NCBI RefSeq assembly: GCF_020194175.1
Contig: NZ_JADYVX010000008.1
Span: 186,001-250,000 of the forward strand
Reading direction: 5' to 3'
From: Bradyrhizobium sp. BRP22
Lineage (GTDB): Bacteria > Pseudomonadota > Alphaproteobacteria > Rhizobiales > Xanthobacteraceae
DNA length: 64,000 bases
Shown: positions 1 to 64,000 of the stretch, in pieces
Position numbering within the stretch: the first letter of the stretch is position 1
How the letters are laid out: each line of letters starts with the position of its first letter
Program-made: the position numbers and the translations under genes
Notes under the pieces: generated by a model
The model's input: the letters and a program-made list of their open reading frames with translations, nothing else
Told to the model about the DNA's origin: nothing
The model's database searches: none

Positions 1-2
1 AC

Positions 3-410
3 CATGTCACGCGCTTTCCCTATGAGATCGGCCGCTTGGCGCAGGATCTCGCGGGCGGGTTGATGGTCACCCTGCCCTCAGAGCGTGAACTGCGGCATGA
101 GACGATCGGCCCTTTGATCGAAAAATATCTGAAGGGACGTCCCGAGGTCTCGACCGAGCACAGGATCCGGATCCTGCGGCTGGTGGAAAACATGACGCTC
201 GGCCGGAATGCCGTAGGGTACCTGACCGAATCCATGCACGGGGCGGGATCTCCCCAAGCGCAGCGGATCCAGATCGCCCGCTCCATGCAGATCGAGTTCA
301 AGAAGAAGTTGGCGAAGACGCTAGCCGGCGTCACCGCCGCCTCGCGCGCGGTAATCTCGGACGACGTTTCCGCGTACATGGCCCGGGTATTCGCGCCGGT
401 CCGCAATTGA
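3..410 (+). CDS. 4-hydroxyphenylacetate 3-monooxygenase (HpaB-like) oxygenase component, C-terminal part
   Basis: Only the last 135 codons are present; the reading frame is open from the window edge, so the start lies upstream. The residues HVTRFPYEIGRLAQDLAGG followed by LPSERELRH and IGPLIEKYLKG match what I know of the C-terminal helical region of the FADH2-dependent HpaB/HpaH hydroxylases, which ortho-hydroxylate phenols using flavin from a separate reductase. The gene converges on the extradiol dioxygenase operon, and a hydroxylase yielding a catechol fits the ring-cleavage genes next door. The exact phenolic substrate cannot be told from this fragment. Confidence 0.8.
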   Translation, partial: HVTRFPYEIGRLAQDLAGGLMVTLPSERELRHETIGPLIEKYLKGRPEVSTEHRIRILRLVENMTLGRNAVGYLTESMHGAGSPQAQRIQIARSMQIEFKKKLAKTLAGVTAASRAVISDDVSAYMARVFAPVRN

Positions 411-660
411 AGCTCGAGGCTAAATGATCCCGACCCCTTGAGGGCGTGCATCCCGGGTTGTGAGGAATTGGCAGGAACTGCCGCCGGGCTTCTCCTATCA
501 TTCCATCGCTCCGGCAAGCGGCTTGACGGCGTTCAGGTCCAACAAGCAGATGCATGCCACCTCTACGCCGCCGTCGCTCGCAAGTGCGGCGCTTCGGGCG
601 AGCGAGCGACGGCGGCTCCGTGCGGATGGCTCTGCCGGATTGCACATAACTTCGGTGGTG

Positions 661-1509
661 CTACCGAGCCCGTTTCGACTTCGATCCCCACATGCAAAGG
701 CTTGAAGGCTCGAACCCGAACTGACGTGGCCGATGGGTTGCCTCGTCTTCGATCTCGTCCACCCCGACCGAATATTCGAACACCATGCCATCGGGGCCCT
801 GGAAGTAAAGGAACCGCGCGCCCGACGTCGGGTGGCGGCCAGGGCCGAAGACGATCGGCACCCGTTGCTCGGACAAATGATAGTAGGATCGCAGCACGTC
901 GTCGTTGCTCTGCACCTGATGATTGATGTGTTGGATCCCGGGACCCCGGGCAGGCGCGAGCGCGATCGTATGGTGGATCGCATTCACGCGCATCAGCGCG
1001 ATGTCCCCGATGCGATCGCTGACGCGCGCGTTGCAGACCTCCGTCCAGAACTTTTCGTCGCGGACCGGGTCAGTCGAATTCAAGCCGACATGGCTGAAGC
1101 CGGTGATTCCGGCGTCCCGTGAAGCAAAATAGCGGCGGCCATGCTGCTCCGGACGGACCACCAGCTCGATCTGGTTGCCGCTCGGATCCTCAAATCCGAT
1201 GAAGGCGCGAACCTTGCGCGCCGAGCATTCGTTGGTCGTGCCGACACGCACCGAACGACCAAGCGAGTCCAGGGTCGCGGCGGCCTCATTCAATTCACTC
1301 TCGTTCTCCACTTCGAATCCTATGGTTTGGTCGGCCGGGTCGCCTTCAAAGTAGCACAGCGTATGCGCGCGCTCGTCCGAACGCAGATAGAGTGCGTTTC
1401 GCGATCTCTCGCTCACCTGAAGGCCAAGGCATTTGGTCGCAAATGATTCCGCTTCCTCGAGGCTCGAGGCCCCCAGCCGCGCATAGGTGACATCCTTGAG
1501 CTGGATCAT
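661..1509 (-). CDS. Type I extradiol (catechol-type) ring-cleavage dioxygenase, VOC family
   Basis: A 282-residue protein of the two-domain vicinal-oxygen-chelate family, similar in size to 2,3-dihydroxybiphenyl 1,2-dioxygenase (BphC). The Fe(II) ligands expected in the C-terminal domain are visible: H140 (GFSHVGLN), H194 (GIQHINHQV) and E245 (VFEYSVG). The paired HH at 179-180 fits the second-sphere catalytic histidine. It should open a catechol ring next to the hydroxyls to give a coloured meta-cleavage product. It is the last gene of a minus-strand operon that also encodes the ring dioxygenase and SDR. The start at 1509 is chosen because the family N-terminus begins there; the frame stays open further upstream without resemblance to the family. 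Confidence 0.85.
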   Translation of the reverse strand: MIQLKDVTYARLGASSLEEAESFATKCLGLQVSERSRNALYLRSDERAHTLCYFEGDPADQTIGFEVENESELNEAAATLDSLGRSVRVGTTNECSARKVRAFIGFEDPSGNQIELVVRPEQHGRRYFASRDAGITGFSHVGLNSTDPVRDEKFWTEVCNARVSDRIGDIALMRVNAIHHTIALAPARGPGIQHINHQVQSNDDVLRSYYHLSEQRVPIVFGPGRHPTSGARFLYFQGPDGMVFEYSVGVDEIEDEATHRPRQFGFEPSSLCMWGSKSKRAR

Positions 1510-1531
1510 TGTTGCGCTCCTTTTGCAGAGA

Positions 1532-2413
1532 TCAGGTGATGGCTTGCCGCAGCTCTGGAATTTCGGAGCATTCGCTTCCCCATTCGCAAAGGGACGAAGC
1601 TGCCGGCGCAAATTGCCGCGGACGGCGCTGGGCATCGAGGTCGGCGAGCCCATATCCATACGAAAAGACGTGTCCTTCCGGTCCGGAAAATCGCAGGAAG
1701 ATCTGGCCGGATGCCGTTTCACGGCCCGGACCGTGCAGGATCTTGATCTGTCGCTCCTGCGCGAAATAGTGGTTCTGCATGATCGAATCGAGACTTTCGA
1801 CCCCGTAACAGACATAAAGCAGTCCCGCGCGGTCGGAAGGATAGAGCGCAATCCGGTGGTGCTTCCGGTCGATGCTGAGATAGGCGATATCGCCGACCCA
1901 ATCGCTGACCGCCGCTCCCAGGATCGTGGTCCACAGCCTGAGGTCATCCTTGATCGCGCGGCTGCGCAGCCCGACGCACTGCAAACCCGTGATGCCCGCA
2001 TCGCGGCTGGGAAAGTAGCGCCGGCCGCTTACCGCCGGGCGCGAGACGAGGTCGATCTCATTGCCGCTCGCATCGCGCACGATCAGCGCGCGCCGGACAA
2101 AACGTCGGCTGCATTCCTCCGCCGAAGCCTCGCGGACTTCGAATCCTTCTCGCTTCAGTGCATCGGTCGCGCGATCAAGATCTTCGCTTGACGCGAGCTC
2201 CACTCCGATGCTCGACCGCTGCGCATCTTCCGCCAGGCAAAGCGTGTGGAAGCGCTCGTCGGACCGGAACAGAAATTGCTCCTTGTCATCAGCGACACGC
2301 TGAAGCCCCAGGACGTCGGTCACGAACGCGGCGGCGGCCGCGCCGTGTTGCACCGCAAGCCTTACATAGCAGAGCTGGATCAAGGGAATCGGGGCGAACT
2401 GCTTGGCGTCCAT
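1532..2413 (-). CDS. Degenerate extradiol-dioxygenase paralogue lacking the metal ligands
   Basis: A 293-residue VOC protein that aligns end to end with its downstream neighbour (shared RRYF.SRDAGITG, GDIA, ASSLC.WG). All three iron ligands are replaced: position 146 is Cys (GLQCVGL), 200 is Tyr (GLLYVCYGV) and 251 is Ser (VFSYGYG), while the HH pair at 185-186 is kept. It is therefore unlikely to be a conventional Fe(II) dioxygenase. A structural or regulatory partner of the active paralogue, or a binding protein, are possible roles. The start at 2413 follows the TetR stop by two bases; the operon has regulator, this gene, then the active enzyme. Confidence 0.8.
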   Translation of the reverse strand: MDAKQFAPIPLIQLCYVRLAVQHGAAAAAFVTDVLGLQRVADDKEQFLFRSDERFHTLCLAEDAQRSSIGVELASSEDLDRATDALKREGFEVREASAEECSRRFVRRALIVRDASGNEIDLVSRPAVSGRRYFPSRDAGITGLQCVGLRSRAIKDDLRLWTTILGAAVSDWVGDIAYLSIDRKHHRIALYPSDRAGLLYVCYGVESLDSIMQNHYFAQERQIKILHGPGRETASGQIFLRFSGPEGHVFSYGYGLADLDAQRRPRQFAPAASSLCEWGSECSEIPELRQAIT

Positions 2414-2415
2414 TT

Positions 2416-3165
2416 TCAACCGCGGTTCTTCTGGTCGTTGATCATCGCCGTCTGGAGGTGTTGGCGAATGATGTCGCGCCACACCTTCAGAAGGCGACTG
2501 AACTGCTCGGGATCCTTTTCGATCAGGGTTCGAACGGAATAGCCGCGCACCACGCTCAGCGTGAGCGACAGGATGTCGCTGGCGAGCTGCTTGGGAACGC
2601 CTGAGGACATCAGCGCTTCGAGCCAGGCGGCCTCGACTGAAAACCGGCTGGTGCGGGAGTTCTTGTACGTTTCCCGCTTGAGAATGCGCGAGTCGCTGTC
2701 CGCGCTCATTGCGATCGCGAGCTCGATGAAGAAGTAGTCGCCGAAATAGAAATCCTGTGCGTCCTTGATGATGCCTTCGATCGGGTCGTTTCCGCTGTTC
2801 TGAGCGAGGTGCGCCCGGCGCGCGCTCTCCAGCAGCGAGACCTCGTTGACGTGTCTGATGACGGCGACGAGAAGGTCGTGCTTGCTCTTGAAATGGTGCA
2901 GCAGGGCGCCGCGCGAGACGCCGGCGAGTTCTGCCACCTCAACCGTGCGCAGCCCGCGCAGTCCGTTGGCGCGTACCAGCTTGACCGCAGCCTCGATCAG
3001 TTGGGTCTGCGTCGCCTCGCTCCGCTCCGCCTGGGTCCGCTTGGGGGCGTATTTCGGTTCGCTTGAACTATTCCGGCGCGATTGCAGCCGTTGCCGCGTC
3101 GCCGTGCGGGGCAGTGACGCGTGGCCTCCGCGTGCTTCTGATTTCGTCTTGTCAGCATTCGACAT
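2416..3165 (-). CDS. TetR family transcriptional regulator
   Basis: A 249-residue protein with a TetR helix-turn-helix near residues 50-100 (TVEVAELAGVSRGALLHHF) preceded by a basic, low-complexity N-terminal extension of about 45 residues; the true start may be further in. The C-terminal ligand domain is not recognisable for a specific inducer. It lies inside the ring-dioxygenase operon, overlapping the ferredoxin gene by 14 bp and two bases before the degenerate extradiol gene, so autoregulation of the aromatic operon is likely. The nearest operator-like dyad is in the divergent promoter at 7325-7360. Confidence 0.85.
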   Translation of the reverse strand: MSNADKTKSEARGGHASLPRTATRQRLQSRRNSSSEPKYAPKRTQAERSEATQTQLIEAAVKLVRANGLRGLRTVEVAELAGVSRGALLHHFKSKHDLLVAVIRHVNEVSLLESARRAHLAQNSGNDPIEGIIKDAQDFYFGDYFFIELAIAMSADSDSRILKRETYKNSRTSRFSVEAAWLEALMSSGVPKQLASDILSLTLSVVRGYSVRTLIEKDPEQFSRLLKVWRDIIRQHLQTAMINDQKNRG

Positions 3166-3478
3166 AAACGTCCTCTTCGCTCAGTTTGACCCGGAAGGTC
3201 TTCAGCGCGACCGTGCAGGGCATGCCGGTCGGCTGCCCATTAGTGACGTCGAACGTGCCGAAGTGCCACGGGCATTCGACGATTTTCCCCGTCAGAATGC
3301 CTTCTTCCGACAGCGAGGCCTCGCCATGAGTGCACAGATCGGCCGTCGCATAGATGGCTCCATCGACGTTGTACACGGCGATATTGGTGCCATCCGGCAG
3401 CGTCGCCTGGCGGACCTCTCCCGGCGGAAACTCGTTCAGCCTTCCGATCAACACGTCCCTGGTCATCGTCGTACTCAT
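3152..3478 (-). CDS. Rieske-type [2Fe-2S] ferredoxin of a ring-hydroxylating dioxygenase
   Basis: A 108-residue protein of the usual length for Rieske ferredoxins such as BphF. The cluster motifs are CTHGEA near residue 48 and CPWHFGTFD near residue 68, giving the Cys-His/Cys-His ligand set. It should shuttle electrons from the ferredoxin reductase to the oxygenase alpha subunit. Start overlaps the stop of the SDR gene (ATGA), typical of translational coupling in this operon. Confidence 0.92.
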   Translation of the reverse strand: MSTTMTRDVLIGRLNEFPPGEVRQATLPDGTNIAVYNVDGAIYATADLCTHGEASLSEEGILTGKIVECPWHFGTFDVTNGQPTGMPCTVALKTFRVKLSEEDVYVEC

Positions 3479-4227
3479 AGCATCGTGCTTCCACCGTTCA
3501 CGCTGATGACCTGGCCCGTGACAAACGAAGCTTCCTTCGAGGCGAGATAGCAGACCATGGACGCTATTTCGTCCATCTCGCCGGGTCGTCCCATCGGCAC
3601 GACATCAACGAACTTCTTGATCGATTGTGGTGCCTTGGCTGCTGCACGTTGCACCTGGGGCGTATTCACAATGCAGGGCGCAACGACATTGACGGTGATC
3701 CCGTCGGTCGCGAATTCGCGCGCCAGCCCGGTCGCGATGGCGTGAACGCCGCCCTTGGCCGCGTTGTAGGCTGCATGATCATAAAGCCCGTTGCGCACCG
3801 AGTCGGCGCCGATGTTGACGATCCGGCCGTAACGTTTCGCCTTCATCACCGGCACGGCGTGCCACGTGCACCACAGCATTGTCCAGAGATTGCGGTCGAT
3901 GGTCGTCCGCAGCGTCTCGGGAGTATGCTCAAGGAACGGCTTGATGATGCCTCCGCCGGCATTGTTCACGAGGACGTCAATGGTGCCGAACGCCTTGACG
4001 GTATCGCCGATTAATCGGCCGGCGACATCCTCGCGCGAAAGATCGCCACTTCGGACCAGCGGCTTTTCGCCGGAGAGACCATCGGCGGTAGCCGTCAACC
4101 CCTTCTCGTCGAGGTCCGAAAGGACCAGCCTGGCACCCTGTCGGGCAAAATGCCGGGCGATCACCGCTCCAATGCCGTTAGCGGCGCCGGTGATCACGAC
4201 AACCTGTTCGGCAAATGGTTTTTCCAT
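3475..4227 (-). CDS. Short-chain dehydrogenase, probable cis-dihydrodiol dehydrogenase
   Basis: A 250-residue classical SDR with the nucleotide motif TGAANGIG near residue 13, the structural NNAG, an active-site serine region (IGADSV) and the YNAAKGG catalytic motif. C-terminal IVNTPQV and VTGQVISVNGG are standard. Its place directly after the dioxygenase beta subunit and before the ferredoxin suggests it rearomatises the dihydrodiol to a catechol with NAD+. The start at 4227 is preferred over the longer frame because the family N-terminus begins there and GAGAAAG lies upstream. Confidence 0.85.
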   Translation of the reverse strand: MEKPFAEQVVVITGAANGIGAVIARHFARQGARLVLSDLDEKGLTATADGLSGEKPLVRSGDLSREDVAGRLIGDTVKAFGTIDVLVNNAGGGIIKPFLEHTPETLRTTIDRNLWTMLWCTWHAVPVMKAKRYGRIVNIGADSVRNGLYDHAAYNAAKGGVHAIATGLAREFATDGITVNVVAPCIVNTPQVQRAAAKAPQSIKKFVDVVPMGRPGEMDEIASMVCYLASKEASFVTGQVISVNGGSTML

Positions 4228-4237
4228 CGGAGCTTTC

Positions 4238-4723
4238 TCACAGCACAATCGAAATCCGGCCGTGGGGGCGCAGGCCTTCGCCGCCAAGCAGGCAGCGTTT
4301 TTCGCTGATCCTTATCCTGCCGTCGTCGACCTTCAGGCGATAGTTGCTCGTGCCGAAATAGAGATCCGTCGTGCCGTCCTTGGTGCGGAAGGTCTGGAAC
4401 ACGGCGCTGACGTCGACGGTGTCGTCACCGCGCCCGCGGATACGCACGTTGCCGACGATGCGGCTGGTCTTGGAGTGCGGGAATTCGGCGTGTGCGGTCC
4501 GTTTCATCAGGCGCTTGACTCTCTCACCCAGCCGGAACCGGTCGTCGGCGATATAGAAGAGATTATTGTCCGCCGAGGCGTCGGACGGGAGATCGGTGCA
4601 GGGGACCTCGTAGGTCGCATCGTCGGTAAAGAGCTCCAGCCATTCGGGAAGTCGCCATTGATCGAGCAGGTCCGCTTCGTGAAACAGGAAGTCTTCCACG
4701 TCCGATCGTTCGATTGCGCGCAT
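4238..4723 (-). CDS. Ring-hydroxylating dioxygenase beta (small) subunit
   Basis: A 161-residue protein of the aromatic-ring-hydroxylating dioxygenase beta family (cystatin-like fold). Recognisable elements are the early FLFHEADLLD, LPEWLELFTDDATYEVP, and the C-terminal LKVDDGRIRISEKRCLL. It is a structural partner of the alpha subunit. The ATG at 4723 is preceded by AAGGAG with good spacing, so it is chosen over the longer open frame. The gene begins 11 bp after the alpha-subunit stop. Confidence 0.9.
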   Translation of the reverse strand: MRAIERSDVEDFLFHEADLLDQWRLPEWLELFTDDATYEVPCTDLPSDASADNNLFYIADDRFRLGERVKRLMKRTAHAEFPHSKTSRIVGNVRIRGRGDDTVDVSAVFQTFRTKDGTTDLYFGTSNYRLKVDDGRIRISEKRCLLGGEGLRPHGRISIVL

Positions 4724-4734
4724 GACGATCTCCT

Positions 4735-6030
4735 TCAGGCTGCGACGTTCTTGATGCTGGAGACCGGAGCCGGGAACATCATGGCGTTCCACTGCGTCCA
4801 GAACGCACGCATCTGCAGCTCATCATTGTAGGCGGGACGCTCCTTGCCCATTCCCTTGGAGATATCGTTCCACTGCGCTTCCTTGGCGTTATTGAAACCG
4901 CGCTGGCAATGTTCGAGCGCCTCGGCGTCGTCGGGCGTCGCAAAGCCGCCGGGCCCGAGAAATTCGAGAAAGTTGTTCAGGCGATATTTGCGGGCCCAGG
5001 AGGTCTCGTCGTTCGGGCCCAACGCCCAGGCGCTGATGATCATGTAATCCGCGGCCATGGGGAAGTAGGTGCGGACGGTGAGCGCCATGATGTCGTTGAC
5101 GACGAGGTTCGGGAAGATGAAGAGATTGCGGTTCTTGCAGGCGATGCGGTCGGCGCGTTCCTTGCCGAAGCGCTGCACCAGGTTGTCGTAAAGGCGGCTG
5201 ATTTCCCGCTTTCCGTCGTCGCCCCAGGCCGGAATCCATTGCGCGACCGGCCGGCCCCATGGCGCGCCATACTCCAGAACGGCGTGGCCGTTGCCGAGAT
5301 CATAGCCATATCCACCCCCGCCCATGCCGCCGACGAGTCCGTCAGTCGTGTTCATCAGATAGTCGAAGTAGCTCGCATGCGTGGTGGTCGCATGATAGCC
5401 ATCGATGCTGTTCTCGGTGAGGAGCTTCCAGTTGGCCCGGATCGAGTATTCCTGCGTTCCGGAGATGATCGACAGACCGGCCTCGGTCTGATCGCAAATG
5501 AGATCGAGATACTCCTTGGCGCCGGCGAGATAGTCGACGAGAGGCATGATGCTCTTGTCGAAGGAGATGAAGCAGAAGTCGCGGTAGGTCTCAAAGCGCG
5601 GAACCGCCTGCATGTTGGAGGATTCGCGATTCTTGAATCCTTCGGCATAGGCTTCCTCGCCGGGCTGGCTGCGCAGCTTGCCGTCGGCTCCGAACACCCA
5701 GCCATGGTAGAAGCACTGAAACGATTTCGCATTGCCTTTCCGCTCGCGGCAAACCTGTGCGCCGCGGTGGGGACAGGTGTTGAGCAGCGCACGAAGCGTT
5801 CCCTTGCTGTCGCGGGTAAACAGGATGCTGCGGCCGGCCACGGTACGGCTCACGAAGTCGCCGGGCTTTGGGAGTTCGGATGCATGGCCGAGATAGAGCC
5901 ACGAGCGCTCGAATATGAGTTCCTTCTCTGCCTTGAAGATCTCGGGGTCGGTGAAATTGCGGCGAGCGACCTTGAAAATCTGTTGGGCAGGATCAACCAG
6001 AAGCGCCGGCTGACGGTTGTCGGTTTGCAT
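4735..6030 (-). CDS. Ring-hydroxylating dioxygenase alpha (catalytic) subunit
   Basis: A 431-residue Rieske non-heme iron oxygenase. The Rieske ligands are CPHRGAQ near residue 85 and CFYHGW about 18 residues on; the mononuclear iron site is visible as [16 protein letters not shown]. It inserts both oxygen atoms of O2 into an aromatic substrate, supplied with electrons by the Rieske ferredoxin and FAD reductase of the same operon (three-component system). The start at 6030 has GGAGG seven bases upstream; an alternative ATG at 6057 overlaps the reductase stop. The substrate is unknown; a benzoate, cumate or biphenyl-type compound is plausible. Confidence 0.92.
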
Positions 6031-6053
6031 GTCGTTTCCTCCGTCTGCGCTCT

Positions 6054-7274
6054 TCATGAAGTGAGAGCTTGTTTCAAGTCGAAAGCGGGATTGGCGATGT
6101 CGGATGGATTGACCCGCTTCCGGGAAGCGGCGAGCCTGCGCAGGAGCGCCATGTCCTTCTGCGAGTTCACGGTGACGGCGCCGACCACTTCGCCGTCGCG
6201 CAGGCTGATGGTGGTGAAACGTCCGCGCTCGACGTCTCCGCGCACGATCTCATCGGCGCCACCGGGATGGCCGATCACCTGAATGTTCGCGTCGAACTGA
6301 TCCGACCAGAACCAGGGCGGTACCTCGTAGCTGACATCCTGGCCGACCATGTTTCTCGCCGTCGCGATCGCCTGGTTCTGCGCATTGGCCCAGTTCTCCA
6401 CGCGCATCCAGCGTCCGTGCCAGCCGCTCCATTGCTCGGCGACGTCGCCGGCAGCGTAGATGCCGTCGATATCGGTCATGCCGGAGGGGCCGACACGAAT
6501 ACCCTGATCGACCGCGAGCCCAGCCTGGCGGGCAAGATCCGCGGCTGGCTCGACGCCGACACCGACGACGACAAGGTCGGTCGGAACAGTCTTTCCATCG
6601 GCCAATTCGATTCCTTTGGCCGTGACTCCCATGATGGTCGCATTGCAGCAGATGGCGACGCCGCGATCACTGTGCAGCCTTCTCAGATATCCGCTCAGCG
6701 CCGGCGACCCGACCTGCGGCAGCAACCGATCGGCCTTCTCCAGCACGGTGACGTCGCAGCCGCGCGCGATGGCTGCAGAAGCGACCTCAAGGCCGATCAC
6801 GCCGCCGCCGACCAGTACCACTTTGGTGCCAGGCGCGAGATTGCGCCTAAGTTCGAGCGCATCGTCGATGCAACGCAGGTAGCAGACGCGCAGCCCGCAA
6901 TTCTCGAGATCGCGCAGCCGACGCGGTCGCGTGCCTGTCGCAAGCAGCAGGCGATCGAATGAAATCTCGCGACCGTCCGACAGCCCGATCGCACGACGGT
7001 TCACATCAACTGCAACAGTCGGCGTGGAGGTGCTCAGCTTGATGTCGATTGCCGCCCAATCCTGCGAATTCCGGATGAAGCGCGGCTCTTCGCTCGCATT
7101 GGTCAGCATGGCTTTCGAAAGCTGCGGACGCTCGTAGGGCGGATGTTGTTCTTCGCCGAGCAAGGAGATCGACCCGCGATGCCCGGCAGCCCGCAATGCC
7201 TCGGCTGCGCGCGCGCCGGCCTGGCCTGCGCCCACGATGACGATGCGTGTCCGGGATGGATCCAATGCGTTCAC
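6054..7274 (-). CDS. FAD/NAD(P)-dependent ferredoxin reductase of the dioxygenase system
   Basis: About 406 residues from the proposed GTG start. An FAD motif ([18 protein letters not shown]), an NAD motif near the middle ([17 protein letters not shown]) and the C-terminal FAD segment ([13 protein letters not shown]) identify the pyridine-nucleotide-disulfide reductase family used as BphG-type reductases; the YERPQLSKA motif near the N-terminus is typical. The start at 7274 is preferred to the ATG at 7343 because the best promoter match on this strand (7332-7360) would initiate transcription near 7325, downstream of 7343. First gene of the minus-strand operon. Confidence 0.88.
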
Positions 7275-7324
7275 TCCCCTCGAGCGGTTCTTTGCCGCTT
7301 GCGGCGCCCCTCTCCGAGCGCTTG

Positions 7325-7360
7325 ACAAACAAGATAAAAACAATCATTCCTGTTTGTAAA
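7325..7360. promoter_or_regulatory. Divergent promoter with operator-like inverted repeat
   Basis: On the minus strand TTTACA (7360-7355) and TTATCT (7337-7332) are 17 bp apart, a fair sigma-70-type promoter for the dioxygenase operon. An inverted repeat, ACAAACAAG at 7325-7333 and CCTGTTTGT at 7349-7357 (8 of 9 positions paired), covers both elements. This would suit a repressor such as the operon's TetR protein; that link is inference. Confidence 0.45.
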
Positions 7361-7422
7361 GTGAATTATCCTGCGCAGTTCGAAATGCAGTGCAGGGATC
7401 AGGGAAGGAAAGGAGGGCGCCA

Positions 7423-8460
7423 TTGCCAGTGGTGGATGCCCATACGCATGTCGTGCCTGCACGGCTGTCCGCTGACACAGCGCGCGATCCGCGATGGCCG
7501 AGCGTGGAGCTTTCCGGCGACAAGGCCGCGGTGATGATTGACGGAAAAGTGTTCCGCAGGATCGACTCGCGCTCCTGGGACGTCAGGCGCAGACTGGCGG
7601 ACATAGACGAGGATGGCACTGCAATGCAGGTGCTGTCTCCGATGCCGGAGCTGCTGTCGCATTGGCTGCCGCCGAACGACGCCGAATACCTTGCCGAAAC
7701 TATCAACGAGTGCATCGCGGGAATGGTTGGCGAAGCGCCGCGCCGTTTCGCCGGAATAGGCATGGCCTGCGTTCAGGATGTGCCACGCGCGCTGGCGCAA
7801 TTGCAGCGCATCAAGGCACTTGGTCTGGCCGGCATCGAGATCGGAAGCCATGTCGATGGCATCGCCCTCGGCAGCGAAGTGCTCCATCCGCTCTATGAAG
7901 TCGCAGAGGCGCTCGATCTCTGCATCTTCGTCCATCCGCTGCATCCGGCCGGGCTCGAGCGGATCGGGGCCGGCCCCGAATTCGCGGCGACGACGGCATT
8001 TCCGCTCGAGACCGCGCTGGCCGCGGTGTCGCTGCTCGCAGGTGGCGTTCTCGAGAAGTTTCCGAAGCTGCGCATCCTGCTGAGTCATGGCGGTGGAGCG
8101 CTGCCCTGGATCCTGCCGCGGCTCGATTACGGCTGGTCGCTCGGCGGCGAGATGCAAAAGCGGATGACGCGGCCTCCAAGGGAAATCGCGCGCGGCTTCT
8201 TCTACGATTCGATTGTCTACGATGGTCCTGCGCTTCAATTCATGTCGTCGGCCGTGGGATCCAACCGCATCGTGGTCGGCTCCGACTATCCCTTTGCCAT
8301 TCGCCAGAAGGATCCCGGCACATTCACCCGCGCCGCGCTCCCGGATTGCCCGGGCATTCTCGCCGACAACGCTTTCGCCTTCCTGGGCCCTGTCTTCGAT
8401 GTGGAAATCCAGCATGCAGCAAATAGCGATCGTCACTCCGTCGCGCCACAGCAGGCCTAG
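7423..8460 (+). CDS. Amidohydrolase-family decarboxylase, ACMSD-like
   Basis: A 345-residue protein of the amidohydrolase 2 (ACMSD/gamma-resorcylate decarboxylase) family. The metal-binding VDAHTHV is at the extreme N-terminus, a second histidine occurs in IFVHPLHP, then LLSHGGGALPWILPR and the closing Asp motif IVVGSDYPF. Members decarboxylate aminocarboxymuconate semialdehyde or hydroxylated aromatic acids. It heads the operon divergent from the ring dioxygenase and could remove a carboxyl group before or after ring cleavage. TTG at 7423 is chosen because AAGGAGG lies 7 bp upstream; an in-frame GTG at 7390 is the alternative. Confidence 0.82.
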   Translation: MPVVDAHTHVVPARLSADTARDPRWPSVELSGDKAAVMIDGKVFRRIDSRSWDVRRRLADIDEDGTAMQVLSPMPELLSHWLPPNDAEYLAETINECIAGMVGEAPRRFAGIGMACVQDVPRALAQLQRIKALGLAGIEIGSHVDGIALGSEVLHPLYEVAEALDLCIFVHPLHPAGLERIGAGPEFAATTAFPLETALAAVSLLAGGVLEKFPKLRILLSHGGGALPWILPRLDYGWSLGGEMQKRMTRPPREIARGFFYDSIVYDGPALQFMSSAVGSNRIVVGSDYPFAIRQKDPGTFTRAALPDCPGILADNAFAFLGPVFDVEIQHAANSDRHSVAPQQA

Positions 8461-8464
8461 CATC

Positions 8465-8947
8465 ATGGTCGGCTGCAGGTCGCTTCCGCAGATGTGCCTG
8501 CTCGGTCCCGTTCCGCCGCGGACACCTGGCCGCAGCGATGCGCAGGTCCCGTCCGACGCTGCGCTCGGCGCCAGCCGTTACGCGCGCATTTCCTACGTGT
8601 ATTTCTACAGCGAGGACGATCCCGATGACGTGGCGTTCGGCCTGCTCGACGTGGAGATCGCCGTTCAGCGCCGGGCGAGGGACGAATTCAGGCTGGAGAT
8701 CTACTGTATCGGCGATGGCTATCAGAGCGGACACGGCTCGAGCGCGGCCGCGCCGCTCATTGTGGAGCTGAAGGCCGGCGACCGCACGGTGGCGAGGGCG
8801 CATTGGCGTTATCCCGATGTGCTCAACGGCCACATGGACCCGCTGACATTGTCGACATCGGTCGACTTGTCGGAAGCGGATTTCGAAGCGCTCGACCACG
8901 TCTATCTGCCATCCGTCCGCGCCGAGGCGATGATATGCCTGGAGTGA
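8465..8947 (+). CDS. Protein of unknown function in the aromatic operon
   Basis: A 160-residue protein I do not recognise. The first 45 residues are Pro/Arg rich; the remainder is acidic with a beta-strand-like pattern (ARISYVYFYSEDDPDDVAFG, LEIYCIGDGYQSG, LIVELKAGDRTVARAHWRYP). No signal peptide, membrane segment or cofactor motif is visible. It starts 4 bp after the decarboxylase stop and its end overlaps the acyl-CoA synthetase start by 13 bp, so it is firmly within the operon and probably translated. A small accessory subunit or a lipocalin-like binder are possibilities only. Confidence 0.6.
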   Translation: MVGCRSLPQMCLLGPVPPRTPGRSDAQVPSDAALGASRYARISYVYFYSEDDPDDVAFGLLDVEIAVQRRARDEFRLEIYCIGDGYQSGHGSSAAAPLIVELKAGDRTVARAHWRYPDVLNGHMDPLTLSTSVDLSEADFEALDHVYLPSVRAEAMICLE

Positions 8948-10467
8948 GCAAAGGAAATAGATCGATCGTCATCGGAGCGCGCAGTGTTGCGTGCGACGCG
9001 CTGCTCGCGCAGGGCAAGCGCGCGGCCTCGGCGCTCGCGGCAGCGGACGTCGACGAAGGCGATGCGATCGCGCTACTGATCCGGAATGATCCAATCTATT
9101 TCGAAGTGATGCAGGCCGCGTCCCTGCTCGGGGCGTATGTCGTGCCGCTCAATTGGCATAGCAGCGCGGACGAAATCCGCTACATCCTCTCGGATTGCAC
9201 GCCGAGTGCGCTGATTGTCGACGCCGGCCTGTTGCAGGGTGTCGAGGCGCCAGTTCCAGCGGGCCTCCCAACATATTTTGTGGCGCCGGATCCCGCCGGC
9301 GTTGGCGTCGCGACTTCATCGGGCGCTCCTTCGTTCGGGCAGGCCTGGGCTCCTTATCGAGACAGCTTTGCCGAATGGTCGGAGCCGGCGCGCGCGCCGC
9401 GCGGGACCATGATCTATACCTCCGGCACCACGGGCCGGCCGAAAGGCGTGCGCCGCGCGCCGATGAATGCAGAGCAGGTCAGGAAGAACGCCGCCTTGCT
9501 GCGGCAGATTTACGGCATAGAGGAAGGCATGCGCGCGTTCGTGTGCGGCCCGCTCTATCATGCCTCTCCAGGGGCATTTGCCAGGCAGGCCTTCCAGCAT
9601 GCCGACCTCGTGGTCCTGCAGCACAATTTCGATCCCGAGGAATTGCTGAAGACAATCGAGGCGCATCGCGTCACCCACCTCACGATGGTGCCGACCATGT
9701 TCGTGCGCCTGCTTCGGCTCAGCGATGAGGTCCGATCGCGTTATGACGTCTCTTCCATTCGCTGGGCGACCCACACCGGTGCTGCATGCCCGCCTGACGT
9801 CAAGCGGCGCATGATCGACTGGTGGGGTCCAGTGATCCACGAAACCTACGGCGCAACCGAAACCGGGCCGGCGGTCGGCTGCAACTCCCACGAATGGCTT
9901 GCCCATCCAGGCACGGTCGGCAGGGCGATGCCGGGCACGACGCTACGCATCTACGATGATGAAGGCCGCGAGCTCGGCACAGGACAGACCGGGGAGATCT
10001 ACCTGCGCACGGAAGCCTATGCCGATTTCACCTATCACGGCAGGCCGGAGCAGCGCGATGAGATCGATCGGGGTGGGCTCGTGACCTGTGGCGACGTCGG
10101 CTACGTGGATGCCGACGGCTATCTCTACATCTGCGATCGCAAGCGCGACATGGTGATCTCCGGCGGGGTCAACATCTATCCCGCGGAGATCGAGAATGTC
10201 CTGGTGAACTGTCCGGGCGTACGGGATTGCGCGGTGTTTGGCGCGCCCGACGAGGAGTTCGGCGAAAGCCTGGTCGCCGCCATTGAAGCCGAGGGCGGGA
10301 TTCGGCTTGGGGCCGAAGCCATCGCAACATTTCTGGAACGCCATATCGCCCGATTCAAGATCCCGAAGCGGTTCGTGTTTCATGACGCGCTGCCGCGCGA
10401 GGCGAGCGGAAAAATCTTCAAGCGGAAACTGCGCGACGCCTATCTGCAGGCGACCGCACGAGGCTGA
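8935..10467 (+). CDS. Acyl-CoA synthetase / AMP-dependent ligase
   Basis: A 510-residue ANL-superfamily enzyme. Visible motifs are the P-loop IYTSGTTGRPKGV, the A5 motif ETYGATETGP, the A7-A8 hinge CDRKRDMVISGGVNIYPAEI, and the C-terminal SGKIFKRKLRD containing the catalytic lysine. It activates a carboxylic acid to its CoA thioester with ATP. In this operon the substrate may be a side-chain or aromatic acid, or an acid released after ring cleavage. The ATG at 8935 overlaps the preceding gene. Confidence 0.9.
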   Translation: MPGVSKGNRSIVIGARSVACDALLAQGKRAASALAAADVDEGDAIALLIRNDPIYFEVMQAASLLGAYVVPLNWHSSADEIRYILSDCTPSALIVDAGLLQGVEAPVPAGLPTYFVAPDPAGVGVATSSGAPSFGQAWAPYRDSFAEWSEPARAPRGTMIYTSGTTGRPKGVRRAPMNAEQVRKNAALLRQIYGIEEGMRAFVCGPLYHASPGAFARQAFQHADLVVLQHNFDPEELLKTIEAHRVTHLTMVPTMFVRLLRLSDEVRSRYDVSSIRWATHTGAACPPDVKRRMIDWWGPVIHETYGATETGPAVGCNSHEWLAHPGTVGRAMPGTTLRIYDDEGRELGTGQTGEIYLRTEAYADFTYHGRPEQRDEIDRGGLVTCGDVGYVDADGYLYICDRKRDMVISGGVNIYPAEIENVLVNCPGVRDCAVFGAPDEEFGESLVAAIEAEGGIRLGAEAIATFLERHIARFKIPKRFVFHDALPREASGKIFKRKLRDAYLQATARG

Positions 10468-10497
10468 CGGAATCATGATCGAAGTCGGAGATTAGCA

Positions 10498-11307
10498 GTG
10501 GAACTGAAGGGTAAGCACGTCGACGTCGCAGGAACACGCACGCACTATTACGATGTCGGGCAAGGGGAGCCCACCATCCTCATCCATGGAGGCGGTCCGG
10601 GCGCCTCCGGCCTCAGCAATTATCGCAAGAATGTCGAGGCTCTCGCGGCGCGCCGTCGCGTGATCGTGTTCGACCTTCCCGGATTCGGCGAGACCGAGGG
10701 AAAGTTGAAGGATGGCCCGATCTTCGAAGCGATGGGAGATTTCACGCGCGCGTTCATGGATACGATCGATGTTAAGAAGGCGAGCTTCGTCGGCAACTCG
10801 CTCGGCGGTGCCACGTCGTTGATGGTAGCCTTGCGCGCGCCTGAACGGGTCAATCGGTTGGTGCTGATGGGGACCGGCGGCAGCCAGGCGATCTTCTCGC
10901 CGATGCCGACCGAGGGCCTGCGGCGGATGGCGATGTTCCATGCCGGCGACGGGCCGACCTTGCAGAAGCTGAAGGGCGTGATCGATCTCCTGGTGTTCGA
11001 CCAGTCCTCGATCACCGAGGAACTGATGGCCGAGCGGCTCAAAGCTGCGACGCGCCCTGATGTCATCGATATCTTCAAGCGGCCGCCGCTCGACATCTGG
11101 CGTGAAAATCTCGGTGGCTTGAAACATCGCACGTTGCTGATCTGGGGGCGCGAAGATCGGGTCGTGCCGCTCGACTCGAGCTTCATCCTGCTGAAGACCA
11201 TGCCGAACGCACAGCTTCACGTCTTTCCCAAATGCGGGCATTGGGCACAGTGGGAGAAGGCCGACGAATTCAATGCGCTGGTCGCCGACTTCCTGGATCG
11301 GCCATGA
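10498..11307 (+). CDS. Meta-cleavage product (C-C bond) hydrolase, alpha/beta fold
   Basis: A 269-residue MhpC/BphD-like hydrolase. The oxyanion region HGGGPGASGLSNY, nucleophile VGNSLGGAT, acid residue in WGREDRVVP and histidine in CGHWAQWEK form a complete catalytic set. The HGGGPGAS motif is characteristic of hydrolases that split 2-hydroxy-6-oxo-dienoates formed by extradiol cleavage. It begins at GTG 10498 after GGAG, and its stop overlaps the hydratase start by ATGA. It should act directly after the extradiol dioxygenase encoded on the other strand. Confidence 0.9.
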   Translation: MELKGKHVDVAGTRTHYYDVGQGEPTILIHGGGPGASGLSNYRKNVEALAARRRVIVFDLPGFGETEGKLKDGPIFEAMGDFTRAFMDTIDVKKASFVGNSLGGATSLMVALRAPERVNRLVLMGTGGSQAIFSPMPTEGLRRMAMFHAGDGPTLQKLKGVIDLLVFDQSSITEELMAERLKAATRPDVIDIFKRPPLDIWRENLGGLKHRTLLIWGREDRVVPLDSSFILLKTMPNAQLHVFPKCGHWAQWEKADEFNALVADFLDRP

Positions 11308-12083
11308 GCAATATCGTTGAGAGCATCGCGACACGCTTGCAGGAAGCGGAGGCGACGTGTCGCCCGATCGCGCCTATCGCGGGCGATATCGGCGAGGGGC
11401 GCGTGGAGGTAGCCTATGCCATTCAGGCCGAGGTTATCAGGCGCGGCATTGCCGGCGGCCGCCGGCTGGTGGGCCGAAAGATTGGGCTGACGTCGAAAGC
11501 GGTCCAGCAGCAGCTTGGGGTCGATCAGCCCGACTACGGCGCGCTGTTTGCCGACATGGAAATCCCGACGGGCGAGCGGATCGAGGTCGCGCGACTGATC
11601 CAGCCGCGCGTCGAAGCGGAGGTGGCGCTCGTGCTGGAACGAGATCTGGCCAACGATGACATCACCCTCGGCGAACTGATGCGATCGACGGCCTATGTCG
11701 TACCGGCGCTCGAAGTGGTCGACAGCCGGATCCGCGATTGGAAGATCACGATCCTCGATACGGTGGCGGATAACGGCTCGAGCGCACGCTATGTGCTCGG
11801 CGCCGCTCCGCGCCGCCTGACCGACGTCGATCTGGAAGCCTGCGGCATGACGATGACGTGCAACGGCGCGATCGTCTCGACCGGCTGTGGCGCAACCTGT
11901 CTCGGTCATCCGTTGCGCGCGGCGCTCTGGCTTGCCCGCACGATGGCAAAAGCCGGCCAGCCGCTGCGCTCTGGCGATGTCGTTCTGACCGGCGCGCTCG
12001 GACCTGTGTCACCGGTCTCGGCTGGTGAATTCTACGAAGCCAGGATTTCGGGATTCGCGCCGGTAAGCGTTTCGTTCGTCTAG
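11304..12083 (+). CDS. 2-keto-4-pentenoate hydratase / fumarylacetoacetate hydrolase family enzyme
   Basis: A 259-residue MhpD/TesE-type protein: GRKIGLTSKAVQQQLGVDQPDYG near residue 55, EAEVALVLERDL, ALEVVDSRI, and the closing TGALGPVSPVSAGE. The family hydrates 2-hydroxypent-2,4-dienoate to 4-hydroxy-2-oxovalerate. It follows the C-C hydrolase with an ATGA overlap, giving successive steps of the lower meta pathway. The aldolase (MhpE) and acetaldehyde dehydrogenase (MhpF) that normally follow are not in this window. Confidence 0.9.
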   Translation: MSNIVESIATRLQEAEATCRPIAPIAGDIGEGRVEVAYAIQAEVIRRGIAGGRRLVGRKIGLTSKAVQQQLGVDQPDYGALFADMEIPTGERIEVARLIQPRVEAEVALVLERDLANDDITLGELMRSTAYVVPALEVVDSRIRDWKITILDTVADNGSSARYVLGAAPRRLTDVDLEACGMTMTCNGAIVSTGCGATCLGHPLRAALWLARTMAKAGQPLRSGDVVLTGALGPVSPVSAGEFYEARISGFAPVSVSFV

Positions 12084-12161
12084 CTCACCGGGTCTCAGGC
12101 TGCCGCAGAGCAGCAGGCCCGTTGCGTTCAAGCATAGTCAAAATGAAAGGGAGGAGCCGAA

Positions 12162-13394
12162 ATGACTTTGATCTCGCGGCGAACAACCATCGCCGGCCTC
12201 GGCGCAACGGCACTCACGTTCGGTCGAGCGTCCGGCGCACGCGCTGCAAGCAACTACGGACCAGGGGTAACGGACACCGAAATCAAGCTCGGGACCACTG
12301 CGCCCTATAGTGGGCCAGCGTCCGGCTACGGCGTCTACGGACAGGCGCAGACGGCCTATTTTCAGATGGTCAACGATAATGGCGGCATCAACGGCAGGAA
12401 AATCAACCTGATCTCCCTGGATAATGCGTTTTCGCCGCCGAAGGCCGTCGAACAGACGCGCAAGCTTGTGGAGTCGGAGGAGGTCTTTGCGATCGCCGGA
12501 TTCCTGGGGACAGCAACCAACGCCGCCGTACAAAAATATCTGAATGCGAAGAAAATACCGAGCCTATTTCTGACGTCAGGCGCCGAGCGCTTCAATGATC
12601 CAAAGGAGTTTCCCTGGATCATTCCGTTCTACCCGATCTATGTCGCGCAGGGCGCCGCTCTGGCGACGTTCATCCTGAACGAAAAGCCGGATGCCAAGAT
12701 CGCGGTCCAATATGTCAACGACGATCTTGGCAAGGATTTCCTTCGCGGACTCAAGAAGGGGCTCGGCGGCAAGGCGAGCGCCATTGTCAAGGAGGTGAGT
12801 CATGAAATCACCGAGCCGACCATCGACAATCAGGTCGCCGATTGCAAGGCTGTCGGCGCTGACGTGTTCGTTCAGCTGACCTATTCCAAATTCGCGGCGC
12901 AAGGCATCCGCAAGGTTGCGGCGATGGGCTGGAAGCCGCTGCACGTCGTCAATTCGAACTGCAGTTCGATCGGGGGCACGCTTGCCCCGGCTGGCCTGGA
13001 TAACGCCAAGGGCTTGATCTCGGCATGGTGGGAGATCGTGGTGACCGACCCAAGACATCAGGACAAGCCAAGGGTGAAGGCCTATGTCGACTTCATGAAG
13101 AAATACATGCCCTCGATCGGTATCGATGACAATACCGCGACGCCGGGCTACAACAACGCCTACATGATCGAGCAGGTGCTGAAGCGTTGCGGCAACGATC
13201 TGACGCGGGAAAATCTCTTGAAGCAGGCGACGTCGCTCAAGGGCGAACAGCCGCCGCTGTTCCTCGATGGCATCAAGGTGGAAAATTCTCCGACCGACTA
13301 TCGCGCCATCCACAACCTCCAGATTTCCCGTTTCGATGGTGCGAACTGGATTCCCGTCGGCGACATGATCAATCTGGGTGCAATAGCGTCCTGA
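12162..13394 (+). CDS. Branched-chain-amino-acid-type ABC transporter solute-binding protein
   Basis: A 410-residue periplasmic binding protein (LivK/receptor family) with a twin-arginine signal (SRRTTIAGLGATALTFG) and cleavage probably after GARA. The mature protein opens with the family's GVTDTEIKLGTTAPYSGPAS. Such proteins in aromatic islands usually bind aromatic acids. It has a GGGAGGAG ribosome site and ends the decarboxylase operon; no cognate permease or ATPase is nearby, so it must share components encoded elsewhere. Confidence 0.9.
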   Translation: MTLISRRTTIAGLGATALTFGRASGARAASNYGPGVTDTEIKLGTTAPYSGPASGYGVYGQAQTAYFQMVNDNGGINGRKINLISLDNAFSPPKAVEQTRKLVESEEVFAIAGFLGTATNAAVQKYLNAKKIPSLFLTSGAERFNDPKEFPWIIPFYPIYVAQGAALATFILNEKPDAKIAVQYVNDDLGKDFLRGLKKGLGGKASAIVKEVSHEITEPTIDNQVADCKAVGADVFVQLTYSKFAAQGIRKVAAMGWKPLHVVNSNCSSIGGTLAPAGLDNAKGLISAWWEIVVTDPRHQDKPRVKAYVDFMKKYMPSIGIDDNTATPGYNNAYMIEQVLKRCGNDLTRENLLKQATSLKGEQPPLFLDGIKVENSPTDYRAIHNLQISRFDGANWIPVGDMINLGAIAS

Positions 13395-13403
13395 ACGCGG
13401 CAA

Positions 13404-13430
13404 GGCGAGAGCAGCAATGCCGCTCTCGCC
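13404..13430. terminator. Bidirectional terminator-like hairpin
   Basis: Perfect 9-bp stem GGCGAGAGC / GCTCTCGCC with a 9-nt loop, located between two convergent genes. There is no clear T-tract, so termination efficiency is uncertain. Confidence 0.5.
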
Positions 13431-13476
13431 TATGAAGAAACAGATCTGCGAGCAGCGCTGCAAACGCCCGGATGGA

Positions 13477-14706
13477 TCACTCAGCCGACAGCGGATCGCC
13501 CGCCAGCGTCCAGCTCTCTCCGTCGAAAATCGCGATTCGAAGCGTCTTGAACGGTGTGTAATCGTCGGGATGCATGCTGATCGAGACGCCCGGAAGCATC
13601 ATCGGCAGCCGTTCGCCATGGAGCGATGTCGCCTGACGAATGAGATTGTCCCGCGTGAGCTGATCGCCACATTTTTTCAGGGCAAGCGTCACGGCGTGGA
13701 CGTTCATGTAGGCAACCAGGACGGAGTAGTCGTCCGGATTGGTCGACGGCGCGTATTTCTTCAGGAAGTTCTTATAGGCCTTCACCTCCTCATCATCGGC
13801 CCATGCGGGATCGCCCGGCTGCTTGAGAAACTGCGTCGTGACCAGTCCCTTTGACGCTTCCAGACCGGCCGGTTTCAGGATGGTCTCCACCGAGGCCGTC
13901 GAGCCGCCGATCACGTGCAGCGGGTTCCACTTGAGTTCGTAGACCTTCCGGATCGATTGTGCGGCTGCCTTCGAGGACGATTGTTCGATCAGCGTGTCGA
14001 TGCCGGCAGCTTTGAGCTGAACGATTTGCGAATCGATCGTAGGCTCGGTGAGTTCGTAGGAAACTGCCGTAACGATCTGCGACGCCCTTGGGCCCAACCC
14101 GGCCCGCAATCCCTTGAGGTAATCCTTTCCGTAGTCGTCATTCTGATACAGGACGCCGATCTTGGCGTCAGGTTTTGCCTGCACAATGTATTTGGCGACG
14201 ACGCGGCCTTCCGTCTCGAAATCAGGGTAGAGCGGCACGGTCCACGGGAAAGTCCTGGGATCGTTGAAGCGTCGCCCGCCGGCGGTGATGAAGAGCTGCG
14301 GCACCTGCTTGGAGTTCAGATATTTCTGGATCGCGACATTCGGCGCCGTTCCGATGGTGCCGACCTCGGCGAGCACGCCGACGTCTTCTATGAGCTTGCG
14401 CGACTGCTCCACAGCCTTGGGCGCGCTGTAGGCATTGTCCAGTTGCGTGAAGCTGATCTTGCGTCCGTTGATCCCGCCTAGCGCGTTCAGCATCTCAAAA
14501 TAGCCGACGACCGCCCGTCCAGCACCGGCACCGAAGGCGGAGGCGGGACCGCTGAGCGGTGTGGATTGGCCAAGCTTGATCTCGGTATCGCTGGCTCCCG
14601 GGCTATAAGCCTTTTGTGCATAAGCAGGTGTCGCGGCAAGAAGTGCGGATATGGCGGCAGCTCGCCAGATCCGGTGGATGGTGCAGGCCAAGATCGTTTC
14701 CTCCAT
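13477..14706 (-). CDS. Branched-chain-amino-acid-type ABC transporter solute-binding protein (second copy)
   Basis: A 409-residue paralogue of the protein at 12162-13394, with a Sec-type signal (AAAISALLAATPAYA) and mature start YSPGASDTEIKLGQSTPLSG. It carries the same LivK-family core (LINGR-type segment INGRKISF, KAVEQSRKLIE, YQNDDYGKDYLKGL). It is convergent with its paralogue across a short hairpin and lies 24 bp downstream of an acyl-CoA dehydrogenase on the same strand, so it probably belongs to that operon and binds an acid metabolised by it. Confidence 0.88.
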   Translation of the reverse strand: MEETILACTIHRIWRAAAISALLAATPAYAQKAYSPGASDTEIKLGQSTPLSGPASAFGAGAGRAVVGYFEMLNALGGINGRKISFTQLDNAYSAPKAVEQSRKLIEDVGVLAEVGTIGTAPNVAIQKYLNSKQVPQLFITAGGRRFNDPRTFPWTVPLYPDFETEGRVVAKYIVQAKPDAKIGVLYQNDDYGKDYLKGLRAGLGPRASQIVTAVSYELTEPTIDSQIVQLKAAGIDTLIEQSSSKAAAQSIRKVYELKWNPLHVIGGSTASVETILKPAGLEASKGLVTTQFLKQPGDPAWADDEEVKAYKNFLKKYAPSTNPDDYSVLVAYMNVHAVTLALKKCGDQLTRDNLIRQATSLHGERLPMMLPGVSISMHPDDYTPFKTLRIAIFDGESWTLAGDPLSAE

Positions 14707-14730
14707 GTTGTATTTGATTATTCATTTTCG

Positions 14731-15870
14731 TTATCGCAGCAGCTCGCGGGCGATCACCACGCGCTGGATCTGGTTGGTGCCTTCGAAGATCTGGGTCAGC
14801 TTGGCGTCGCGCATCATGCGTTCAACCGGGTAATCCATGGTGTAGCCGTAGCCGCCGAAAATCTGGACGGCGTCGGTCGTGACCTTCATGGCCGTGTCGC
14901 TGCCGATGCACTTCGCCATGCTGGCAAGCAGGTTCAGCCTCTTCCAGTCGCCATCATCGCCGGCGCGCGCGCATTCGTAGACCAGCGCGCGGGCTGCCTC
15001 GATCTGCATGGCCATGTCCGCGAGCATGAACTGCACGCCCTGGAATTCCGAGATCGATCGCTTGAATTGTTTGCGTTCCTTGGCATAGGCGATGCAGGCG
15101 TCGAGGGCGCCCTGCGCCAATCCAACCGATTGGGCGCCGATGGTCGGACGGTTGAGATCGAGCGCGCGCATCGACGCGCGGAACCCTTTGCCTTCTTCCC
15201 CGACGAGATTCTCGGCCGGAACCCGCACATTGTCGAAGAAAATCGGCGTGTTCGGAGCGCCGTGAAAGCCCAGCTTTCGCTCGTGTCGTCCGAACGTGAT
15301 GCCTGGCATCTGCTTCGGTTCGACGATGAAGGCGCTGATGCCATCAGCACCGGAGCTGTCGCTCGTCCTCGCCATCACCACGATGTAGTCGGCGACTACG
15401 CCGTAGCTGCACCACTGCTTTCGGCCGTTGAGCACGTAGCAGTCGCCATCCTTGCTGGCGCGGGTGTTGAGCGCGGAGACGTCGGAGCCGGCCTGCGGTT
15501 CGGAGATCGCGATTGCGGTCACGACGCCGCCTTTGGCGATGATCGGCAGGTATTTCCTGCGCTGCTCCTCGGAGCCGAAGTGAAGCAACGGCATGATGAA
15601 CATGGTGTTGAGGGCCGCGATCGAGGCGCAGGCAGGGGAGACCTTCGAGATCTCTTCACGCGCGATGCAGGCCATCGTCAGGTTGCCGTTCGGCCCGCCG
15701 TATTGTTCCGGCACCCAGAGCTGCATCAGCCCCATCTCGCCGAACAGCTTCACGAGCTCCAGCGGGAAGCGGTCGGTCTCGTCGATCTCGGCGGCGATCG
15801 GCGCCACGTGCCTGGCGACCATTTTCCGGATGTTGTCGCGGAACGCGGCCTGTTCCTCGGTGAAGCTCAT
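14731..15870 (-). CDS. Acyl-CoA dehydrogenase
   Basis: A 379-residue FAD acyl-CoA dehydrogenase of normal length. Visible are [14 protein letters not shown]-type substrate/FAD loop ([14 protein letters not shown]), [35 protein letters not shown] and the C-terminal [16 protein letters not shown]. It introduces a 2,3-double bond in an acyl-CoA and passes electrons to ETF. The start at 15870 matches the family N-terminus ([12 protein letters not shown]). Divergent from the GntR gene, with an operator-like dyad between them. Confidence 0.93.
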
Positions 15871-15922
15871 GGGGTTTCCCGCCTGTTTTTTGTGGGGAAG
15901 CCCAGAAAAGAGCTTCCGTTGA

Positions 15923-15949
15923 ATGGGTGATCCATTTAATAATTCACCC
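15923..15949. promoter_or_regulatory. Operator-like dyads between acyl-CoA dehydrogenase and GntR regulator
   Basis: ATGGGTGATCCAT at 15923-15935 is a 13-bp dyad (ATGG/CCAT), and GGGTGA at 15925-15930 pairs with TCACCC at 15944-15949 over an AT-rich spacer. This is the only dyad in the 80-bp divergent gap and a plausible site for the FadR-type GntR protein encoded beside it. The binding assignment is inference. Confidence 0.45.
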
Positions 15950-15950
15950 G

Positions 15951-16814
15951 ATGAGCACCAAGTCAAGCCCTCGAACTCCCACCCGACCGCGATTGAGCTC
16001 GCTCAACCGGCGGGAGCGGGCCTCCGACCGTGCAGCCGGTGCGCCGGCTGTCCCGCAATTCCGGCCGATCCACACCCGCCGCGCGTTCGAGGAAATCTGC
16101 GAGCGCATTCGCGAGCAATTAGCGCTCGGCGTGCTGAAGCCCGGGGACAAGCTTCCCGCGGAGCGCGACTTGGCCCAGCAACTCGGCGTGAGCCGCAATG
16201 TCCTGCGCGAAGCGCTGCGCAGCCTTGAGATGGCCGGCGTGCTGCGGCTGCAGAAGGGCGTCAAGGGCGGGGCCTTCATCCGCGAGGGCGATACCAGCCG
16301 CATGAATGACGTCATGCGGGACATGCTGAGCCTCGGCACGATTTCGGTGCGGGAATTGTCCGAAGCGCGCGTGCACGTGCTTGATCTTGTCGTGCGGCTG
16401 GCGTGCGCCAATGCGCGGCAGGCCGATCTCGATGCGCTGGAGGCGAATGTCGAGCGCACCGACCTTGCCACACGCGAAGGCCGGCTGCTCGACCGGGTCG
16501 AGTGCTCGCGCGAGTTCTACAAGCTGCTTGCCGCGGCGACCGGAAACAAGGTGATTGCCATGATCATGGATTCGGTGACGGAGATCCACATGCGCTTCGT
16601 CTACGCCAAGGTGGCCTCTAGCGGCGTCGCGATGGCCCGGCTCGCGGAGAAGCGCCGGCAATTCCTGTCCGCGTTGCGCGAGCGAAACGTCTCATCCGCC
16701 ACTCGCCTGATGCGGACGCATCTGGAATCCGTGCAGCGGATGCTCGAGCAGGATCCCGGCGCCATGTCGCTTCATGTCGCCCTGGCCGACATCCAGCCCG
16801 GCATCCGCCGTTGA
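15951..16814 (+). CDS. GntR family (FadR/FCD) transcriptional regulator
   Basis: A 287-residue protein with a winged helix near residues 40-105 ([37 protein letters not shown]) after a basic extension, and an all-helical FCD ligand domain rich in metal-binding-type histidines and acids. FadR-type regulators commonly sense carboxylates or acyl-CoAs. It is divergent from the acyl-CoA dehydrogenase and 60 bp upstream of the enoyl-CoA hydratase operon, so it may control both. Confidence 0.9.
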
Positions 16815-16874
16815 GCGGGAGGATGTGACGACAAAGCCGGTCTCGCCTGAACAAGAACATAAACGGAGGAAAAC

Positions 16875-17684
16875 GTGTCGAGCTACGCCAAATATGAATG
16901 CTTGAAAGTCGAGGTTGCGGACAAGGTGGCGACCGTGACCTTGAACCGCCCGCAGGCGCGCAATGCGATCAATCAAAAGCTGATCCGGGAGCTGCGGACG
17001 ATCTGGGACGATCTTGCCGACGATCACGCCGTCAATGTCGTGGTGCTGACCGGCGCCGGAGATTTCTTCAGCGTCGGCGGCGACGTCAAGGCAATGTCGG
17101 AGCGGCCGGGCGGCGACGTCCTCGAAGAGGGCGAGGTCCATGATCCCATGATCAGTCGGCGCGGCGTCACTCGCCAGCTCGAGCTCGACAAGCCGATCAT
17201 CGCGGCCATCAATGGAGACGCGATTGGCCTCGCGGCGACCCACGCTCTGCTGTGTGACATAACGGTCATGGCCGAAGATGCCCGGATTGGCGACACCCAT
17301 GTGTCGCGAGTCGGCCTCGTTGCGGGTGACGGCGGCACGGTGATCTGGCCGCTTCTGGTCGGGATCAACAAGGCCAAGGAGTTCCTGATCCGTGGGACGC
17401 TGTTGAAGGGTAGGGAGGCCGAGCGGATTGGATTGGTCAACCACGTAGTGCCGCGTGCGGAGGTGCTGGCCAAGGCTCGTGAGATCGCGGTGGAGCTTGC
17501 GAACGGACCCACCTGGGCCATTCGCTGGACCAAGCTGTCGATCAACCAGATCGTCAAGGATCGCGTCAACATGCTGCTCGAAGCCTCAATGGCGTTGGAG
17601 CAAGTGACGTTCGAAACGGCCGATCACAAGGAAGCGACCACGTCGTTCAAGGAAAAGCGCAAGCCGAAATTCGGCCAGGCTTAG
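16875..17684 (+). CDS. Enoyl-CoA hydratase/isomerase (crotonase) family protein with altered active site
   Basis: A 269-residue crotonase with VTLNRPQARNAIN, the oxyanion-hole motif FFSVGGDVKAM and an NGDAIGLAATHALLCDI helix. In canonical hydratases the last segment carries a catalytic glutamate where this protein has Thr (LAATHALLCD), and the second catalytic glutamate position is also replaced (GDTHVSRVGLVAGDGG). I have seen this GLVAGDGG variant in a crotonase subfamily, so a different reaction, for example hydrolysis or isomerisation, is possible. GTG start with GGAGG; first gene of an operon with the fused acyl-CoA dehydrogenase 7 bp downstream. Confidence 0.85.
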   Translation: MSSYAKYECLKVEVADKVATVTLNRPQARNAINQKLIRELRTIWDDLADDHAVNVVVLTGAGDFFSVGGDVKAMSERPGGDVLEEGEVHDPMISRRGVTRQLELDKPIIAAINGDAIGLAATHALLCDITVMAEDARIGDTHVSRVGLVAGDGGTVIWPLLVGINKAKEFLIRGTLLKGREAERIGLVNHVVPRAEVLAKAREIAVELANGPTWAIRWTKLSINQIVKDRVNMLLEASMALEQVTFETADHKEATTSFKEKRKPKFGQA

Positions 17685-17691
17685 CGCGGCC

Positions 17692-19932
17692 ATGAGTGCG
17701 ACCGAGCTCCCGACTGAAGACACGAGGGAGATGCTCCGGGATTCCCTGCGCGGGTTTCTCGGCCAGCAATGGCGCACGGACACGATGAACCGTGGCCCCT
17801 GTCCGGATGAGATCGCTGCCATCTGGGACAAGCTCGTAGGTCAGGGGGTTGCGTCGCTCGGCAGCGATCCGGGCATGGGAGGGCTGCGCGAGATTCTAGT
17901 GACGATGGCGGAGTTGGGCCGTGCCGCGTGTCCGGCGCCGATGTGGTCGGCCGCTCTCGCCAACCTCGCGCTCGCGGGGTCGCAGGCCGAGGCTTCGGTT
18001 GATCTCCTAAGCCGCCTGCATGCAGGCGCCGCACGCATCGCGTTTTCGCCTGGCGCGTTCGATCCGGGCCGCGCGACGGGTGCCATCGAGGTCACGAACG
18101 GCAGGGCGAGTGGGTTGCTTCGGTTCGTCGAGGCGGCCGGAAGCTGCTCACATTTGCTTGTGCCGCTAAGCCCATCGACGTTTGCGCTCGTTGCGATGGA
18201 TGCATCGGGCGTTCGTTGTGAACCAACGCGCGCGATGGGCGCGTGGGGATTTTACGAGGTTCGGCTGAACGCTGCGCCGGTCGACGTCATCGAAATCGAA
18301 GTCCGTGCCGTCGATGACCTGCTGCGCACAGGCAAGCTGGCACTGATGGCGCGCGCCTACGGCGCCGCGCGGCGCGCGTTCGAGCTGGCGGTCGACTATG
18401 CAAAGGAGCGCCGCCAATTCGGACAGCCGATCGGAAAGTTCCAGGCGATCCAGCACAAGCTTGCAAATTGTTTCATCCTGCTTGAAGGCGTGCGCCTGAT
18501 CGTCGACCATGCGGCCGAGCTGCACGATCGCAACGATCTCAATTGGCGATACTTTGCCGACTGCGCCGCGTCGTTCTCGGGAGAAGCCCTGCGGCGCGTT
18601 TCGCTCGAGACCCAGCATACATTCGGCGCAATCGGCTATGCCGAAGAGCACGAGGCGCCGCTGCACTTCAAACGCGTGCATCTGGATACGATCGCGCTAG
18701 GCGGTTCGGCGTATGCGAGGCTCGGCATAGCCTCGTTCCTGCTGGATGATGGCGGTGCGGAACTGCCGCAATACGATCTCGGTCCGGCCGGCAATGCGCT
18801 GCGCGAGCAGGTCAGGCAATGGCTGGAGGAAAACTGGTCGGGCGAGCGCAAGGCCGTTTTCGATGCGCGGCCGTTCGCCAAGCGCGAATTCGATGCCGAC
18901 TTCGCGCTTGATATCGGCAGGACAGGCTGGATTGGATTGGGGTGGCCGAAGCAGTTCGGTGGGCAGGCGCGCTCGCCGCTGGAGCAGATCGCCTTCATCG
19001 AAACCATGGAACGGAGCGAAGCGCCGCGGATTGGAGCGGCGATCCAAGCCAACGCCCTGATGATGTTCGGCACGCCGGAGCAGCAGAAAAAATATCTGCC
19101 GGAAATTCTCCGCGGCGAAGCCATGCATGGCATGGGCTACAGCGAACCTCAGGCGGGCTCCGATCTCGCCGCACTTCGCACCAGCGCCAAGCGCGACGAC
19201 GATCATTGGGTCATCAACGGCCAGAAGATCTGGACCACGACGTGGTGGGGCAAATACATGTTCCTGGCCGCGCGTACGGACAAGGACGCCAAACCGCCGC
19301 ATGCCGGCATCAGCATGTTCATCGTGCCGATGAGCGCGCCGGGCATCTCCATCCACCCGGCAACGACCATGTATGACGGCTCCTTTGCCAATATCTTCTA
19401 CGACAACGTCCGCATTCCCCACGACAATCTCGTCGGTGAGGTCAATGGCGGCTGGAAGGTGCTGACCGGCGCGCTCGCCTTCGAGCGCGGGCTCGTCGGC
19501 GGCGGCATCGTCCTGAAGGTCGCCCACGCCTTCGAGCAATTGCGCCGCCACATCATGGCGACGGAGAGCGATAGGCCGGCGCTCGCCAATGACCCGATCG
19601 TCCGCGACAGAATGGCCGTGCTCGCCTCCGAGATCGAGGTCGGCCGTCAGTTGATGATGCATTGCGCGGAACTGGCGGCTGATGCTGTCACTCCGCCGGA
19701 ATATGGCGCGATCAGCAAGGTGTTCTCCAGTGAGCTGATGGAGCGCTTCGGCGAAGCTGCGCTCGACATTCTGGGTACACGCGCCGCGCTTTCCGAGCAA
19801 ATGCCTGATGCAATCGACAACGGACGGTTTGAACAGAACCTGCGCCATTCGTTGATGTGGGTGATCAGCATCGGAACCAATGAAATCCAGCGCAACCTGA
19901 TTGCGCAGCGCGCGCTTGGATTGCCCAGATAG
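17692..19932 (+). CDS. Fused double acyl-CoA dehydrogenase
   Basis: A 746-residue protein holding two acyl-CoA dehydrogenase units. Residues 1 to about 355 are a short, divergent unit whose end is still recognisable (YAKERRQFGQPIGKFQAIQH, ETQHTFGAIGYAEEHEAPLH). Residues about 360-746 are a more typical unit ([61 protein letters not shown]). The layout resembles FadE34-type enzymes and the heteromeric FadE pairs of steroid side-chain degradation, where one half supplies FAD contacts and the other catalysis. It should oxidise a bulky or branched acyl-CoA made by the neighbouring CoA transferase. Confidence 0.9.
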   Translation: MSATELPTEDTREMLRDSLRGFLGQQWRTDTMNRGPCPDEIAAIWDKLVGQGVASLGSDPGMGGLREILVTMAELGRAACPAPMWSAALANLALAGSQAEASVDLLSRLHAGAARIAFSPGAFDPGRATGAIEVTNGRASGLLRFVEAAGSCSHLLVPLSPSTFALVAMDASGVRCEPTRAMGAWGFYEVRLNAAPVDVIEIEVRAVDDLLRTGKLALMARAYGAARRAFELAVDYAKERRQFGQPIGKFQAIQHKLANCFILLEGVRLIVDHAAELHDRNDLNWRYFADCAASFSGEALRRVSLETQHTFGAIGYAEEHEAPLHFKRVHLDTIALGGSAYARLGIASFLLDDGGAELPQYDLGPAGNALREQVRQWLEENWSGERKAVFDARPFAKREFDADFALDIGRTGWIGLGWPKQFGGQARSPLEQIAFIETMERSEAPRIGAAIQANALMMFGTPEQQKKYLPEILRGEAMHGMGYSEPQAGSDLAALRTSAKRDDDHWVINGQKIWTTTWWGKYMFLAARTDKDAKPPHAGISMFIVPMSAPGISIHPATTMYDGSFANIFYDNVRIPHDNLVGEVNGGWKVLTGALAFERGLVGGGIVLKVAHAFEQLRRHIMATESDRPALANDPIVRDRMAVLASEIEVGRQLMMHCAELAADAVTPPEYGAISKVFSSELMERFGEAALDILGTRAALSEQMPDAIDNGRFEQNLRHSLMWVISIGTNEIQRNLIAQRALGLPR

Positions 19933-19942
19933 GAGTAACCGC

Positions 19943-21124
19943 ATGCAGCAGCTCAAGACCGCTCCCCTCGATGGCGTCAGGGTGCTCGATTTCTCGATCA
20001 TGCTGGCCGGGCCCTATTGCGCGCGGCTGCTCGCCGATGTCGGTGCCGAGGTGATCAAGGTCGAGCCGCCGGAGGGAGACGACATGCGGCTGCGTGCGCC
20101 GCTGCGCGACGGCCACAGCGCCTATTTCGGCCAGCTCAATGCCGGAAAGCGAAGTCTCGCGCTTGACCTGAAGAACAGCGAGGCGATCGGCCTCGTCCAC
20201 AGGCTGGTCGAGCAGAGCGACATTGTCGTGGAGAACTTTCGTCCCGGTGTCATGGATCGACTGGGGCTCGGCTATGAGGCGCTGCGGCAAATCAATCCGC
20301 GCCTGATCTATTGCTCGATCTCCGGCTATGGCCAATCCGGTCCGGCGGCGGACCGTGCGGCCTATGCCATGATCGTTCACGCCGAAAGCGGCTTCGACCG
20401 TGCACTGATGCGCTACGCCGGCGATCGCGACCGTCCCGCCGCGGGTGCCGTCTTCGTTGCCGACTTGCTCGGAGGCATCTTCGGCTATTCGGCGATCCAG
20501 ACCGCGCTTGTGCAACGCTCGCGCACCGGGGAGGGGCAGCGTATCGATGTCGCGCTGATGGATTGCATGCTGAACCTGCTCGTCTACGAACTGCAGGAGG
20601 CGCAATTTCCGGTCCACGCGCCGCGCCCGACCTATGGTCCGGTGCGGGCCAGCGACGGCGATATCCTGATCGCGCCGGTGACGTCGCGCAACTTCACCGC
20701 CCTCTGCGAAGTGACCGGAGACCGCGGTTTGGCCGAGGATGCCCGCTTCAACACGGTGCCGGCGCGTGGCGCAAACTGGGGCGCAATGATGCAGCGCATC
20801 GAGAACTGGACGGAGCGCCACACCGTGCGCGAATGCATCGCAGCGCTCGATCGTGCTGGCGTTCCCTGCGCCGAATATCGCGATCCTCGTGCGGGGCTGA
20901 CTGACCCCCATCTTTTGCAGCGTGGCGCCTTTGCGACGATTGCGGATGGCGCAGGCGAGTTCTTTGGCGTCAATCCGCCCTGGAGAATGTCAGGCGCAGA
21001 ATCGTCGATGCGGCGCGAAGTGCCGGCGATCGGCGCGCACCGCGACGAGGTGCTGTCGCGGGCGCTCGGCCTGTCTTCCGGAGAAATCGCCAGCCTTGCG
21101 CGAGCGGGAGTGTTCGGAAAGTAG
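19943..21124 (+). CDS. Family III CoA transferase (CaiB/BaiF)
   Basis: A 393-residue CoA transferase. The N-terminus has the diagnostic LDGVRVLDFSIMLAGPYCARL and GAEVIKVEPPEGDD, followed by VVENFRPGVMDRLGLGYE and YCSISGYGQSGP; the likely catalytic Asp is in VFVADLLGGI. It transfers CoA between carboxylic acids without ATP. The ATG at 19943 is preceded by AGGAG and lies 10 bp after the fused acyl-CoA dehydrogenase, so it probably activates that enzyme's substrate. Confidence 0.92.
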   Translation: MQQLKTAPLDGVRVLDFSIMLAGPYCARLLADVGAEVIKVEPPEGDDMRLRAPLRDGHSAYFGQLNAGKRSLALDLKNSEAIGLVHRLVEQSDIVVENFRPGVMDRLGLGYEALRQINPRLIYCSISGYGQSGPAADRAAYAMIVHAESGFDRALMRYAGDRDRPAAGAVFVADLLGGIFGYSAIQTALVQRSRTGEGQRIDVALMDCMLNLLVYELQEAQFPVHAPRPTYGPVRASDGDILIAPVTSRNFTALCEVTGDRGLAEDARFNTVPARGANWGAMMQRIENWTERHTVRECIAALDRAGVPCAEYRDPRAGLTDPHLLQRGAFATIADGAGEFFGVNPPWRMSGAESSMRREVPAIGAHRDEVLSRALGLSSGEIASLARAGVFGK

Positions 21125-21135
21125 TTGGGTCTGCG

Positions 21136-21768
21136 TCAGGAGGATTGATCCTCCGATGACGCGGAAGAGTCCGTCGGCGCGGCCTTCGCGATCGCGAGCA
21201 TGCATTTGAGGAAATGCGCGCGATCTTCCTTGCGCAGGGGCGCCAGCATCAGATCCTGCAGTTCAGCGGCGGCCGGAACCACGCTCAAAAGGGCGGCCTC
21301 TCCCTTGGCCGTGATCTGAACCTGGACGGACCGCCGATCTTCCGCATTGTTCTTTCTCGAGATCAGCTTTCGCGCCGTCATTCTCTTGAGCATTTCGCTG
21401 AGCGTGTTCCGATCGCAACTGATGTGTTCCGCGAGGACCGATGGCGTGAGGGGACCGCGTTGATACAGCGCCATGAGCACGCCGAACTGCCGGGGCGTGA
21501 TGTCGCTTTGGAGCGTCACCTTCTGATAGAGGACGTCGTAGCGGGCCTCGAGCAGCCGAAGGAGAAAACCAATGCCGCCTTCGAGCTGCCAGTTGCGCGC
21601 GAGCTGCGCGGCCGAATCCGTCTTCATCGCCTTGTCGGCTGGCATGCCGTTGTCGACCTGAGCTGTAGTTCCATCTGGCGAAATCGCATAGCCGTTAGCA
21701 GCTTGGTGTTCCGTCCTCAACCCTTTTGGCTGGGTGCCGATCGAATCCGACACGCGCGAAGGCCGCAT
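21136..21768 (-). CDS. MarR family transcriptional regulator
   Basis: Up to 210 residues, with a MarR winged helix (ITPRQFGVLMALYQRGPLTP, SCDRNTLSEMLKRMTARKL, NAEDRRSVQVQITAKGEALL-like wing). The start is uncertain: ATG 21768 (used here, AGGG upstream) gives a disordered extension, while ATG 21645 would give a standard 169-residue protein. It is divergent from the HicB-like/Rieske oxygenase genes, with a 12-bp palindrome between them, and is the likely aromatic-acid-responsive repressor of that operon. Confidence 0.85.
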   Translation of the reverse strand: MRPSRVSDSIGTQPKGLRTEHQAANGYAISPDGTTAQVDNGMPADKAMKTDSAAQLARNWQLEGGIGFLLRLLEARYDVLYQKVTLQSDITPRQFGVLMALYQRGPLTPSVLAEHISCDRNTLSEMLKRMTARKLISRKNNAEDRRSVQVQITAKGEAALLSVVPAAAELQDLMLAPLRKEDRAHFLKCMLAIAKAAPTDSSASSEDQSS

Positions 21769-21797
21769 CGGCCCTTGCAAGATGAGAATCGATATAG

Positions 21798-21809
21798 TAC
21801 GTATACGTA
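21798..21809. promoter_or_regulatory. Palindrome TACGTATACGTA, candidate MarR operator
   Basis: A perfect 12-bp palindrome in the AT-rich gap between the MarR gene and the divergent oxygenase operon. MarR proteins typically bind such short dyads in divergent promoters; the assignment is inference from position. Confidence 0.5.
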
Positions 21810-21855
21810 ACAAATATTGACGCGAACGGATCAAGGTTCGTGCAGGGAGGATGAT

Positions 21856-22167
21856 TTGGATCTGCGCGAGTTTTTGTCGGTCCCTTATCTTCTGGAAGCT
21901 GAGGCCGTCGAAACCGAGCCGGGCAAGTGGCTCCTCCGGCTCGCTTATCCGGAGCTTCCCGGCTGCGTCGCGGAAGGGTTTGTCGTCGAGGACACCCTGA
22001 AGGAGCTCGAACGACGGCGGATCGAACAGATCGTGGGTCTGGTCGAGGCGGGCAAGGAGCCTCCCGTCCCGCGCAAGCCCCTTGCCGCATCCGATCCACT
22101 TTGGACCGCCCGTGATCTGGGCCTGTCACCCCGCATCGCTGCTCTCCTCGAGCGCGCAGCCAGATAG
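21856..22167 (+). CDS. HicB-like domain protein without a visible HicA partner
   Basis: A 103-residue protein from a TTG start with GGGAGG five bases upstream (a longer open frame begins at 21817). The segment WLLRLAYPELPGCVAEG followed by a helix with EDTLKELERRRIEQIVGLVEAG resembles the HicB antitoxin fold, which usually reads PDLPGC.(T/S)(E/Q)G. There is no HicA-sized toxin gene next to it and no C-terminal DNA-binding domain that I recognise. It lies 38 bp upstream of a Rieske oxygenase, presumably co-transcribed. Confidence 0.6.
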   Translation: MDLREFLSVPYLLEAEAVETEPGKWLLRLAYPELPGCVAEGFVVEDTLKELERRRIEQIVGLVEAGKEPPVPRKPLAASDPLWTARDLGLSPRIAALLERAAR

Positions 22168-22205
22168 CGCTCGGAACGAACTGTTGAATTGAACGGAGAA
22201 AGCTC

Positions 22206-23525
22206 ATGCTCTCGCACGAAGACAATGAAAGGCTGGTGAGGGTGGGTATGGGCACGCCCCTTGGCGAGCTGTTCCGGCTGTACTGGATTCCCTTTCTGCC
22301 GTCAGCCGATCTCGTCAATGATGGCCAGCCCAAGCGCATCCGGCTATTGGGAGAAGATCTGGTGGCCTTTCGCGATAGCGAGGGTCGCGTCGGATTGGTC
22401 GATCATGCATGCCCGCATCGCGGTGCGCCGCTGATCTTCGGCCGCAACGAAGATTGCGGATTGCGATGCGTCTATCACGGCTGGAAGTTCGACGTGACAG
22501 GCGCGGCGACGGATATGCCGGCGGAGCCGGCGCGCAGCCGTCTGAAAGAGCGCGTCCGGATCAAGGCCTATCCATGCCGGGAGCGCAACGGGATGCTTTG
22601 GACCTACATGGGTCCCGATGCCGCCAATCCGCCGCCGCTTCCGAACCTGGAATGGAACCTGGTGCCGCCAGAGCAGGTGCACATCTCCGTGCGGGTTCAG
22701 GAATGCAACTGGCTGCAGGCGGTCGAAGGCGAGATCGATTCCGCTCACGCGCCGTTGCTTCATGGTCGGCTCGATTCGCAGGGCACCACAAATGCGTGGA
22801 TTCAGAAGCGCGATCTTCGTCCGACGTTCGAATGCATCAAGCAGGATTTCGGGATGAGTATCGCCGCCCGGCGGAACTATGACGAGAACACGCTGTATTG
22901 GCGCGTCAATCAGTTCATTCTGCCGTTCTATACGCTGGTTCCGCCGCTGTCGCCGTTTCCGGATCTGAGCGGGCACGCCTGGGTGCCGATCGATGACGAG
23001 AACACGCTCTGCATCATGTTCTCGTATCATCCCTCGCAGCCCCTGTTGCCGAAGATCCGGCAGATCTTCGAGGAAGGGCACAATGGCCGCGAGAGCGGGC
23101 ACGCCAGCCGCCATTCGCTGGTCCAGCACCCCGTGACCGTTCCCTACGCGGGGTACTGGACGAAATTCAATCCGCAAAACGGGTTTCAATTCGACTACGG
23201 CACGCAGCAGACCACCTGGTTCTCGGGACTGCCGGGCCTGTGGGTGCAGGATGGCGCATGCCAGAGCGGCGTTTCGCCGATCTTCGATCGCACCAAGGAG
23301 AATCTTTGCTCCAGCGACACCGGCATTGCGATGACCCGCCGGTTGTTGCTCGAGGCCTTGGGTGCCTACCGCGATCACGGCAACCGGCCGAAGGGCGTGA
23401 CCGACCCGGACGTGTTCATGGTGCGCGCCGTGTCGCTGCAACTGCCGCCGGAGGACTCGTGGGTCGATGTTGGCGCGCCTTTCATGCGCGCACAGCTCGG
23501 CGCCGATTTCGGATACAAGCTGTGA
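22206..23525 (+). CDS. Rieske non-heme iron oxygenase, phthalate-dioxygenase-like
   Basis: A 439-residue single-subunit oxygenase. The Rieske motif is CPHRGAP near residue 62 and CVYHGWKFD near residue 85; the iron triad is seen in EGEIDSAHAPLLHG. The GTPLGELFRLYWIP N-terminus and the long C-terminal region after the iron site are typical of the phthalate 4,5-dioxygenase / vanillate-type group, which works with an FMN/[2Fe-2S] reductase rather than a separate ferredoxin. That reductase is the next gene. It probably hydroxylates or demethylates an aromatic acid. Confidence 0.92.
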   Translation: MLSHEDNERLVRVGMGTPLGELFRLYWIPFLPSADLVNDGQPKRIRLLGEDLVAFRDSEGRVGLVDHACPHRGAPLIFGRNEDCGLRCVYHGWKFDVTGAATDMPAEPARSRLKERVRIKAYPCRERNGMLWTYMGPDAANPPPLPNLEWNLVPPEQVHISVRVQECNWLQAVEGEIDSAHAPLLHGRLDSQGTTNAWIQKRDLRPTFECIKQDFGMSIAARRNYDENTLYWRVNQFILPFYTLVPPLSPFPDLSGHAWVPIDDENTLCIMFSYHPSQPLLPKIRQIFEEGHNGRESGHASRHSLVQHPVTVPYAGYWTKFNPQNGFQFDYGTQQTTWFSGLPGLWVQDGACQSGVSPIFDRTKENLCSSDTGIAMTRRLLLEALGAYRDHGNRPKGVTDPDVFMVRAVSLQLPPEDSWVDVGAPFMRAQLGADFGYKL

Positions 23526-23579
23526 ACTCGTCCGCTCGCATCAAGCGCAATCATCGCGCATGCGGAGGAGACGGCGCTC

Positions 23580-24542
23580 ATGGCTGAGAGCACCACGCAG
23601 GTCCGCGTCAAACGGATCAGCTACGAGGCCGAAAGCATCAATTCATACGAATTGGTCGCTCCCGGAGGCGGTGATCTCGCTCCTTTCACGGCCGGCTGTC
23701 ACATCGATCTGCATCTGCCGAATGGAATGATCCGCAGCTACTCGCTCGTGAACGACCAGAGCGAACGGAAGCGCTATGTCATTGCGGTGAACAGGGACGC
23801 TGAAGGTCGAGGCGGTTCCAGGCTGATCCATGACACGGTGCGGGTCGGAGACATCATGACGATCTCGCATCCCAGGAACAACTTTGTCCTTCAGGAGAAT
23901 GCAGCGCATTCGGTGCTGATCGCGGGCGGAATCGGTATCACGCCGCTGCTTGCGATGGTTCGCCGCCTCGAGGGACTCGGTCGCTCCTGGGAGCTCTTTT
24001 ACGCGACGAGGACACGTTTCGCTGCGGCGTTCCTCGACGAGCTGCATGCGCTTCGGCGCGATGTTCATCAAAACCTGCATGTGACCTTTGACCACGCGCC
24101 GCTCGGCCGCAAGCTCGACCTTGCGGCGATCGTCGAGGGCGCCTCTGCGGAAGCGCATCTGTATTGCTGCGGTCCGGTGTCGATGCTCGAAGCATTCGAG
24201 GCGGCGACGACGGGGCGGCCCACTGATCAGGTACACGTCGAATATTTCAAGGCAAAGGAAAAGCAGGCCACCGACGGTGGGTTTGAAGTGAGGCTTGCGC
24301 GTAGCGCTCGAACGATAGCGGTCGAACCGGGCAAGACGATCCTGAGCGCGCTGTTGGATGCGGGAATAACCGCGAACTACGCTTGTGCTGAAGGTGTCTG
24401 TGGCACCTGCGAGACCCGGGTCATCGAAGGAGTTCCGGATCACCGCGATCAATTTCTCAGCAAGGAAGAACGAGCAGCAAACAAGACAGTGATGATCTGC
24501 TGCTCGGGTTCGAAATCGCCGACGCTCGTCCTGGACATCTGA
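23580..24542 (+). CDS. Phthalate-dioxygenase-reductase-type oxidoreductase (PDR/VanB)
   Basis: A 320-residue protein with three domains in the PDR order: FMN domain (MIRSYSLVNDQ), NAD domain (LIAGGIGITPLLAM, YCCGPVSML) and a C-terminal plant-type [2Fe-2S] domain with CAEGVCGTCETR and a later Cys in ICCSGS. It passes electrons from NADH to the Rieske oxygenase encoded 54 bp upstream. Confidence 0.94.
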   Translation: MAESTTQVRVKRISYEAESINSYELVAPGGGDLAPFTAGCHIDLHLPNGMIRSYSLVNDQSERKRYVIAVNRDAEGRGGSRLIHDTVRVGDIMTISHPRNNFVLQENAAHSVLIAGGIGITPLLAMVRRLEGLGRSWELFYATRTRFAAAFLDELHALRRDVHQNLHVTFDHAPLGRKLDLAAIVEGASAEAHLYCCGPVSMLEAFEAATTGRPTDQVHVEYFKAKEKQATDGGFEVRLARSARTIAVEPGKTILSALLDAGITANYACAEGVCGTCETRVIEGVPDHRDQFLSKEERAANKTVMICCSGSKSPTLVLDI

Positions 24543-24575
24543 ACGGATCCGAACGACAACGGATGGGGAGGAAAG

Positions 24576-25868
24576 ATGCTGGATCAGCTAGAAGCGGAAT
24601 TTCCGGAACATGCGCCGCGTCCGTCCGATGCACCAAAAGCCCTGGACGGAATCCGCGTCGTCGATTTCTCGCATTTTATTGCGGGACCGCTCGCCACGAT
24701 GATCCTGGCCGACATGGGCGCGGAGGTCATCAAGATCGAGGCGCCCGAGACGGGAGACGATCTCCGCCGCTATCCGCCTGTGCATCCCGAGCTCAGGCAT
24801 GGCGCTCCGTTTCTCTGGACCAACCGCAACAAGCGTAGCGTTGCGATCGATCTGAAGTCGGCAGGGGGCCTGAACATCGTACGCGAATTGATCGCCAAGG
24901 CGGATGTGGTCGTCGAGAATTTCTCGACCGGGGTCATGAAGCGATTGGGGCTCGACTACGACAGTTGCCGAACGATCAAGCCGGACATCATCTATTGTTC
25001 GGTATCGGCCTATGGCCGCGACGGTACATCCGCTGACAGGCTCGGTTTCGATCCGATCGTGCAGGTCGAAAGCGGGTTTGTTTCCATGAACGGCTATGCC
25101 GATCGCGAAGGCGTGCGTGCGTTGTCGCCGGTCATGGATATCAGCACCGCGATGATGGCGTCCAACGCGATACTCGGCGCCATGGTTGCATGCGCGCGGA
25201 GCGGCGTCGGGCAGGCGATCGAGGTTTCGCTGTTCGACAATGCGGTGTTGATGACCGGCTACGCGACGCTGCAACACCTATTCAGCGGCGCGGATCCTCA
25301 GCGGCATGGCAACACGTCTCCCGACACTTGCCCGTCGGGCGTGTTTCAGGCGCAGGATCGCTCCTTCTATATCAACTGCGGTAACGACAAGATCTTTCAA
25401 CGATTGATGTCGCAAGTGATTGGTCGCCCCGATCTGGCTTCGGCCGAGGTCTATGCAACCGGACCCGATCGCATCCGCCGGCGCGATGAATTGTTCGCGA
25501 TCCTTGGCGAGGCCTTCGCCCAGCAGCCCTGGCCGTATTGGCAATCGCGGATGCGTGCAGCGGGCGTGCCCTGCGGGCAGGTGCGCAGCGTCGGGGAAGC
25601 CATTCGCTCTCCGGAAGCGAGAGAACGTGCGATCGTGACGCGCATCCCGCATCCAACGGTTGGGTGGGTTCCGAACGTAAGGCTGCCAATCCGATATTCG
25701 CGCACTCCGGTCGCGGATCCTATTGCCGCACCGGCCGTGGGGCAGCACACCGAGGAGGTGCTGCGCGAGGTGCTTGGCTATGACGAAGCCCGCTTCGCAC
25801 GTCTTGCCGAAACGGGAGCCCTGGGCGATCATCGCCGGCAGCAGTCGGCGGAAAAGAAGCAGACATAA
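24576..25868 (+). CDS. Family III CoA transferase (CaiB/BaiF), second copy
   Basis: A 430-residue protein with LDGIRVVDFSHFIAGPLATM, GAEVIKIEAPETGDD, VVENFSTGVMKRLGLDY and YCSVSAYGRDG; the catalytic Asp is probably in SPVMDISTAM. Compared with the copy at 19943 it has a short N-terminal extension and a charged C-terminal tail. It follows the reductase by 33 bp, so the operon can activate an aromatic acid to CoA as well as oxygenate it. Its end abuts a decayed thiolase gene. Confidence 0.9.
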   Translation: MLDQLEAEFPEHAPRPSDAPKALDGIRVVDFSHFIAGPLATMILADMGAEVIKIEAPETGDDLRRYPPVHPELRHGAPFLWTNRNKRSVAIDLKSAGGLNIVRELIAKADVVVENFSTGVMKRLGLDYDSCRTIKPDIIYCSVSAYGRDGTSADRLGFDPIVQVESGFVSMNGYADREGVRALSPVMDISTAMMASNAILGAMVACARSGVGQAIEVSLFDNAVLMTGYATLQHLFSGADPQRHGNTSPDTCPSGVFQAQDRSFYINCGNDKIFQRLMSQVIGRPDLASAEVYATGPDRIRRRDELFAILGEAFAQQPWPYWQSRMRAAGVPCGQVRSVGEAIRSPEARERAIVTRIPHPTVGWVPNVRLPIRYSRTPVADPIAAPAVGQHTEEVLREVLGYDEARFARLAETGALGDHRRQQSAEKKQT

Positions 25869-25901
25869 TGGGGGCGCACCGATCGCACGCTCAGACGTCG
25901 C

Positions 25902-26201
25902 GTGGCCGTCGTCGGGATTGGCGAGACAACGTATTATCGGCACGGGGCTTCGCCGGATGCCGAATTCAAGCTCGCGCTGAAGGCGATCCTGGCGGCCTGC
26001 GATGACGCCGGGCTCGATCCGCGCGACATCGACGGCTTCGCCTCCTACAGCGGCGATTAGGCCGGCAGCGTTCGCATGGTCGGCCACCTACTCGGTGATC
26101 CCCTGCAGACGGTCTCGATCGGAGCCGAGGTCGAGGGCGTGTTCGAGCACCATTCCGATTCCGATCCGCCATACTCGTTGCTGCACTGGCAGGCGGTCTA
26201 A
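25902..26201 (+). pseudogene. Thiolase-family (acetyl-CoA acetyltransferase-like) N-terminal remnant
   Basis: Reading from GTG 25902 gives VAVVGIGETTYYRHGASPD, then LALKAILAACDDAGLDPRDI and DGFASYSGD, the N-terminus of SCP-x-like thiolases, before a TAG at 26058. The same frame continues with a plausible next segment (GSVRMVGHLLGDPL) to a TAA at 26199 and then loses resemblance. About 300 residues, including the catalytic Cys and His regions, are absent. It lies 33 bp after the CoA transferase and was presumably once part of that operon. Confidence 0.7.
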
Positions 26202-26404
26202 CGCAATCAGATCGCAATTGATGTGTCTGCAGATCCGCATCGCTCCCGGAGCCTGTTGCAACCATCTCCAGCAGCCGTTCGATTGCTCGCGGTTCAAGTG
26301 ACCGAACTGCCGTTCCGGAGGCTTTGCATTCGATAAAGCCGCAAGCGTTTCATCTCCTCGAGATGGACCGATCTAATCGGCGCGGCCAAGAGGCTAGTGA
26401 CAGC
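26202..26404. other. Intergenic decayed stretch
   Basis: No gene, promoter or repeat could be supported here. Short open frames on both strands show no family resemblance. It lies between the thiolase and aldolase remnants. Confidence 0.4.
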
Positions 26405-26690
26405 CGGTTAGTGCCGACATGGTCGCTTCGGTGATCGTGCTCTACGCTTCGGCGATCGCGTCACCGAGCCATGATGCCGGGATGCTTCACAAAGATGATG
26501 TCGGCGCATCCGATGGAATCTGTGATGCGATCACCCTCTGTCGGGGGCCAGCCATTATGGTCGCAGTCCACAGCGGTTCGACTGTAGAACTTCAATGCGG
26601 TCTAGCCGGCAAACAGCAGCCGTTCACCGTCGAGGATGCAGGACGGTCGCGCTTTGGGCAAATGAACCAGGTCGATCGATCATCATCCTT
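26405..26690 (-). pseudogene. Class II aldolase/adducin-family fragment, degraded
   Basis: On the minus strand one frame reads RPSCILDGERLLFAG, stop (26617-26615), TALKFYSRTAVDCDHNGW, EGDRITDSIGCADIIF, VKHPGIMAR, then a frameshift into GDAIAEA followed by a stop. This order (ALKFY.R.A.D.D.NG, EGDRI, KH.G.M, GDAIAEA) matches my recollection of class II aldolase/adducin proteins, including the H.G metal-site segment. Two stops and a frameshift make it non-functional. Both ends are missing. Confidence 0.6.
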
Positions 26691-26694
26691 TCGT

Positions 26695-26712
26695 GTTGAC
26701 TAGATAGTTAAC
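26695..26712. promoter_or_regulatory. Copy 1 of the 18-bp palindrome (GTTGACTAGATAGTTAAC)
   Basis: One of five copies of a GTTRACTANNTAGTYAAC dyad between 26.7 and 37.4 kb. It lies 153 bp upstream of the cupin start, the only gene it can serve. Likely operator for the TetR protein at 35909-36592. Confidence 0.7.
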
Positions 26713-26865
26713 TGGAAATAGGCTCTCAGTCAGCGCGCCGATAGGCATTTGCCTGCGACACGGCGCCAATCTGTGGTGAGGGGGCTTCGGAGTTTCGGGC
26801 ACGTTGAAGATTTCGCGCCCCTCAGGCCTCGCCTTCACCACAACCGAGGACAACAGGAGAACTGC

Positions 26866-27393
26866 ATGGGTACGGCAAGGCACGCTCGTCCAAAGGAGCT
26901 GGAAACGGCTTCACTAGAGCAGATCATGGATCGCTATGTCGCGCGTTTCGCGGACAGGCGCGCCGATTGGGCGGCGTTCGAGGACGCCAAGATCGAGGGA
27001 TTCAAGCGCGCGCAACATCGCTTCATCGGGGCCGGTGGTTCCGGCAAACACAACGATATCTCGTCGATTCCCGCGGGAAATTTCACTCTCTCGATCATGT
27101 TCGTGCCGCCCGGCCAGGGCAATGCCGCGCACACCCACGAGGTCGAGGAGGTTTTCTTCGTTCTGAGAGGCCATCTCGATGTCTTCGTGCAGGACGAGGA
27201 TGGCCGCAAGATCATGAAGCGATTGGGGCCCTGGGAATGCATTTCCTGCCCGGCTGGCGTTATTCACGGATATGAGAACAACAGCCTCGAGCCGGTCTAT
27301 TTCCAGGTGATGCTCGGCCGCGGCAAGCCCGAGACGATGGGCTATGCAGACGACGAACTCTACAAGCGCCGCGATAATCATTTGAAGGCCTGA
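26866..27393 (+). CDS. Cupin-domain protein
   Basis: A 175-residue single-cupin protein. The first motif is HTHEVEEVFFVLRGHLDVF near residue 87 and the second includes CPAGVIHGYENNS, giving potential metal ligands His, His, Glu and His. The N-terminal 50 residues are charged and helical. Function could be a small dioxygenase/isomerase or a sensor; it is not close enough to a named enzyme for me to choose. ATG 26866 has AGGAG at good spacing. It is flanked by an operator copy upstream and a rho-independent terminator downstream, so it is a single-gene unit of the regulon. Confidence 0.82.
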   Translation: MGTARHARPKELETASLEQIMDRYVARFADRRADWAAFEDAKIEGFKRAQHRFIGAGGSGKHNDISSIPAGNFTLSIMFVPPGQGNAAHTHEVEEVFFVLRGHLDVFVQDEDGRKIMKRLGPWECISCPAGVIHGYENNSLEPVYFQVMLGRGKPETMGYADDELYKRRDNHLKA

Positions 27394-27494
27394 GCAATCG
27401 CGCTTTGCTTTCGGTAATCGAAGCCTTCGGTCACACAGGGGGAAGGCTTCGTCTGCAATTCAGCTTCGGCAATGTCCTTAGGGCGGGGGTGGAG

Positions 27495-27536
27495 CGGGCC
27501 GGTGATCACACCAGGATCAAGCCGGCCCGTTTTTTT
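27495..27536 (+). terminator. Rho-independent terminator after the cupin gene
   Basis: CGGGCCGG (27495-27502) pairs with CCGGCCCG (27522-27529), extended by GATC/GATC with a small bulge, and is followed by seven T residues. It terminates plus-strand transcription and overlaps the last codons of the [19 protein letters not shown]-dehydrogenase-like gene. Confidence 0.85.
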
Positions 27537-28282
27537 ATCGCGTGTATCAAGCTGAATGGCGCAAGTACCGACGTCTTCGGATTGGACGGCAATGTGATCG
27601 ACCGGATCGTCGTCGATATCTCGCCGAATGCTCCACGCGCCATGAACGAGTGGGTGTTCCCGTCGGCTGTGGGATCGACGATCAGGCGGACCTTGGTCTT
27701 CTCAAAGCCGAGCCCCGCCAGGGCCAGCGCGGCGACCACATTGGCATTTTGCGGAAACCGCAGGGCAGCCATCCGCGCATCGCATTCGAGAAATGTCTGA
27801 GCCGTTGTGACCGAGGCGAGCGCAATCATGTTCTCCGCGGGCGTCCCTTTCCAGGCCGACGGAGCCTTGCGGCCGGAATATTCCACTGAATCGAGTCCAG
27901 CCTCACGCGCCGCGCTGAGCGCATCTATGCCGCCGAGCGCACCGCCCGGGATCAGCAATCGGCCGCCTGCATTGGCCGCGGCGCGCCGCAGTGTCTGCTC
28001 GAGCGCAGGGTCGGCGAGCGCTCCGACCGACGCGACAAGGAGGTCGGCCCCGCCGCGGATCACCGCTTCGCCGGCATCCCTGAGCGCTTGGTGCCCTGCA
28101 CATTCGACCACCAGCTCAGGTTTCTTCGAGAGCAGCGCTTCGATGCTGTCGACGAGCGGAGCAGCGCAATTCGCCGGCTGCGGAACCGAGAAGACCGCGC
28201 AGACCTCGATTGATGGATCAGCGTGCAAATGCTCGATGACGAAGCGTCCAATCGCTCCATAACCAATGACTGCGATTCTCAA
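27506..28282 (-). CDS. L-aspartate dehydrogenase-like (NadX family) oxidoreductase
   Basis: A 258-residue protein with an N-terminal Rossmann motif (MRIAVIGYGAIGRFVIEHL), the ELVVECAGHQALRD segment, the glycine-rich IPGGALGGIDALSAAR and the C-terminal DPTADGNTHSF containing the likely catalytic histidine. The family deaminates L-aspartate to oxaloacetate (or iminoaspartate) with NAD(P)+. No NadA/NadC gene is near, so a catabolic amine-dehydrogenase role is more likely than NAD synthesis. Divergent from the aldehyde dehydrogenase across the long palindrome at 28318-28347. Confidence 0.85.
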   Translation of the reverse strand: MRIAVIGYGAIGRFVIEHLHADPSIEVCAVFSVPQPANCAAPLVDSIEALLSKKPELVVECAGHQALRDAGEAVIRGGADLLVASVGALADPALEQTLRRAAANAGGRLLIPGGALGGIDALSAAREAGLDSVEYSGRKAPSAWKGTPAENMIALASVTTAQTFLECDARMAALRFPQNANVVAALALAGLGFEKTKVRLIVDPTADGNTHSFMARGAFGEISTTIRSITLPSNPKTSVLAPFSLIHAIKKRAGLILV

Positions 28283-28317
28283 GAGCTTACCAAGTTACTG
28301 CGGGCAACATTCGACCA

Positions 28318-28347
28318 CATCATGTTGACTGTATAGTCAACATGATG
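28318..28347. promoter_or_regulatory. Copy 2 of the regulon palindrome, extended to 30 bp
   Basis: Core GTTGACTGTATAGTCAAC at 28324-28341; the dyad extends to perfect 13-bp arms (CATCATGTTGACT and its complement) around a GTAT centre. It sits in the 115-bp gap between the divergent aspartate-dehydrogenase-like and aldehyde dehydrogenase genes and could control both. Confidence 0.75.
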
Positions 28348-28397
28348 TCAAGTGTGTTGATCGCGCGTGATGGCTCGTGAGACAGGACAGAGAGAAA

Positions 28398-29819
28398 ATG
28401 ACAACGAATGACGTCGAAGGGCCGACGGCGGCGGGTGCGAAGGAGACGGAGTTTTCCATTCGAAACCCCTGGACCGGCCGCATCGCCTTCGTGGTTCGTT
28501 CGACCGGCGCAGATCAGATCGAGCACTACGTGCAGGCCGCCAAGGCGGCGTTCCGGCAATTCGTGAAGACGCCGGCCCATCAGCGCGCTTCCTGGCTCAA
28601 CGGCGCCGCGAGCGCGATGGAAAAGGAGACGCCGCAACTCGTCGAAATGACGATTGAACATATCGGCAAGCCGCGCAAGGCGGCCGAGATGGAGGTCCGC
28701 CGCAGCATCGCCTTCATAAGGGCTTGCGCGATGCACCTGCACGGACTTGGCGGAGAGGTTGTGCCGATCGACATGGTCCCGGCCGGCGCGGGTTTATTCG
28801 GCTTCACGCGCCGTGTGCCATATGGTGTCGTTGCGGCGGTGACGCCGTTCAACGCGCCGTCCAATCTGCTGGTGCAGAAGCTCGCGCCGGCATTGATCAC
28901 GGGAAATGCGGTCATCATCAAGCCCTGCCTGGAGGGCTCTCGGATCGCGCAGTCGATCGCCGCGGCTTTCGGCGCAGGCGGCGTGCCCGAGGGCCTCGTT
29001 CAAGTCGTCACCGGCGACCGTCAGGAGGCGTTGGACCTTGCCGCGCATCCGGATGTCGACGTGGTCACGCTGACCGGCGGGACGGCCGCGGGTGACGCAC
29101 TGGCGCGCGCGGCGGGTGCCAAGCGGTTCATCGGAGAGCTAGGCGGAAATTCGCCGAATATCGTCGCCGCCGACGCCAATATAGACGATGCGGTGAAGCG
29201 CATCGTCCCGTCCTCGTTCGAGGCCAGCGGCCAGCAATGCATCTCCACGCAGCGGATCATCGTCGAAGCGCCGGTGTTCGACGAATTTCTGACGCGTTTC
29301 ATCGAAGCAGCGAAGCGGCTCAAGGTCGGTGACCCGGCATTGGCCGATACGGACCTTGGTCCTGTGGTCTCCGTCCGCGCCGCCGATCGGATCAGGGCGA
29401 TGATCGAGGACGCCGGCTCGCGGGGCTGTCGGGTGGTGACGTGCGGTGATACGAACGGTTGCGTCATTCCTCCGACGATTGTGATCGACCCTCCGCCGGG
29501 TACGCGCCTGATCCGCGAGGAGGTTTTCGGGCCCGTCGTGGTGGTGATGCGGGCCAAGGACATCGATGACGCGATACGTATCGCGAACGACTGCGAGTTC
29601 GGCCTGCAGGGATCCTGCTTCACCGCCAGCCTGGCGACTGCGATGCGCATGTCGGAAGAGATCCGCGCCGGTTCGCTCTGGATCAACGAGGCGAGCCGGT
29701 TCCGGCTCGACAATTATCCCTTCGGCGGCGTCGGCCGCTCGGGCGTTGGCCGCGAAGGGATCCCTTACGCGTTCGAGGAATACACCCAGCCGAAATTCAC
29801 CGGCATCCGCCTTCCCTGA
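28398..29819 (+). CDS. NAD(P)-dependent aldehyde dehydrogenase
   Basis: A 473-residue enzyme of normal ALDH length. Visible are VTPFNAPSNLLVQKLAPAL, the coenzyme loop TLTGGTAAGDALARAAG, general base Glu in FIGELGGNSPN, catalytic Cys in ASGQQCISTQR, and REEVFGPVVVVM plus the closing NYPFGGVGRSGVGREG. It should oxidise an aldehyde intermediate to the acid. The ATG at 28398 follows AGAGA, 50 bp downstream of the palindrome, so it is well placed for repression. Confidence 0.93.
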   Translation: MTTNDVEGPTAAGAKETEFSIRNPWTGRIAFVVRSTGADQIEHYVQAAKAAFRQFVKTPAHQRASWLNGAASAMEKETPQLVEMTIEHIGKPRKAAEMEVRRSIAFIRACAMHLHGLGGEVVPIDMVPAGAGLFGFTRRVPYGVVAAVTPFNAPSNLLVQKLAPALITGNAVIIKPCLEGSRIAQSIAAAFGAGGVPEGLVQVVTGDRQEALDLAAHPDVDVVTLTGGTAAGDALARAAGAKRFIGELGGNSPNIVAADANIDDAVKRIVPSSFEASGQQCISTQRIIVEAPVFDEFLTRFIEAAKRLKVGDPALADTDLGPVVSVRAADRIRAMIEDAGSRGCRVVTCGDTNGCVIPPTIVIDPPPGTRLIREEVFGPVVVVMRAKDIDDAIRIANDCEFGLQGSCFTASLATAMRMSEEIRAGSLWINEASRFRLDNYPFGGVGRSGVGREGIPYAFEEYTQPKFTGIRLP

Positions 29820-29837
29820 GCGCCCGTCAGAGCCGAT

Positions 29838-30755
29838 TCAGGAGCGGCGTGTCTCGGCCATGAACGCGAGGCAGGCACGGCCGAGAACGTCCTCGGCCGT
29901 GTTGAAATGCGCGACGATCGAAGTGTGGTTGTGGCCCTTCAGCCAGGCAAAGGGCGGCGCGCGGCCCTTCGCAGCGGCGAGACGATGGGCGAGCTCGAAG
30001 CAATAGACGTCGATCAGCGGATTCTCGAACTCGGAGCAGGCGACAAATGTCGGCGGGCTCTGTTTGTCGATGTGGGAGACGGGGGATACGTCGTCGTAGA
30101 TCGAGACATCAGCGCCATAATATTCGGCGACCCGCTTGGCATTGGGGTTGTCCGCCCGGGCATCGGCGCGGACCCGGCCGCTGACGATCAGAGCTCCCGC
30201 AAGCCCGTGTCCGCCGGGCGGCTGGTGCCGCTTGTCGTAGGCATAGCTGCCGACATGCGCGCCGCCCGCGGAGTGTCCCATCAGAAAGATTCGATCGGGA
30301 TCGACATTCAGGCCGGCGGCGTTGTCGCGCATCCATTGCACGACCGCTGCAATATCGCGCGTGGCTTCCGGATAGCGCGCCTCGGGCGCAAGGCGATAGC
30401 CGACATTGATCCCGACCACACCGTGCCTTGCGAAATAATACAGGACGTTGGCGTAGATCTCTGCGCTGCGATGGCGGCTGCCCTCCGTGAAGGCGCCGCC
30501 ATGGACGAAGATCAGCCCGGGTCGCGGCGATGGATCTGCCGCGGCAGGATGGAAAATATCGAAGGCCTGCCGCTCGTGCGGTCCATAGTGAATATCGGCT
30601 TCAACGCGGATTCCGTCTTTGGGCGAGAACTTCAGCACTTCGCTGAATTTCTCGATCATCAGCCGAACATGGCCCTTGGTGTCCGTGGCCCATCTCGGGC
30701 CGATCTCCGCCATCAGCGCTCGGAGATCCGCAGGAATCTCGGGAAGCTCTGTCAT
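29838..30755 (-). CDS. Alpha/beta hydrolase of the HSL/arylformamidase type
   Basis: A 305-residue esterase-like protein. The HSL-type oxyanion motif FVHGGAFTEG is near residue 95, nucleophile GHSAGGAHVGS near residue 170, and the C-terminal KGHNHTSIV contains the catalytic histidine. Size and motifs resemble the BD-FAE/kynurenine formamidase group as well as general carboxylesterases. It is 48 bp downstream of the amidohydrolase gene on the same strand, in the unit controlled by palindrome copy 3. Convergent end is 18 bp from the aldehyde dehydrogenase stop. Confidence 0.85.
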   Translation of the reverse strand: MTELPEIPADLRALMAEIGPRWATDTKGHVRLMIEKFSEVLKFSPKDGIRVEADIHYGPHERQAFDIFHPAAADPSPRPGLIFVHGGAFTEGSRHRSAEIYANVLYYFARHGVVGINVGYRLAPEARYPEATRDIAAVVQWMRDNAAGLNVDPDRIFLMGHSAGGAHVGSYAYDKRHQPPGGHGLAGALIVSGRVRADARADNPNAKRVAEYYGADVSIYDDVSPVSHIDKQSPPTFVACSEFENPLIDVYCFELAHRLAAAKGRAPPFAWLKGHNHTSIVAHFNTAEDVLGRACLAFMAETRRS

Positions 30756-30803
30756 GGACCGGTCTCGCACTGGTTCATATGCGTCTCCGCGCAGAAAGGC
30801 CGT

Positions 30804-31757
30804 TCACAGCTTGAGCAATCGAGCGGCGTTGTCGCCTACCAATTTGCGCTTGTCGTCGGGCGAGAGCTGAAGTTGCTTGATCCAGTCCGTGCCGTCCTGG
30901 TTCACCACATAGGGATAGTCGACGGCGAACATGATCCGATCGATGCCGAGTTCCAGCATGCTGCAGATCAACGCCGGCGTCGAGAAATTGCCGCTGGTTG
31001 TGATGTGGAAGTGTTCGCAGAACTGCTTGCGGAAGCTCAGGCTCTGCTGGCCGGGACGGGACAGCGCCTGATCGATGCGCCAGAGCAGGAACGGCAAGGT
31101 CTCGCCGAGATGCCCGAGGATGATCTGGAGCCTCGGGTATCTTTCCAGCGCGCGACTTAGGATCAGCCTTATCGCGGCCGTTGCCGTCTCAACCGTGAAG
31201 CCCCAGGCTGGCCGGATCACGGTCGGGAAATCGCGGGCATAGTCGTCGTAATAGTGCCTGGTGACTTCCGCGTGCGGCACCGACGGATGCAGATAGATCG
31301 GCACGTCGAGCTTCTCTGCCACTTCGAAGATCGGCCAGAAGCGCTTGTCATCGATAAACAGGCCGTTGGTGAGGCCGTGAATCATCGCGCCCTTGAACTT
31401 CAGGTCCTTGATGCATCGCTCAAGTTCCCGCGCGGCCTGATCGGGGACAGGCGTCGGAAGCGCTGCGAATGCGGCAAATCGGTCGGGATGTCTCGCGCAG
31501 GCCTCGGCGAGACGGTCATTGACCCGCTGCGTCAGGTCGACCGCGATGTCGGGCGACAATTTCTGCGCTGCTGGCGCGCCATGAGACAGCACCTGAACGT
31601 CGATTCCCGCTTCGTCCATCGCGCGAAGCCTGATGTCTCCGATTTCGGTCAGAAGGTCGGAGATCGGAGATTTGTTTTCGCCCGCCGGAAAAGCTCCCGC
31701 CATCTCGGGGTCCCAATAATGTTCCTCGATCGCGATGACGCGCGTATTGTCGAACAT
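30804..31757 (-). CDS. Amidohydrolase-family decarboxylase (gamma-resorcylate decarboxylase-like)
   Basis: A 317-residue protein of the amidohydrolase 2 family. Instead of the usual DxHxH it begins with IAIEEHYW, the E-x-H form I associate with 2,6-dihydroxybenzoate decarboxylases; other ligands are in IYLHPSVPH and IILGHLGETLPF, and the closing Asp in IMFAVDYPY. It probably decarboxylates a hydroxylated aromatic or heteroaromatic acid. It heads a minus-strand pair with the alpha/beta hydrolase and is 95 bp downstream of palindrome copy 3. Confidence 0.85.
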   Translation of the reverse strand: MFDNTRVIAIEEHYWDPEMAGAFPAGENKSPISDLLTEIGDIRLRAMDEAGIDVQVLSHGAPAAQKLSPDIAVDLTQRVNDRLAEACARHPDRFAAFAALPTPVPDQAARELERCIKDLKFKGAMIHGLTNGLFIDDKRFWPIFEVAEKLDVPIYLHPSVPHAEVTRHYYDDYARDFPTVIRPAWGFTVETATAAIRLILSRALERYPRLQIILGHLGETLPFLLWRIDQALSRPGQQSLSFRKQFCEHFHITTSGNFSTPALICSMLELGIDRIMFAVDYPYVVNQDGTDWIKQLQLSPDDKRKLVGDNAARLLKL

Positions 31758-31851
31758 GATGAGTGACCTCGTCTTTCTTATCTGTCGGTCGGCTCTGCAG
31801 GGCGCCGCCGGTACGGCGCGGCAAGCGGTATCGATCCAAACCTACTCACTT

Positions 31852-31869
31852 GTTGACTATCTAGTCAAC
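31852..31869. promoter_or_regulatory. Copy 3 of the regulon palindrome (GTTGACTATCTAGTCAAC)
   Basis: A perfect dyad with flanking T/A extending it to 20 bp, in the 245-bp gap between the amidohydrolase (minus) and the molybdenum hydroxylase operon (plus). Nothing else is recognised in this gap. Confidence 0.75.
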
Positions 31870-32002
31870 ATTGGACATAGTTCGATACTGTCGCTGGTCG
31901 CGGCCGGTTGCGCATGCGCTCCGATCGCCTTGACCACGGCGTCCGGTTTCGTAGCGCGATGATGACCGTAAGTCGATACGTCGCGCGTTGGTGGGAGGCA
32001 GG

Positions 32003-32860
32003 ATGAAGCCGCCGATCTTTGAATATGCGTCGCCCTCGACGGTTGCCGAGGCAGTTGCCCTGCTGGCTTCGAAAGATGGAAACGCAAAGGTGATATCCGG
32101 CGGTCAGAGCCTGATGCCCATGCTCGCGTTCCGCCTGGCGACGCCCGAGCTGCTGGTCGATCTCAAGCACCTGAAGAATCTCGATGCGATCAGCATCGGC
32201 GAGGACGGTGTCCGTCTCGGAGCCAAGGTGCGCTGGTGCGATATCGAAAGTGATGCGCGGCTCGCCGTCAGCCACCCACTGCTCGCTGAAGCGATCAAGC
32301 ATGTGGCGCACTACCAGATCCGTAACCGTGGAACGGTGGGCGGTTCCGTGGCGCATGCGGATCCATCGGCCGAGATGCCGGGCATCGCGATGACCTGCGG
32401 AGCGCGGATGACGATCGTCGGCAGCGCCGGTGCGCGGATCGAGGCGGCCGCCGATTTCTTCACCGGCCCGTTGCAGACCAGCTTGCAGCCGGACGAAATC
32501 CTGACCGAGGTACATCTGCCTCCCTGGCCGGCCGCACGACGGTGGGCTTTCCTGGAGTTTGCGCGCCGGAAGGGCGACTTCGCGATGGCGGGTATTGCCC
32601 TCCATTACGACCTGGATGGTGCCGGCCGCATCGTCGATGCGCATGTGGGCGCGATCGGGGTCGCGGACCGGCCAATCCGGCTGGCGGCGGTGGAGGCGAT
32701 GCTGAATGGCAACCGGCTGGACGACAGGCTGATTGCGGCCGCTTCGGCAAAGGCGCGGCAATCCGTCGATCCTCCATCCGATATTCACGCGCCCGGCGCT
32801 TATCGTGCAGCACTGGTCGCAACACTGCTCGCGCGCGGGCTGAAGAAGTCCGCCGTCTAG
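32003..32860 (+). CDS. Molybdenum hydroxylase FAD-binding medium subunit (CoxM family)
   Basis: A 285-residue protein of the CoxM/FAD-binding family. Diagnostic FAD motifs are ISGGQSLMPMLAFR near residue 34 and NRGTVGGSVAHADPSAE near residue 108. It carries electrons from the [2Fe-2S] subunit to the acceptor. First gene of a medium-small-large operon; ATG 32003 has GGGAGG upstream, and the small subunit starts 8 bp after its stop. Confidence 0.93.
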   Translation: MKPPIFEYASPSTVAEAVALLASKDGNAKVISGGQSLMPMLAFRLATPELLVDLKHLKNLDAISIGEDGVRLGAKVRWCDIESDARLAVSHPLLAEAIKHVAHYQIRNRGTVGGSVAHADPSAEMPGIAMTCGARMTIVGSAGARIEAAADFFTGPLQTSLQPDEILTEVHLPPWPAARRWAFLEFARRKGDFAMAGIALHYDLDGAGRIVDAHVGAIGVADRPIRLAAVEAMLNGNRLDDRLIAAASAKARQSVDPPSDIHAPGAYRAALVATLLARGLKKSAV

Positions 32861-32868
32861 GAGTTTTC

Positions 32869-33342
32869 ATGGACATCAAGTTCGATCTCAACGGCCAATC
32901 GGTCTCTGCCGATGTTGAGCCGCGTACGACGCTGGCGGACTGCATCCGCAACAATTTTGGTCAGACCGGAACTCATCTGGCCTGCGAGCACGGCGTCTGC
33001 GGTGCGTGCACGGTGTTGGTCAACGGCGAGGCGGTCCGTTCCTGTCTCATGCTCGCCGTTCAGGTGCAGGGTGATCAGGTCGTGACGGTCGAAGGCCTTT
33101 CCGGCGACGAACTGACGCCGCTGCAGGCTGCGTTCCGGAAGCATCACGCCCTGCAATGCGGCTTCTGCACTCCGGGCTTCATCACCACGGCGCACGCGCT
33201 GCTCAGCCATGAGCCGGGGGCCGACGAGGAGCGGATACGCGATGTTCTCTCCGGTAATCTGTGCCGTTGCACAGGATACGTTCCGATCGTCGAAGCCGTG
33301 CTTGAAGCGCGGGAGTCATACCGGGGCTCGGGGAGCAAGTGA
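32869..33342 (+). CDS. Molybdenum hydroxylase [2Fe-2S] small subunit (CoxS family)
   Basis: A 157-residue protein with both cluster-binding regions: CEHGVCGACTVLVNG (plant-type cluster) near residue 43 and CGFCTPGF with CRCTGY near residues 100-140 (helical cluster). It links the Mo site in the large subunit to the FAD subunit. Its stop overlaps the large subunit's start (TGATG). Confidence 0.95.
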   Translation: MDIKFDLNGQSVSADVEPRTTLADCIRNNFGQTGTHLACEHGVCGACTVLVNGEAVRSCLMLAVQVQGDQVVTVEGLSGDELTPLQAAFRKHHALQCGFCTPGFITTAHALLSHEPGADEERIRDVLSGNLCRCTGYVPIVEAVLEARESYRGSGSK

Positions 33343-35633
33343 TGAAGAGCTTCAATTCCTATATTGGGCGCCCTATGGAGCGGGTCGAAGACCTGCGCAT
33401 GGTGCGGGGAAGGGGGACTTACGTCGCCGATGTCAATCGGCCGAACCAGCTTTACGCCGTGATCCTGCGCAGCTCGGTCGCGCACGGGATCATCAGGTCG
33501 ATCGACAGTAGCGAAGCGCTGGCGCTGCCGGGCGTACGTCGCGTCCTGACCGCCAAGGATCTCGGAAGCAAGGTCCCTGTCATTCCGTTGCGCCTGCAGC
33601 CGTTGCCGCAGCTCGAGCCGTTCCATCAACCGGTCCTGGCCGATGAGAAGGTGCGCTATGTCGGCGAACCCGTTGCGCTCGTCATCGCGGACAGCGCGGC
33701 GATCGCCGAGGATGCCCTCGAGCGTATCGTGCTCGATATCGAACCATTGCCGGCGGTCGCCAATCGCTCGCAGGCCGAAGCAAAGCGGGCGGTGCTGTTC
33801 GAGGAGCACGGGTCCAATGTCGCCATCACGTGGAGTGCGTTCCGCGGCAATGCGGACGAAGCGTTCAAGACGGCGGACTACGTTCGTCGCGAAACGTTCA
33901 AGGTGCAGCGGCACGCCGCAATGTTCATGGAACCTCGAGGCTTTGTCGCCGAATGGGACGAGGCGGCCGGCAAACTGACGGTGTGGGGAGCCGCCAAGAC
34001 CGCCTGGCACAATCGCCGCACCCTCGCCGCGCAGCTCGGACTTGCGCTCGAAGCGGTCGATCTGATCGAGGTCGATGTCGGCGGCGGCTTCGGCTCGCGC
34101 GGCGAATTCTATCCGGAAGACTATCTGATCCCTGCCGCGGCAAGGATTGTCGGCAGGCCGGTGAAATGGACCGAGGATCGTCGCGAACACATCATGAGCG
34201 CCAATCACGCGCGCGATGTCGAATGCGATGTCGAATTCGCGGTTTCACGCGATGGCCGCTTCATCGGGCTTCGCGGTCAGATATGGGCCGATATTGGCGC
34301 ATATATCCGCACCAACGGCTCCGTCGGCCCCCGCAACGTCGCGCAGTTCATGTCGGGGCCGTATTGCATCGAGCACATCGACCTCAAGAGCTCGATGCTG
34401 ACCACCAACAAGACGCCTTGCGGGACCTATCGCGGGCCGGGCCGCTACGAGACCGACTTCATCCGCGAGCGCATGATCGATCTCGCCGCGCAGGATTTGA
34501 AGATCGACCGGGTCGAACTGCGGCGTCGCAATCTCGTGGCCGATGCGCAGATGCCGTATCCGCTCGCCTCGATCACGCCCTATGACAGTTCGACGGAACT
34601 CGACAGCGGCGATTATCACGCGGTCTTCGATCGCTGCCTGAAGGAGTTCGGCTGGGACGAAAGAACCAGGCTTCGCGGCCAATTGATCGACGGCTACTAT
34701 CACGGCCTCGCGATCGGCAGTTTCATCGAAGGCGGCGCGGCGGGTCCCAAGGAGGAGGCGCGCCTGGTCCTGGAGACCGATGGGGCGCTCTCGGTCTACA
34801 TCGGATCGTCATCGGTCGGGCAGGGACTGGAGACGATCATGGCGCAGATCGCCGCCGATGCCATGGAGATGTCTTACGACAAGATCACGATCCGTCACGG
34901 GTCTACCAGCTATGTCAAGGACGGCTATGGCGCCTATCACTCGCGATCGACGGTGATGGGCGGCTCGGCGATCCTGCTGGCCGCCGACAAGTTGAAGGAT
35001 CTGATCCGTAAGACGGCTGGAGCGCGCCTCGGCTGCAAGGCGGAGCAGGTCGTGATCGACGGCGAACAGGCCAGCTTTGGCGGCGAGCATCTTGCGTTTG
35101 CCGGGCTGTCAGGCGTGCCGCTCGAGGTCGAAGCGGAATTCTTCAACAAGAAATACACCTGGGCCTACGGGACACAGGCTGCGCATGTGGCTGTCGATCC
35201 CGGCACGGGCCACGTCAAGGTCATTGATTTCATCTCGGTCGAGGACGTCGGCCGCATGATCAATCCGTTGACATTGCATGGTCAGGCGATCGGCTCGATC
35301 GTGCAGGGTCTCGGCGGCGCATTCCTGGAACATCTGGTCTATGACGATGAAGGCCAGTTGCTGACGGGCTCGTTTGCCGACTACCTGATGCCGACGGCGT
35401 CGGATTTTCCCAATATCCGTTCCATCACCGTTGAACTGAAACCCTGTCCGAACAACCCGCTTGGCGCGAAGGGAGCAGGGGAGGGCGGCCTCATTCCGGT
35501 CGGAGGCGTCATGGCCAATGCCGTGGCCGATGCCTTGTCGCATCTCAACGTCCAGCCAATGGAGCTGCCGCTTTCGCCGCCACGGCTCTGGCAACTGGTT
35601 GAACAGGCGGAGACTGCTCGTTCCGCAGACTAA
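33342..35633 (+). CDS. Molybdenum hydroxylase molybdopterin-binding large subunit (CoxL/xanthine oxidase family)
   Basis: A 763-residue catalytic subunit. Motifs include IGRPMERVEDLRMVRGRG at the N-terminus, VGGGFGSRGEFYPED, TYRGPGRYETDF where form I CO dehydrogenases have AYRCSFR, and the catalytic glutamate in GAKGAGEGGLIPVGG. The absence of AYRCSFR argues against true CO dehydrogenase; hydroxylation of an N-heteroaromatic ring or an aldehyde is more likely. GTG at 33339 is an alternative start by one codon. Confidence 0.93.
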   Translation: MKSFNSYIGRPMERVEDLRMVRGRGTYVADVNRPNQLYAVILRSSVAHGIIRSIDSSEALALPGVRRVLTAKDLGSKVPVIPLRLQPLPQLEPFHQPVLADEKVRYVGEPVALVIADSAAIAEDALERIVLDIEPLPAVANRSQAEAKRAVLFEEHGSNVAITWSAFRGNADEAFKTADYVRRETFKVQRHAAMFMEPRGFVAEWDEAAGKLTVWGAAKTAWHNRRTLAAQLGLALEAVDLIEVDVGGGFGSRGEFYPEDYLIPAAARIVGRPVKWTEDRREHIMSANHARDVECDVEFAVSRDGRFIGLRGQIWADIGAYIRTNGSVGPRNVAQFMSGPYCIEHIDLKSSMLTTNKTPCGTYRGPGRYETDFIRERMIDLAAQDLKIDRVELRRRNLVADAQMPYPLASITPYDSSTELDSGDYHAVFDRCLKEFGWDERTRLRGQLIDGYYHGLAIGSFIEGGAAGPKEEARLVLETDGALSVYIGSSSVGQGLETIMAQIAADAMEMSYDKITIRHGSTSYVKDGYGAYHSRSTVMGGSAILLAADKLKDLIRKTAGARLGCKAEQVVIDGEQASFGGEHLAFAGLSGVPLEVEAEFFNKKYTWAYGTQAAHVAVDPGTGHVKVIDFISVEDVGRMINPLTLHGQAIGSIVQGLGGAFLEHLVYDDEGQLLTGSFADYLMPTASDFPNIRSITVELKPCPNNPLGAKGAGEGGLIPVGGVMANAVADALSHLNVQPMELPLSPPRLWQLVEQAETARSAD

Positions 35634-35653
35634 CGCGTGAGCCGGCCGGCAAT

Positions 35654-35667
35654 TTGCGTTAACGCAA
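35654..35667. promoter_or_regulatory. Perfect 14-bp palindrome TTGCGTTAACGCAA
   Basis: Located 20 bp after the large-subunit stop and about 240 bp before the TetR gene. It contains GTTAAC but does not fit the regulon consensus. It may be an operator for another regulator or a weak hairpin; no further element was recognised in the surrounding gap. Confidence 0.35.
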
Positions 35668-35908
35668 GGACTGGAGAGCTTTCCGAGAAGATCATGCCCA
35701 AGAACTGAAAGGCTCGATGATGACTCAACCGATTCCGTCGCACTTGACCATTTTCAGTTTGATTTTCCGGAGCGGTTGGGCTTCTTCTCGGACTGAAGCG
35801 AGGGGAGCTGCAGGTCTGCGTGGGTGACCAGACGGCGTGTTCGCCGAACGGCACTCGCAGATCCGGTTTGGGGCTTCGCTCTCGCTCTGTTGATGAAGGG
35901 AGCGCGTC

Positions 35909-36592
35909 TTGGCGCGTCGTAGCAGCGATCCGGCTCGCGTTCGCGAGAAGATACTTAAGCTGGCCATGGAAGAATTTGGCCGCATTGGCTTCGAGGGCGC
36001 GCGCGTTGATCGCATCGCCGAGCGCTGCCATCTCAGCAAGAATATGCTGTATTACTACTTCAAGTCCAAGGAAGGACTGTTCGTCGCCGCGCTCGAGCGG
36101 ATGTATGAGATTTTCCGAGAACAGCAACGTGATTTGTCGGTGCGCGCAAGCGATCCGATCCTGGCCCTGCAACAACTCATCGCGCACACGTTCACGGCGC
36201 TGGAGAACAATCCGAACGCCATTCGTCTGTTGAACGAAGAGAACAAGCACCGCGGTAAGTACATTCGCAAATCGAAACGGATCAGGGATCTCTACAATCC
36301 GCTGGTCGAGACGCTCAGCTTTATCCTGGAGCGAGGTCGCAGGGACGGCGTCTTCCGCGCCGGACTTGATCCGGCGGTCGTTTATCTGACGCTGTCATCG
36401 CTGTGCTATCACTATCTCTCCAACCAGTACACGCTGGAGATCGCGCTCAACAAGGAACTGAGTTCAGCGATCGCGCGCAAGCAGTGGCTTCAGCATGTCA
36501 CCGACCTTGTGCTGCAATATTGCGTATCCGATCCCGCCAAGGTGCTGGATCGGAAGTCAAATGCGAAAAACCTGGCGGCAGCCGCGAATTGA
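35909..36592 (+). CDS. TetR/AcrR family regulator, candidate repressor of the palindrome regulon
   Basis: A 227-residue protein from a TTG start. The HTH is near residues 12-55 (REKILKLAMEEFGRIGFEG, VDRIAERCHLSKNMLYYYF). The C-terminal domain with FTALENNPNAIRLLNEENKH and YCHYLSNQY-like helices resembles the TetR_C_33/RutR-like group. It is central to five copies of the 18-bp palindrome and is the only regulator in that span, which makes it the leading candidate for binding them; this is inference from position. No palindrome copy lies immediately before its own start. Confidence 0.88.
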   Translation: MARRSSDPARVREKILKLAMEEFGRIGFEGARVDRIAERCHLSKNMLYYYFKSKEGLFVAALERMYEIFREQQRDLSVRASDPILALQQLIAHTFTALENNPNAIRLLNEENKHRGKYIRKSKRIRDLYNPLVETLSFILERGRRDGVFRAGLDPAVVYLTLSSLCYHYLSNQYTLEIALNKELSSAIARKQWLQHVTDLVLQYCVSDPAKVLDRKSNAKNLAAAAN

Positions 36593-36604
36593 GCTAACGG
36601 GACT

Positions 36605-36998
36605 CTAAATCGCGGGTTGGTTTCGGGCGATCATGGGCTCCCCGATCACGTCGTCTTCGGATCGGCTTCCGACCGGTTCCCATGTGACCATCCACAGCGA
36701 TAGCAGGCCGGCGATCGGCACCAGCGCGAGCGCGAGCATCAGGTTGGACAGACCGTTTTTCGCGAGCAACGGTGGGAAGAAGAACGAGCCGATAATGGTG
36801 CGTTCCAAGCTGGGATGGTGCGAAATCGAATTCGGCACGCAGCCCGGGAACACCGATCCCGAGGCTGGCAAAATCATAGGCGTCGACGAACACGCCGCCT
36901 AGCGCGATCAGAACCACGCCGAGTCCGGACCGGGTCATCGGCTGACTCCCGACGAAATCCGCGCCATCGTCCTTCGATCGGATGACAATCTCGCGCAT
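36605..36998 (-). pseudogene. MFS transporter remnant with large internal deletion and frameshift
   Basis: The first frame gives an MFS N-terminus (MTRSGLGVVLIALGGVFVDA, DFASLGIGVPGLRAEF). Near 36800 the sequence shifts frame and jumps to the last membrane segments (TIIGSFFFPPLLAKNGLSN, LMLALALVPIAGLLSLWMV) and tail, ending at 36605. Roughly 300 residues are missing. The layout suggests an aromatic-acid/sugar-acid symporter. Operator copy 4 still lies 41 bp upstream of the start, so the gene was once part of the regulon. Confidence 0.75.
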
Positions 36999-37039
36999 CG
37001 TCGACCCCTCGGCCCGCGTTTCGAGTAAACTAAGTATCA

Positions 37040-37057
37040 GTTAACCGAATAGTCAAC
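37040..37057. promoter_or_regulatory. Copy 4 of the regulon palindrome (GTTAACCGAATAGTCAAC)
   Basis: The weakest copy: the outer GTTAAC/GTCAAC match the consensus but the inner CTA of the left arm is CCG. It is placed to control the decayed MFS gene on the minus strand, and the reduced match may reflect relaxed selection. Confidence 0.6.
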
Positions 37058-37322
37058 GTGGTGGTTATCTTGCGCTTGTCCCCGCAGCTTGACGGCTGCG
37101 GTGCAAAAGGGCGCCATCGTCCTAATAAGTAGGCAATTCGAGCGCCGAGTCTCGATCGATGCGCAGTTGGCGCTCTTTGGACGCAAGCTTCCTCTCCCGA
37201 GCCGCAGGAAAGGCCCTCAATATTGCGTAGCAGCGAGGCAGCGAAGCAGACTGTTCCGCGTCTCGGTCGGGCCGTCAGCGGAAGGCAATGAAATTGTCGC
37301 TAGACAAGCTCTAAGAAGCTCA

Positions 37323-37340
37323 GTTAACTAGATAGTCAAC
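37323..37340. promoter_or_regulatory. Copy 5 of the regulon palindrome (GTTAACTAGATAGTCAAC)
   Basis: Near-perfect copy 17 bp before a short leader ORF and 79 bp before the ABC ATPase start. Mirror-image match to copy 1 (same GA centre). Confidence 0.75.
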
Positions 37341-37357
37341 AAGGGAGGACGGCGCAT

Positions 37358-37408
37358 ATGGCGCCGTGGCGCAATTCTTGCTCTCGCGGGACGTTGTCAG
37401 CCACTTGA
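37358..37408 (+). CDS. Possible 16-codon leader peptide before the ABC operon
   Basis: ATG 37358 is preceded by GGGAGG with 9-bp spacing and encodes MAPWRNSCSRGTLSAT before TGA at 37406. It has a better ribosome site than the downstream ATPase start and ends 11 bp before it, so translational coupling or attenuation is conceivable. It may also simply mark a vestigial start; confidence is low. Confidence 0.3.
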   Translation: MAPWRNSCSRGTLSAT

Positions 37409-37419
37409 TTGAGAGAACA

Positions 37420-38271
37420 ATGGTCGCTTTGAAGGTTCAGCCAGCGGGCGGCGCTTATGGCGCTCCGATTTCCGCTTCGGACTCGACGAAATCGGCGATG
37501 ATTCGCATCGCAGGCCTGGAGAAGCGGTTCAAGACCCGCTCCGGCGAGACCGTCAACGCGCTGACGAACGTAAATCTCGACATTCACGAAAACGAGTTCA
37601 TCTCGGTTGTGGGACCGAGCGGCTGCGGCAAAACAACGCTGCTCCGAATCCTCGCCGGTCTCGAAAGCAGGTCGTCGGGAGCCATCCAATGCGATGGTGC
37701 TGAGATTACTGGTCCGCGTCCGGATGTGGGCGTCGTCTTTCAGCAGGCGACCTTGTTGCCGTGGAACACGGTGCTGGCCAATGTGCTGCTGCCGGCCCAT
37801 TTGAGGAATGACAAGTCCGAGGCGACGGTGAAGCGCGCCGAAGGACTGCTTGCGTTCATGGGGCTGAAGGACTTCGCCCAGAAATACCCGTTCGAGTTGT
37901 CCGGCGGCATGCAGCAGCGCGTTGCGATCTGCCGCGCACTGATGCGCGAGCCGCGCATCCTGTTGATGGATGAGCCGTTCGGGGCGCTCGATGCGATGAC
38001 GCGCGAGGCCATGAACATGGAGCTCATGCGGGTGTGGTCCGAGGAGCGGAAGACCGTGATCTTCATTACCCACAGCATTCCGGAAGCCGTCCTGCTGGGA
38101 GATCGCGTGGTGGTCATGTCGCCGCGGCCGGGTCGCATCTCCGAAATCATCGATGTCGATGTCGGCCGTCCGCGTTCGCTGCAGACCATGGCGACGCCGC
38201 GGTTCGGCGAACTCTGCGACCACATCCGCACCATCTTCGGCGCGCAATCGGTCACGGCGACATCGCTATGA
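37420..38271 (+). CDS. ABC transporter ATPase, nitrate/sulfonate/taurine type
   Basis: A 283-residue NBD: Walker A GPSGCGKTT near residue 64, Q-loop VFQQATLLPW, signature LSGGMQQRVAICRAL, Walker B ILLMDEPFGALDAMTRE and H-loop THSIPEAV. The LLPW and PFGALD sequences typify the SsuB/TauB/NrtD group. ATG 37420 follows GAGAGA; a GTG at 37366 is a weaker alternative. Its stop overlaps the permease start (ATGA). Confidence 0.93.
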   Translation: MVALKVQPAGGAYGAPISASDSTKSAMIRIAGLEKRFKTRSGETVNALTNVNLDIHENEFISVVGPSGCGKTTLLRILAGLESRSSGAIQCDGAEITGPRPDVGVVFQQATLLPWNTVLANVLLPAHLRNDKSEATVKRAEGLLAFMGLKDFAQKYPFELSGGMQQRVAICRALMREPRILLMDEPFGALDAMTREAMNMELMRVWSEERKTVIFITHSIPEAVLLGDRVVVMSPRPGRISEIIDVDVGRPRSLQTMATPRFGELCDHIRTIFGAQSVTATSL

Positions 38272-39059
38272 GTGACGTTTCAAAGCCGGCGGGATCGCAT
38301 TTGCTGCAGTCGATCGCGGTGGCCGCGGTCATGATTGCGGTGTGGGAGGGCACCTGCAGAGGGTTCGACGTATCGTCGATCGTGCTGCCGACCCCGAGCT
38401 CGATCGTGGTTCGGCTTTACGCCCTGGTGTCGAGCGGGGTGATCTGGCCGCATCTGTGGGCGACGCTGGCCGAGGTGTTGAGCGGCTTCGTGCTCGGCGG
38501 AATCGCCGGCCTGGTCATCGGGGCAACCATCTCGCTGGTCCCGGTGTTCGAACGGCTGGTGTATCCGTATCTCGTGGCATTGCAGACCTTGCCGAAGGTC
38601 GCCATCGCGCCGCTCTTCATCATCTGGTTCGGTTACGGTCTGACCTCCAAGATCGTGATCACGGCGCTGGTCTGCTTCTTTCCGGTACTGGTGAGCGTGA
38701 TCGCCGGCTTCCACTCAACGGACAAGGATCAGCTCGATATGATGAGGGCGTTTGGCGCCACCAAATGGCAGACCTTGATGCGCCTGCGCATTCCGTCCGC
38801 GCTGGTCCTGATTTTCGCGGGGCTCGAGATTGCCGCCGTGCTCGCGGTCATTGGTGCAATCGTCGGTGAATTCGTCGGCGCTCAGGTCGGTCTCGGCTAT
38901 CTCGTGGTGACCCTTAATTTCGGAATGGATGTCGCAGGCGTGTTCGCGGTCCTGATCGTACTGTCGGCCATTGGCCTGGCGATGCACGGCCTGATGCGGT
39001 ACGCGGCGCGTCGCTCCATTTTCTGGATCCGGCGCAGCGATGCGCCAATGATGCATTGA
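38268..39059 (+). CDS. ABC transporter permease, nitrate/sulfonate/taurine type
   Basis: A 263-residue inner-membrane protein with about six hydrophobic segments and the BPD_transp_1 EAA-type loop (DMMRAFGATKWQTLMRLRIP). The segment LQTLPKVAIAPLFIIWFGYG is characteristic of SsuC/TauC permeases. It pairs with the overlapping ATPase and the binding protein downstream. Confidence 0.93.
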   Translation: MSDVSKPAGSHLLQSIAVAAVMIAVWEGTCRGFDVSSIVLPTPSSIVVRLYALVSSGVIWPHLWATLAEVLSGFVLGGIAGLVIGATISLVPVFERLVYPYLVALQTLPKVAIAPLFIIWFGYGLTSKIVITALVCFFPVLVSVIAGFHSTDKDQLDMMRAFGATKWQTLMRLRIPSALVLIFAGLEIAAVLAVIGAIVGEFVGAQVGLGYLVVTLNFGMDVAGVFAVLIVLSAIGLAMHGLMRYAARRSIFWIRRSDAPMMH

Positions 39060-39076
39060 ACCTGTCGGAGATGAGA

Positions 39077-40171
39077 ATGTCTAGCGTAGCTTGGGGACGC
39101 CGGCTGTTGTTGGCTGCCGCGGTGGTGATAGCGGCTGTCGGCTGTGCGGAGAGCGCGAATGCGCTTGAGAAGGTGAGACTGCTGATTCCGGTTCGCAATA
39201 TCGACGAGGCGTTTTCGCCATTCGTCGTTGCCAGGGAGAAGGGGTATTTCGCGGCCGAGGGCTACGATGTCACGTTGATCGCAGTCGGCGGCTCGAACGA
39301 ATCGGCGATCCAGGTCTCGGCCGGCAATGCTGAAGTCGGTGCCGCATCGCCAGGCGAAGCACTGGTTGGCATTCAGTCCGGAAAGCTCGACATCCGCTAT
39401 TTCTACGGTCTCTATTATTCCAACATCTGGTCGATCGCCGTGCTGCCGGACAGCCCGATCAAGACGCTTGCTGAGCTGAAGGGCAAGAGGCTTGGTGTCC
39501 AGTCGATGGGCAGCGCCGGCACGACGTTTGGACGTGCGTTCGCGCAAGCCGCGGGCCTGGATCCCGAGAAGGATATCTCCTTCCTGCCGATCGGTGTCGG
39601 GGCGCAGGCGGTGACGTCGGTTCGCCAGAAGCTGGTGGATGGTGTGATCTACTGGGATGCGGCGCTGGCGAAATTCAAGTTCTCCGGGCTCGATCTTCGC
39701 CAGGTTCCGGTGCCAGAGAATCTGCGCTCGCTGCCGGACGTTGCATTGCTTGCCCGCAACGATACGATCGGCAAGAATCCAAAAATGCTCACGGGTATCG
39801 CGCGGGCGGTCGCCAAGGGATATGATTATTCGATGGCCAATCCCGAAGCCGCGGTATTGATCACCTGGAAGGCCTATCCTGAAGCCAAATCGAAGAACCC
39901 CGACGCAACTGCCGCGCTCAAGGAAGGCGTGGTCGTCAATCAGGCCCGGCTCGGCATCTGGAACACGCCGAAGATCGGCGACAAGCATGGACTATTGATC
40001 GATGCCGACTGGAATCGCCTGATTCAATTTTTTGTCGATCAGAAGGTGCTGCCTGCCGCCGTTCCCGTCGATCGGGTCATCACGGGCAAGTTCATCGAGG
40101 ACGTTAACGCCTACGATCGCGCCAGTATCATCTCTGATGCCAAGAAAGAGGATATCTCGAAGCTGCAATGA
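39077..40171 (+). CDS. ABC transporter solute-binding protein, NMT1/SsuA-like
   Basis: A 364-residue protein with a signal peptide (RRLLLAAAVVIAAVGCAES) whose VGC suggests possible lipoprotein processing, then a NMT1/THI5-like fold: FSPFVVAREKGYFAAEGYDV near residue 45 and MGSAGTTFGRAFAQAAGLDP. Family members bind sulfonates, pyrimidines or aromatic acids such as phthalate; the ligand here is unknown but should be the inducing substrate of the regulon. ATG 39077 has GGAG upstream; an in-frame ATG at 39071 is an alternative. Confidence 0.9.
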   Translation: MSSVAWGRRLLLAAAVVIAAVGCAESANALEKVRLLIPVRNIDEAFSPFVVAREKGYFAAEGYDVTLIAVGGSNESAIQVSAGNAEVGAASPGEALVGIQSGKLDIRYFYGLYYSNIWSIAVLPDSPIKTLAELKGKRLGVQSMGSAGTTFGRAFAQAAGLDPEKDISFLPIGVGAQAVTSVRQKLVDGVIYWDAALAKFKFSGLDLRQVPVPENLRSLPDVALLARNDTIGKNPKMLTGIARAVAKGYDYSMANPEAAVLITWKAYPEAKSKNPDATAALKEGVVVNQARLGIWNTPKIGDKHGLLIDADWNRLIQFFVDQKVLPAAVPVDRVITGKFIEDVNAYDRASIISDAKKEDISKLQ

Positions 40172-40217
40172 GGCTGATGCGATCTTCGTGCCAGATTCGA
40201 CTGGCTCCGCCGGAAAT

Positions 40218-40404
40218 CTAAGCCGCCGGGCGAGCGGTCACGTTCTCGGTCCACTTCGTGATGTGCTTGGCGACGGCGACCAGTTCGCCGCCGCGGCTCG
40301 TCGATCTCGCTGATCACGTAGCTCACCGTGATGGTGTCGCCGAAGAACACCGGCTTGAGGAAGCGCACGCCGTCATAGCCGAGCGAAACGGGCGTCGAGT
40401 CCAT
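40218..40404 (-). pseudogene. MaoC-like hydratase fragment
   Basis: The frame from 40404 reads MDSTPVSLGYDGVRFLKPVF, GDTITVSYVISEIDEPRR, a recognisable internal piece of MaoC/hotdog dehydratases. A frame change then gives ELVAVAKHITKWTENVTARP and the stop at 40218, the family's C-terminus. The middle and the N-terminal part are missing. Confidence 0.7.
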
Positions 40405-40412
40405 GCCTTTCC

Positions 40413-40574
40413 CACAAGGCCAGCATCCTGCTGGTCGAGCATAAGGTCGACCTTGTTCTCGATTTGGCTGACCGCGCCTACATCATGGTCAATGGACAGA
40501 TGGCCTATGCCGGCGACAGCCGCGCGTTGCGCGACGACATGGAAACGCAGACGAAGGTCCTGGGCGTGGGATGA
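40413..40574 (+). pseudogene. C-terminal fragment of a LivF-type ABC ATPase
   Basis: An open frame without start encodes SILLVEHKVDLVLDLADRAY, IMVNGQMAYAGDS and ends ETQTKVLGVG, the C-terminal 50 residues of branched-chain amino acid transporter ATPases, including the region after the H-loop. The rest of the gene is gone. It abuts the MaoC fragment back to back, indicating a deletion or recombination junction near 40405-40412. Confidence 0.7.
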
Positions 40575-40814
40575 GGCAGTCCTGAGAAATCGGGCGGTCT
40601 TTCAGCATCGCTCGATTTCGACTGCCAAGCGAATAGGCGAGGATACGAGCGCTTGACGGCGCGCTCATCGGTTGCCGGTGGTCCCCGCCGGCAGCATGTT
40701 GCTTCGACCGGCAGCGATCGCCGCGAGCGGTCCTCGTTCAAACACCCAGGTTGCGGCAAACATCATGGGTCGGAACTCTTGCGCCCTGGTGTCACAGGCA
40801 TAAGTGAAGGATGG
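40575..40814. other. Intergenic stretch upstream of groESL
   Basis: About 240 bp with no supportable gene or remnant; it presumably carries upstream promoter sequence of the chaperonin locus. A clear heat-shock sigma-32 promoter could not be assigned by eye. Confidence 0.4.
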
Positions 40815-40841
40815 CTGGCACTCCCTCATTGCGACTGCCAG
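40815..40841. promoter_or_regulatory. CIRCE-like operator for HrcA
   Basis: CTGGCACTC, nine bases, GACTGCCAG: the spacing and sequence fit the CIRCE element (TTGGCACTC-N9-GAGTGCCAA in related bacteria) with one mismatch between the arms. It is 34 bp upstream of the groES start. HrcA binding there would repress the groESL locus in unstressed cells. Confidence 0.8.
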
Positions 40842-40875
40842 CCCAGAAATATTCACAAACGCCAAGGAGGATCGC

Positions 40876-40959
40876 ATGAAATTCCATCCGTTGCCGATCA
40901 TGAAGGAGAGCGACATCATGGGCGTTCTCATCGACACGTCTGTCAAGAAAGCTGCTTAG
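40876..40959 (+). pseudogene. groES: groES with in-frame internal deletion (27 codons left)
   Basis: After AAGGAGG and ATG the reading frame gives MKFHPL, the groES N-terminus, fused directly to PIMKESDIMGVLIDTSVKKA and a stop, the groES C-terminus. About 70 central residues, including the mobile loop that contacts GroEL and most of the beta barrel, are missing while the frame is retained. The product cannot be a working co-chaperonin. Position between CIRCE and groEL confirms the identity. Confidence 0.85.
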
Positions 40960-40969
40960 GTCGTACGTT

Positions 40970-42744
<1,775 letters not shown>

Positions 42745-42774
42745 GTCGAATAGTTCAGTGCCAAAGGAGTTAGG

Positions 42775-42798
42775 TGGCCCGGCGTCACTGCCGGGCCA
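42775..42798 (+). terminator. Terminator-like hairpin after groEL
   Basis: Perfect 9-bp stem TGGCCCGGC / GCCGGGCCA with a 6-nt loop, 30 bp after the groEL stop; no strong T-tract follows. Confidence 0.6.
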
Positions 42799-42861
42799 TC
42801 CGGTATCATTCAGCAACCTGGACGTTGAGCGTGCTCGTCCGACCGCTGCGCCGAACGTCCG

Positions 42862-43647
42862 TCAGGCGTCAGCAGCGACCTTCAGAGCCTCGGTGCGGAT
42901 CTCTTCCACGAGCCGTTCCTTCAGTCTGATGAATTCGGGCGTGGTCTTGATCTTGTAGGAACGCGGATGGGGCAGATCGATCGCAATCTCGGCCTTGATG
43001 CGGCCGGGGCGGGCGCTCATCACGATGACGCGGCTGCCGAGAAAGATCGCCTCTTCGATATCGTGGGTGACAAACAGCACGGTCTTCTGATCGCGTTCCC
43101 AAATCCCAAGCAGCATCTCCTGCATCAGTGCGCGGGTCTGGTTATCAAGCGCGCCGAATGGCTCATCCAGCAACAGGATCTTCGGATCGTTGGCAAGCGC
43201 ACGTGCAATCGCTGTGCGCTGTTGCATCCCGCCGGAGAGCTGCTTCGGCCAATGATTTTCAAAGCCCGATAACCCGACGCGCTGGATGAATCCATCCGCG
43301 ACTTTGCGGCGGTCGGCCTGAGAAATTCCGCGCTCGCGCAGGCCGAACGCGATGTTCTCCCGCACCGTGAGCCAGGGAAACAGCGTGTAGGATTGAAACA
43401 CCATGCCGCGATCCGCGCCGGGTCCGGTGACCTCGCAGCCGTCGAGCATGACGCGCCCGCTGGTCGGCCGGTCGAGCCCGGCGATGATACGGAGCAGGGT
43501 GGACTTTCCGCAGCCCGATGGACCGAGGATGGTGACAAAATCATTGTCGCCGACGCTGAGATCGGTCGGCTCAAGCGCGCGCGTCGGCGCATGGCCGGCT
43601 CGCGCGGGAAAGGTACGGGAAACCTGATCGATCTTCAGCGCCGTCAT
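42862..43647 (-). CDS. ABC transporter ATPase, taurine/sulfonate type
   Basis: A 261-residue NBD: Walker A GPSGCGKST, Q-loop VFQSYTLFPW, signature LSGGMQQRTAIARAL, Walker B ILLLDEPFGALDNQT, H-loop THDIEEAIFLG. The start at 43647 overlaps the permease stop (ATGA) and is preferred to the upstream ATG at 43671. Last gene of a three-gene importer operon. Confidence 0.93.
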   Translation of the reverse strand: MTALKIDQVSRTFPARAGHAPTRALEPTDLSVGDNDFVTILGPSGCGKSTLLRIIAGLDRPTSGRVMLDGCEVTGPGADRGMVFQSYTLFPWLTVRENIAFGLRERGISQADRRKVADGFIQRVGLSGFENHWPKQLSGGMQQRTAIARALANDPKILLLDEPFGALDNQTRALMQEMLLGIWERDQKTVLFVTHDIEEAIFLGSRVIVMSARPGRIKAEIAIDLPHPRSYKIKTTPEFIRLKERLVEEIRTEALKVAADA

Positions 43648-44417
43648 GCCAATTTCCAGGGAAACAGCCATGCGTTGAAGGCCTTGAACAGAAAGTCCGA
43701 GATCAGGCCGATCAGCCCGATAACGATGATGCCGAAGATGATCTGGCCCGTGTTGAGCAAGGCCTGGCTGTCAGTGATCATGTGGCCGATCCCCGACGAC
43801 GATCCGATCAGTTCGGCGACGATGACATAGGTCCATGCCCATCCCAGGACCAGCCGAAGAATTTCCGCGATCTCGGGCGCGGAGGAGGGCAGCAGCACGC
43901 GGCGAATGATGCCGCTGTCGGCCGCTCCGAGCGTGTAAGCCGCTTCGACCAGATCGCGCCTCGTGCTGCCCACGGTCACCGCGACCATCAGGATGATCTG
44001 GAAGACCGAGCCGATGAAGATCACCATGAGCTTCTGCAGCTCGCCGATCCCGGCCCACAGGATCAAAAGCGGGATGAACGCGGAGGCGGGCAGATAACGC
44101 GCGAACGAAACAAACGGTTCGAGAAAGGCTTCGATCGGCTTGTAGGCGCCCATGAGAACGCCGAGCGGCACGGCAACGAGCGCTGCCAGCACGAAGCCGC
44201 CGAGGACGCGCCAGATCGTGATACCGATATCGAACAGGAAACCATGCCTGGTGAGCAGCTCGAAGCCTTCCTGCACCATCGTCAATGGGTTGGCGAGAAA
44301 TGTCCTCGAAACATAACCGCCGAAGGTCGCCCAGGCCCAAAGGGCAACGAACAGCACGAAGAATGCAAGGCCGTAGGCCGCGCGTTGCTTCGAAGTTACG
44401 GGACTTAGGGGACGCAT
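43644..44417 (-). CDS. ABC transporter permease, taurine/sulfonate type
   Basis: A 257-residue membrane protein with about six transmembrane segments and the coupling-loop sequence DLVEAAYTLGAADSGIIRRV. The ARYLPASAFIPLLILWAGIG segment is typical of the SsuC/TauC family. Separated from the binding-protein gene by an 89-bp gap containing a strong stem-loop. Confidence 0.92.
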   Translation of the reverse strand: MRPLSPVTSKQRAAYGLAFFVLFVALWAWATFGGYVSRTFLANPLTMVQEGFELLTRHGFLFDIGITIWRVLGGFVLAALVAVPLGVLMGAYKPIEAFLEPFVSFARYLPASAFIPLLILWAGIGELQKLMVIFIGSVFQIILMVAVTVGSTRRDLVEAAYTLGAADSGIIRRVLLPSSAPEIAEILRLVLGWAWTYVIVAELIGSSSGIGHMITDSQALLNTGQIIFGIIVIGLIGLISDFLFKAFNAWLFPWKLA

Positions 44418-44454
44418 CACGGCGGTGTTTTCCAGGCGGCGCTTACCGCTCGCC

Positions 44455-44493
44455 GCGCCAGTCCCGCTCCGCTACGGCGCAGCGGACTGGCGC
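44455..44493 (-). other. Intercistronic stem-loop between binding protein and permease genes
   Basis: GCGCCAGTCCCGCT (44455-44468) pairs with AGCGGACTGGCGC (44481-44493) with a single bulged base. Placed 13 bp after the binding-protein stop, it resembles mRNA-stabilising hairpins that raise expression of periplasmic binding proteins over membrane components. It could alternatively attenuate transcription. Confidence 0.55.
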
Positions 44494-44506
44494 AGGCGCA
44501 GCGGTT

Positions 44507-45451
44507 CTATTTGATGAAGCTTGCGTCAAAAAGATCTTCGATTCTGGGGGCAGATTTGATGATCCCGATCTCGAGCAACAGATCTGCCGCCTCCTTGTTG
44601 AAGGTCAGGAACTCGCCCGTAAAGAATTTCTGGTTCGCGGCCTTGTCCTGCCAGCGCAGATATTTCGCCGAGTTGCCGAATTGCTCGCCGGACTGTTTCA
44701 CGTCGGCTCCCATGATCTCATACGCCTTCGCCTGATCCTTTGCGATCATGTCGAGGGCTTCGAAATAGCTGTCGGCCAGGGCCTGCGCAGCTTTCGGATT
44801 GTCGGTGAGGAATTTCGGCGTGCAGCCGAACGTATCCATCACCATCGGATAGTCGAGGGTGGTGGCGATGATCTTGCCCTTGTCCGGTGCCGCCCGCACC
44901 GTGGAGAGGTAAGGTTCATAGGTCATTGCCGCATCGTTCTGGCCGGACACGAACGCCTGCGCGGCCGCGGCAGGCTCCAGGTTCACCACCGTGACGTCCT
45001 TGACCGAGAGGCCGTTCTTTCGAAGCATCCAGGCGAGAGCGAAGTAGGGCGAGGTGCCGGGCGCGGACGCCGCGACTGTCTTGCCTTTCAGATCCTTGAT
45101 CGAGGCAACCTCGTTACGCACGGCCATGCCGTCGGCACCAAAGCTCTTGTCGAGCTGAAAGATCTGCTTGGTTGCGACGCCGTTCGCATTCCAGGAAATC
45201 CAGGTCTCGACTGTGGTCGCCGCACATTGAATATCGCCGGAGGCGATGGCGAGATGCCGATCCTTCTGCGGGATCTTCCTTAAGGTCACGTCAAGACCGT
45301 TTTTCTTGAAGATGCCGGCCTGGCTTGCCAGCGTGAGCGGCGCAAAGCCGGTCCATCCCGAGATGCCGATACCGACCTTCACATCGTCGGCGACCGCCGG
45401 TGCGGACACCAGCATGGCAAAGATTGCGGTGAATATCTTGAAACTACGCAT
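44507..45451 (-). CDS. ABC transporter solute-binding protein, taurine/sulfonate type
   Basis: A 314-residue protein with a Sec signal (FKIFTAIFAMLVSAPAVA) and a TauA/SsuA-like mature part (GISGWTGFAPLTLASQAGIF, SGDIQCAATTVETWISWNAN, TYEPYLS). Ligand unknown. The ATG at 45451 is preferred; GGAGG lies 10 bp upstream. First gene of the operon, followed by permease and ATPase. Confidence 0.9.
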   Translation of the reverse strand: MRSFKIFTAIFAMLVSAPAVADDVKVGIGISGWTGFAPLTLASQAGIFKKNGLDVTLRKIPQKDRHLAIASGDIQCAATTVETWISWNANGVATKQIFQLDKSFGADGMAVRNEVASIKDLKGKTVAASAPGTSPYFALAWMLRKNGLSVKDVTVVNLEPAAAAQAFVSGQNDAAMTYEPYLSTVRAAPDKGKIIATTLDYPMVMDTFGCTPKFLTDNPKAAQALADSYFEALDMIAKDQAKAYEIMGADVKQSGEQFGNSAKYLRWQDKAANQKFFTGEFLTFNKEAADLLLEIGIIKSAPRIEDLFDASFIK

Positions 45452-45528
45452 GATGCTCTTCCCTCCTACCGAACTATGATCGCTGTTTGCATCATCCTGC
45501 ATGAATTATGCCGTGCCAGATATTTTCT

Positions 45529-46272
45529 TCAGCCGCCTTTGAAACGGGCTACCAGCCGGTGGGAATCGCCTGGGTAGTGCAGGCGCACGGCGGTAACCGT
45601 TCGTGCGCTGCGCCATGTGTATCGATCGATCACCAGGCACGGCGCGCCGACCGCGATGTCAAGTCCGGCCGCAGTGCGCTCGTCGGCCACCACAGCGCCG
45701 ATGGTGTGCTCGGCTTCTGTCCAGGGAACATGGTGCAACAGCCATGAGCCGGGTGGCTCGGTCGTAAAGTCCGCCGCCGCGGCTTCCGGCACGGTGTCGA
45801 GATCGATCAGCCTGTCTTCGATGGCAAACGGCACGTTGTCGGCGCTGTGACGACAGGCGATAGCGATCACCTTGCCGGCCTTGCGGACGCCAAGACGCGC
45901 GCGATCGGCGGCGTTCGCGGCACGGCGCGAGCAATGGATGAGCTCATAGGCATAGCTTCGTCCAAGCCCGATGATCTCTGCGCGAATGTCCGCGATCTTG
46001 AGCACCGCCGACAGATGCTGCGGACGACGCACGAATGTGCCCGCCCGCCGCCTTCGCTCGATCAGGTCGGCTTGCGCCAGTTCCGACAGTGCCTTGTTTA
46101 CGGTCATTCGTGAGCAGCGATAGCGCGCCATCAGCTCATGCTCGAAGGGAATGCGATGACCCGGAGGCCATTCCCCGGCCAGGATCCGGCGTTCGATGTC
46201 GTGTCGGATCTGCTTATAGAGCGTCAGCTTGTCCGCGGCCTGAAGTTCGTCGCGCTGGGCGGGAAGGCTCAT
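45529..46272 (-). CDS. hutC: HutC-type GntR regulator of histidine utilisation
   Basis: A 247-residue GntR/HutC protein: winged helix near residues 20-80 (LYKQIRHDIERRILAGEWPP, CSRMTVNKALSELAQADLIE, RRAGTFVRRP) and a UTRA ligand domain. HutC proteins are relieved from DNA by urocanate. It overlaps the hutF stop by ATGA and so is the second gene of the hutFC unit, subject to its own repression through the palindrome at 47662-47679. Confidence 0.93.
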   Translation of the reverse strand: MSLPAQRDELQAADKLTLYKQIRHDIERRILAGEWPPGHRIPFEHELMARYRCSRMTVNKALSELAQADLIERRRRAGTFVRRPQHLSAVLKIADIRAEIIGLGRSYAYELIHCSRRAANAADRARLGVRKAGKVIAIACRHSADNVPFAIEDRLIDLDTVPEAAAADFTTEPPGSWLLHHVPWTEAEHTIGAVVADERTAAGLDIAVGAPCLVIDRYTWRSARTVTAVRLHYPGDSHRLVARFKGG

Positions 46273-47627
46273 GCCAGGAGTCTCCGAACGGCCGCGTTGA
46301 ACTGCTCGCGCGCTCGCGGGCGCAGCCGGTGACGTCCGCCCTCAACGACTTTATTTCCGCCTGCCCAGACACAATCAATGGCCCCTCCGCCCGATGCAAA
46401 AATCCAGCCGTCAAGGATGGCATCGCCGCGGCGTCCGGCCAGAGATGGATGCGTGATGTCGAGGGTCACGATATCAGCGCGCGCGCCTTGCTCCATCCCT
46501 GCGCAGCTCTGCGCCAGCGCCTGTGCACCGCCCGCGAGCGCGTTGTCGAACAGCGCACGGCCGGTCGAACTGCCGGGGCCGCCCGACAGCACATTGCGTT
46601 CGCGGTGCTTGAGGCGCTGACCATATTCGAGCTGGCGTAGTTCATCGGCAACGCCAACCAGGACATTGGAGTCGGTGCCGACGCCAAATCGGCCCCCGGC
46701 ATCGACAAATTCGCGCGCCGGGAAAATGCCGTCGCCGAGGCTCGCTTCGGTCACCGGGCAGAGGCCGGCGACGGCGCCGCTGCGCGCAAGCGAGGCAACT
46801 TCCGTCGGCGTTGTGTGGGTCGCATGGATCAGGCACCAGCGCTGATCGACGGGCGCATGGTCAAGCAGCCACTCGAGTGGCCGCTGGCCCGACCAGGCAA
46901 CACAATCCTCGACCTCCCTGACTTGCTCGGCGGCATGGATATGGATCGGCGCGCTCTGGGCGATCGGCACGATTGCAGATAATTCGGTTGGGGTCACGGC
47001 GCGCAGGCTGTGCGGGGCAATCCCGACATTGGCTCCGGGTAAAGTGCCGACCGCCTTGCGCGTGGCGTCAACCAGTGCGGCGAACTGGTCGATCGAACAG
47101 ACGAAACGGCGCTGGCCTGCATGCGGCGGCGCGCCGCCAAAGGCGCTGTGCGCGTAGAAACTCGGCAGCAGCGTGAGGCCGATGCTTGTGCTCTCGGCAG
47201 CCTGTGCAATCCGTGTCGCCATCTCGGCGAGGCTGGCATAGGGCGTGCCGTCACGATCATGATGAAGATAGTGGAACTCGCCGACCCGCGTATAGCCCTG
47301 CTCGAGCATCTCAACATAAAGCAGGGTCGCGACGCCTTCGACGTCTTCCGGCATCATCTCCAGCGCGAAACGGTACATCGTCTCGCGCCATGTCCAGAAC
47401 GTATCCGCCGTGTTGCCGCGCGTTTCGGCAAGGCCCGCCATGCCGCGCTGGAACGCGTGACTGTGCAGGCTCGCTAGCCCCGGAATTGCCAATTGATGTC
47501 GCTCATCACGCACTTCCGGCGCTACGCCGACCGTGACCTTAGCGATGATCCCATCCGTGACGATCACCTGCACATCGTCGGCCCACCCCGACGGCAGCAG
47601 CGCGGATCTAAAATGCAGATGCGTCAT
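46269..47627 (-). CDS. hutF: Formimidoylglutamate deiminase HutF
   Basis: A 452-residue amidohydrolase. Metal ligands are expected in IPGLASLHSHAFQRGMAG near residue 50, the histidine-rich VGEFHYLHHD, IHIHAAEQ, and the Asp of VGTDSNVLV. HutF converts N-formimidoyl-L-glutamate to N-formyl-L-glutamate plus ammonia. Its presence indicates the five-step histidine pathway that ends with the formylglutamate hydrolase HutG, which is not encoded in the window. Confidence 0.93.
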   Translation of the reverse strand: MTHLHFRSALLPSGWADDVQVIVTDGIIAKVTVGVAPEVRDERHQLAIPGLASLHSHAFQRGMAGLAETRGNTADTFWTWRETMYRFALEMMPEDVEGVATLLYVEMLEQGYTRVGEFHYLHHDRDGTPYASLAEMATRIAQAAESTSIGLTLLPSFYAHSAFGGAPPHAGQRRFVCSIDQFAALVDATRKAVGTLPGANVGIAPHSLRAVTPTELSAIVPIAQSAPIHIHAAEQVREVEDCVAWSGQRPLEWLLDHAPVDQRWCLIHATHTTPTEVASLARSGAVAGLCPVTEASLGDGIFPAREFVDAGGRFGVGTDSNVLVGVADELRQLEYGQRLKHRERNVLSGGPGSSTGRALFDNALAGGAQALAQSCAGMEQGARADIVTLDITHPSLAGRRGDAILDGWIFASGGGAIDCVWAGGNKVVEGGRHRLRPRAREQFNAAVRRLLA

Positions 47628-47661
47628 GTTTCCTGCCGGCTGGACAGAGCGCTGATACGAT

Positions 47662-47679
47662 TATATGTCTAGACATATA
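47662..47679. promoter_or_regulatory. Perfect 18-bp palindrome, candidate HutC operator
   Basis: TATATGTCTAGACATATA, arms of nine bases without a spacer, in the 82-bp gap between divergent hutF and hutI. It is the only dyad there, and HutC is the obvious binder. Confidence 0.75.
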
Positions 47680-47709
47680 TGTCAAGCTTCCGGCACCGGG
47701 GGAAGACAC

Positions 47710-48924
47710 ATGGCCGAACGTTTCGATCGTATCTGGCACAATGCCCGGCTCGCCACGATGCGTGAGGATCTGCCCGAGCTCGGCACCATCGAGCACGGGC
47801 TGATTGCGGCTCGCGATGGCCGGATCGCTTATGCGGGCGCACAGTCTGATTTTCCGCATGATGCCGACGCGACCGAGCGGATCGACTGTGCGGGCCGATG
47901 GATCACGCCCGGACTGGTCGATTGTCACACCCACCTCGTTTTCGGCGGCAACCGCGCACACGAATTCGAACTGCGGCTTAAGGGCGCAAGCTATGAAGAG
48001 ATCGCGCGTGCCGGCGGCGGCATCGTCTCCACCGTTGCGGCGACCCGGACTGCGAGCGAGGCCGAGCTTGTCGCCGGTGCGCTGCCGAGACTCGACGCGC
48101 TGATCCGTGAGGGTGTCACGACGATCGAAATCAAGTCCGGCTACGGCCTGAACACGGAAACCGAAATGCGACAGCTTTCGGCCGCGCGCGCCCTCGGTCG
48201 TGTCCGATCGATCGCTATCAGGACATCTTTTCTTGGCGCACATGCTCTGCCGCCGGAAGCTTCCGGCGACAAGGATAGTTACATCGATCTCGTTTGCCGC
48301 GAGATGCTGCCAGCAGTGGCTCAGGCTGGACTCGCAGATGCCGTGGATGCTTTCATGGAAGGCATCGCGTTCTCGCATGATCAAACGGCGCGCGTGTTCG
48401 AGGCGGCGAAGGCTCTGGGTTTGCCGGTCAAGCTTCACGCCGACCAGCTATCGAATCTCGGCGGCGCATCGCTTGCCGCGGCATATTCAGCTCTGTCCGC
48501 CGATCATCTGGAGCATACCGATGAAGCCGGTGTTCGGGCGATGGCGGCGGCGGGTACGGTCGCGGTCCTGTTGCCTGGCGCCTTCTATTTCATTCGCGAG
48601 ACGACGAAGCCGCCGGTCGAGCTGTTCCGTGCCCACGGAGTCAAAATGGCGCTCGCGACCGACTGCAATCCCGGCAGCTCGCCGCTGACGTCGCTGCTGC
48701 TCACGATGAACATGGGTGCGACGTTGTTCCGATTGACCGTCGCCGAATGTCTTGCCGGCGTGACGCGGGAGGGAGCGCGCGCGCTGGGTCTCTTAAGTGA
48801 TGCCGGCACGCTCGATGCCGGCAAATGGTGTGATCTCGCAATCTGGGACATCGAGCGGCCTGCCGAACTCGTCTACCGGATCGGATTCAATCCCCTGCAT
48901 GGCCGGGTGTGGAGGGGGCAATGA
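47710..48924 (+). CDS. hutI: Imidazolonepropionase HutI
   Basis: A 404-residue amidohydrolase. The HxH metal pair is in [20 protein letters not shown] near residue 75, with [42 protein letters not shown] and the Asp of [11 protein letters not shown]. It hydrolyses 4-imidazolone-5-propionate to formimidoylglutamate. ATG 47710 follows GGGGGAAG; its stop overlaps the hutH start (ATGA). Confidence 0.96.
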
Positions 48925-50507
48925 GCGATCCGGCGGCGCCGATCGTCGTCACGCCGGGAAGGGTCACGCTGGACGATTGCGCACAGGTGCTCGCAGGTGC
49001 CGCAGTCGTGCTCGAACCATCGTTCTGGGCGCGGGTCGAAGCAGCGTCTCATATCGTTGCGCAGGCTGCCCGTGCCGACGTGCCGGCGTACGGCATCAAC
49101 ACCGGCTTCGGAAAACTGGCGTCGACGCGCATTGCCGCCGATCAGACGGCGCTGCTTCAGCGCAATCTCATCGTTTCGCATTGCTGTGGGGTAGGGCGGG
49201 CCACGCCTGAACCCATTGTTCGGCTGATGATGACGCTGAAGATCGTCTCGCTCGGGCGAGGCGCTTCTGGCGTACGCCGTGAGCTCATTGAGCAATTGCA
49301 GATGATGCTCGCGCGAGGCGTTTGTCCGCTGGTGCCGCAGCAGGGTTCGGTCGGCGCATCCGGCGATCTGGCGCCGCTTGCGCATATGACGGCCGTCATG
49401 ATCGGGGAGGGGCAGGCAATTGTTGGCGGACAGGTCGTCTCGGGCCGCGACGCGCTCGCGGCTGCGGGCCTTGCCCCACTGACGCTAGGACCGAAGGAGG
49501 GGCTCGCCCTTATCAATGGCACTCAGTTCTCGACGGCTTACGCTATCTCCGGTGTGCTGCGCGCCCATCGGTTGGCCTGCGCGGCTCTGGTGACAGGGGC
49601 ACTTTCAGTCGATGCCGCCATGGCGTCGACCGCTCCGTTCCGTCCGGAAATCCAGCAACTGCGCGGACATGCCGGGCAGATCGATGCGGCTGCTGCCCTG
49701 ACGGCGCTGCTCGCCGGCAGCGACATACGCCAGTCGCACCTCGAGGGCGATGAGCGCGTGCAGGATCCCTATTGTTTGCGCTGCCAGCCGCAGGTTGCCG
49801 GCGCTGCGCTTGATCTGCTCACGCAGGCGGCCCGCACGCTGACGATCGAGGCCAATGCGGTCACCGACAATCCGCTGGTATTGGTCGAGACCGGCGAGAT
49901 CGTCTCGGGCGGCAACTTCCACGCCGAACCGATCGCCTTTGCCGCCGACCAGATTGCGCTTGCGCTGTCGGAAGTTGGCGCGATCAGCGAACGGCGCATC
50001 GCGACGCTGGTCGATCCCGCGTTGAACTTCGGTTTGCCGCCGTTTCTCACACCAGAGCCCGGCATCAACTCCGGATTCATGATCGCCGAAGTGACGGCGG
50101 CGGCGCTCTATGCCGAGAACAAGCAGCGCGCGTTGCCTTGCTCGATCGATTCAACCCCCACCAGCGCCAATCAGGAAGATCACGTCTCGATGGCCGCGCA
50201 CGCTGCGCGCCGGCTGTCCGACATGGCGGACAATCTGGCGACGATCCTGGGCATCGAGCTCCTGGTCGCAGCGCAAGGCATCACACTTCGCGCGCCGCAT
50301 TTGACCAGCGCCCCACTCGCTGCGGTCATCGCCGAATTGCGCGTGCATGTGCCGGCGTTGGGCGAGGATCGTTACATGGCTGGCGACCTTGCGAAGGCAA
50401 CCGCGCTGGTCGAAGCCGGTGCATTGCCGGCCGCTGCGCTCTCGGCGCTCCCCGACAACCCGTTTCCGATCCTTGTTTCGAATCCTGCCGATAAGGGCCA
50501 TCTGTGA
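48921..50507 (+). CDS. hutH: Histidine ammonia-lyase HutH
   Basis: A 528-residue lyase. The Ala-Ser-Gly that cyclises to the MIO electrophile is at 146-148 ([15 protein letters not shown]), the [10 protein letters not shown] motif near residue 57 carries the catalytic Tyr, and [15 protein letters not shown] near residue 417 completes the active site. It removes ammonia from L-histidine to give urocanate. Overlaps hutI by ATGA and touches hutU (TGATG). Confidence 0.97.
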
Positions 50508-52177
50508 TGAATCGCCGACTGGATAACGACCGTACGATCCGCGCACCTCGGGGCGGCGAGATCAGCGCCAAGAGCTGGTTGACGGAAGCTCCGCTCCGCA
50601 TGCTCATGAACAATCTCGATCCGGAGGTCGCCGAACGTCCAAGCGAGCTCGTCGTCTACGGTGGAATCGGTCGCGCTGCGCGCGACTGGGATAGCTTCGA
50701 TCGGATCGTCGCGTCGCTGCGCAAGCTGGAAGCTGACCAGACGTTGCTGGTCCAGTCGGGCAAGCCGGTCGGAATCTTCCGCACCCATCCGGATGCGCCG
50801 CGCGTTCTGATCGCGAACTCGAACCTGGTGCCGCATTGGGCGACGCTCGATCACTTCAACGCGCTCGACCGGCAAGGCCTCATGATGTTCGGTCAAATGA
50901 CCGCCGGCTCCTGGATCTATATCGGCAGCCAGGGCATCGTGCAGGGAACCTATGAGACGTTTGTCGAGGTCGGGCGGCGGCACTATGGCGGCAGTCTTGC
51001 AGGCAGGTGGATCCTCACGGCGGGTCTCGGTGGCATGGGCGGCGCGCAGCCGCTCGCCGCGACCATGGCGGGCGCGTCGCTGCTTGCGATCGAATGCCAG
51101 CCGAGCCGCATCGAGATGCGGCTGCGCACAGGCTACCTCGATCGGCAGGCGAGCACGCTTGATGAGGCGCTTTCGATCGTGGCGGAGAGCGCGCAGAGCC
51201 ACACACCGGTCTCGGTCGGCCTGCTCGGCAATGCGGCCGAGATTTTTCCGGAGCTGGTGCGGCGTGGTGTGAGGCCCGACATCGTCACCGACCAGACCAG
51301 CGCGCATGATCCCATCAATGGCTACCTGCCGAAGGGATGGTCGCTTGCCGAGTGGGAGACCAGACGCGCCAGCGATCCGAAGGCGGTCGAAGCCGCGGCA
51401 AAGACGTCGATGGTCGATCACGTCCAGGCCATGCTGGATTTCCACGCCCAAGGCATTCCCACGCTCGACTATGGCAACAACATTCGCCAGATGGCGAAGG
51501 ATATGGGACTTGAGAACGCGTTCGATTTTCCCGGCTTCGTGCCGGCCTATATCCGTCCGCTGTTTTGCCGGGGCGTTGGGCCGTTTCGGTGGGCGGCGCT
51601 GTCAGGAGATCCGGATGACATCTTCAGGACCGACGCCAAGGTCAAGGAGCTGATGCCCGACGACAAGCACCTGCACAACTGGCTCGACATGGCGAAAGCC
51701 CGGATCAAGTTTCAGGGGCTGCCGGCGCGGATTTGCTGGGTCGGCCTCGGTGATCGCCACCGGCTGGGTCTCGCCTTCAACGAGATGGTGGCGCGCGGCG
51801 AACTGAGGGCGCCGATCGTGATCGGCCGCGACCATCTCGACAGCGGCTCGGTGGCAAGCCCGAACCGCGAAACCGAGGCGATGCGCGACGGCTCTGATGC
51901 CGTATCGGATTGGCCTCTGCTCAATGCGCTCCTGAATTGTGCCAGCGGCGCGACGTGGGTTTCGCTGCATCACGGCGGCGGCGTCGGCATCGGCTATTCG
52001 CAACACGCCGGAATGGTCATTGTTGCAGACGGAACTCCTGAGGCTGCCCGCCGCATTGAACGGGTGCTCTGGAACGATCCGGCGAGCGGTGTCATGCGGC
52101 ACGCCGACGCGGGCTATGAAAGCGCGATTGCATCTGCCCGCTCGAACGGCCTCGATCTGCCCAGCTTGGCGCCATAG
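50507..52177 (+). CDS. hutU: Urocanate hydratase HutU
   Basis: A 556-residue urocanase: [20 protein letters not shown] at the N-terminus, NAEIFPEL-type segment [26 protein letters not shown]-like [32 protein letters not shown] with the conserved Cys, and [15 protein letters not shown] at the end. It hydrates urocanate to imidazolonepropionate using bound NAD+. Last gene of hutIHU. Confidence 0.97.
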
Positions 52178-52371
52178 GGCGCGCCCGGCGCTGACCACAA
52201 CGATCAGCGCAAATCCAGTTCACGTAACTCGCAAATCCGACTGCCTGCACCGTAGGCGAACCGCCCGCGATGAGGCAGATGCGCGTCCGTGTCCTGCGCA
52301 CGCCGAGAGGGGCTGCCACAAGATCGGTCAAAAACCACACGGCGATCATCAAAAACTAAGCATTTACGGCC

Positions 52372-52389
52372 TTGGCACGCCTCCTGCAT
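52372..52389 (+). promoter_or_regulatory. Sigma-54 (-24/-12) promoter of the peptide-type ABC / ethanolamine operon
   Basis: TTGGCACGCCTCCTGCAT has the invariant GG (52374-52375) and GC (52386-52387) exactly ten bases apart and matches the TGGCAC-N5-TTGC consensus except for one base. Transcription would start near 52399, 31 bp before the binding-protein ATG. Sigma-54 control suggests nitrogen regulation (for example NtrC); an activator site was not identified in the gap back to 52178. Confidence 0.75.
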
Positions 52390-52429
52390 GACCGTTGTGA
52401 CCGTTTGTTGGTTCATGTGGAAAAGGGGA

Positions 52430-54019
52430 ATGTCGATGCATCCGAAATTTGACCGCCGCCACTTTCTGAAGGGGGCGGCAGGAGCCGCGGCCGCCGCTGG
52501 CTACATGCAGATCGATCCGGACTTTTTCATCTCGCGGGCTCACGCGCAGGCCGGCAAGACCATGACCTTCCTGTCGGCCGAGAACATCACGGGCAACTGG
52601 GATCCGACCGCTCACACGACACTGTCGCAGAAGAACATCGAAGGCTTCGTGATGGGCTTCCTCACCCGCACGCCGATGAAGCTCGATAATCCGAGCGAAG
52701 TCGTCTACGAGCTCGCCACCGACATCAAGCTGCTCGATCCCAACCGCCTGCAGATCAAGCTGCGCCAGGGCGTCGTCTTCCATGATGGCAAGCCGTTCAA
52801 GGCGGAGGACGTGAAGGCCACTTTCGAATATGGGTCGAAGCCGGATCGCCCGGCACAATGGTATCCGGGCCCGACCGAGACGCTGAAGATCGAGACGCCG
52901 GATGACTACACGGTGATCGTCGATACGTCGAAAGGCGGTTATCCGGCGCACCTTTTCATGTTCCTCGCCGCGTTCCTGCCGATCATGTCGGCAAAGGATA
53001 TTGCGCAAGGACCCGGGGGCGTGCTCTCGCAGCGGCTGAACGGCACAGGTCCGTTCAAATTCGTCGAGCAGCGCGGCAACGACACGGTGATGAAGGCGTT
53101 CGACGGCTACTTCAAGGGCAAGCCGGCCATTGCCGGGATCAATTTCACCTTCACCGGCGACTCCACGACGCGCATGCTCTCCCTCATGAACGGCCAGGCT
53201 TCGATCGTCGAACGGCTCGAGCCGGAGCAGGTGGATACGGTCAAGGGCAATCCCAACATCCGCATCAACCAGGTTGTTTCGGTCGAGAACAAGTATTTGT
53301 GGTTCCGCTGTTCGAAGCCGCCGTTCAACGATCCCCGCATCCGCCTTGCGGCGTGCCACGCGATCAACCGCGATCTCATCCTCGAAGTGCTGGGCTCCGC
53401 GGGCCATGCGTCGTCCAACTTCGTGTCGCCGGTCAAGTTCGGCTACATCGATCTTGCGAATTATCCGAAGTTCGACCCGAAGAAATGTCAGGCGCTGCTG
53501 GCGGAGGCTGGTTTCCCGAACGGCAAGGGCTTGCCGCCGCTCGAATACATCACGTCGGTGGGCTTCTACCCGAAGACCAAGGAATATGGCGAGATCATCA
53601 CCGCGATGCTCAACGAGCAAGGTTTCAATGTCAGCCTGACCGTGCTCGAGCCGGCCGCGTGGAATGAACGCCTGTACCATCGTCCCGGCGGTGGACCCGG
53701 CCATATGGTGGACTGCGGATGGTCGACCGGCTCGCCTGAGCCCGATCTGATTCTCCGCACGCATTTCCATTCCTCCTCGCATCGCATTTGCGGCATCGAG
53801 GATCCGGCGATCGATGCAAGTCTGGACAAGGAGCGTAGCGCCCCGACGCTCGAGGAACGGAAGAAGATCCTCCAGACCGAGACGATGCCGCTTATCGCCT
53901 CGAAGATGCCGGCGCTCTCGCTCTTCACCTCCGTGATGATTCACGCGATGCAGAAGGATTTCGAGGGCCTCTATATCTATCCGGATGGATCGATGGACGC
54001 CTCCAAGCCCGTTGCCTGA
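52430..54019 (+). CDS. Peptide/nickel-type ABC transporter solute-binding protein
   Basis: A 529-residue family 5 binding protein with a twin-arginine signal (FDRRHFLKGAAGAAAAAGY). Core motifs include the LKLRQGVVFHDGKPF-type segment (IKLRQGVVFHDGKPFKAEDV), NGTGPFKFVE and RLAACHAINRDLI. Family members bind oligopeptides, opines, glutathione and other polar molecules. ATG 52430 has AAAGGGG upstream; the first gene behind the sigma-54 promoter. Confidence 0.92.
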   Translation: MSMHPKFDRRHFLKGAAGAAAAAGYMQIDPDFFISRAHAQAGKTMTFLSAENITGNWDPTAHTTLSQKNIEGFVMGFLTRTPMKLDNPSEVVYELATDIKLLDPNRLQIKLRQGVVFHDGKPFKAEDVKATFEYGSKPDRPAQWYPGPTETLKIETPDDYTVIVDTSKGGYPAHLFMFLAAFLPIMSAKDIAQGPGGVLSQRLNGTGPFKFVEQRGNDTVMKAFDGYFKGKPAIAGINFTFTGDSTTRMLSLMNGQASIVERLEPEQVDTVKGNPNIRINQVVSVENKYLWFRCSKPPFNDPRIRLAACHAINRDLILEVLGSAGHASSNFVSPVKFGYIDLANYPKFDPKKCQALLAEAGFPNGKGLPPLEYITSVGFYPKTKEYGEIITAMLNEQGFNVSLTVLEPAAWNERLYHRPGGGPGHMVDCGWSTGSPEPDLILRTHFHSSSHRICGIEDPAIDASLDKERSAPTLEERKKILQTETMPLIASKMPALSLFTSVMIHAMQKDFEGLYIYPDGSMDASKPVA

Positions 54020-54084
54020 CCATGAACGGCCACCGCGCGCCGCAGATGGTGCGCGGTCCGGCATGTCCTCCGCGGAGCTGAAGA

Positions 54085-55065
54085 ATGCTGGTCCTCAATT
54101 TCCTGATGCGGCGCTTATTCCAGGGCGCCATCATCATATTCCTCGTCTCGTTGCTGATCTTCACGCTGCTGAGGATCGTGCCGGGCGACCCCGTGCGGCT
54201 GATGGCTGGTGGAATGGCTCCCGAGGCCCTGATCGAGAAGATCGCGACCGACATGGGCCTGCGCGACCCCATCATCGTTCAATTCGGGCGCTACATGAGC
54301 AGTGTCGTTCGAGGCGACCTCGGGCAGTCCTTCGTTCGCCCTGCCAACGGCGCGGCGACGGGCGGCGCGAATTTCAATGACACGACACGCGGCGAGCGGG
54401 CCAAGGTTCTAAGCCTGATCGTTGAAGCTTTGCCCATGACGCTGCAGCTTGCTGCAGTGACATTGGTGATTGCCCTCGTCTTCTCCGGGATCATCGGGAT
54501 TGCGGGGGGCCTCGCGATCGGGCGGTGGCCGGACAAGTTGGCGTTCTACACCTCGTCGGTCTTCATATCGTTGCCGAACTTCTGGCTCGGAATCGTTCTC
54601 GCGCTGCTGTTTTCGGTCAAGCTCGGCTGGCTGCCGGCGATCGGCTATCAGGGCTTTGCCTATACGATTCTGCCGGCCATCGTACTTGCGGTCGAGCTGT
54701 CACCTGTCCTGATCCGGACGCTCGTCAGTTCCGTCTCTGCGCAGATGATGGAGCCCTACGTGGCAGTGGGGCATGTCCGCGGCCTCGGTCGCAGCCGCAT
54801 CATTGCAAACCATGCCCTTCGCAACGCCTCGGTGCCGCTGCTCAATCTGCTCGGGGTGCAGTTTTCAAGCCTGCTCGGCGGGGTGATCATCGTCGAGTAC
54901 ATCTTCGACTATCCGGGGCTTGGTCTGCTCACCATCAACGCGGTGCTGCAGCGTGACTTCCCGTTGATTCAAGGGATCGCCATCGTGACCAGTGCCATCT
55001 TCGTGCTGATCAACATCATTGTGGATCTGATTGCCACGACCATGGATCCAAGGCTCGAATACTGA
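54085..55065 (+). CDS. Peptide-type ABC transporter permease, DppB family
   Basis: A 326-residue inner-membrane protein. The N-terminal FLMRRLFQGAIIIFLVSLLI with PGDPVRLMAGG typifies DppB/OppB; the coupling loop is YVAVGHVRGLGRSRIIANHA. About six transmembrane segments. It has a 65-bp gap to the binding protein and 13 bp to the second permease. Confidence 0.94.
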   Translation: MLVLNFLMRRLFQGAIIIFLVSLLIFTLLRIVPGDPVRLMAGGMAPEALIEKIATDMGLRDPIIVQFGRYMSSVVRGDLGQSFVRPANGAATGGANFNDTTRGERAKVLSLIVEALPMTLQLAAVTLVIALVFSGIIGIAGGLAIGRWPDKLAFYTSSVFISLPNFWLGIVLALLFSVKLGWLPAIGYQGFAYTILPAIVLAVELSPVLIRTLVSSVSAQMMEPYVAVGHVRGLGRSRIIANHALRNASVPLLNLLGVQFSSLLGGVIIVEYIFDYPGLGLLTINAVLQRDFPLIQGIAIVTSAIFVLINIIVDLIATTMDPRLEY

Positions 55066-55078
55066 GGCGCGAATATAG

Positions 55079-55999
55079 ATGTCCATCGCCACTGTTACCG
55101 CCGAGCCAATGGCGCAGAAGCCGGCCCAACGCTCCATCGTCCGACGCATCTTCGACAAGGCGGCATCCACGCCGGGGTTTCGCGTCGGCCTCGCGCTGTT
55201 CATCCTCCTTGCTTTGGCGACTGCATTCTACCCTGAACTGAGCGGCATCGATCCGACCAAAATGGACGTCAAGGCCCGCCTTTTGCCGCCGCTGTTTCTG
55301 GGAGGAAACTGGAGCTGGTCGCACCCGCTCGGCACCGACCAGATCGGCCGGGACATGCTCGTGCGCTCGCTCGTCGGGTTACGTTATTCGTTCCTGATCG
55401 GCGTAGCCTCCGTCATCGTCATGCTCGCGATCGGATGCGCGCTTGGCACGATTTCGGGCTACTTCGGTGGACGAACCGATGCCATCGTGATGCGGCTGAC
55501 CGATGCGCAGCTCTCGATCCCGATGATCATCCTCGCCATCTCGGTGCTTGGCGTCTCGCGGCCGACGATCCCCGCGATCGTCCTGGTGCTTGGGCTTTCG
55601 AACTGGCCGGTCTATGCCCGCATCATGCGCAGCATCGTGATGACCGAGCGGCAGCGCGAATATGTCCGCGCAGCAAAGATCGGCGGCTCGACCGATTTTC
55701 GGATCATCCTCACCTTGCTGTTGCCGTTGCTGCTGCCGCCGGTGCTGTTCACCTCGGTGCTCGACGTGGCGCGCATGATGATCTTCGAATCCACGCTCGG
55801 CTTCCTCGGGCTCGGCGTGCAGCCGCCGACGCCGACATTCGGCAATATTATCGCGGACGGACGGAAATATCTCCTGAACGCATGGTGGATCGCCACCATG
55901 CCGGGTCTCTTCCTCGGCCTGACCCTCACCAGCATCAACCTGATCGGCGCTTCCCTTGAACGCGCCCGCAATGCAATTCATGGGGGCTCCGAAGCATGA
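55079..55999 (+). CDS. Peptide-type ABC transporter permease, DppC family
   Basis: A 306-residue inner-membrane protein with the DppC features HPLGTDQIGRDMLVRSLVGL near residue 82, SGYFGGRTDAIVMRLTDAQL and the coupling loop YVRAAKIGGSTDFRIILTLL. It overlaps the ATPase start by ATGA. Confidence 0.94.
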   Translation: MSIATVTAEPMAQKPAQRSIVRRIFDKAASTPGFRVGLALFILLALATAFYPELSGIDPTKMDVKARLLPPLFLGGNWSWSHPLGTDQIGRDMLVRSLVGLRYSFLIGVASVIVMLAIGCALGTISGYFGGRTDAIVMRLTDAQLSIPMIILAISVLGVSRPTIPAIVLVLGLSNWPVYARIMRSIVMTERQREYVRAAKIGGSTDFRIILTLLLPLLLPPVLFTSVLDVARMMIFESTLGFLGLGVQPPTPTFGNIIADGRKYLLNAWWIATMPGLFLGLTLTSINLIGASLERARNAIHGGSEA

Positions 56000-57837
56000 C
56001 GCAGCCACTTCTCGCCCTCAAGAACCTGACGGTCGCCGCGGGCAGCGGCGGCACGGCCAAGCTCATTCTCGATGACGTGTCCCTGAGCCTCGCTCCGCGC
56101 GAGATCGTCGGCGTGGTCGGCGCCAGTGGCTCCGGCAAGACCGTGCTGTCCAAGGCTGTGGTCAACTGGCTCGAGCCGCCGCTGACGAAGCGATCCGGCG
56201 AGGTGCTGTTCGAGGGACGCGACATCTATGCCATGCGTGGCGCGGAGATGCGCCTGTTGCGCCAGCGGATATCCTATGTCGGCGCCAACCCGATGGGCGC
56301 GCTCGATCCGACGCTGCCGGTCGGTGCGCAGATCGTCGAGAAGATGCGGGCTGTTGTGCCCGCCACATCGCGCCGCGACGCCGAACGTCGCGTGATCGAG
56401 CTCCTCGATGCCGTCCGCATCCCATCCGCGCGAAGCCGTTTTCACGACTATCCGTCCCAATTCTCGGGCGGCATGATGCAGCGCGCGCTGATCGTCGATG
56501 CATTGATAACCAATCCCGCGCTCCTGGTCGCCGACAATGTCACTCAGCCGCTCGACGTGACGGTTGCCGCGCAGGTGATCCGGCTGATGAAGGAGTTGAC
56601 GCAAACCTTCAACACCGCGGTCCTGTTTGTCTCATCGTCCCTGCCGGTGGCGCGCGAGGCCTGCTCGCGGATCCTGGTGATGGAGCAAGGTCGCGTCGTC
56701 GAAGAACAGTCGACCGAAGACCTGATCAACAGGCCCGTGTATCCATATACGCGCGAACTCGTGCGCCAGACCCCGAAGATATGGGTCGAGACTCCGGCAA
56801 CTCCCGCCCTCGACGACAAGCGGGAGGTGGTTATCAGTCTTCGCGATGCCTCGCAGACCTACAAGGTCAAGAAGAAGACGGGCTTTGGCGGGGTCAATCT
56901 GGTTCGCGCAGTTCGCAATGTCACCTTCGATGTGCGCCGCGGCGACAGCTTTGCCATCGTCGGCGAATCCGGCTGCGGAAAGTCCACCCTGATGCGGCTT
57001 CTGTCCAGGCTCGAACTGCCGAGTTCGGGACAGATCCTCTGCGCTGACAAGGACATCGCAACGCTCAAGGGCAAAACGCTGCTCGAATTCCGCAGCAAGC
57101 TGCAGATGGTGTTGCAGGATCCGTTCGGCTCGCTGCCGCCCCGCACCGCGATCGGGAAGATGCTGGAGGATCCGCTGCGGACGCATGGCTGGCGCGACAG
57201 GGGCAGGATTCGCGAGCGGGTCCTGAAGGTGATGGGGGAAGTGGGGCTGCCGGCCGAACTTTACGAGGAGCTTCCGCTCGGATTGAGCGCGGGACAGCGC
57301 CAACGCGTCAATGTCGCCCGTGCGCTGGTGCTCGAGCCGGAAATTCTCATCATGGACGAGACGCTGTCGGCACTCGATCAAACCGAGCAGTTCAAGCTGC
57401 TCGATCTGTTCCAGAAGCTGCAGAAGGAATACGACCTGACCTACATCTTCATCTCGCATGACCTTGCGATGGTGAGGAAGGCCTGCAATCGCGTGGCGGT
57501 GATGTATCTCGGCGAGGTCTTCGAGCTCGCCGACAATGAGCGTCTTTTCTTCGACCCGGGGCACCCGTACACCAAGGCCCTTCTGAGCGCCATGCCGACG
57601 CTCGAGCGGCGCCGTTATCAGCCGGAGGAGTGCCTCTTGGAGGGCGAGCCGCCAAGCCCCCTCGACGTTCCCGCAGGCTGCAGCTTCCGCTCGCGCTGCC
57701 CGCAGGCCATCGACAAATGCAGCCGCCTTCATCCGAGCCTGACGGTGCGGGAGCGGCAGGACTTCGCTGCCTGTCATCTGGTGACGCCGTCGGCTGAGGC
57801 TTCCGGCTCTGTCGAAGGGATGCGTGCCAGCGCGTGA
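55996..57837 (+). CDS. Fused double ATPase (DppD-DppF type) with a degenerate first nucleotide-binding domain
   Basis: A 613-residue protein with two NBDs. NBD1 keeps Walker A (GASGSGKT, 42-49) and signature FSGGM (156-160), but the Q-loop Gln is Ala97 (VGANPMGALDP), the Walker B Glu is Asn181 (LLVADNVTQPLD) and the switch His is Ser214 (FVSSSLPV). NBD2 is complete: GESGCGKS (323-330), Q374, LSAGQ (430-434), DE 454-455, H488. The C-terminus has the CSFRSRCPQAIDKC cysteine cluster usual in peptide importers. So one of the two ATP sites probably lacks catalysis within a single polypeptide. Confidence 0.93.
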   Translation: MTQPLLALKNLTVAAGSGGTAKLILDDVSLSLAPREIVGVVGASGSGKTVLSKAVVNWLEPPLTKRSGEVLFEGRDIYAMRGAEMRLLRQRISYVGANPMGALDPTLPVGAQIVEKMRAVVPATSRRDAERRVIELLDAVRIPSARSRFHDYPSQFSGGMMQRALIVDALITNPALLVADNVTQPLDVTVAAQVIRLMKELTQTFNTAVLFVSSSLPVAREACSRILVMEQGRVVEEQSTEDLINRPVYPYTRELVRQTPKIWVETPATPALDDKREVVISLRDASQTYKVKKKTGFGGVNLVRAVRNVTFDVRRGDSFAIVGESGCGKSTLMRLLSRLELPSSGQILCADKDIATLKGKTLLEFRSKLQMVLQDPFGSLPPRTAIGKMLEDPLRTHGWRDRGRIRERVLKVMGEVGLPAELYEELPLGLSAGQRQRVNVARALVLEPEILIMDETLSALDQTEQFKLLDLFQKLQKEYDLTYIFISHDLAMVRKACNRVAVMYLGEVFELADNERLFFDPGHPYTKALLSAMPTLERRRYQPEECLLEGEPPSPLDVPAGCSFRSRCPQAIDKCSRLHPSLTVRERQDFAACHLVTPSAEASGSVEGMRASA

Positions 57838-57907
57838 TGGGGCGGGTCGTGAACAGGAATTCGTATCGCGAAGCGGCCGGCAGTGCCGTGACAATCGAGG
57901 AACGTCC

Positions 57908-58669
57908 ATGAGCTTCACGGAGCATCGCCTTGAATTGATCCGCGATCTGCTGCGGCAGCAGCAGCGGGTTCAAGTCAAGGACCTGGTCGACCACCTCAAG
58001 GTCAGTCACGAGTCGATCCGGCGTGATCTCCGGGAACTCGAGACGCAGGGCTTTGCCCGCCGTGTCTATGGCGGCGCGGTGATCGATCGGCAGGAGAGCG
58101 ATCAGCCGTTTGCCGAGCGCCTGCGCGTCGGTGCCCGGGAGAAGGCGCGGATCGGCGAAGCCGCCGCGGCGCTGGTCAAGGATGGCATGAAGATCTTCGT
58201 TGACGAGGGGACGACGGCGCTTGCCTGCGTGAAGCACCTTGAGGCCCGCAAGGACCTCACGATCGTGAGCAACTCGCTCGCGGTCGCGGCGCACTTCTAC
58301 TATCTGTCCACGCCCAGCGTGCGCGTGCTCGGCGGACGGTTGCGCCCTGACTATCAGGCAACCTTCGGGCCGGAGACCGTGGCGGCGATGAAGGAGCACT
58401 TCTTCGATCTGGCCATCATCGCCATCAGCGCCGTCCATGCCGAACGCGGCTTCATGGATTATGGCGAGGACGAGGCGATCACGCGCCGCGTGGCGCGCGC
58501 ACAGGCCAAGCGGTCGGTGATCGTCGCCGACAGCTCCAAATTCGGCCGGCTCGGTTCGATCCATACGTTCGGGCTCTGCGACGTACATGCTGTCATCACA
58601 GGGGGCCTCCTGACCAGGGACTTCTCCGACCAATTCCTCAAATCCAACGTGGAAATCATCTATGCCTGA
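57908..58669 (+). CDS. DeoR family transcriptional regulator
   Basis: A 253-residue protein: HTH near residues 5-55 (HRLELIRDLLRQQQRVQVKD, HESIRRDLRELETQGFARRVYGGAV) and a DeoRC sugar-phosphate-isomerase-like sensor domain (DEGTTALACVKHL, IVSNSLAVA, KRSVIVADSSKFGR). DeoR proteins often sense phosphorylated metabolites, which fits the two kinase-like genes downstream. It overlaps the amidohydrolase by 8 bp. Confidence 0.92.
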   Translation: MSFTEHRLELIRDLLRQQQRVQVKDLVDHLKVSHESIRRDLRELETQGFARRVYGGAVIDRQESDQPFAERLRVGAREKARIGEAAAALVKDGMKIFVDEGTTALACVKHLEARKDLTIVSNSLAVAAHFYYLSTPSVRVLGGRLRPDYQATFGPETVAAMKEHFFDLAIIAISAVHAERGFMDYGEDEAITRRVARAQAKRSVIVADSSKFGRLGSIHTFGLCDVHAVITGGLLTRDFSDQFLKSNVEIIYA

Positions 58670-59951
58670 GGTTGCCTTGAAGCGCGCTCCGATCGATCCG
58701 TCACGTCTTCAGGCGATGATGGAGGAATTGTCGACGTTCGGTGGCGGGCCGGATGGATCGATGACCCGGCTCACCCTCTCGAAGGAGGATGGCGCAGCAC
58801 GCGATTGGCTTGGCCGCTGGTTCGCCGACAACGGCTTCACCCAGGCGGTCGATGCCATCGGCAATCAGTTCGGCAGCCTGCCGCTTGCCGGCTCCAATGC
58901 GCCGGTCGTCATGGTCGGCTCGCATATCGACAGCCAGCCCAATGGCGGTCGCTTCGACGGGGCGCTCGGCGTCGTCTCGGCCTGCGAGGCTGTGCTTGCC
59001 GTCTCGGAGCGTCTGAAGGCGGAGAACAAGCTGTCGGCCTGCAATTTCCAGGTGGTGAACTGGACCAACGAGGAGGGCGCGCGCTTCCAGCCGAGCCTGC
59101 TCGGCAGCAGCGTGTTCGCCGGAGCGGCCGAACTCGAATGGGCGCTCGATCGGGCGGATGGCGATGGAGTCACCGTTCGCCAGTCCCTCGAACAGATCGG
59201 TTATGCGGGCAGCGACAAGGTAGCGGTTCCTGACGCCCTTATTGAACTTCATATCGAAGGCGACAAGGTGCTGTTCGAGGCGAATGAAAAATTCGGCATC
59301 TTCACGCGCTTCTGGGGAGCGACCAAATACCGGGTCGCCTTCCTCGGCCGACAGGCGCATACGGGGCCGACGCCGATGGCCAAACGCAAGGACGCCCTGC
59401 TCGGCGCAGCCTATCTCATTGCGGACCTGAAGGAGATCGCCGGCGAGCACGGCCTCGACCTGCACACATCGGTCGGCAGATTGGAGGTCTTTCCGAACTC
59501 GCCAAACACCGTTCCATCTGAAGCCGTTCTCTTCATCGAGTTGCGTTCCGGCTCGCCGGAAGTCCTCGCTGAAGCGGAACGGAAGATGAAGATCAGGATG
59601 GAGGCGGCGGCCGAGAAGGCCGGCGTGACATACGAAGTCAGGGCGATCGATCGACGCAAGGCGGGCGGTTTTGCTCCGGGGCTGATTTCGCTCGCCGAAC
59701 GAACCGCCGCTGGTTACGGCGAGACGGCGCGCCATCTGGATACGATCGGTGGTCATGATGCGGTGGCAACGTCCAGCGTCTGCCCCTCGATCGTCCTGGC
59801 GGTGCGTTCGCGCGACGGCGTGATCCATCATCCGACCGAGTTCACTAGCACCGAGGATCAGGTTTTCGGGACGCAGGTTCTCGCGGACATGCTCTATGCG
59901 ATCGCGAGCGATGGGCTGCAGGCGGCTAGTCTGAAAGGGCCGGCTGCATGA
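58662..59951 (+). CDS. M20-family amidohydrolase (N-carbamoyl-amino-acid/allantoate amidohydrolase-like)
   Basis: A 429-residue metal-dependent hydrolase. Ligand motifs include MVGSHIDSQPNGGRFDGALG near residue 87, NWTNEEGARFQPSLLGSSVF near residue 131, ELHIEGDKVLFE and the closing SRDGVIHHPTEFTS. The closest families hydrolyse N-carbamoyl amino acids, allantoate or ureidoglycolate, releasing nitrogen. In this cluster it probably cleaves an amide or carbamoyl bond of the imported compound. Overlaps both neighbours. Confidence 0.9.
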   Translation: MPEVALKRAPIDPSRLQAMMEELSTFGGGPDGSMTRLTLSKEDGAARDWLGRWFADNGFTQAVDAIGNQFGSLPLAGSNAPVVMVGSHIDSQPNGGRFDGALGVVSACEAVLAVSERLKAENKLSACNFQVVNWTNEEGARFQPSLLGSSVFAGAAELEWALDRADGDGVTVRQSLEQIGYAGSDKVAVPDALIELHIEGDKVLFEANEKFGIFTRFWGATKYRVAFLGRQAHTGPTPMAKRKDALLGAAYLIADLKEIAGEHGLDLHTSVGRLEVFPNSPNTVPSEAVLFIELRSGSPEVLAEAERKMKIRMEAAAEKAGVTYEVRAIDRRKAGGFAPGLISLAERTAAGYGETARHLDTIGGHDAVATSSVCPSIVLAVRSRDGVIHHPTEFTSTEDQVFGTQVLADMLYAIASDGLQAASLKGPAA

Positions 59952-60913
59952 AGACGCTCGGGAAGCCGCAGACGGCCCTGGAGGCGCGCGCCGAGCGAGC
60001 CATCCAGAGCCTGCCTTTCGTCGATGCCGCGCGCGCGACCTACGCGGCATCTGCGCCTCCTGTCGCATCGCCATCCTATCATGCGGTCGAGTCGACCTCG
60101 TTCGACGTCGCGCCGGATGAGGAGGTGGCGACTTTCTTCCTTCGGCTCGGGGCTGATGAGGTCGCCGAGCTTGTCGACGACGATGTGGCGTTCGCAGCGG
60201 CGCATCGTCTTCATGGTCTTGGCCTGTCGCCGGAGCCCATTGCGCGGGTCCCCGGCGAAAGGGCCGTGCTGTTCACCCGGCTCGGCGAGGGCTGGCGAGC
60301 CGCGAAGATCGACGACCTGATGCAGGAGAGCGTGGCCGCCCGCCTCATCCAGATGCAGAAGGTGATCGCCGCAGGCGAGCCGTTCGGGCGCCCATGGTCT
60401 GTCTTCGATGGCATCGATCAGCTTTGGCCGTTGGTATCGGAGGCGGGCACCATGCTCCCCGACGATGTGGAATGGATGCTGGCATGGATGACCGCGATGC
60501 GTGAGGCGATTGCTGCCGCGGGTGTCGAGCTGAAACCGGCGCATGGAGACCCTCATTCGTCGAATGTCATGCTTGGTCCGAATGAGGCGATGATGCTGGT
60601 CGACTTCGACATGGCCGGCGACGTCGACCCCTATTACCAGCTCGGCGTGCAGATGAACGAGCTCTACCAGTTCGAAAGCCAGATGAAGCCGCTTCTGGAG
60701 ATGCACGACGGCCGCTTCAGTGAGAAGGCGTTCAGCCGATGCAGGCTCTATGCCGCCGCCGACGACTTCTACTGGGCGCTTCGCAGCCTGCTGCAGAATG
60801 CACGATCGCCGGTTCTAGGCCTGGAATTCCTGAAATATGCGGGATGGCGCTTCCTGCGCTGCCGGATGCTGCTTGGTCATCCGGGCTTCGAGGAACGGGT
60901 CCGATCACTCTAG
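59948..60913 (+). CDS. Aminoglycoside/choline-kinase-like phosphotransferase
   Basis: A 321-residue APH-fold protein. The catalytic loop HGDPHSSNVML near residue 198 and metal motif LVDFDMAGDVDPYYQ near residue 218 are complete. The N-terminal lobe is shorter and I cannot place the usual ATP lysine with confidence (FFLRLGADE). It starts with ATGA overlap after the amidohydrolase. The likely substrate is a small amino alcohol or a derivative; sequence alone does not fix it. Its TAG stop lies within the flanking repeat element. Confidence 0.82.
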   Translation: MKTLGKPQTALEARAERAIQSLPFVDAARATYAASAPPVASPSYHAVESTSFDVAPDEEVATFFLRLGADEVAELVDDDVAFAAAHRLHGLGLSPEPIARVPGERAVLFTRLGEGWRAAKIDDLMQESVAARLIQMQKVIAAGEPFGRPWSVFDGIDQLWPLVSEAGTMLPDDVEWMLAWMTAMREAIAAAGVELKPAHGDPHSSNVMLGPNEAMMLVDFDMAGDVDPYYQLGVQMNELYQFESQMKPLLEMHDGRFSEKAFSRCRLYAAADDFYWALRSLLQNARSPVLGLEFLKYAGWRFLRCRMLLGHPGFEERVRSL

Positions 60914-61015
60914 AGCGTTTTCGAGCGAAGTGGATACCGGTTCGCGTGAAGAAAACGCGTCAAACAAGAATCTAGAGCTTCGGTTCTGATTCAATCAGAA
61001 CCGAAAATGCTCTAG
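60910..61015. repeat. 106-bp inverted-repeat element between the two kinase genes
   Basis: Ends CTAGAGCGTTTTC (60910-60922) and GAAAATGCTCTAG (61003-61015) are inverted repeats with one mismatch. Inside are CGCGT/ACGCG and an 11-bp stem CGGTTCTGATT/AATCAGAACCG around a single base (60981-61003). I recall near-identical elements dispersed in Bradyrhizobium and Rhodopseudomonas intergenic DNA. Its left end supplies the stop codon of the upstream kinase gene. Confidence 0.75.
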
Positions 61016-61029
61016 AGAAGAAGCGAGGC

Positions 61030-61971
61030 ATGGTTATGCTTGAAATCGGTGCGGCCAGGTCGGATGCCGAGCGGACGCTCGAGGCGGCCATCGTTGAGGT
61101 GGAGGCCTGGAAGGGTTGCCGCCTGTCCTATCGGCCAGTGTCAGGTGGCATCAGCAACACCAATTTCCTCGTGAGAGTCGACGGCGACGCTGTCGGATAC
61201 TTTGTGAAGATCCCCGGGCGCGGCACCGAGATGTTCATCGATCGCCGCGCGGCGCGGGCGGCCAGCAAACAAGCCGAAGCAATGGATGTCGGGCCAAGGA
61301 CGTTCGACTTTCTCGATCATCTCGACATCGAGGTTTCCGAATTCCTCGCTGATCGGCGGGCGTCGACCCATCGCGATTTCGTCGATCCGGCTTTTCGCGC
61401 CACCGTCGTGAAGATATATCGCCGCCTGCATGAGGCGCCACCGCTGCCGCTGACCAAGACCGTGTTCGACATGATCGAGGAGCATTATGACCAGGTGAAA
61501 CAGCTCGGCGGCTATTGGCCCGAGGATCATGCCTGGCTCTACCGTCAGTACCAGCAGGCCCGCGCGGCTCTCGAGGCTTCCGGGCTCGATCTCGTGCCTT
61601 GCTTCAACGATCCGATGCCCGGGAACTTCCTGGTCGGAGAGGACAAGTCGGTCAAGCTGATCGATTTCGAATATGCATCCAACAATGAACGGCTCTATGA
61701 CCTCGCAATCTGGAGCAGCGAGCACTTCTTCCCGGAGGATGTCGAACAGGAAATCATCGAGGAATATTTCGGCCGCTATGACAAGCGATGGCACGCCCGC
61801 TTCATCGTCCACAAGGCGCTCGCCGACATCAAGTGGAGCACCTGGGCGATGGTGCAAAACCGGATCTCAACGCTGGATTTCGACTTCTACAAATACGGCA
61901 TATGGAAGCATATGCGGGCGCGCTCCATCATCTACGACCCGCGCTGGCCGTCATTCCTGAAGGCGCTGTGA
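61030..61971 (+). CDS. Choline/ethanolamine kinase-like phosphotransferase
   Basis: A 313-residue APH/choline-kinase-fold protein: RPVSGGISNTNFLVRVDGD near residue 35, VGYFVKIPGRGTEMFIDR with the expected lysine, catalytic-loop CFNDPMPGNFLV near residue 195 (Phe where many members have His) and KLIDFEYASNNERLYDLA. It resembles bacterial choline/ethanolamine kinases and probably phosphorylates an amino alcohol. Its stop overlaps the next start (TGATG). Confidence 0.87.
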   Translation: MVMLEIGAARSDAERTLEAAIVEVEAWKGCRLSYRPVSGGISNTNFLVRVDGDAVGYFVKIPGRGTEMFIDRRAARAASKQAEAMDVGPRTFDFLDHLDIEVSEFLADRRASTHRDFVDPAFRATVVKIYRRLHEAPPLPLTKTVFDMIEEHYDQVKQLGGYWPEDHAWLYRQYQQARAALEASGLDLVPCFNDPMPGNFLVGEDKSVKLIDFEYASNNERLYDLAIWSSEHFFPEDVEQEIIEEYFGRYDKRWHARFIVHKALADIKWSTWAMVQNRISTLDFDFYKYGIWKHMRARSIIYDPRWPSFLKAL

Positions 61972-62759
61972 TGGTCAAGCTTGCCGTCGCGGCAGACGAT
62001 GCGGATGTCTATCTTTCCTTCGCCGCCGAACTCGCGGACACGGTCAGGCCGATCGTGCTGTCCTATTTCCGAACGCCGCTGGATGTCATCTCCAAACCCG
62101 ATGCGAGTCCGGTAACGATCGCCGATCGAACTGTCGAGCTACACCTCAGGGAGCGGATCGAGGCGCGTTATCCCGACCACGGCATCATCGGGGAGGAGAT
62201 TGGGGTCAGGCGCGGCAACGCCTTCACCTGGATCATCGACCCGATCGATGGCACCAAGAGCTTCATCACCGGCTTTCCGCTGTTCGGCACTCTGATCTCG
62301 CTGACCTATGAGGAGCGGCCTTTCTGTGGTTTGATCGACGTCCCTGCTACCGGCGAGCGGTGGATGGCCAAGCCCGGCCTGTCACTGTTCGGCGGCAGAT
62401 TGATCCAGACGAGCGCCTGCGAAACCCTCGCCGATGCCCGTTTCTATACGACGTCGCCCGATATGTTCGCAGACGAGGATGCCGAGGTGTTCGAGCGGCT
62501 TTCGAGATCCGCCAGCTTGCGGCGCTTCGGAGGAGATTGCTACATGTATGGTCTCCTCGCGTCGGGGCATTGTGACATCGTTCTGGAAACGGGACTGCAG
62601 CCATATGACTACATGGCCCTGGTTCCGATCGTGGAGGGAGCAGGGGGATGCATCACTGACTGGAAGGGAAGTCCACTTTCAATTCATTCCGAGGGCCGCG
62701 TGTTGGCGGCCGCCACGCCGAAACTTCACGCGGAAGCGCTGGCCCTCATCAACCGATAG
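61971..62759 (+). CDS. Inositol-monophosphatase-family phosphatase
   Basis: A 262-residue enzyme with the metal and phosphate motifs GIIGEEIG near residue 68, WIIDPIDGTKSFITG near residue 83 and ETGLQPYDYMALVPIVEGAG near residue 205. The family includes inositol and histidinol phosphatases (HisN). Next to two kinases it may remove a phosphate installed earlier in the pathway. Translationally coupled to the kinase before it. Confidence 0.9.
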   Translation: MVKLAVAADDADVYLSFAAELADTVRPIVLSYFRTPLDVISKPDASPVTIADRTVELHLRERIEARYPDHGIIGEEIGVRRGNAFTWIIDPIDGTKSFITGFPLFGTLISLTYEERPFCGLIDVPATGERWMAKPGLSLFGGRLIQTSACETLADARFYTTSPDMFADEDAEVFERLSRSASLRRFGGDCYMYGLLASGHCDIVLETGLQPYDYMALVPIVEGAGGCITDWKGSPLSIHSEGRVLAAATPKLHAEALALINR

Positions 62760-62768
62760 CAAGCGGTC

Positions 62769-64000
62769 ATGCCCTACAAGACGACGATCGAGCACACGGT
62801 CTTCAGTTTCACCGACCTTCGGGATCTGCTGGCCAAGGCGACGCCCGAGCGATCGGGCGATCAGCTTGCCGGCATCGCCGCGGACGGACCGGTCGAGCGG
62901 CTTGCCGCACAGATGGCGCTCGCCGACGTTCCGCTCAAAACGTTCCTTGCCGAGGAATTGATCCCAGCCGACAGCGACGAAGTCTCGCGCCTGATTGTCG
63001 ATCGCCATGACCCGGCGGCTTTCGGGATCATCTCGTCGCTGACAGTCGGTGAATTCCGTGAATGGCTGCTCAGGCCGGAAACAGGCCAGCAGCAACTTGA
63101 GGCGGTGACGTGCGGCCTGACGCCCGAGATGGTGGCCGCGGTTTCGAAAATCATGCGGTTGCAGGATTTGATCTCCGTGGCGTCCAAGCGGGAGGTCGTG
63201 ACCCGCTTCCGCTCGACGATCGGACTGAAGGGACGGCTTTCGACACGCAATCAGCCAAACCATCCGACCGATGATTCCTACGGCATCGCCGCTTCCGCGA
63301 TCGATGGGCTTCTGATGGGATCAGGTGACGCGGTGATCGGGGTAAATCCGGTGACCGACACCGTGGATGATTATGTGCGCATCGTCGCGCTCCTGGACGA
63401 ACTGCGCGTGCGACTTTCAATTCCGACGCAAACTTGCTGCCTGGGTCACGTGACGACGGCCATCAAGGCGATCGCGGCGAAGGCGCCCGTCGATCTCGTA
63501 TTTCAGTCGATCGCCGGATCGCAGAAGGCCAATGACGGCTTCGGCGTCAACCTGGCGCTGCTGAAGGAGGCCCATGAGGCTGTACGCAGCCTCGGGCGCG
63601 GTCCGATTGATGCGAATTTGATGTATTTCGAGACCGGGCAGGGCGCGGCGCTTTCGGCCGACGCGAACTTCGGCGTTGACCAGCAGACGATGGAAGCTCG
63701 CGCCTATGCGGTTGCGCGTGAGTTCAGGCCCTTGCTGGTCAATACCGTGGTCGGATTCATCGGCCCGGAATATCTTTTCAACGGCAAGCAGATCATCCGT
63801 GCCGGCCTGGAGGATCATTTTTGCGGCAAGCTGCTCGGCTTACCGATGGGCGTCGATGTCTGCTATACGAACCATGCGGATGCCGACCAGGAAGACATGG
63901 ATGCGCTGCTCACGCTGCTTTGTGCGGCCAATGTCAACTTCGTCATCACCGTTCCCGGCGCGGACGATGTGATGCTGAACTACCAGTCGCTCGCCCATCA
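62769..64000 (+). CDS. eutB: Ethanolamine ammonia-lyase large subunit EutB (3'-truncated by the window)
   Basis: The first 410 codons, beginning at ATG 62769, nine bases after the phosphatase stop. Motifs include TRFRSTIGLKGRLSTRNQPN, HPTDDSYGIAASAIDGLLMG, GDAVIGVNPVTD, FQSIAGSQKANDGFG and MYFETGQGAALSADANFGVD, characteristic of the adenosylcobalamin-dependent enzyme that converts ethanolamine to acetaldehyde and ammonia. The small subunit eutC should follow outside the window. No microcompartment genes are present here. Confidence 0.95.
   Translation, partial: MPYKTTIEHTVFSFTDLRDLLAKATPERSGDQLAGIAADGPVERLAAQMALADVPLKTFLAEELIPADSDEVSRLIVDRHDPAAFGIISSLTVGEFREWLLRPETGQQQLEAVTCGLTPEMVAAVSKIMRLQDLISVASKREVVTRFRSTIGLKGRLSTRNQPNHPTDDSYGIAASAIDGLLMGSGDAVIGVNPVTDTVDDYVRIVALLDELRVRLSIPTQTCCLGHVTTAIKAIAAKAPVDLVFQSIAGSQKANDGFGVNLALLKEAHEAVRSLGRGPIDANLMYFETGQGAALSADANFGVDQQTMEARAYAVAREFRPLLVNTVVGFIGPEYLFNGKQIIRAGLEDHFCGKLLGLPMGVDVCYTNHADADQEDMDALLTLLCAANVNFVITVPGADDVMLNYQSLAH

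Follow-up and report, generated by a model that had tools for sequence, protein, structure and literature searches.

Which compound is handled by a gene cluster of Bradyrhizobium sp. BRP22 that brings together a molybdenum (Mo) hydroxylase, a cupin, an amidohydrolase, an aspartate dehydrogenase and an importer? The cluster lies in a stretch of 64,000 nucleotides, here called the window, and its content suggests the degradation of a ring compound.

Gene content and extent of the module

The catabolic module occupies positions 26695-40171 of the window (Table 1). The genes named in a preliminary description are all open reading frames and belong to the superfamilies claimed for them (Pfam, NCBIfam). 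That gene list stands, with the start corrected to the operator at 26695 and the TetR and truncated MFS genes added. In G417, a genome of the same genus, the homologue of the MFS remnant is intact, with 472 aa and an MFS_1 domain. The solute-binding protein gives only weak matches to solved structures (3qsl, 4nmy, 3ix1).

Table 1. Features of the catabolic module, in window coordinates
Feature	Position	Strand	Evidence and remarks
Operator O1	26695..26712	none	GTTGACTAGATAGTTAAC; 154 bp 5' of cupin gene; 17/18 identical in G417
Cupin, 175 aa	26866..27393	+	Cupin_2, E 2.9e-12; putative metal ligands H89, H91, E95, H134
Aspartate dehydrogenase, 258 aa	27506..28282	-	Asp_DH_C, E 2.9e-27; NCBIfam cut-offs
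Operator O2	28324..28341	none	between divergent aspartate dehydrogenase and ALDH genes
Aldehyde dehydrogenase (ALDH), 473 aa	28398..29819	+	Pfam/NCBIfam
Alpha/beta hydrolase, HSL/BD-FAE type, 305 aa	29838..30755	-	HGG and GHSAGG motifs
Amidohydrolase-2 protein, gamma-resorcylate-decarboxylase-like, 317 aa	30804..31757	-	PF04909, E 4.3e-45; 2dvt, E 1.2e-70
Operator O3	31852..31869	none	between divergent amidohydrolase and coxM genes
CoxM-type FAD subunit	32003..32860	+	NCBIfam
CoxS-type iron-sulfur subunit	32869..33342	+	NCBIfam
CoxL-type molybdopterin subunit, 763 aa	33342..35633	+	NCBIfam; nearest solved chain 7dqx
TetR regulator (TetR_C_29)	35909..36592	+	Pfam; predicted binder of O1-O5
Truncated MFS permease gene	36594..36998	-	without own Pfam match; intact homologue in G417
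Operator O4	37040..37057	none	42 bp 5' of MFS remnant start
Operator O5	37323..37340	none	26 bp 5' of ABC transporter genes
ABC importer ATPase	37366..38271	+	Pfam
ABC importer permease	38262..39059	+	Pfam
Solute-binding protein, NMT1/THI5-like	39056..40171	+	Pfam, NCBIfam

One operator set and one regulon

The transcription units of the module are preceded by five 18-bp palindromes, O1-O5. Allowing up to three mismatches, the pattern GTTGACTANATAGTCAAC gives nine strand-matches in the window, which correspond to five places, all inside 26695-37340, and no match in 100 dinucleotide shuffles, in agreement with the earlier proposal that one operator motif is common to the gene set. A search of all 8.36 Mb of the genome for GTTRACTANNTAGTYAAC, with at most two mismatches allowed, finds six places. 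The four best sites (0-1 mismatch) are all inside the module; the two 2-mismatch sites are O4, at 37040, and one on a different contig (C35). Because a reversed control pattern gives seven places in the genome, 2-mismatch sites carry no weight by themselves. Despite this score, O4 is kept at 17 of 18 bases in G417, and the five operators together show 17-18 conserved bases, compared with 11-32 of 40 in the ungapped flanks. Promoter and terminator scans gave no signal above shuffles.

The whole module is present in G417, with 89-97% protein identity and all five operator sites. As far as the loci reach, its gene order is the same in a Xanthobacteraceae MAG (L101) and, apart from an inversion of the cupin, in two Rhodopseudomonas (L102/L103), and in further loci the gene set recurs rearranged; the genes are therefore found together in other genomes and not scattered. 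A relative of the TetR regulator is encoded in 30 of 78 loci bearing the same cupin. In 20 of these 30 a site stands upstream of the cupin at a distance of at most 200 bp, against one of 46 loci without TetR; since the loci are related to each other, these counts are given without a p value. Because the whole set and its five sites recur in G417, and TetR and operator occur together, the module is best read as one co-inherited regulon, with TetR linked to the operators by co-inheritance and presumably acting by repression rather than activation. One regulon probably handles one compound, as had been supposed.

Predicted ring hydroxylation and decarboxylation

The nearest solved chain of CoxL is 7dqx, 6-hydroxypseudooxynicotine dehydrogenase, at 468 bits, with the next at 362. 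We take this enzyme to be encoded by kdh genes and to be a Mo hydroxylase acting on a pyridine ring. CoxL falls below the cut-offs for aerobic CO dehydrogenase (TIGR02416, 403 vs 991.15 bits; NF040766, 551.7 vs 950). Both results fit the suggestion of a non-CO-type Mo hydroxylase that would act on an N-heteroaromatic ring; partners from the nicotine pathway, however, are not recognised in the module.

For the amidohydrolase, the nearest solved relatives are the gamma-resorcylate decarboxylases 2dvt and 3s4t. In the alignment with 2dvt, the E-x-H, HP, GHxGE and D positions are all kept; the E-x-H, both His and the Asp of such enzymes are presumably metal or catalytic residues. The protein would thus fit the proposed decarboxylase of a ring acid, probably of the ortho-hydroxy-acid type. 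Degradation of gamma-resorcylate itself differs, since the enzymes that we take to be its partners are not among the module genes.

As gamma-resorcylate decarboxylase is a benzenoid enzyme, the substrate might be benzenoid, of the hydroxybenzoate or aminophenol type. In that case the Mo enzyme would oxidize an aldehyde or a side group, and the aspartate dehydrogenase would do no more than recycle nitrogen. A protein that, in our judgement, resembles 4,5-dihydroxyphthalate decarboxylase is encoded in 30 of the 78 cupin loci and would be in line with this; it may instead be a binding protein, because its Pfam matches are only weak and of NMT1 type. A benzenoid substrate is nonetheless unlikely, given that CoxL is nearest to what we regard as a pyridine hydroxylase, and that the aspartate dehydrogenase gene stands behind O2 and recurs with those of the ALDH and hydrolase. 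In the 39 loci that extend 5 kb to each side, the amidohydrolase was found in none of 15 with the 4,5-dihydroxyphthalate-decarboxylase-like protein and in seven of 24 without it, and in all 78 loci it accompanied the protein in one of 30. These counts are uncorrected and come from related loci, so that mutual exclusion of the two is only a hint.

The cupin and its possible role in opening the ring

The putative metal ligands of the cupin are invariant in all 60 window-type sequences, and no other recognised ring-opening enzyme is found in the regulon by Pfam or NCBIfam. Both points speak for a dioxygenase, by which the ring would be opened. The fold search, with a model of moderate quality (mean pLDDT 72), returned generic matches in which many cupins were tied and no family stood out. 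These matches span isomerases, decarboxylases and dioxygenases, and the last include bovine 3-hydroxyanthranilate dioxygenase (Z 9.5, rank 49) and Bradyrhizobium 5-nitrosalicylate dioxygenase (Foldseek rank 36). In sequence, the cupin matches solved cupins only weakly.

It is quite possible that the cupin acts only once the ring is open, as a hydratase, isomerase or decarboxylase, and that ring opening itself falls to an enzyme encoded elsewhere in the genome or to hydrolysis following hydroxylation. The mixed fold matches are in line with this. In seven related cupins from Rieske-type clusters, which also keep an aspartate dehydrogenase, Arg replaces H134 in every case, and the annotated plasmid clusters also hold a VOC-family protein. 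A precedent is LumY of riboflavin catabolism, which is annotated as a cupin and is a dienedioate hydratase, not an oxygenase (PMC12746152). Against this stand the four ligands kept throughout the window-type cupins and the lack of another recognised ring opener in the regulon.

Three genomes of the genus, G437, G438 and G588, carry a sister set in which a LigB-type dioxygenase accompanies a Mo hydroxylase, an aspartate dehydrogenase, an ALDH and a hydrolase of the kinds found in the module. This set recalls the degradation of 4-hydroxypyridine (kpi) and mimosine (pyd), in which a dioxygenase and a hydrolase open a pyridinediol (PMC7356986); that paper places PydA, annotated as a mimosine degrader's 3,4-dihydroxypyridine dioxygenase, in the LigB Pfam family. 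The window genome differs, since it has the cupin and a search for LigB-type homologues at E 0.001 finds none in it. The two enzymes are not simple replacements for each other, because G437 and G438 hold both, and displacement of the cupin by the LigB-type enzyme as a rule was thus rejected. G588 has the LigB-type gene without the cupin; G000, G417, G559 and G463 have the cupin without a LigB-type gene. G415 has the cupin with LigB relatives of only 29-30%, and G586 has no LigB match and a cupin match of only 30%.

Aspartate dehydrogenase, aldehyde dehydrogenase and hydrolase

The protein introduced as an NADX-like amine dehydrogenase is better named aspartate dehydrogenase. It exceeds two NCBIfam cut-offs (NF009828, subfamily, 275.2 vs 177 bits; NF009827, equivalog, 237.2 vs 226 bits) and stays below six of the eight models so named, including TIGR03855 NadX. 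One of its His residues is aligned with the His of 2dc1 that we take to be catalytic. Among the 78 cupin loci, many of them incomplete, the aspartate dehydrogenase was found in only 16, the hydrolase in 14 and the decarboxylase in 11. The cupin probably has a part in further pathways as well. An ALDH relative is present in 14 of the 16 loci with aspartate dehydrogenase.

The likeness of the hydrolase to arylformamidases was not borne out. Its closest solved relative is the esterase 4zrs (142 bits, with 57 for the next among the matches listed), and the best 60 of 212 matches include none named as a kynurenine formamidase. The ALDH reaches no NCBIfam cut-off among the best 25 of 45 matches, and at least two of its matches are aminomuconate semialdehyde dehydrogenases.

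Those two matches bear on a route like that of 3-hydroxyanthranilate, in which the cupin would be a 3,4-dioxygenase, the amidohydrolase an ACMS decarboxylase and the ALDH an aminomuconate semialdehyde dehydrogenase. The kinds of enzyme match, and ACMS decarboxylase belongs to the superfamily of the amidohydrolase. Such a route is nevertheless most improbable. With the amidohydrolase, ACMS decarboxylases reach 57-91 bits, compared with 242 for gamma-resorcylate decarboxylase; the cupin's match to 3-hydroxyanthranilate dioxygenase has an E value of only 0.5; the ALDH scores 295.8 bits where hydroxymuconic semialdehyde dehydrogenase calls for 693.25; and CoxMSL would be left without a role.

Comparison with known pathways

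No paper describing this gene set was recognised in a literature search, most subscription journals being outside its reach. A direct link with the routes for picolinate or kynurenine, which had been considered, is not sustained, as none of the remaining enzymes of these routes is found among the module genes. Picolinate degradation starts with a Mo hydroxylase, as the module would. The pic cluster of Alcaligenes faecalis JQ135 and Bordetella also has an amidohydrolase-family decarboxylase and a deformylase-type hydrolase in common with it (PMC10142695), and an isochorismatase-family hydrolase is present in addition in some sister loci. It is still very unlikely that the module is a picolinate (pic) or nicotinate (nic) pathway variant running via 2,5-dihydroxypyridine. 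The module genes include no monooxygenase, no 2,5-dihydroxypyridine dioxygenase, no isochorismatase-type maleamate amidase and no maleate isomerase (Pfam, NCBIfam). Compared with the pic cluster, the module has in addition a cupin, an ALDH, an aspartate dehydrogenase and a TetR regulon. The relatives of the sister-locus isochorismatase in G000, G417 and G463 are at most 36% identical. The same holds for the dihydroorotate-dehydrogenase-like gene, and the idea that the module needs these two genes was rejected.

Clusters of Rieske type occur in Caballeronia, Novosphingobium, Acinetobacter and Klebsiella, in records that name no pathway. Their cupins are 32-41% identical to that of the module over the full alignment, their aspartate dehydrogenases 43-46% (four plasmid loci compared), and an ALDH and an alpha/beta hydrolase are also in common. 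CoxMSL and the amidohydrolase are replaced by a Rieske oxygenase, SDRs, a VOC or extradiol-type protein and a ThDP enzyme. A tblastn search of plasmids with the cupin brought up 37 records, and no match among them spanned 80% of its length. The Rieske-type clusters seem to us to resemble the old kynurenate route, which yields aspartate; a paper supporting this was not found in the literature search. It is conceivable, if rather improbable, that the cupin and aspartate dehydrogenase form a common lower pathway from a hydroxylated 2-carboxypyridine to iminosuccinate or aspartate, fed by differing upper pathways (CoxMSL and decarboxylase here; Rieske oxygenase, VOC protein and ThDP enzyme in the plasmid clusters), with the cupin as a new kind of pyridine-ring opener. 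The ring nitrogen would then exit as an amino acid.

A possible pathway and its meaning

The explanation that we favour, tentatively for the scheme as a whole, is a catabolic regulon that imports and degrades an N-heteroaromatic carboxylate, with a pyridine carboxylate as the likeliest candidate. The regulon would be repressed by the TetR protein that it encodes, with the substrate or an early product as inducer. Uptake would be by the ABC importer, and by the MFS permease where it is not broken as in BRP22. CoxMSL might hydroxylate the ring beside the nitrogen, after which the amidohydrolase could remove the carboxyl from the resulting ortho-hydroxy acid, and a dioxygenase, most likely the metal-site cupin, would open the ring. 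Ring opening usually requires a diol; no separate monooxygenase for diol formation was found in the module by Pfam or NCBIfam. The ALDH may then oxidize a semialdehyde and the alpha/beta hydrolase cleave an acyl or ester bond, while the aspartate dehydrogenase could pass the ring nitrogen between iminosuccinate or aspartate and oxaloacetate plus ammonia.

If this scheme is true, Bradyrhizobium and Rhodopseudomonas would have a compact and experimentally tractable set for a ring-acid pathway, with one regulator, one operator and one importer. Aspartate dehydrogenase, usually filed under NAD biosynthesis, would gain a place in aromatic catabolism. One solved case could also aid the annotation of many loci, as 55 of the 78 have a Mo hydroxylase in the neighbourhood of the cupin.

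Gene content and surroundings

The gene list of the preliminary description was borne out, with small corrections, by Pfam and NCBIfam searches. The open reading frame between the TetR and importer genes gave no match in a Pfam search. The genus genome G417 has at the same place an intact frame of 472 aa that matches MFS_1 (Pfam, E 5.9e-31), and since the first part of the window frame equals that of the G417 frame, the former is read as a truncated MFS gene. It encodes 134 aa, compared with 472 in G417. An operator precedes it, and it is probably a regulon member lost in the window strain.

Features of the module
Feature	Window position	Strand	Basis
Cupin	26866-27393	+	Pfam/NCBIfam
Aspartate dehydrogenase	27506-28282	-	Pfam/NCBIfam
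ALDH	28398-29819	+	Pfam/NCBIfam
HSL/BD-FAE-type hydrolase	29838-30755	-	Pfam/NCBIfam
Amidohydrolase-2 protein	30804-31757	-	Pfam/NCBIfam
CoxM, CoxS, CoxL	32003-35633	+	Pfam/NCBIfam
TetR regulator	35909-36592	+	Pfam/NCBIfam
Truncated MFS gene	36594-36998	-	Comparison with G417 ORF
ABC ATPase, permease, NMT1-type binding protein	37366-40171	+	Pfam/NCBIfam
Palindrome	154 bp before cupin		
Palindrome	between divergent aspartate dehydrogenase and ALDH		
Palindrome	between divergent amidohydrolase and coxM		
Palindrome	42 bp before MFS remnant		
Palindrome	26 bp before importer		

Gene remnants flank the module (25890-26200 and about 40290-40440); in our reading of the translations they resemble a thiolase N-terminus, with stops, and a branched-chain amino acid ABC ATPase. 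Upstream lie separate catabolic genes without an operator (17692-25868), which encode an acyl-CoA dehydrogenase, two class III CoA-transferases, a Rieske oxygenase with a LigXa-type C-terminus, and a Fer2 protein. The downstream genes (41062-52177) are of the histidine degradation type and include a GroEL-type gene, a second NMT1-type importer, a HutF-type amidohydrolase, an aromatic amino acid lyase, and urocanase.

One operator and its predicted regulator

Five 18-bp palindromes (O1-O5) stand ahead of the transcription units of the module. The common operator motif proposed earlier for this gene set holds up: with up to three mismatches, the pattern gave nine strand-matches in the window versus none in 100 shuffles. 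Six places in the whole genome carry at most two mismatches. The four with none or one all lie inside the module; the two with two mismatches are divided, one inside and one outside. A reversed control pattern was found at seven places genome-wide, so the two-mismatch places alone are at chance level. All five operators recur in G417 with 17 or 18 of their 18 bases unchanged, and their ungapped 40-base flanks agree with those of the window at 11 to 32 of 40.

Relatives of the cupin were used to follow the operator. The best 80 of 104 gave 78 mutually related loci (L165 and L166 share a contig), of which 30 encode a TetR relative. A matrix built on the window sites served to score the 200 bp ahead of each cupin gene, two loci with short upstream sequence being dropped. 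Sites of at least 11 bits, the threshold, were present in 20 of 30 TetR-bearing loci versus 1 of 46 others, the loci being related; a threshold of 17 bits left 17 and none, respectively. As a background over whole loci, TetR-less loci held 6 sites in 642 kb, and shuffled sequence 25 in 1.64 Mb. Where a TetR-bearing locus lacks a site (ten loci), its TetR is 36-45% identical; among the 20 with one, identity is 39-47% in seven and at least 62% in the rest. Inheritance links TetR and operator, and the TetR protein is the predicted binder; repression is assumed from its family. The module very probably constitutes a single regulon.

Co-inheritance across genomes

The aspartate dehydrogenase occurs at E <= 1e-35 in 11 of 265 genus genomes, the window's own counted, and at 80% identity or more in only two besides it. 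G417 carries the whole module at 89-97% identity; the copy in G559 is partial, and its coxL and ALDH fragments lie close to the end of a contig. Over the extent of the loci, the window gene order recurs in a Xanthobacteraceae MAG and, with the cupin inverted, in two Rhodopseudomonas loci; G415, G438, and G463 have rearranged sets.

Neighbours of the cupin by tblastn (E 1e-8) in all 78 loci, many cut short, and in 32 fuller loci with at least 9 kb either side of the cupin; ATPase and coxL counts take in remote paralogues
Gene	All 78	Fuller 32	TetR-bearing (20)	TetR-less (12)	p (uncorrected, loci related)
coxL	55	27	19	8	0.05
coxM	48				
coxS	45				
TetR	30	20			
ABC ATPase	29	15	14	1	
ALDH	23	14	13	1	
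Permease	21				
Aspartate dehydrogenase (any of three queries)	16	13	12	1	
Hydrolase	14	9	8	1	0.10 (Fisher)
Amidohydrolase	11	7	7	0	
Binding protein	11	8	8	0	

Of the 16 cupin loci with aspartate dehydrogenase, 14 also have an ALDH relative. The genes recur together in G417, in other loci, and in TetR-bearing loci, so the module is co-inherited. Cupin and Mo hydroxylase form its widest core, and the remaining genes one of several outfits.

Plasmids of Caballeronia, Novosphingobium, Acinetobacter, and Klebsiella also combine cupin and aspartate dehydrogenase; their other genes encode a Rieske-type oxygenase, SDRs, an extradiol-type protein, a ThDP enzyme, and an ALDH. A cluster of about 13 genes with the Rieske-type oxygenase, cupin, and aspartate dehydrogenase is constant across distant bacteria (L074, L077, L078, L079, L187, L188), and the records name no pathway. 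We take these clusters to be a possible kynurenate route, for which no supporting paper was found among the open-access papers covered. In the cupins of six plasmid loci and of L082, a Bradyrhizobium-genus locus, Arg replaces H134.

A further protein kind (L136:11231-12220, L111, L131, and others), which presumably resembles 4,5-dihydroxyphthalate decarboxylase, occurs in 30 of the 78 cupin loci, and one of these has the amidohydrolase as well; Pfam gives it only weak NMT1-type matches. In other sister loci, cupin, CoxMSL, and amidohydrolase are accompanied by a dihydroorotate-dehydrogenase-like enzyme, a RutB-like isochorismatase, or a CocE-like hydrolase. The window genome lacks close homologues of the first two, which thus seem unneeded there. 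Elsewhere in that genome (L090:11545-19685), another CoxMSL, a glyoxalase-family ORF, a 37% identical aspartate dehydrogenase, and an isochorismatase-family ORF lie close together.

In three genomes of the genus (G437, G438, and G588), a LigB-type dioxygenase has as neighbours aspartate dehydrogenase, hydrolase, ALDH, and a further CoxMSL (Pfam was run on two of the three sets). PMC7356986 places a mimosine degrader's PydA, which is annotated as 3,4-dihydroxypyridine dioxygenase, in the LigB-type family, and reports that KpiB, an alpha/beta hydrolase, acts downstream of ring opening when 4-hydroxypyridine is degraded.

Enzymes and proposed route

The best solved chain for CoxL is 6-hydroxypseudooxynicotine dehydrogenase (7dqx, 468 bits), followed by a CoxL (362 bits) and quinoline oxidoreductase (355 bits). 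It falls below both NCBIfam cut-offs for CO dehydrogenase, in agreement with the non-CO-type hydroxylase first described. Eight other Mo-hydroxylase loci of the window genome, those compared, are at most 37% identical; the genome has 32 MoCoBD_1 domain matches, a few being two parts of one gene. The amidohydrolase scores 242 bits against gamma-resorcylate decarboxylase, 184 against 5-carboxyvanillate decarboxylase, 169 against 2,3-dihydroxybenzoate decarboxylase, and 57-91 against ACMS decarboxylase, with E-x-H, HP, GHxGE, and D all aligned. Of the NCBIfam models named for aspartate dehydrogenase, the module's enzyme exceeds the cut-offs of two and lies below those of six, including TIGR03855 NadX; one of its His residues aligns with 2dc1. 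The ALDH reached no cut-off among the 25 of 45 NCBIfam matches listed. The hydrolase matches esterase 4zrs (E 2.4e-40), with HGG and GHSAGG motifs in place. The putative cupin metal ligands H89, H91, E95, and H134 are invariant in 60 sequences; the AlphaFold model is of moderate quality (mean pLDDT 72), and its fold matches are generic cupins.

A scheme is proposed in which every regulon gene is given a role. The substrate would be imported, hydroxylated beside the nitrogen, and decarboxylated; the cupin would open the ring, after which semialdehyde oxidation, acyl hydrolysis, and nitrogen transfer via aspartate dehydrogenase would follow. The hydroxylation, decarboxylation, and nitrogen steps are suggested by named families, and the cupin's putative ring opening is the least supported step. 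An N-heteroaromatic acid, as proposed at the outset, is a reasonably plausible substrate, and the whole route from import to nitrogen transfer is offered tentatively. No description of the gene combination or its regulon was recognised in the open-access papers covered. The parts are of known kinds, and the nearest category is that of catabolic clusters for aromatic or heteroaromatic acids.
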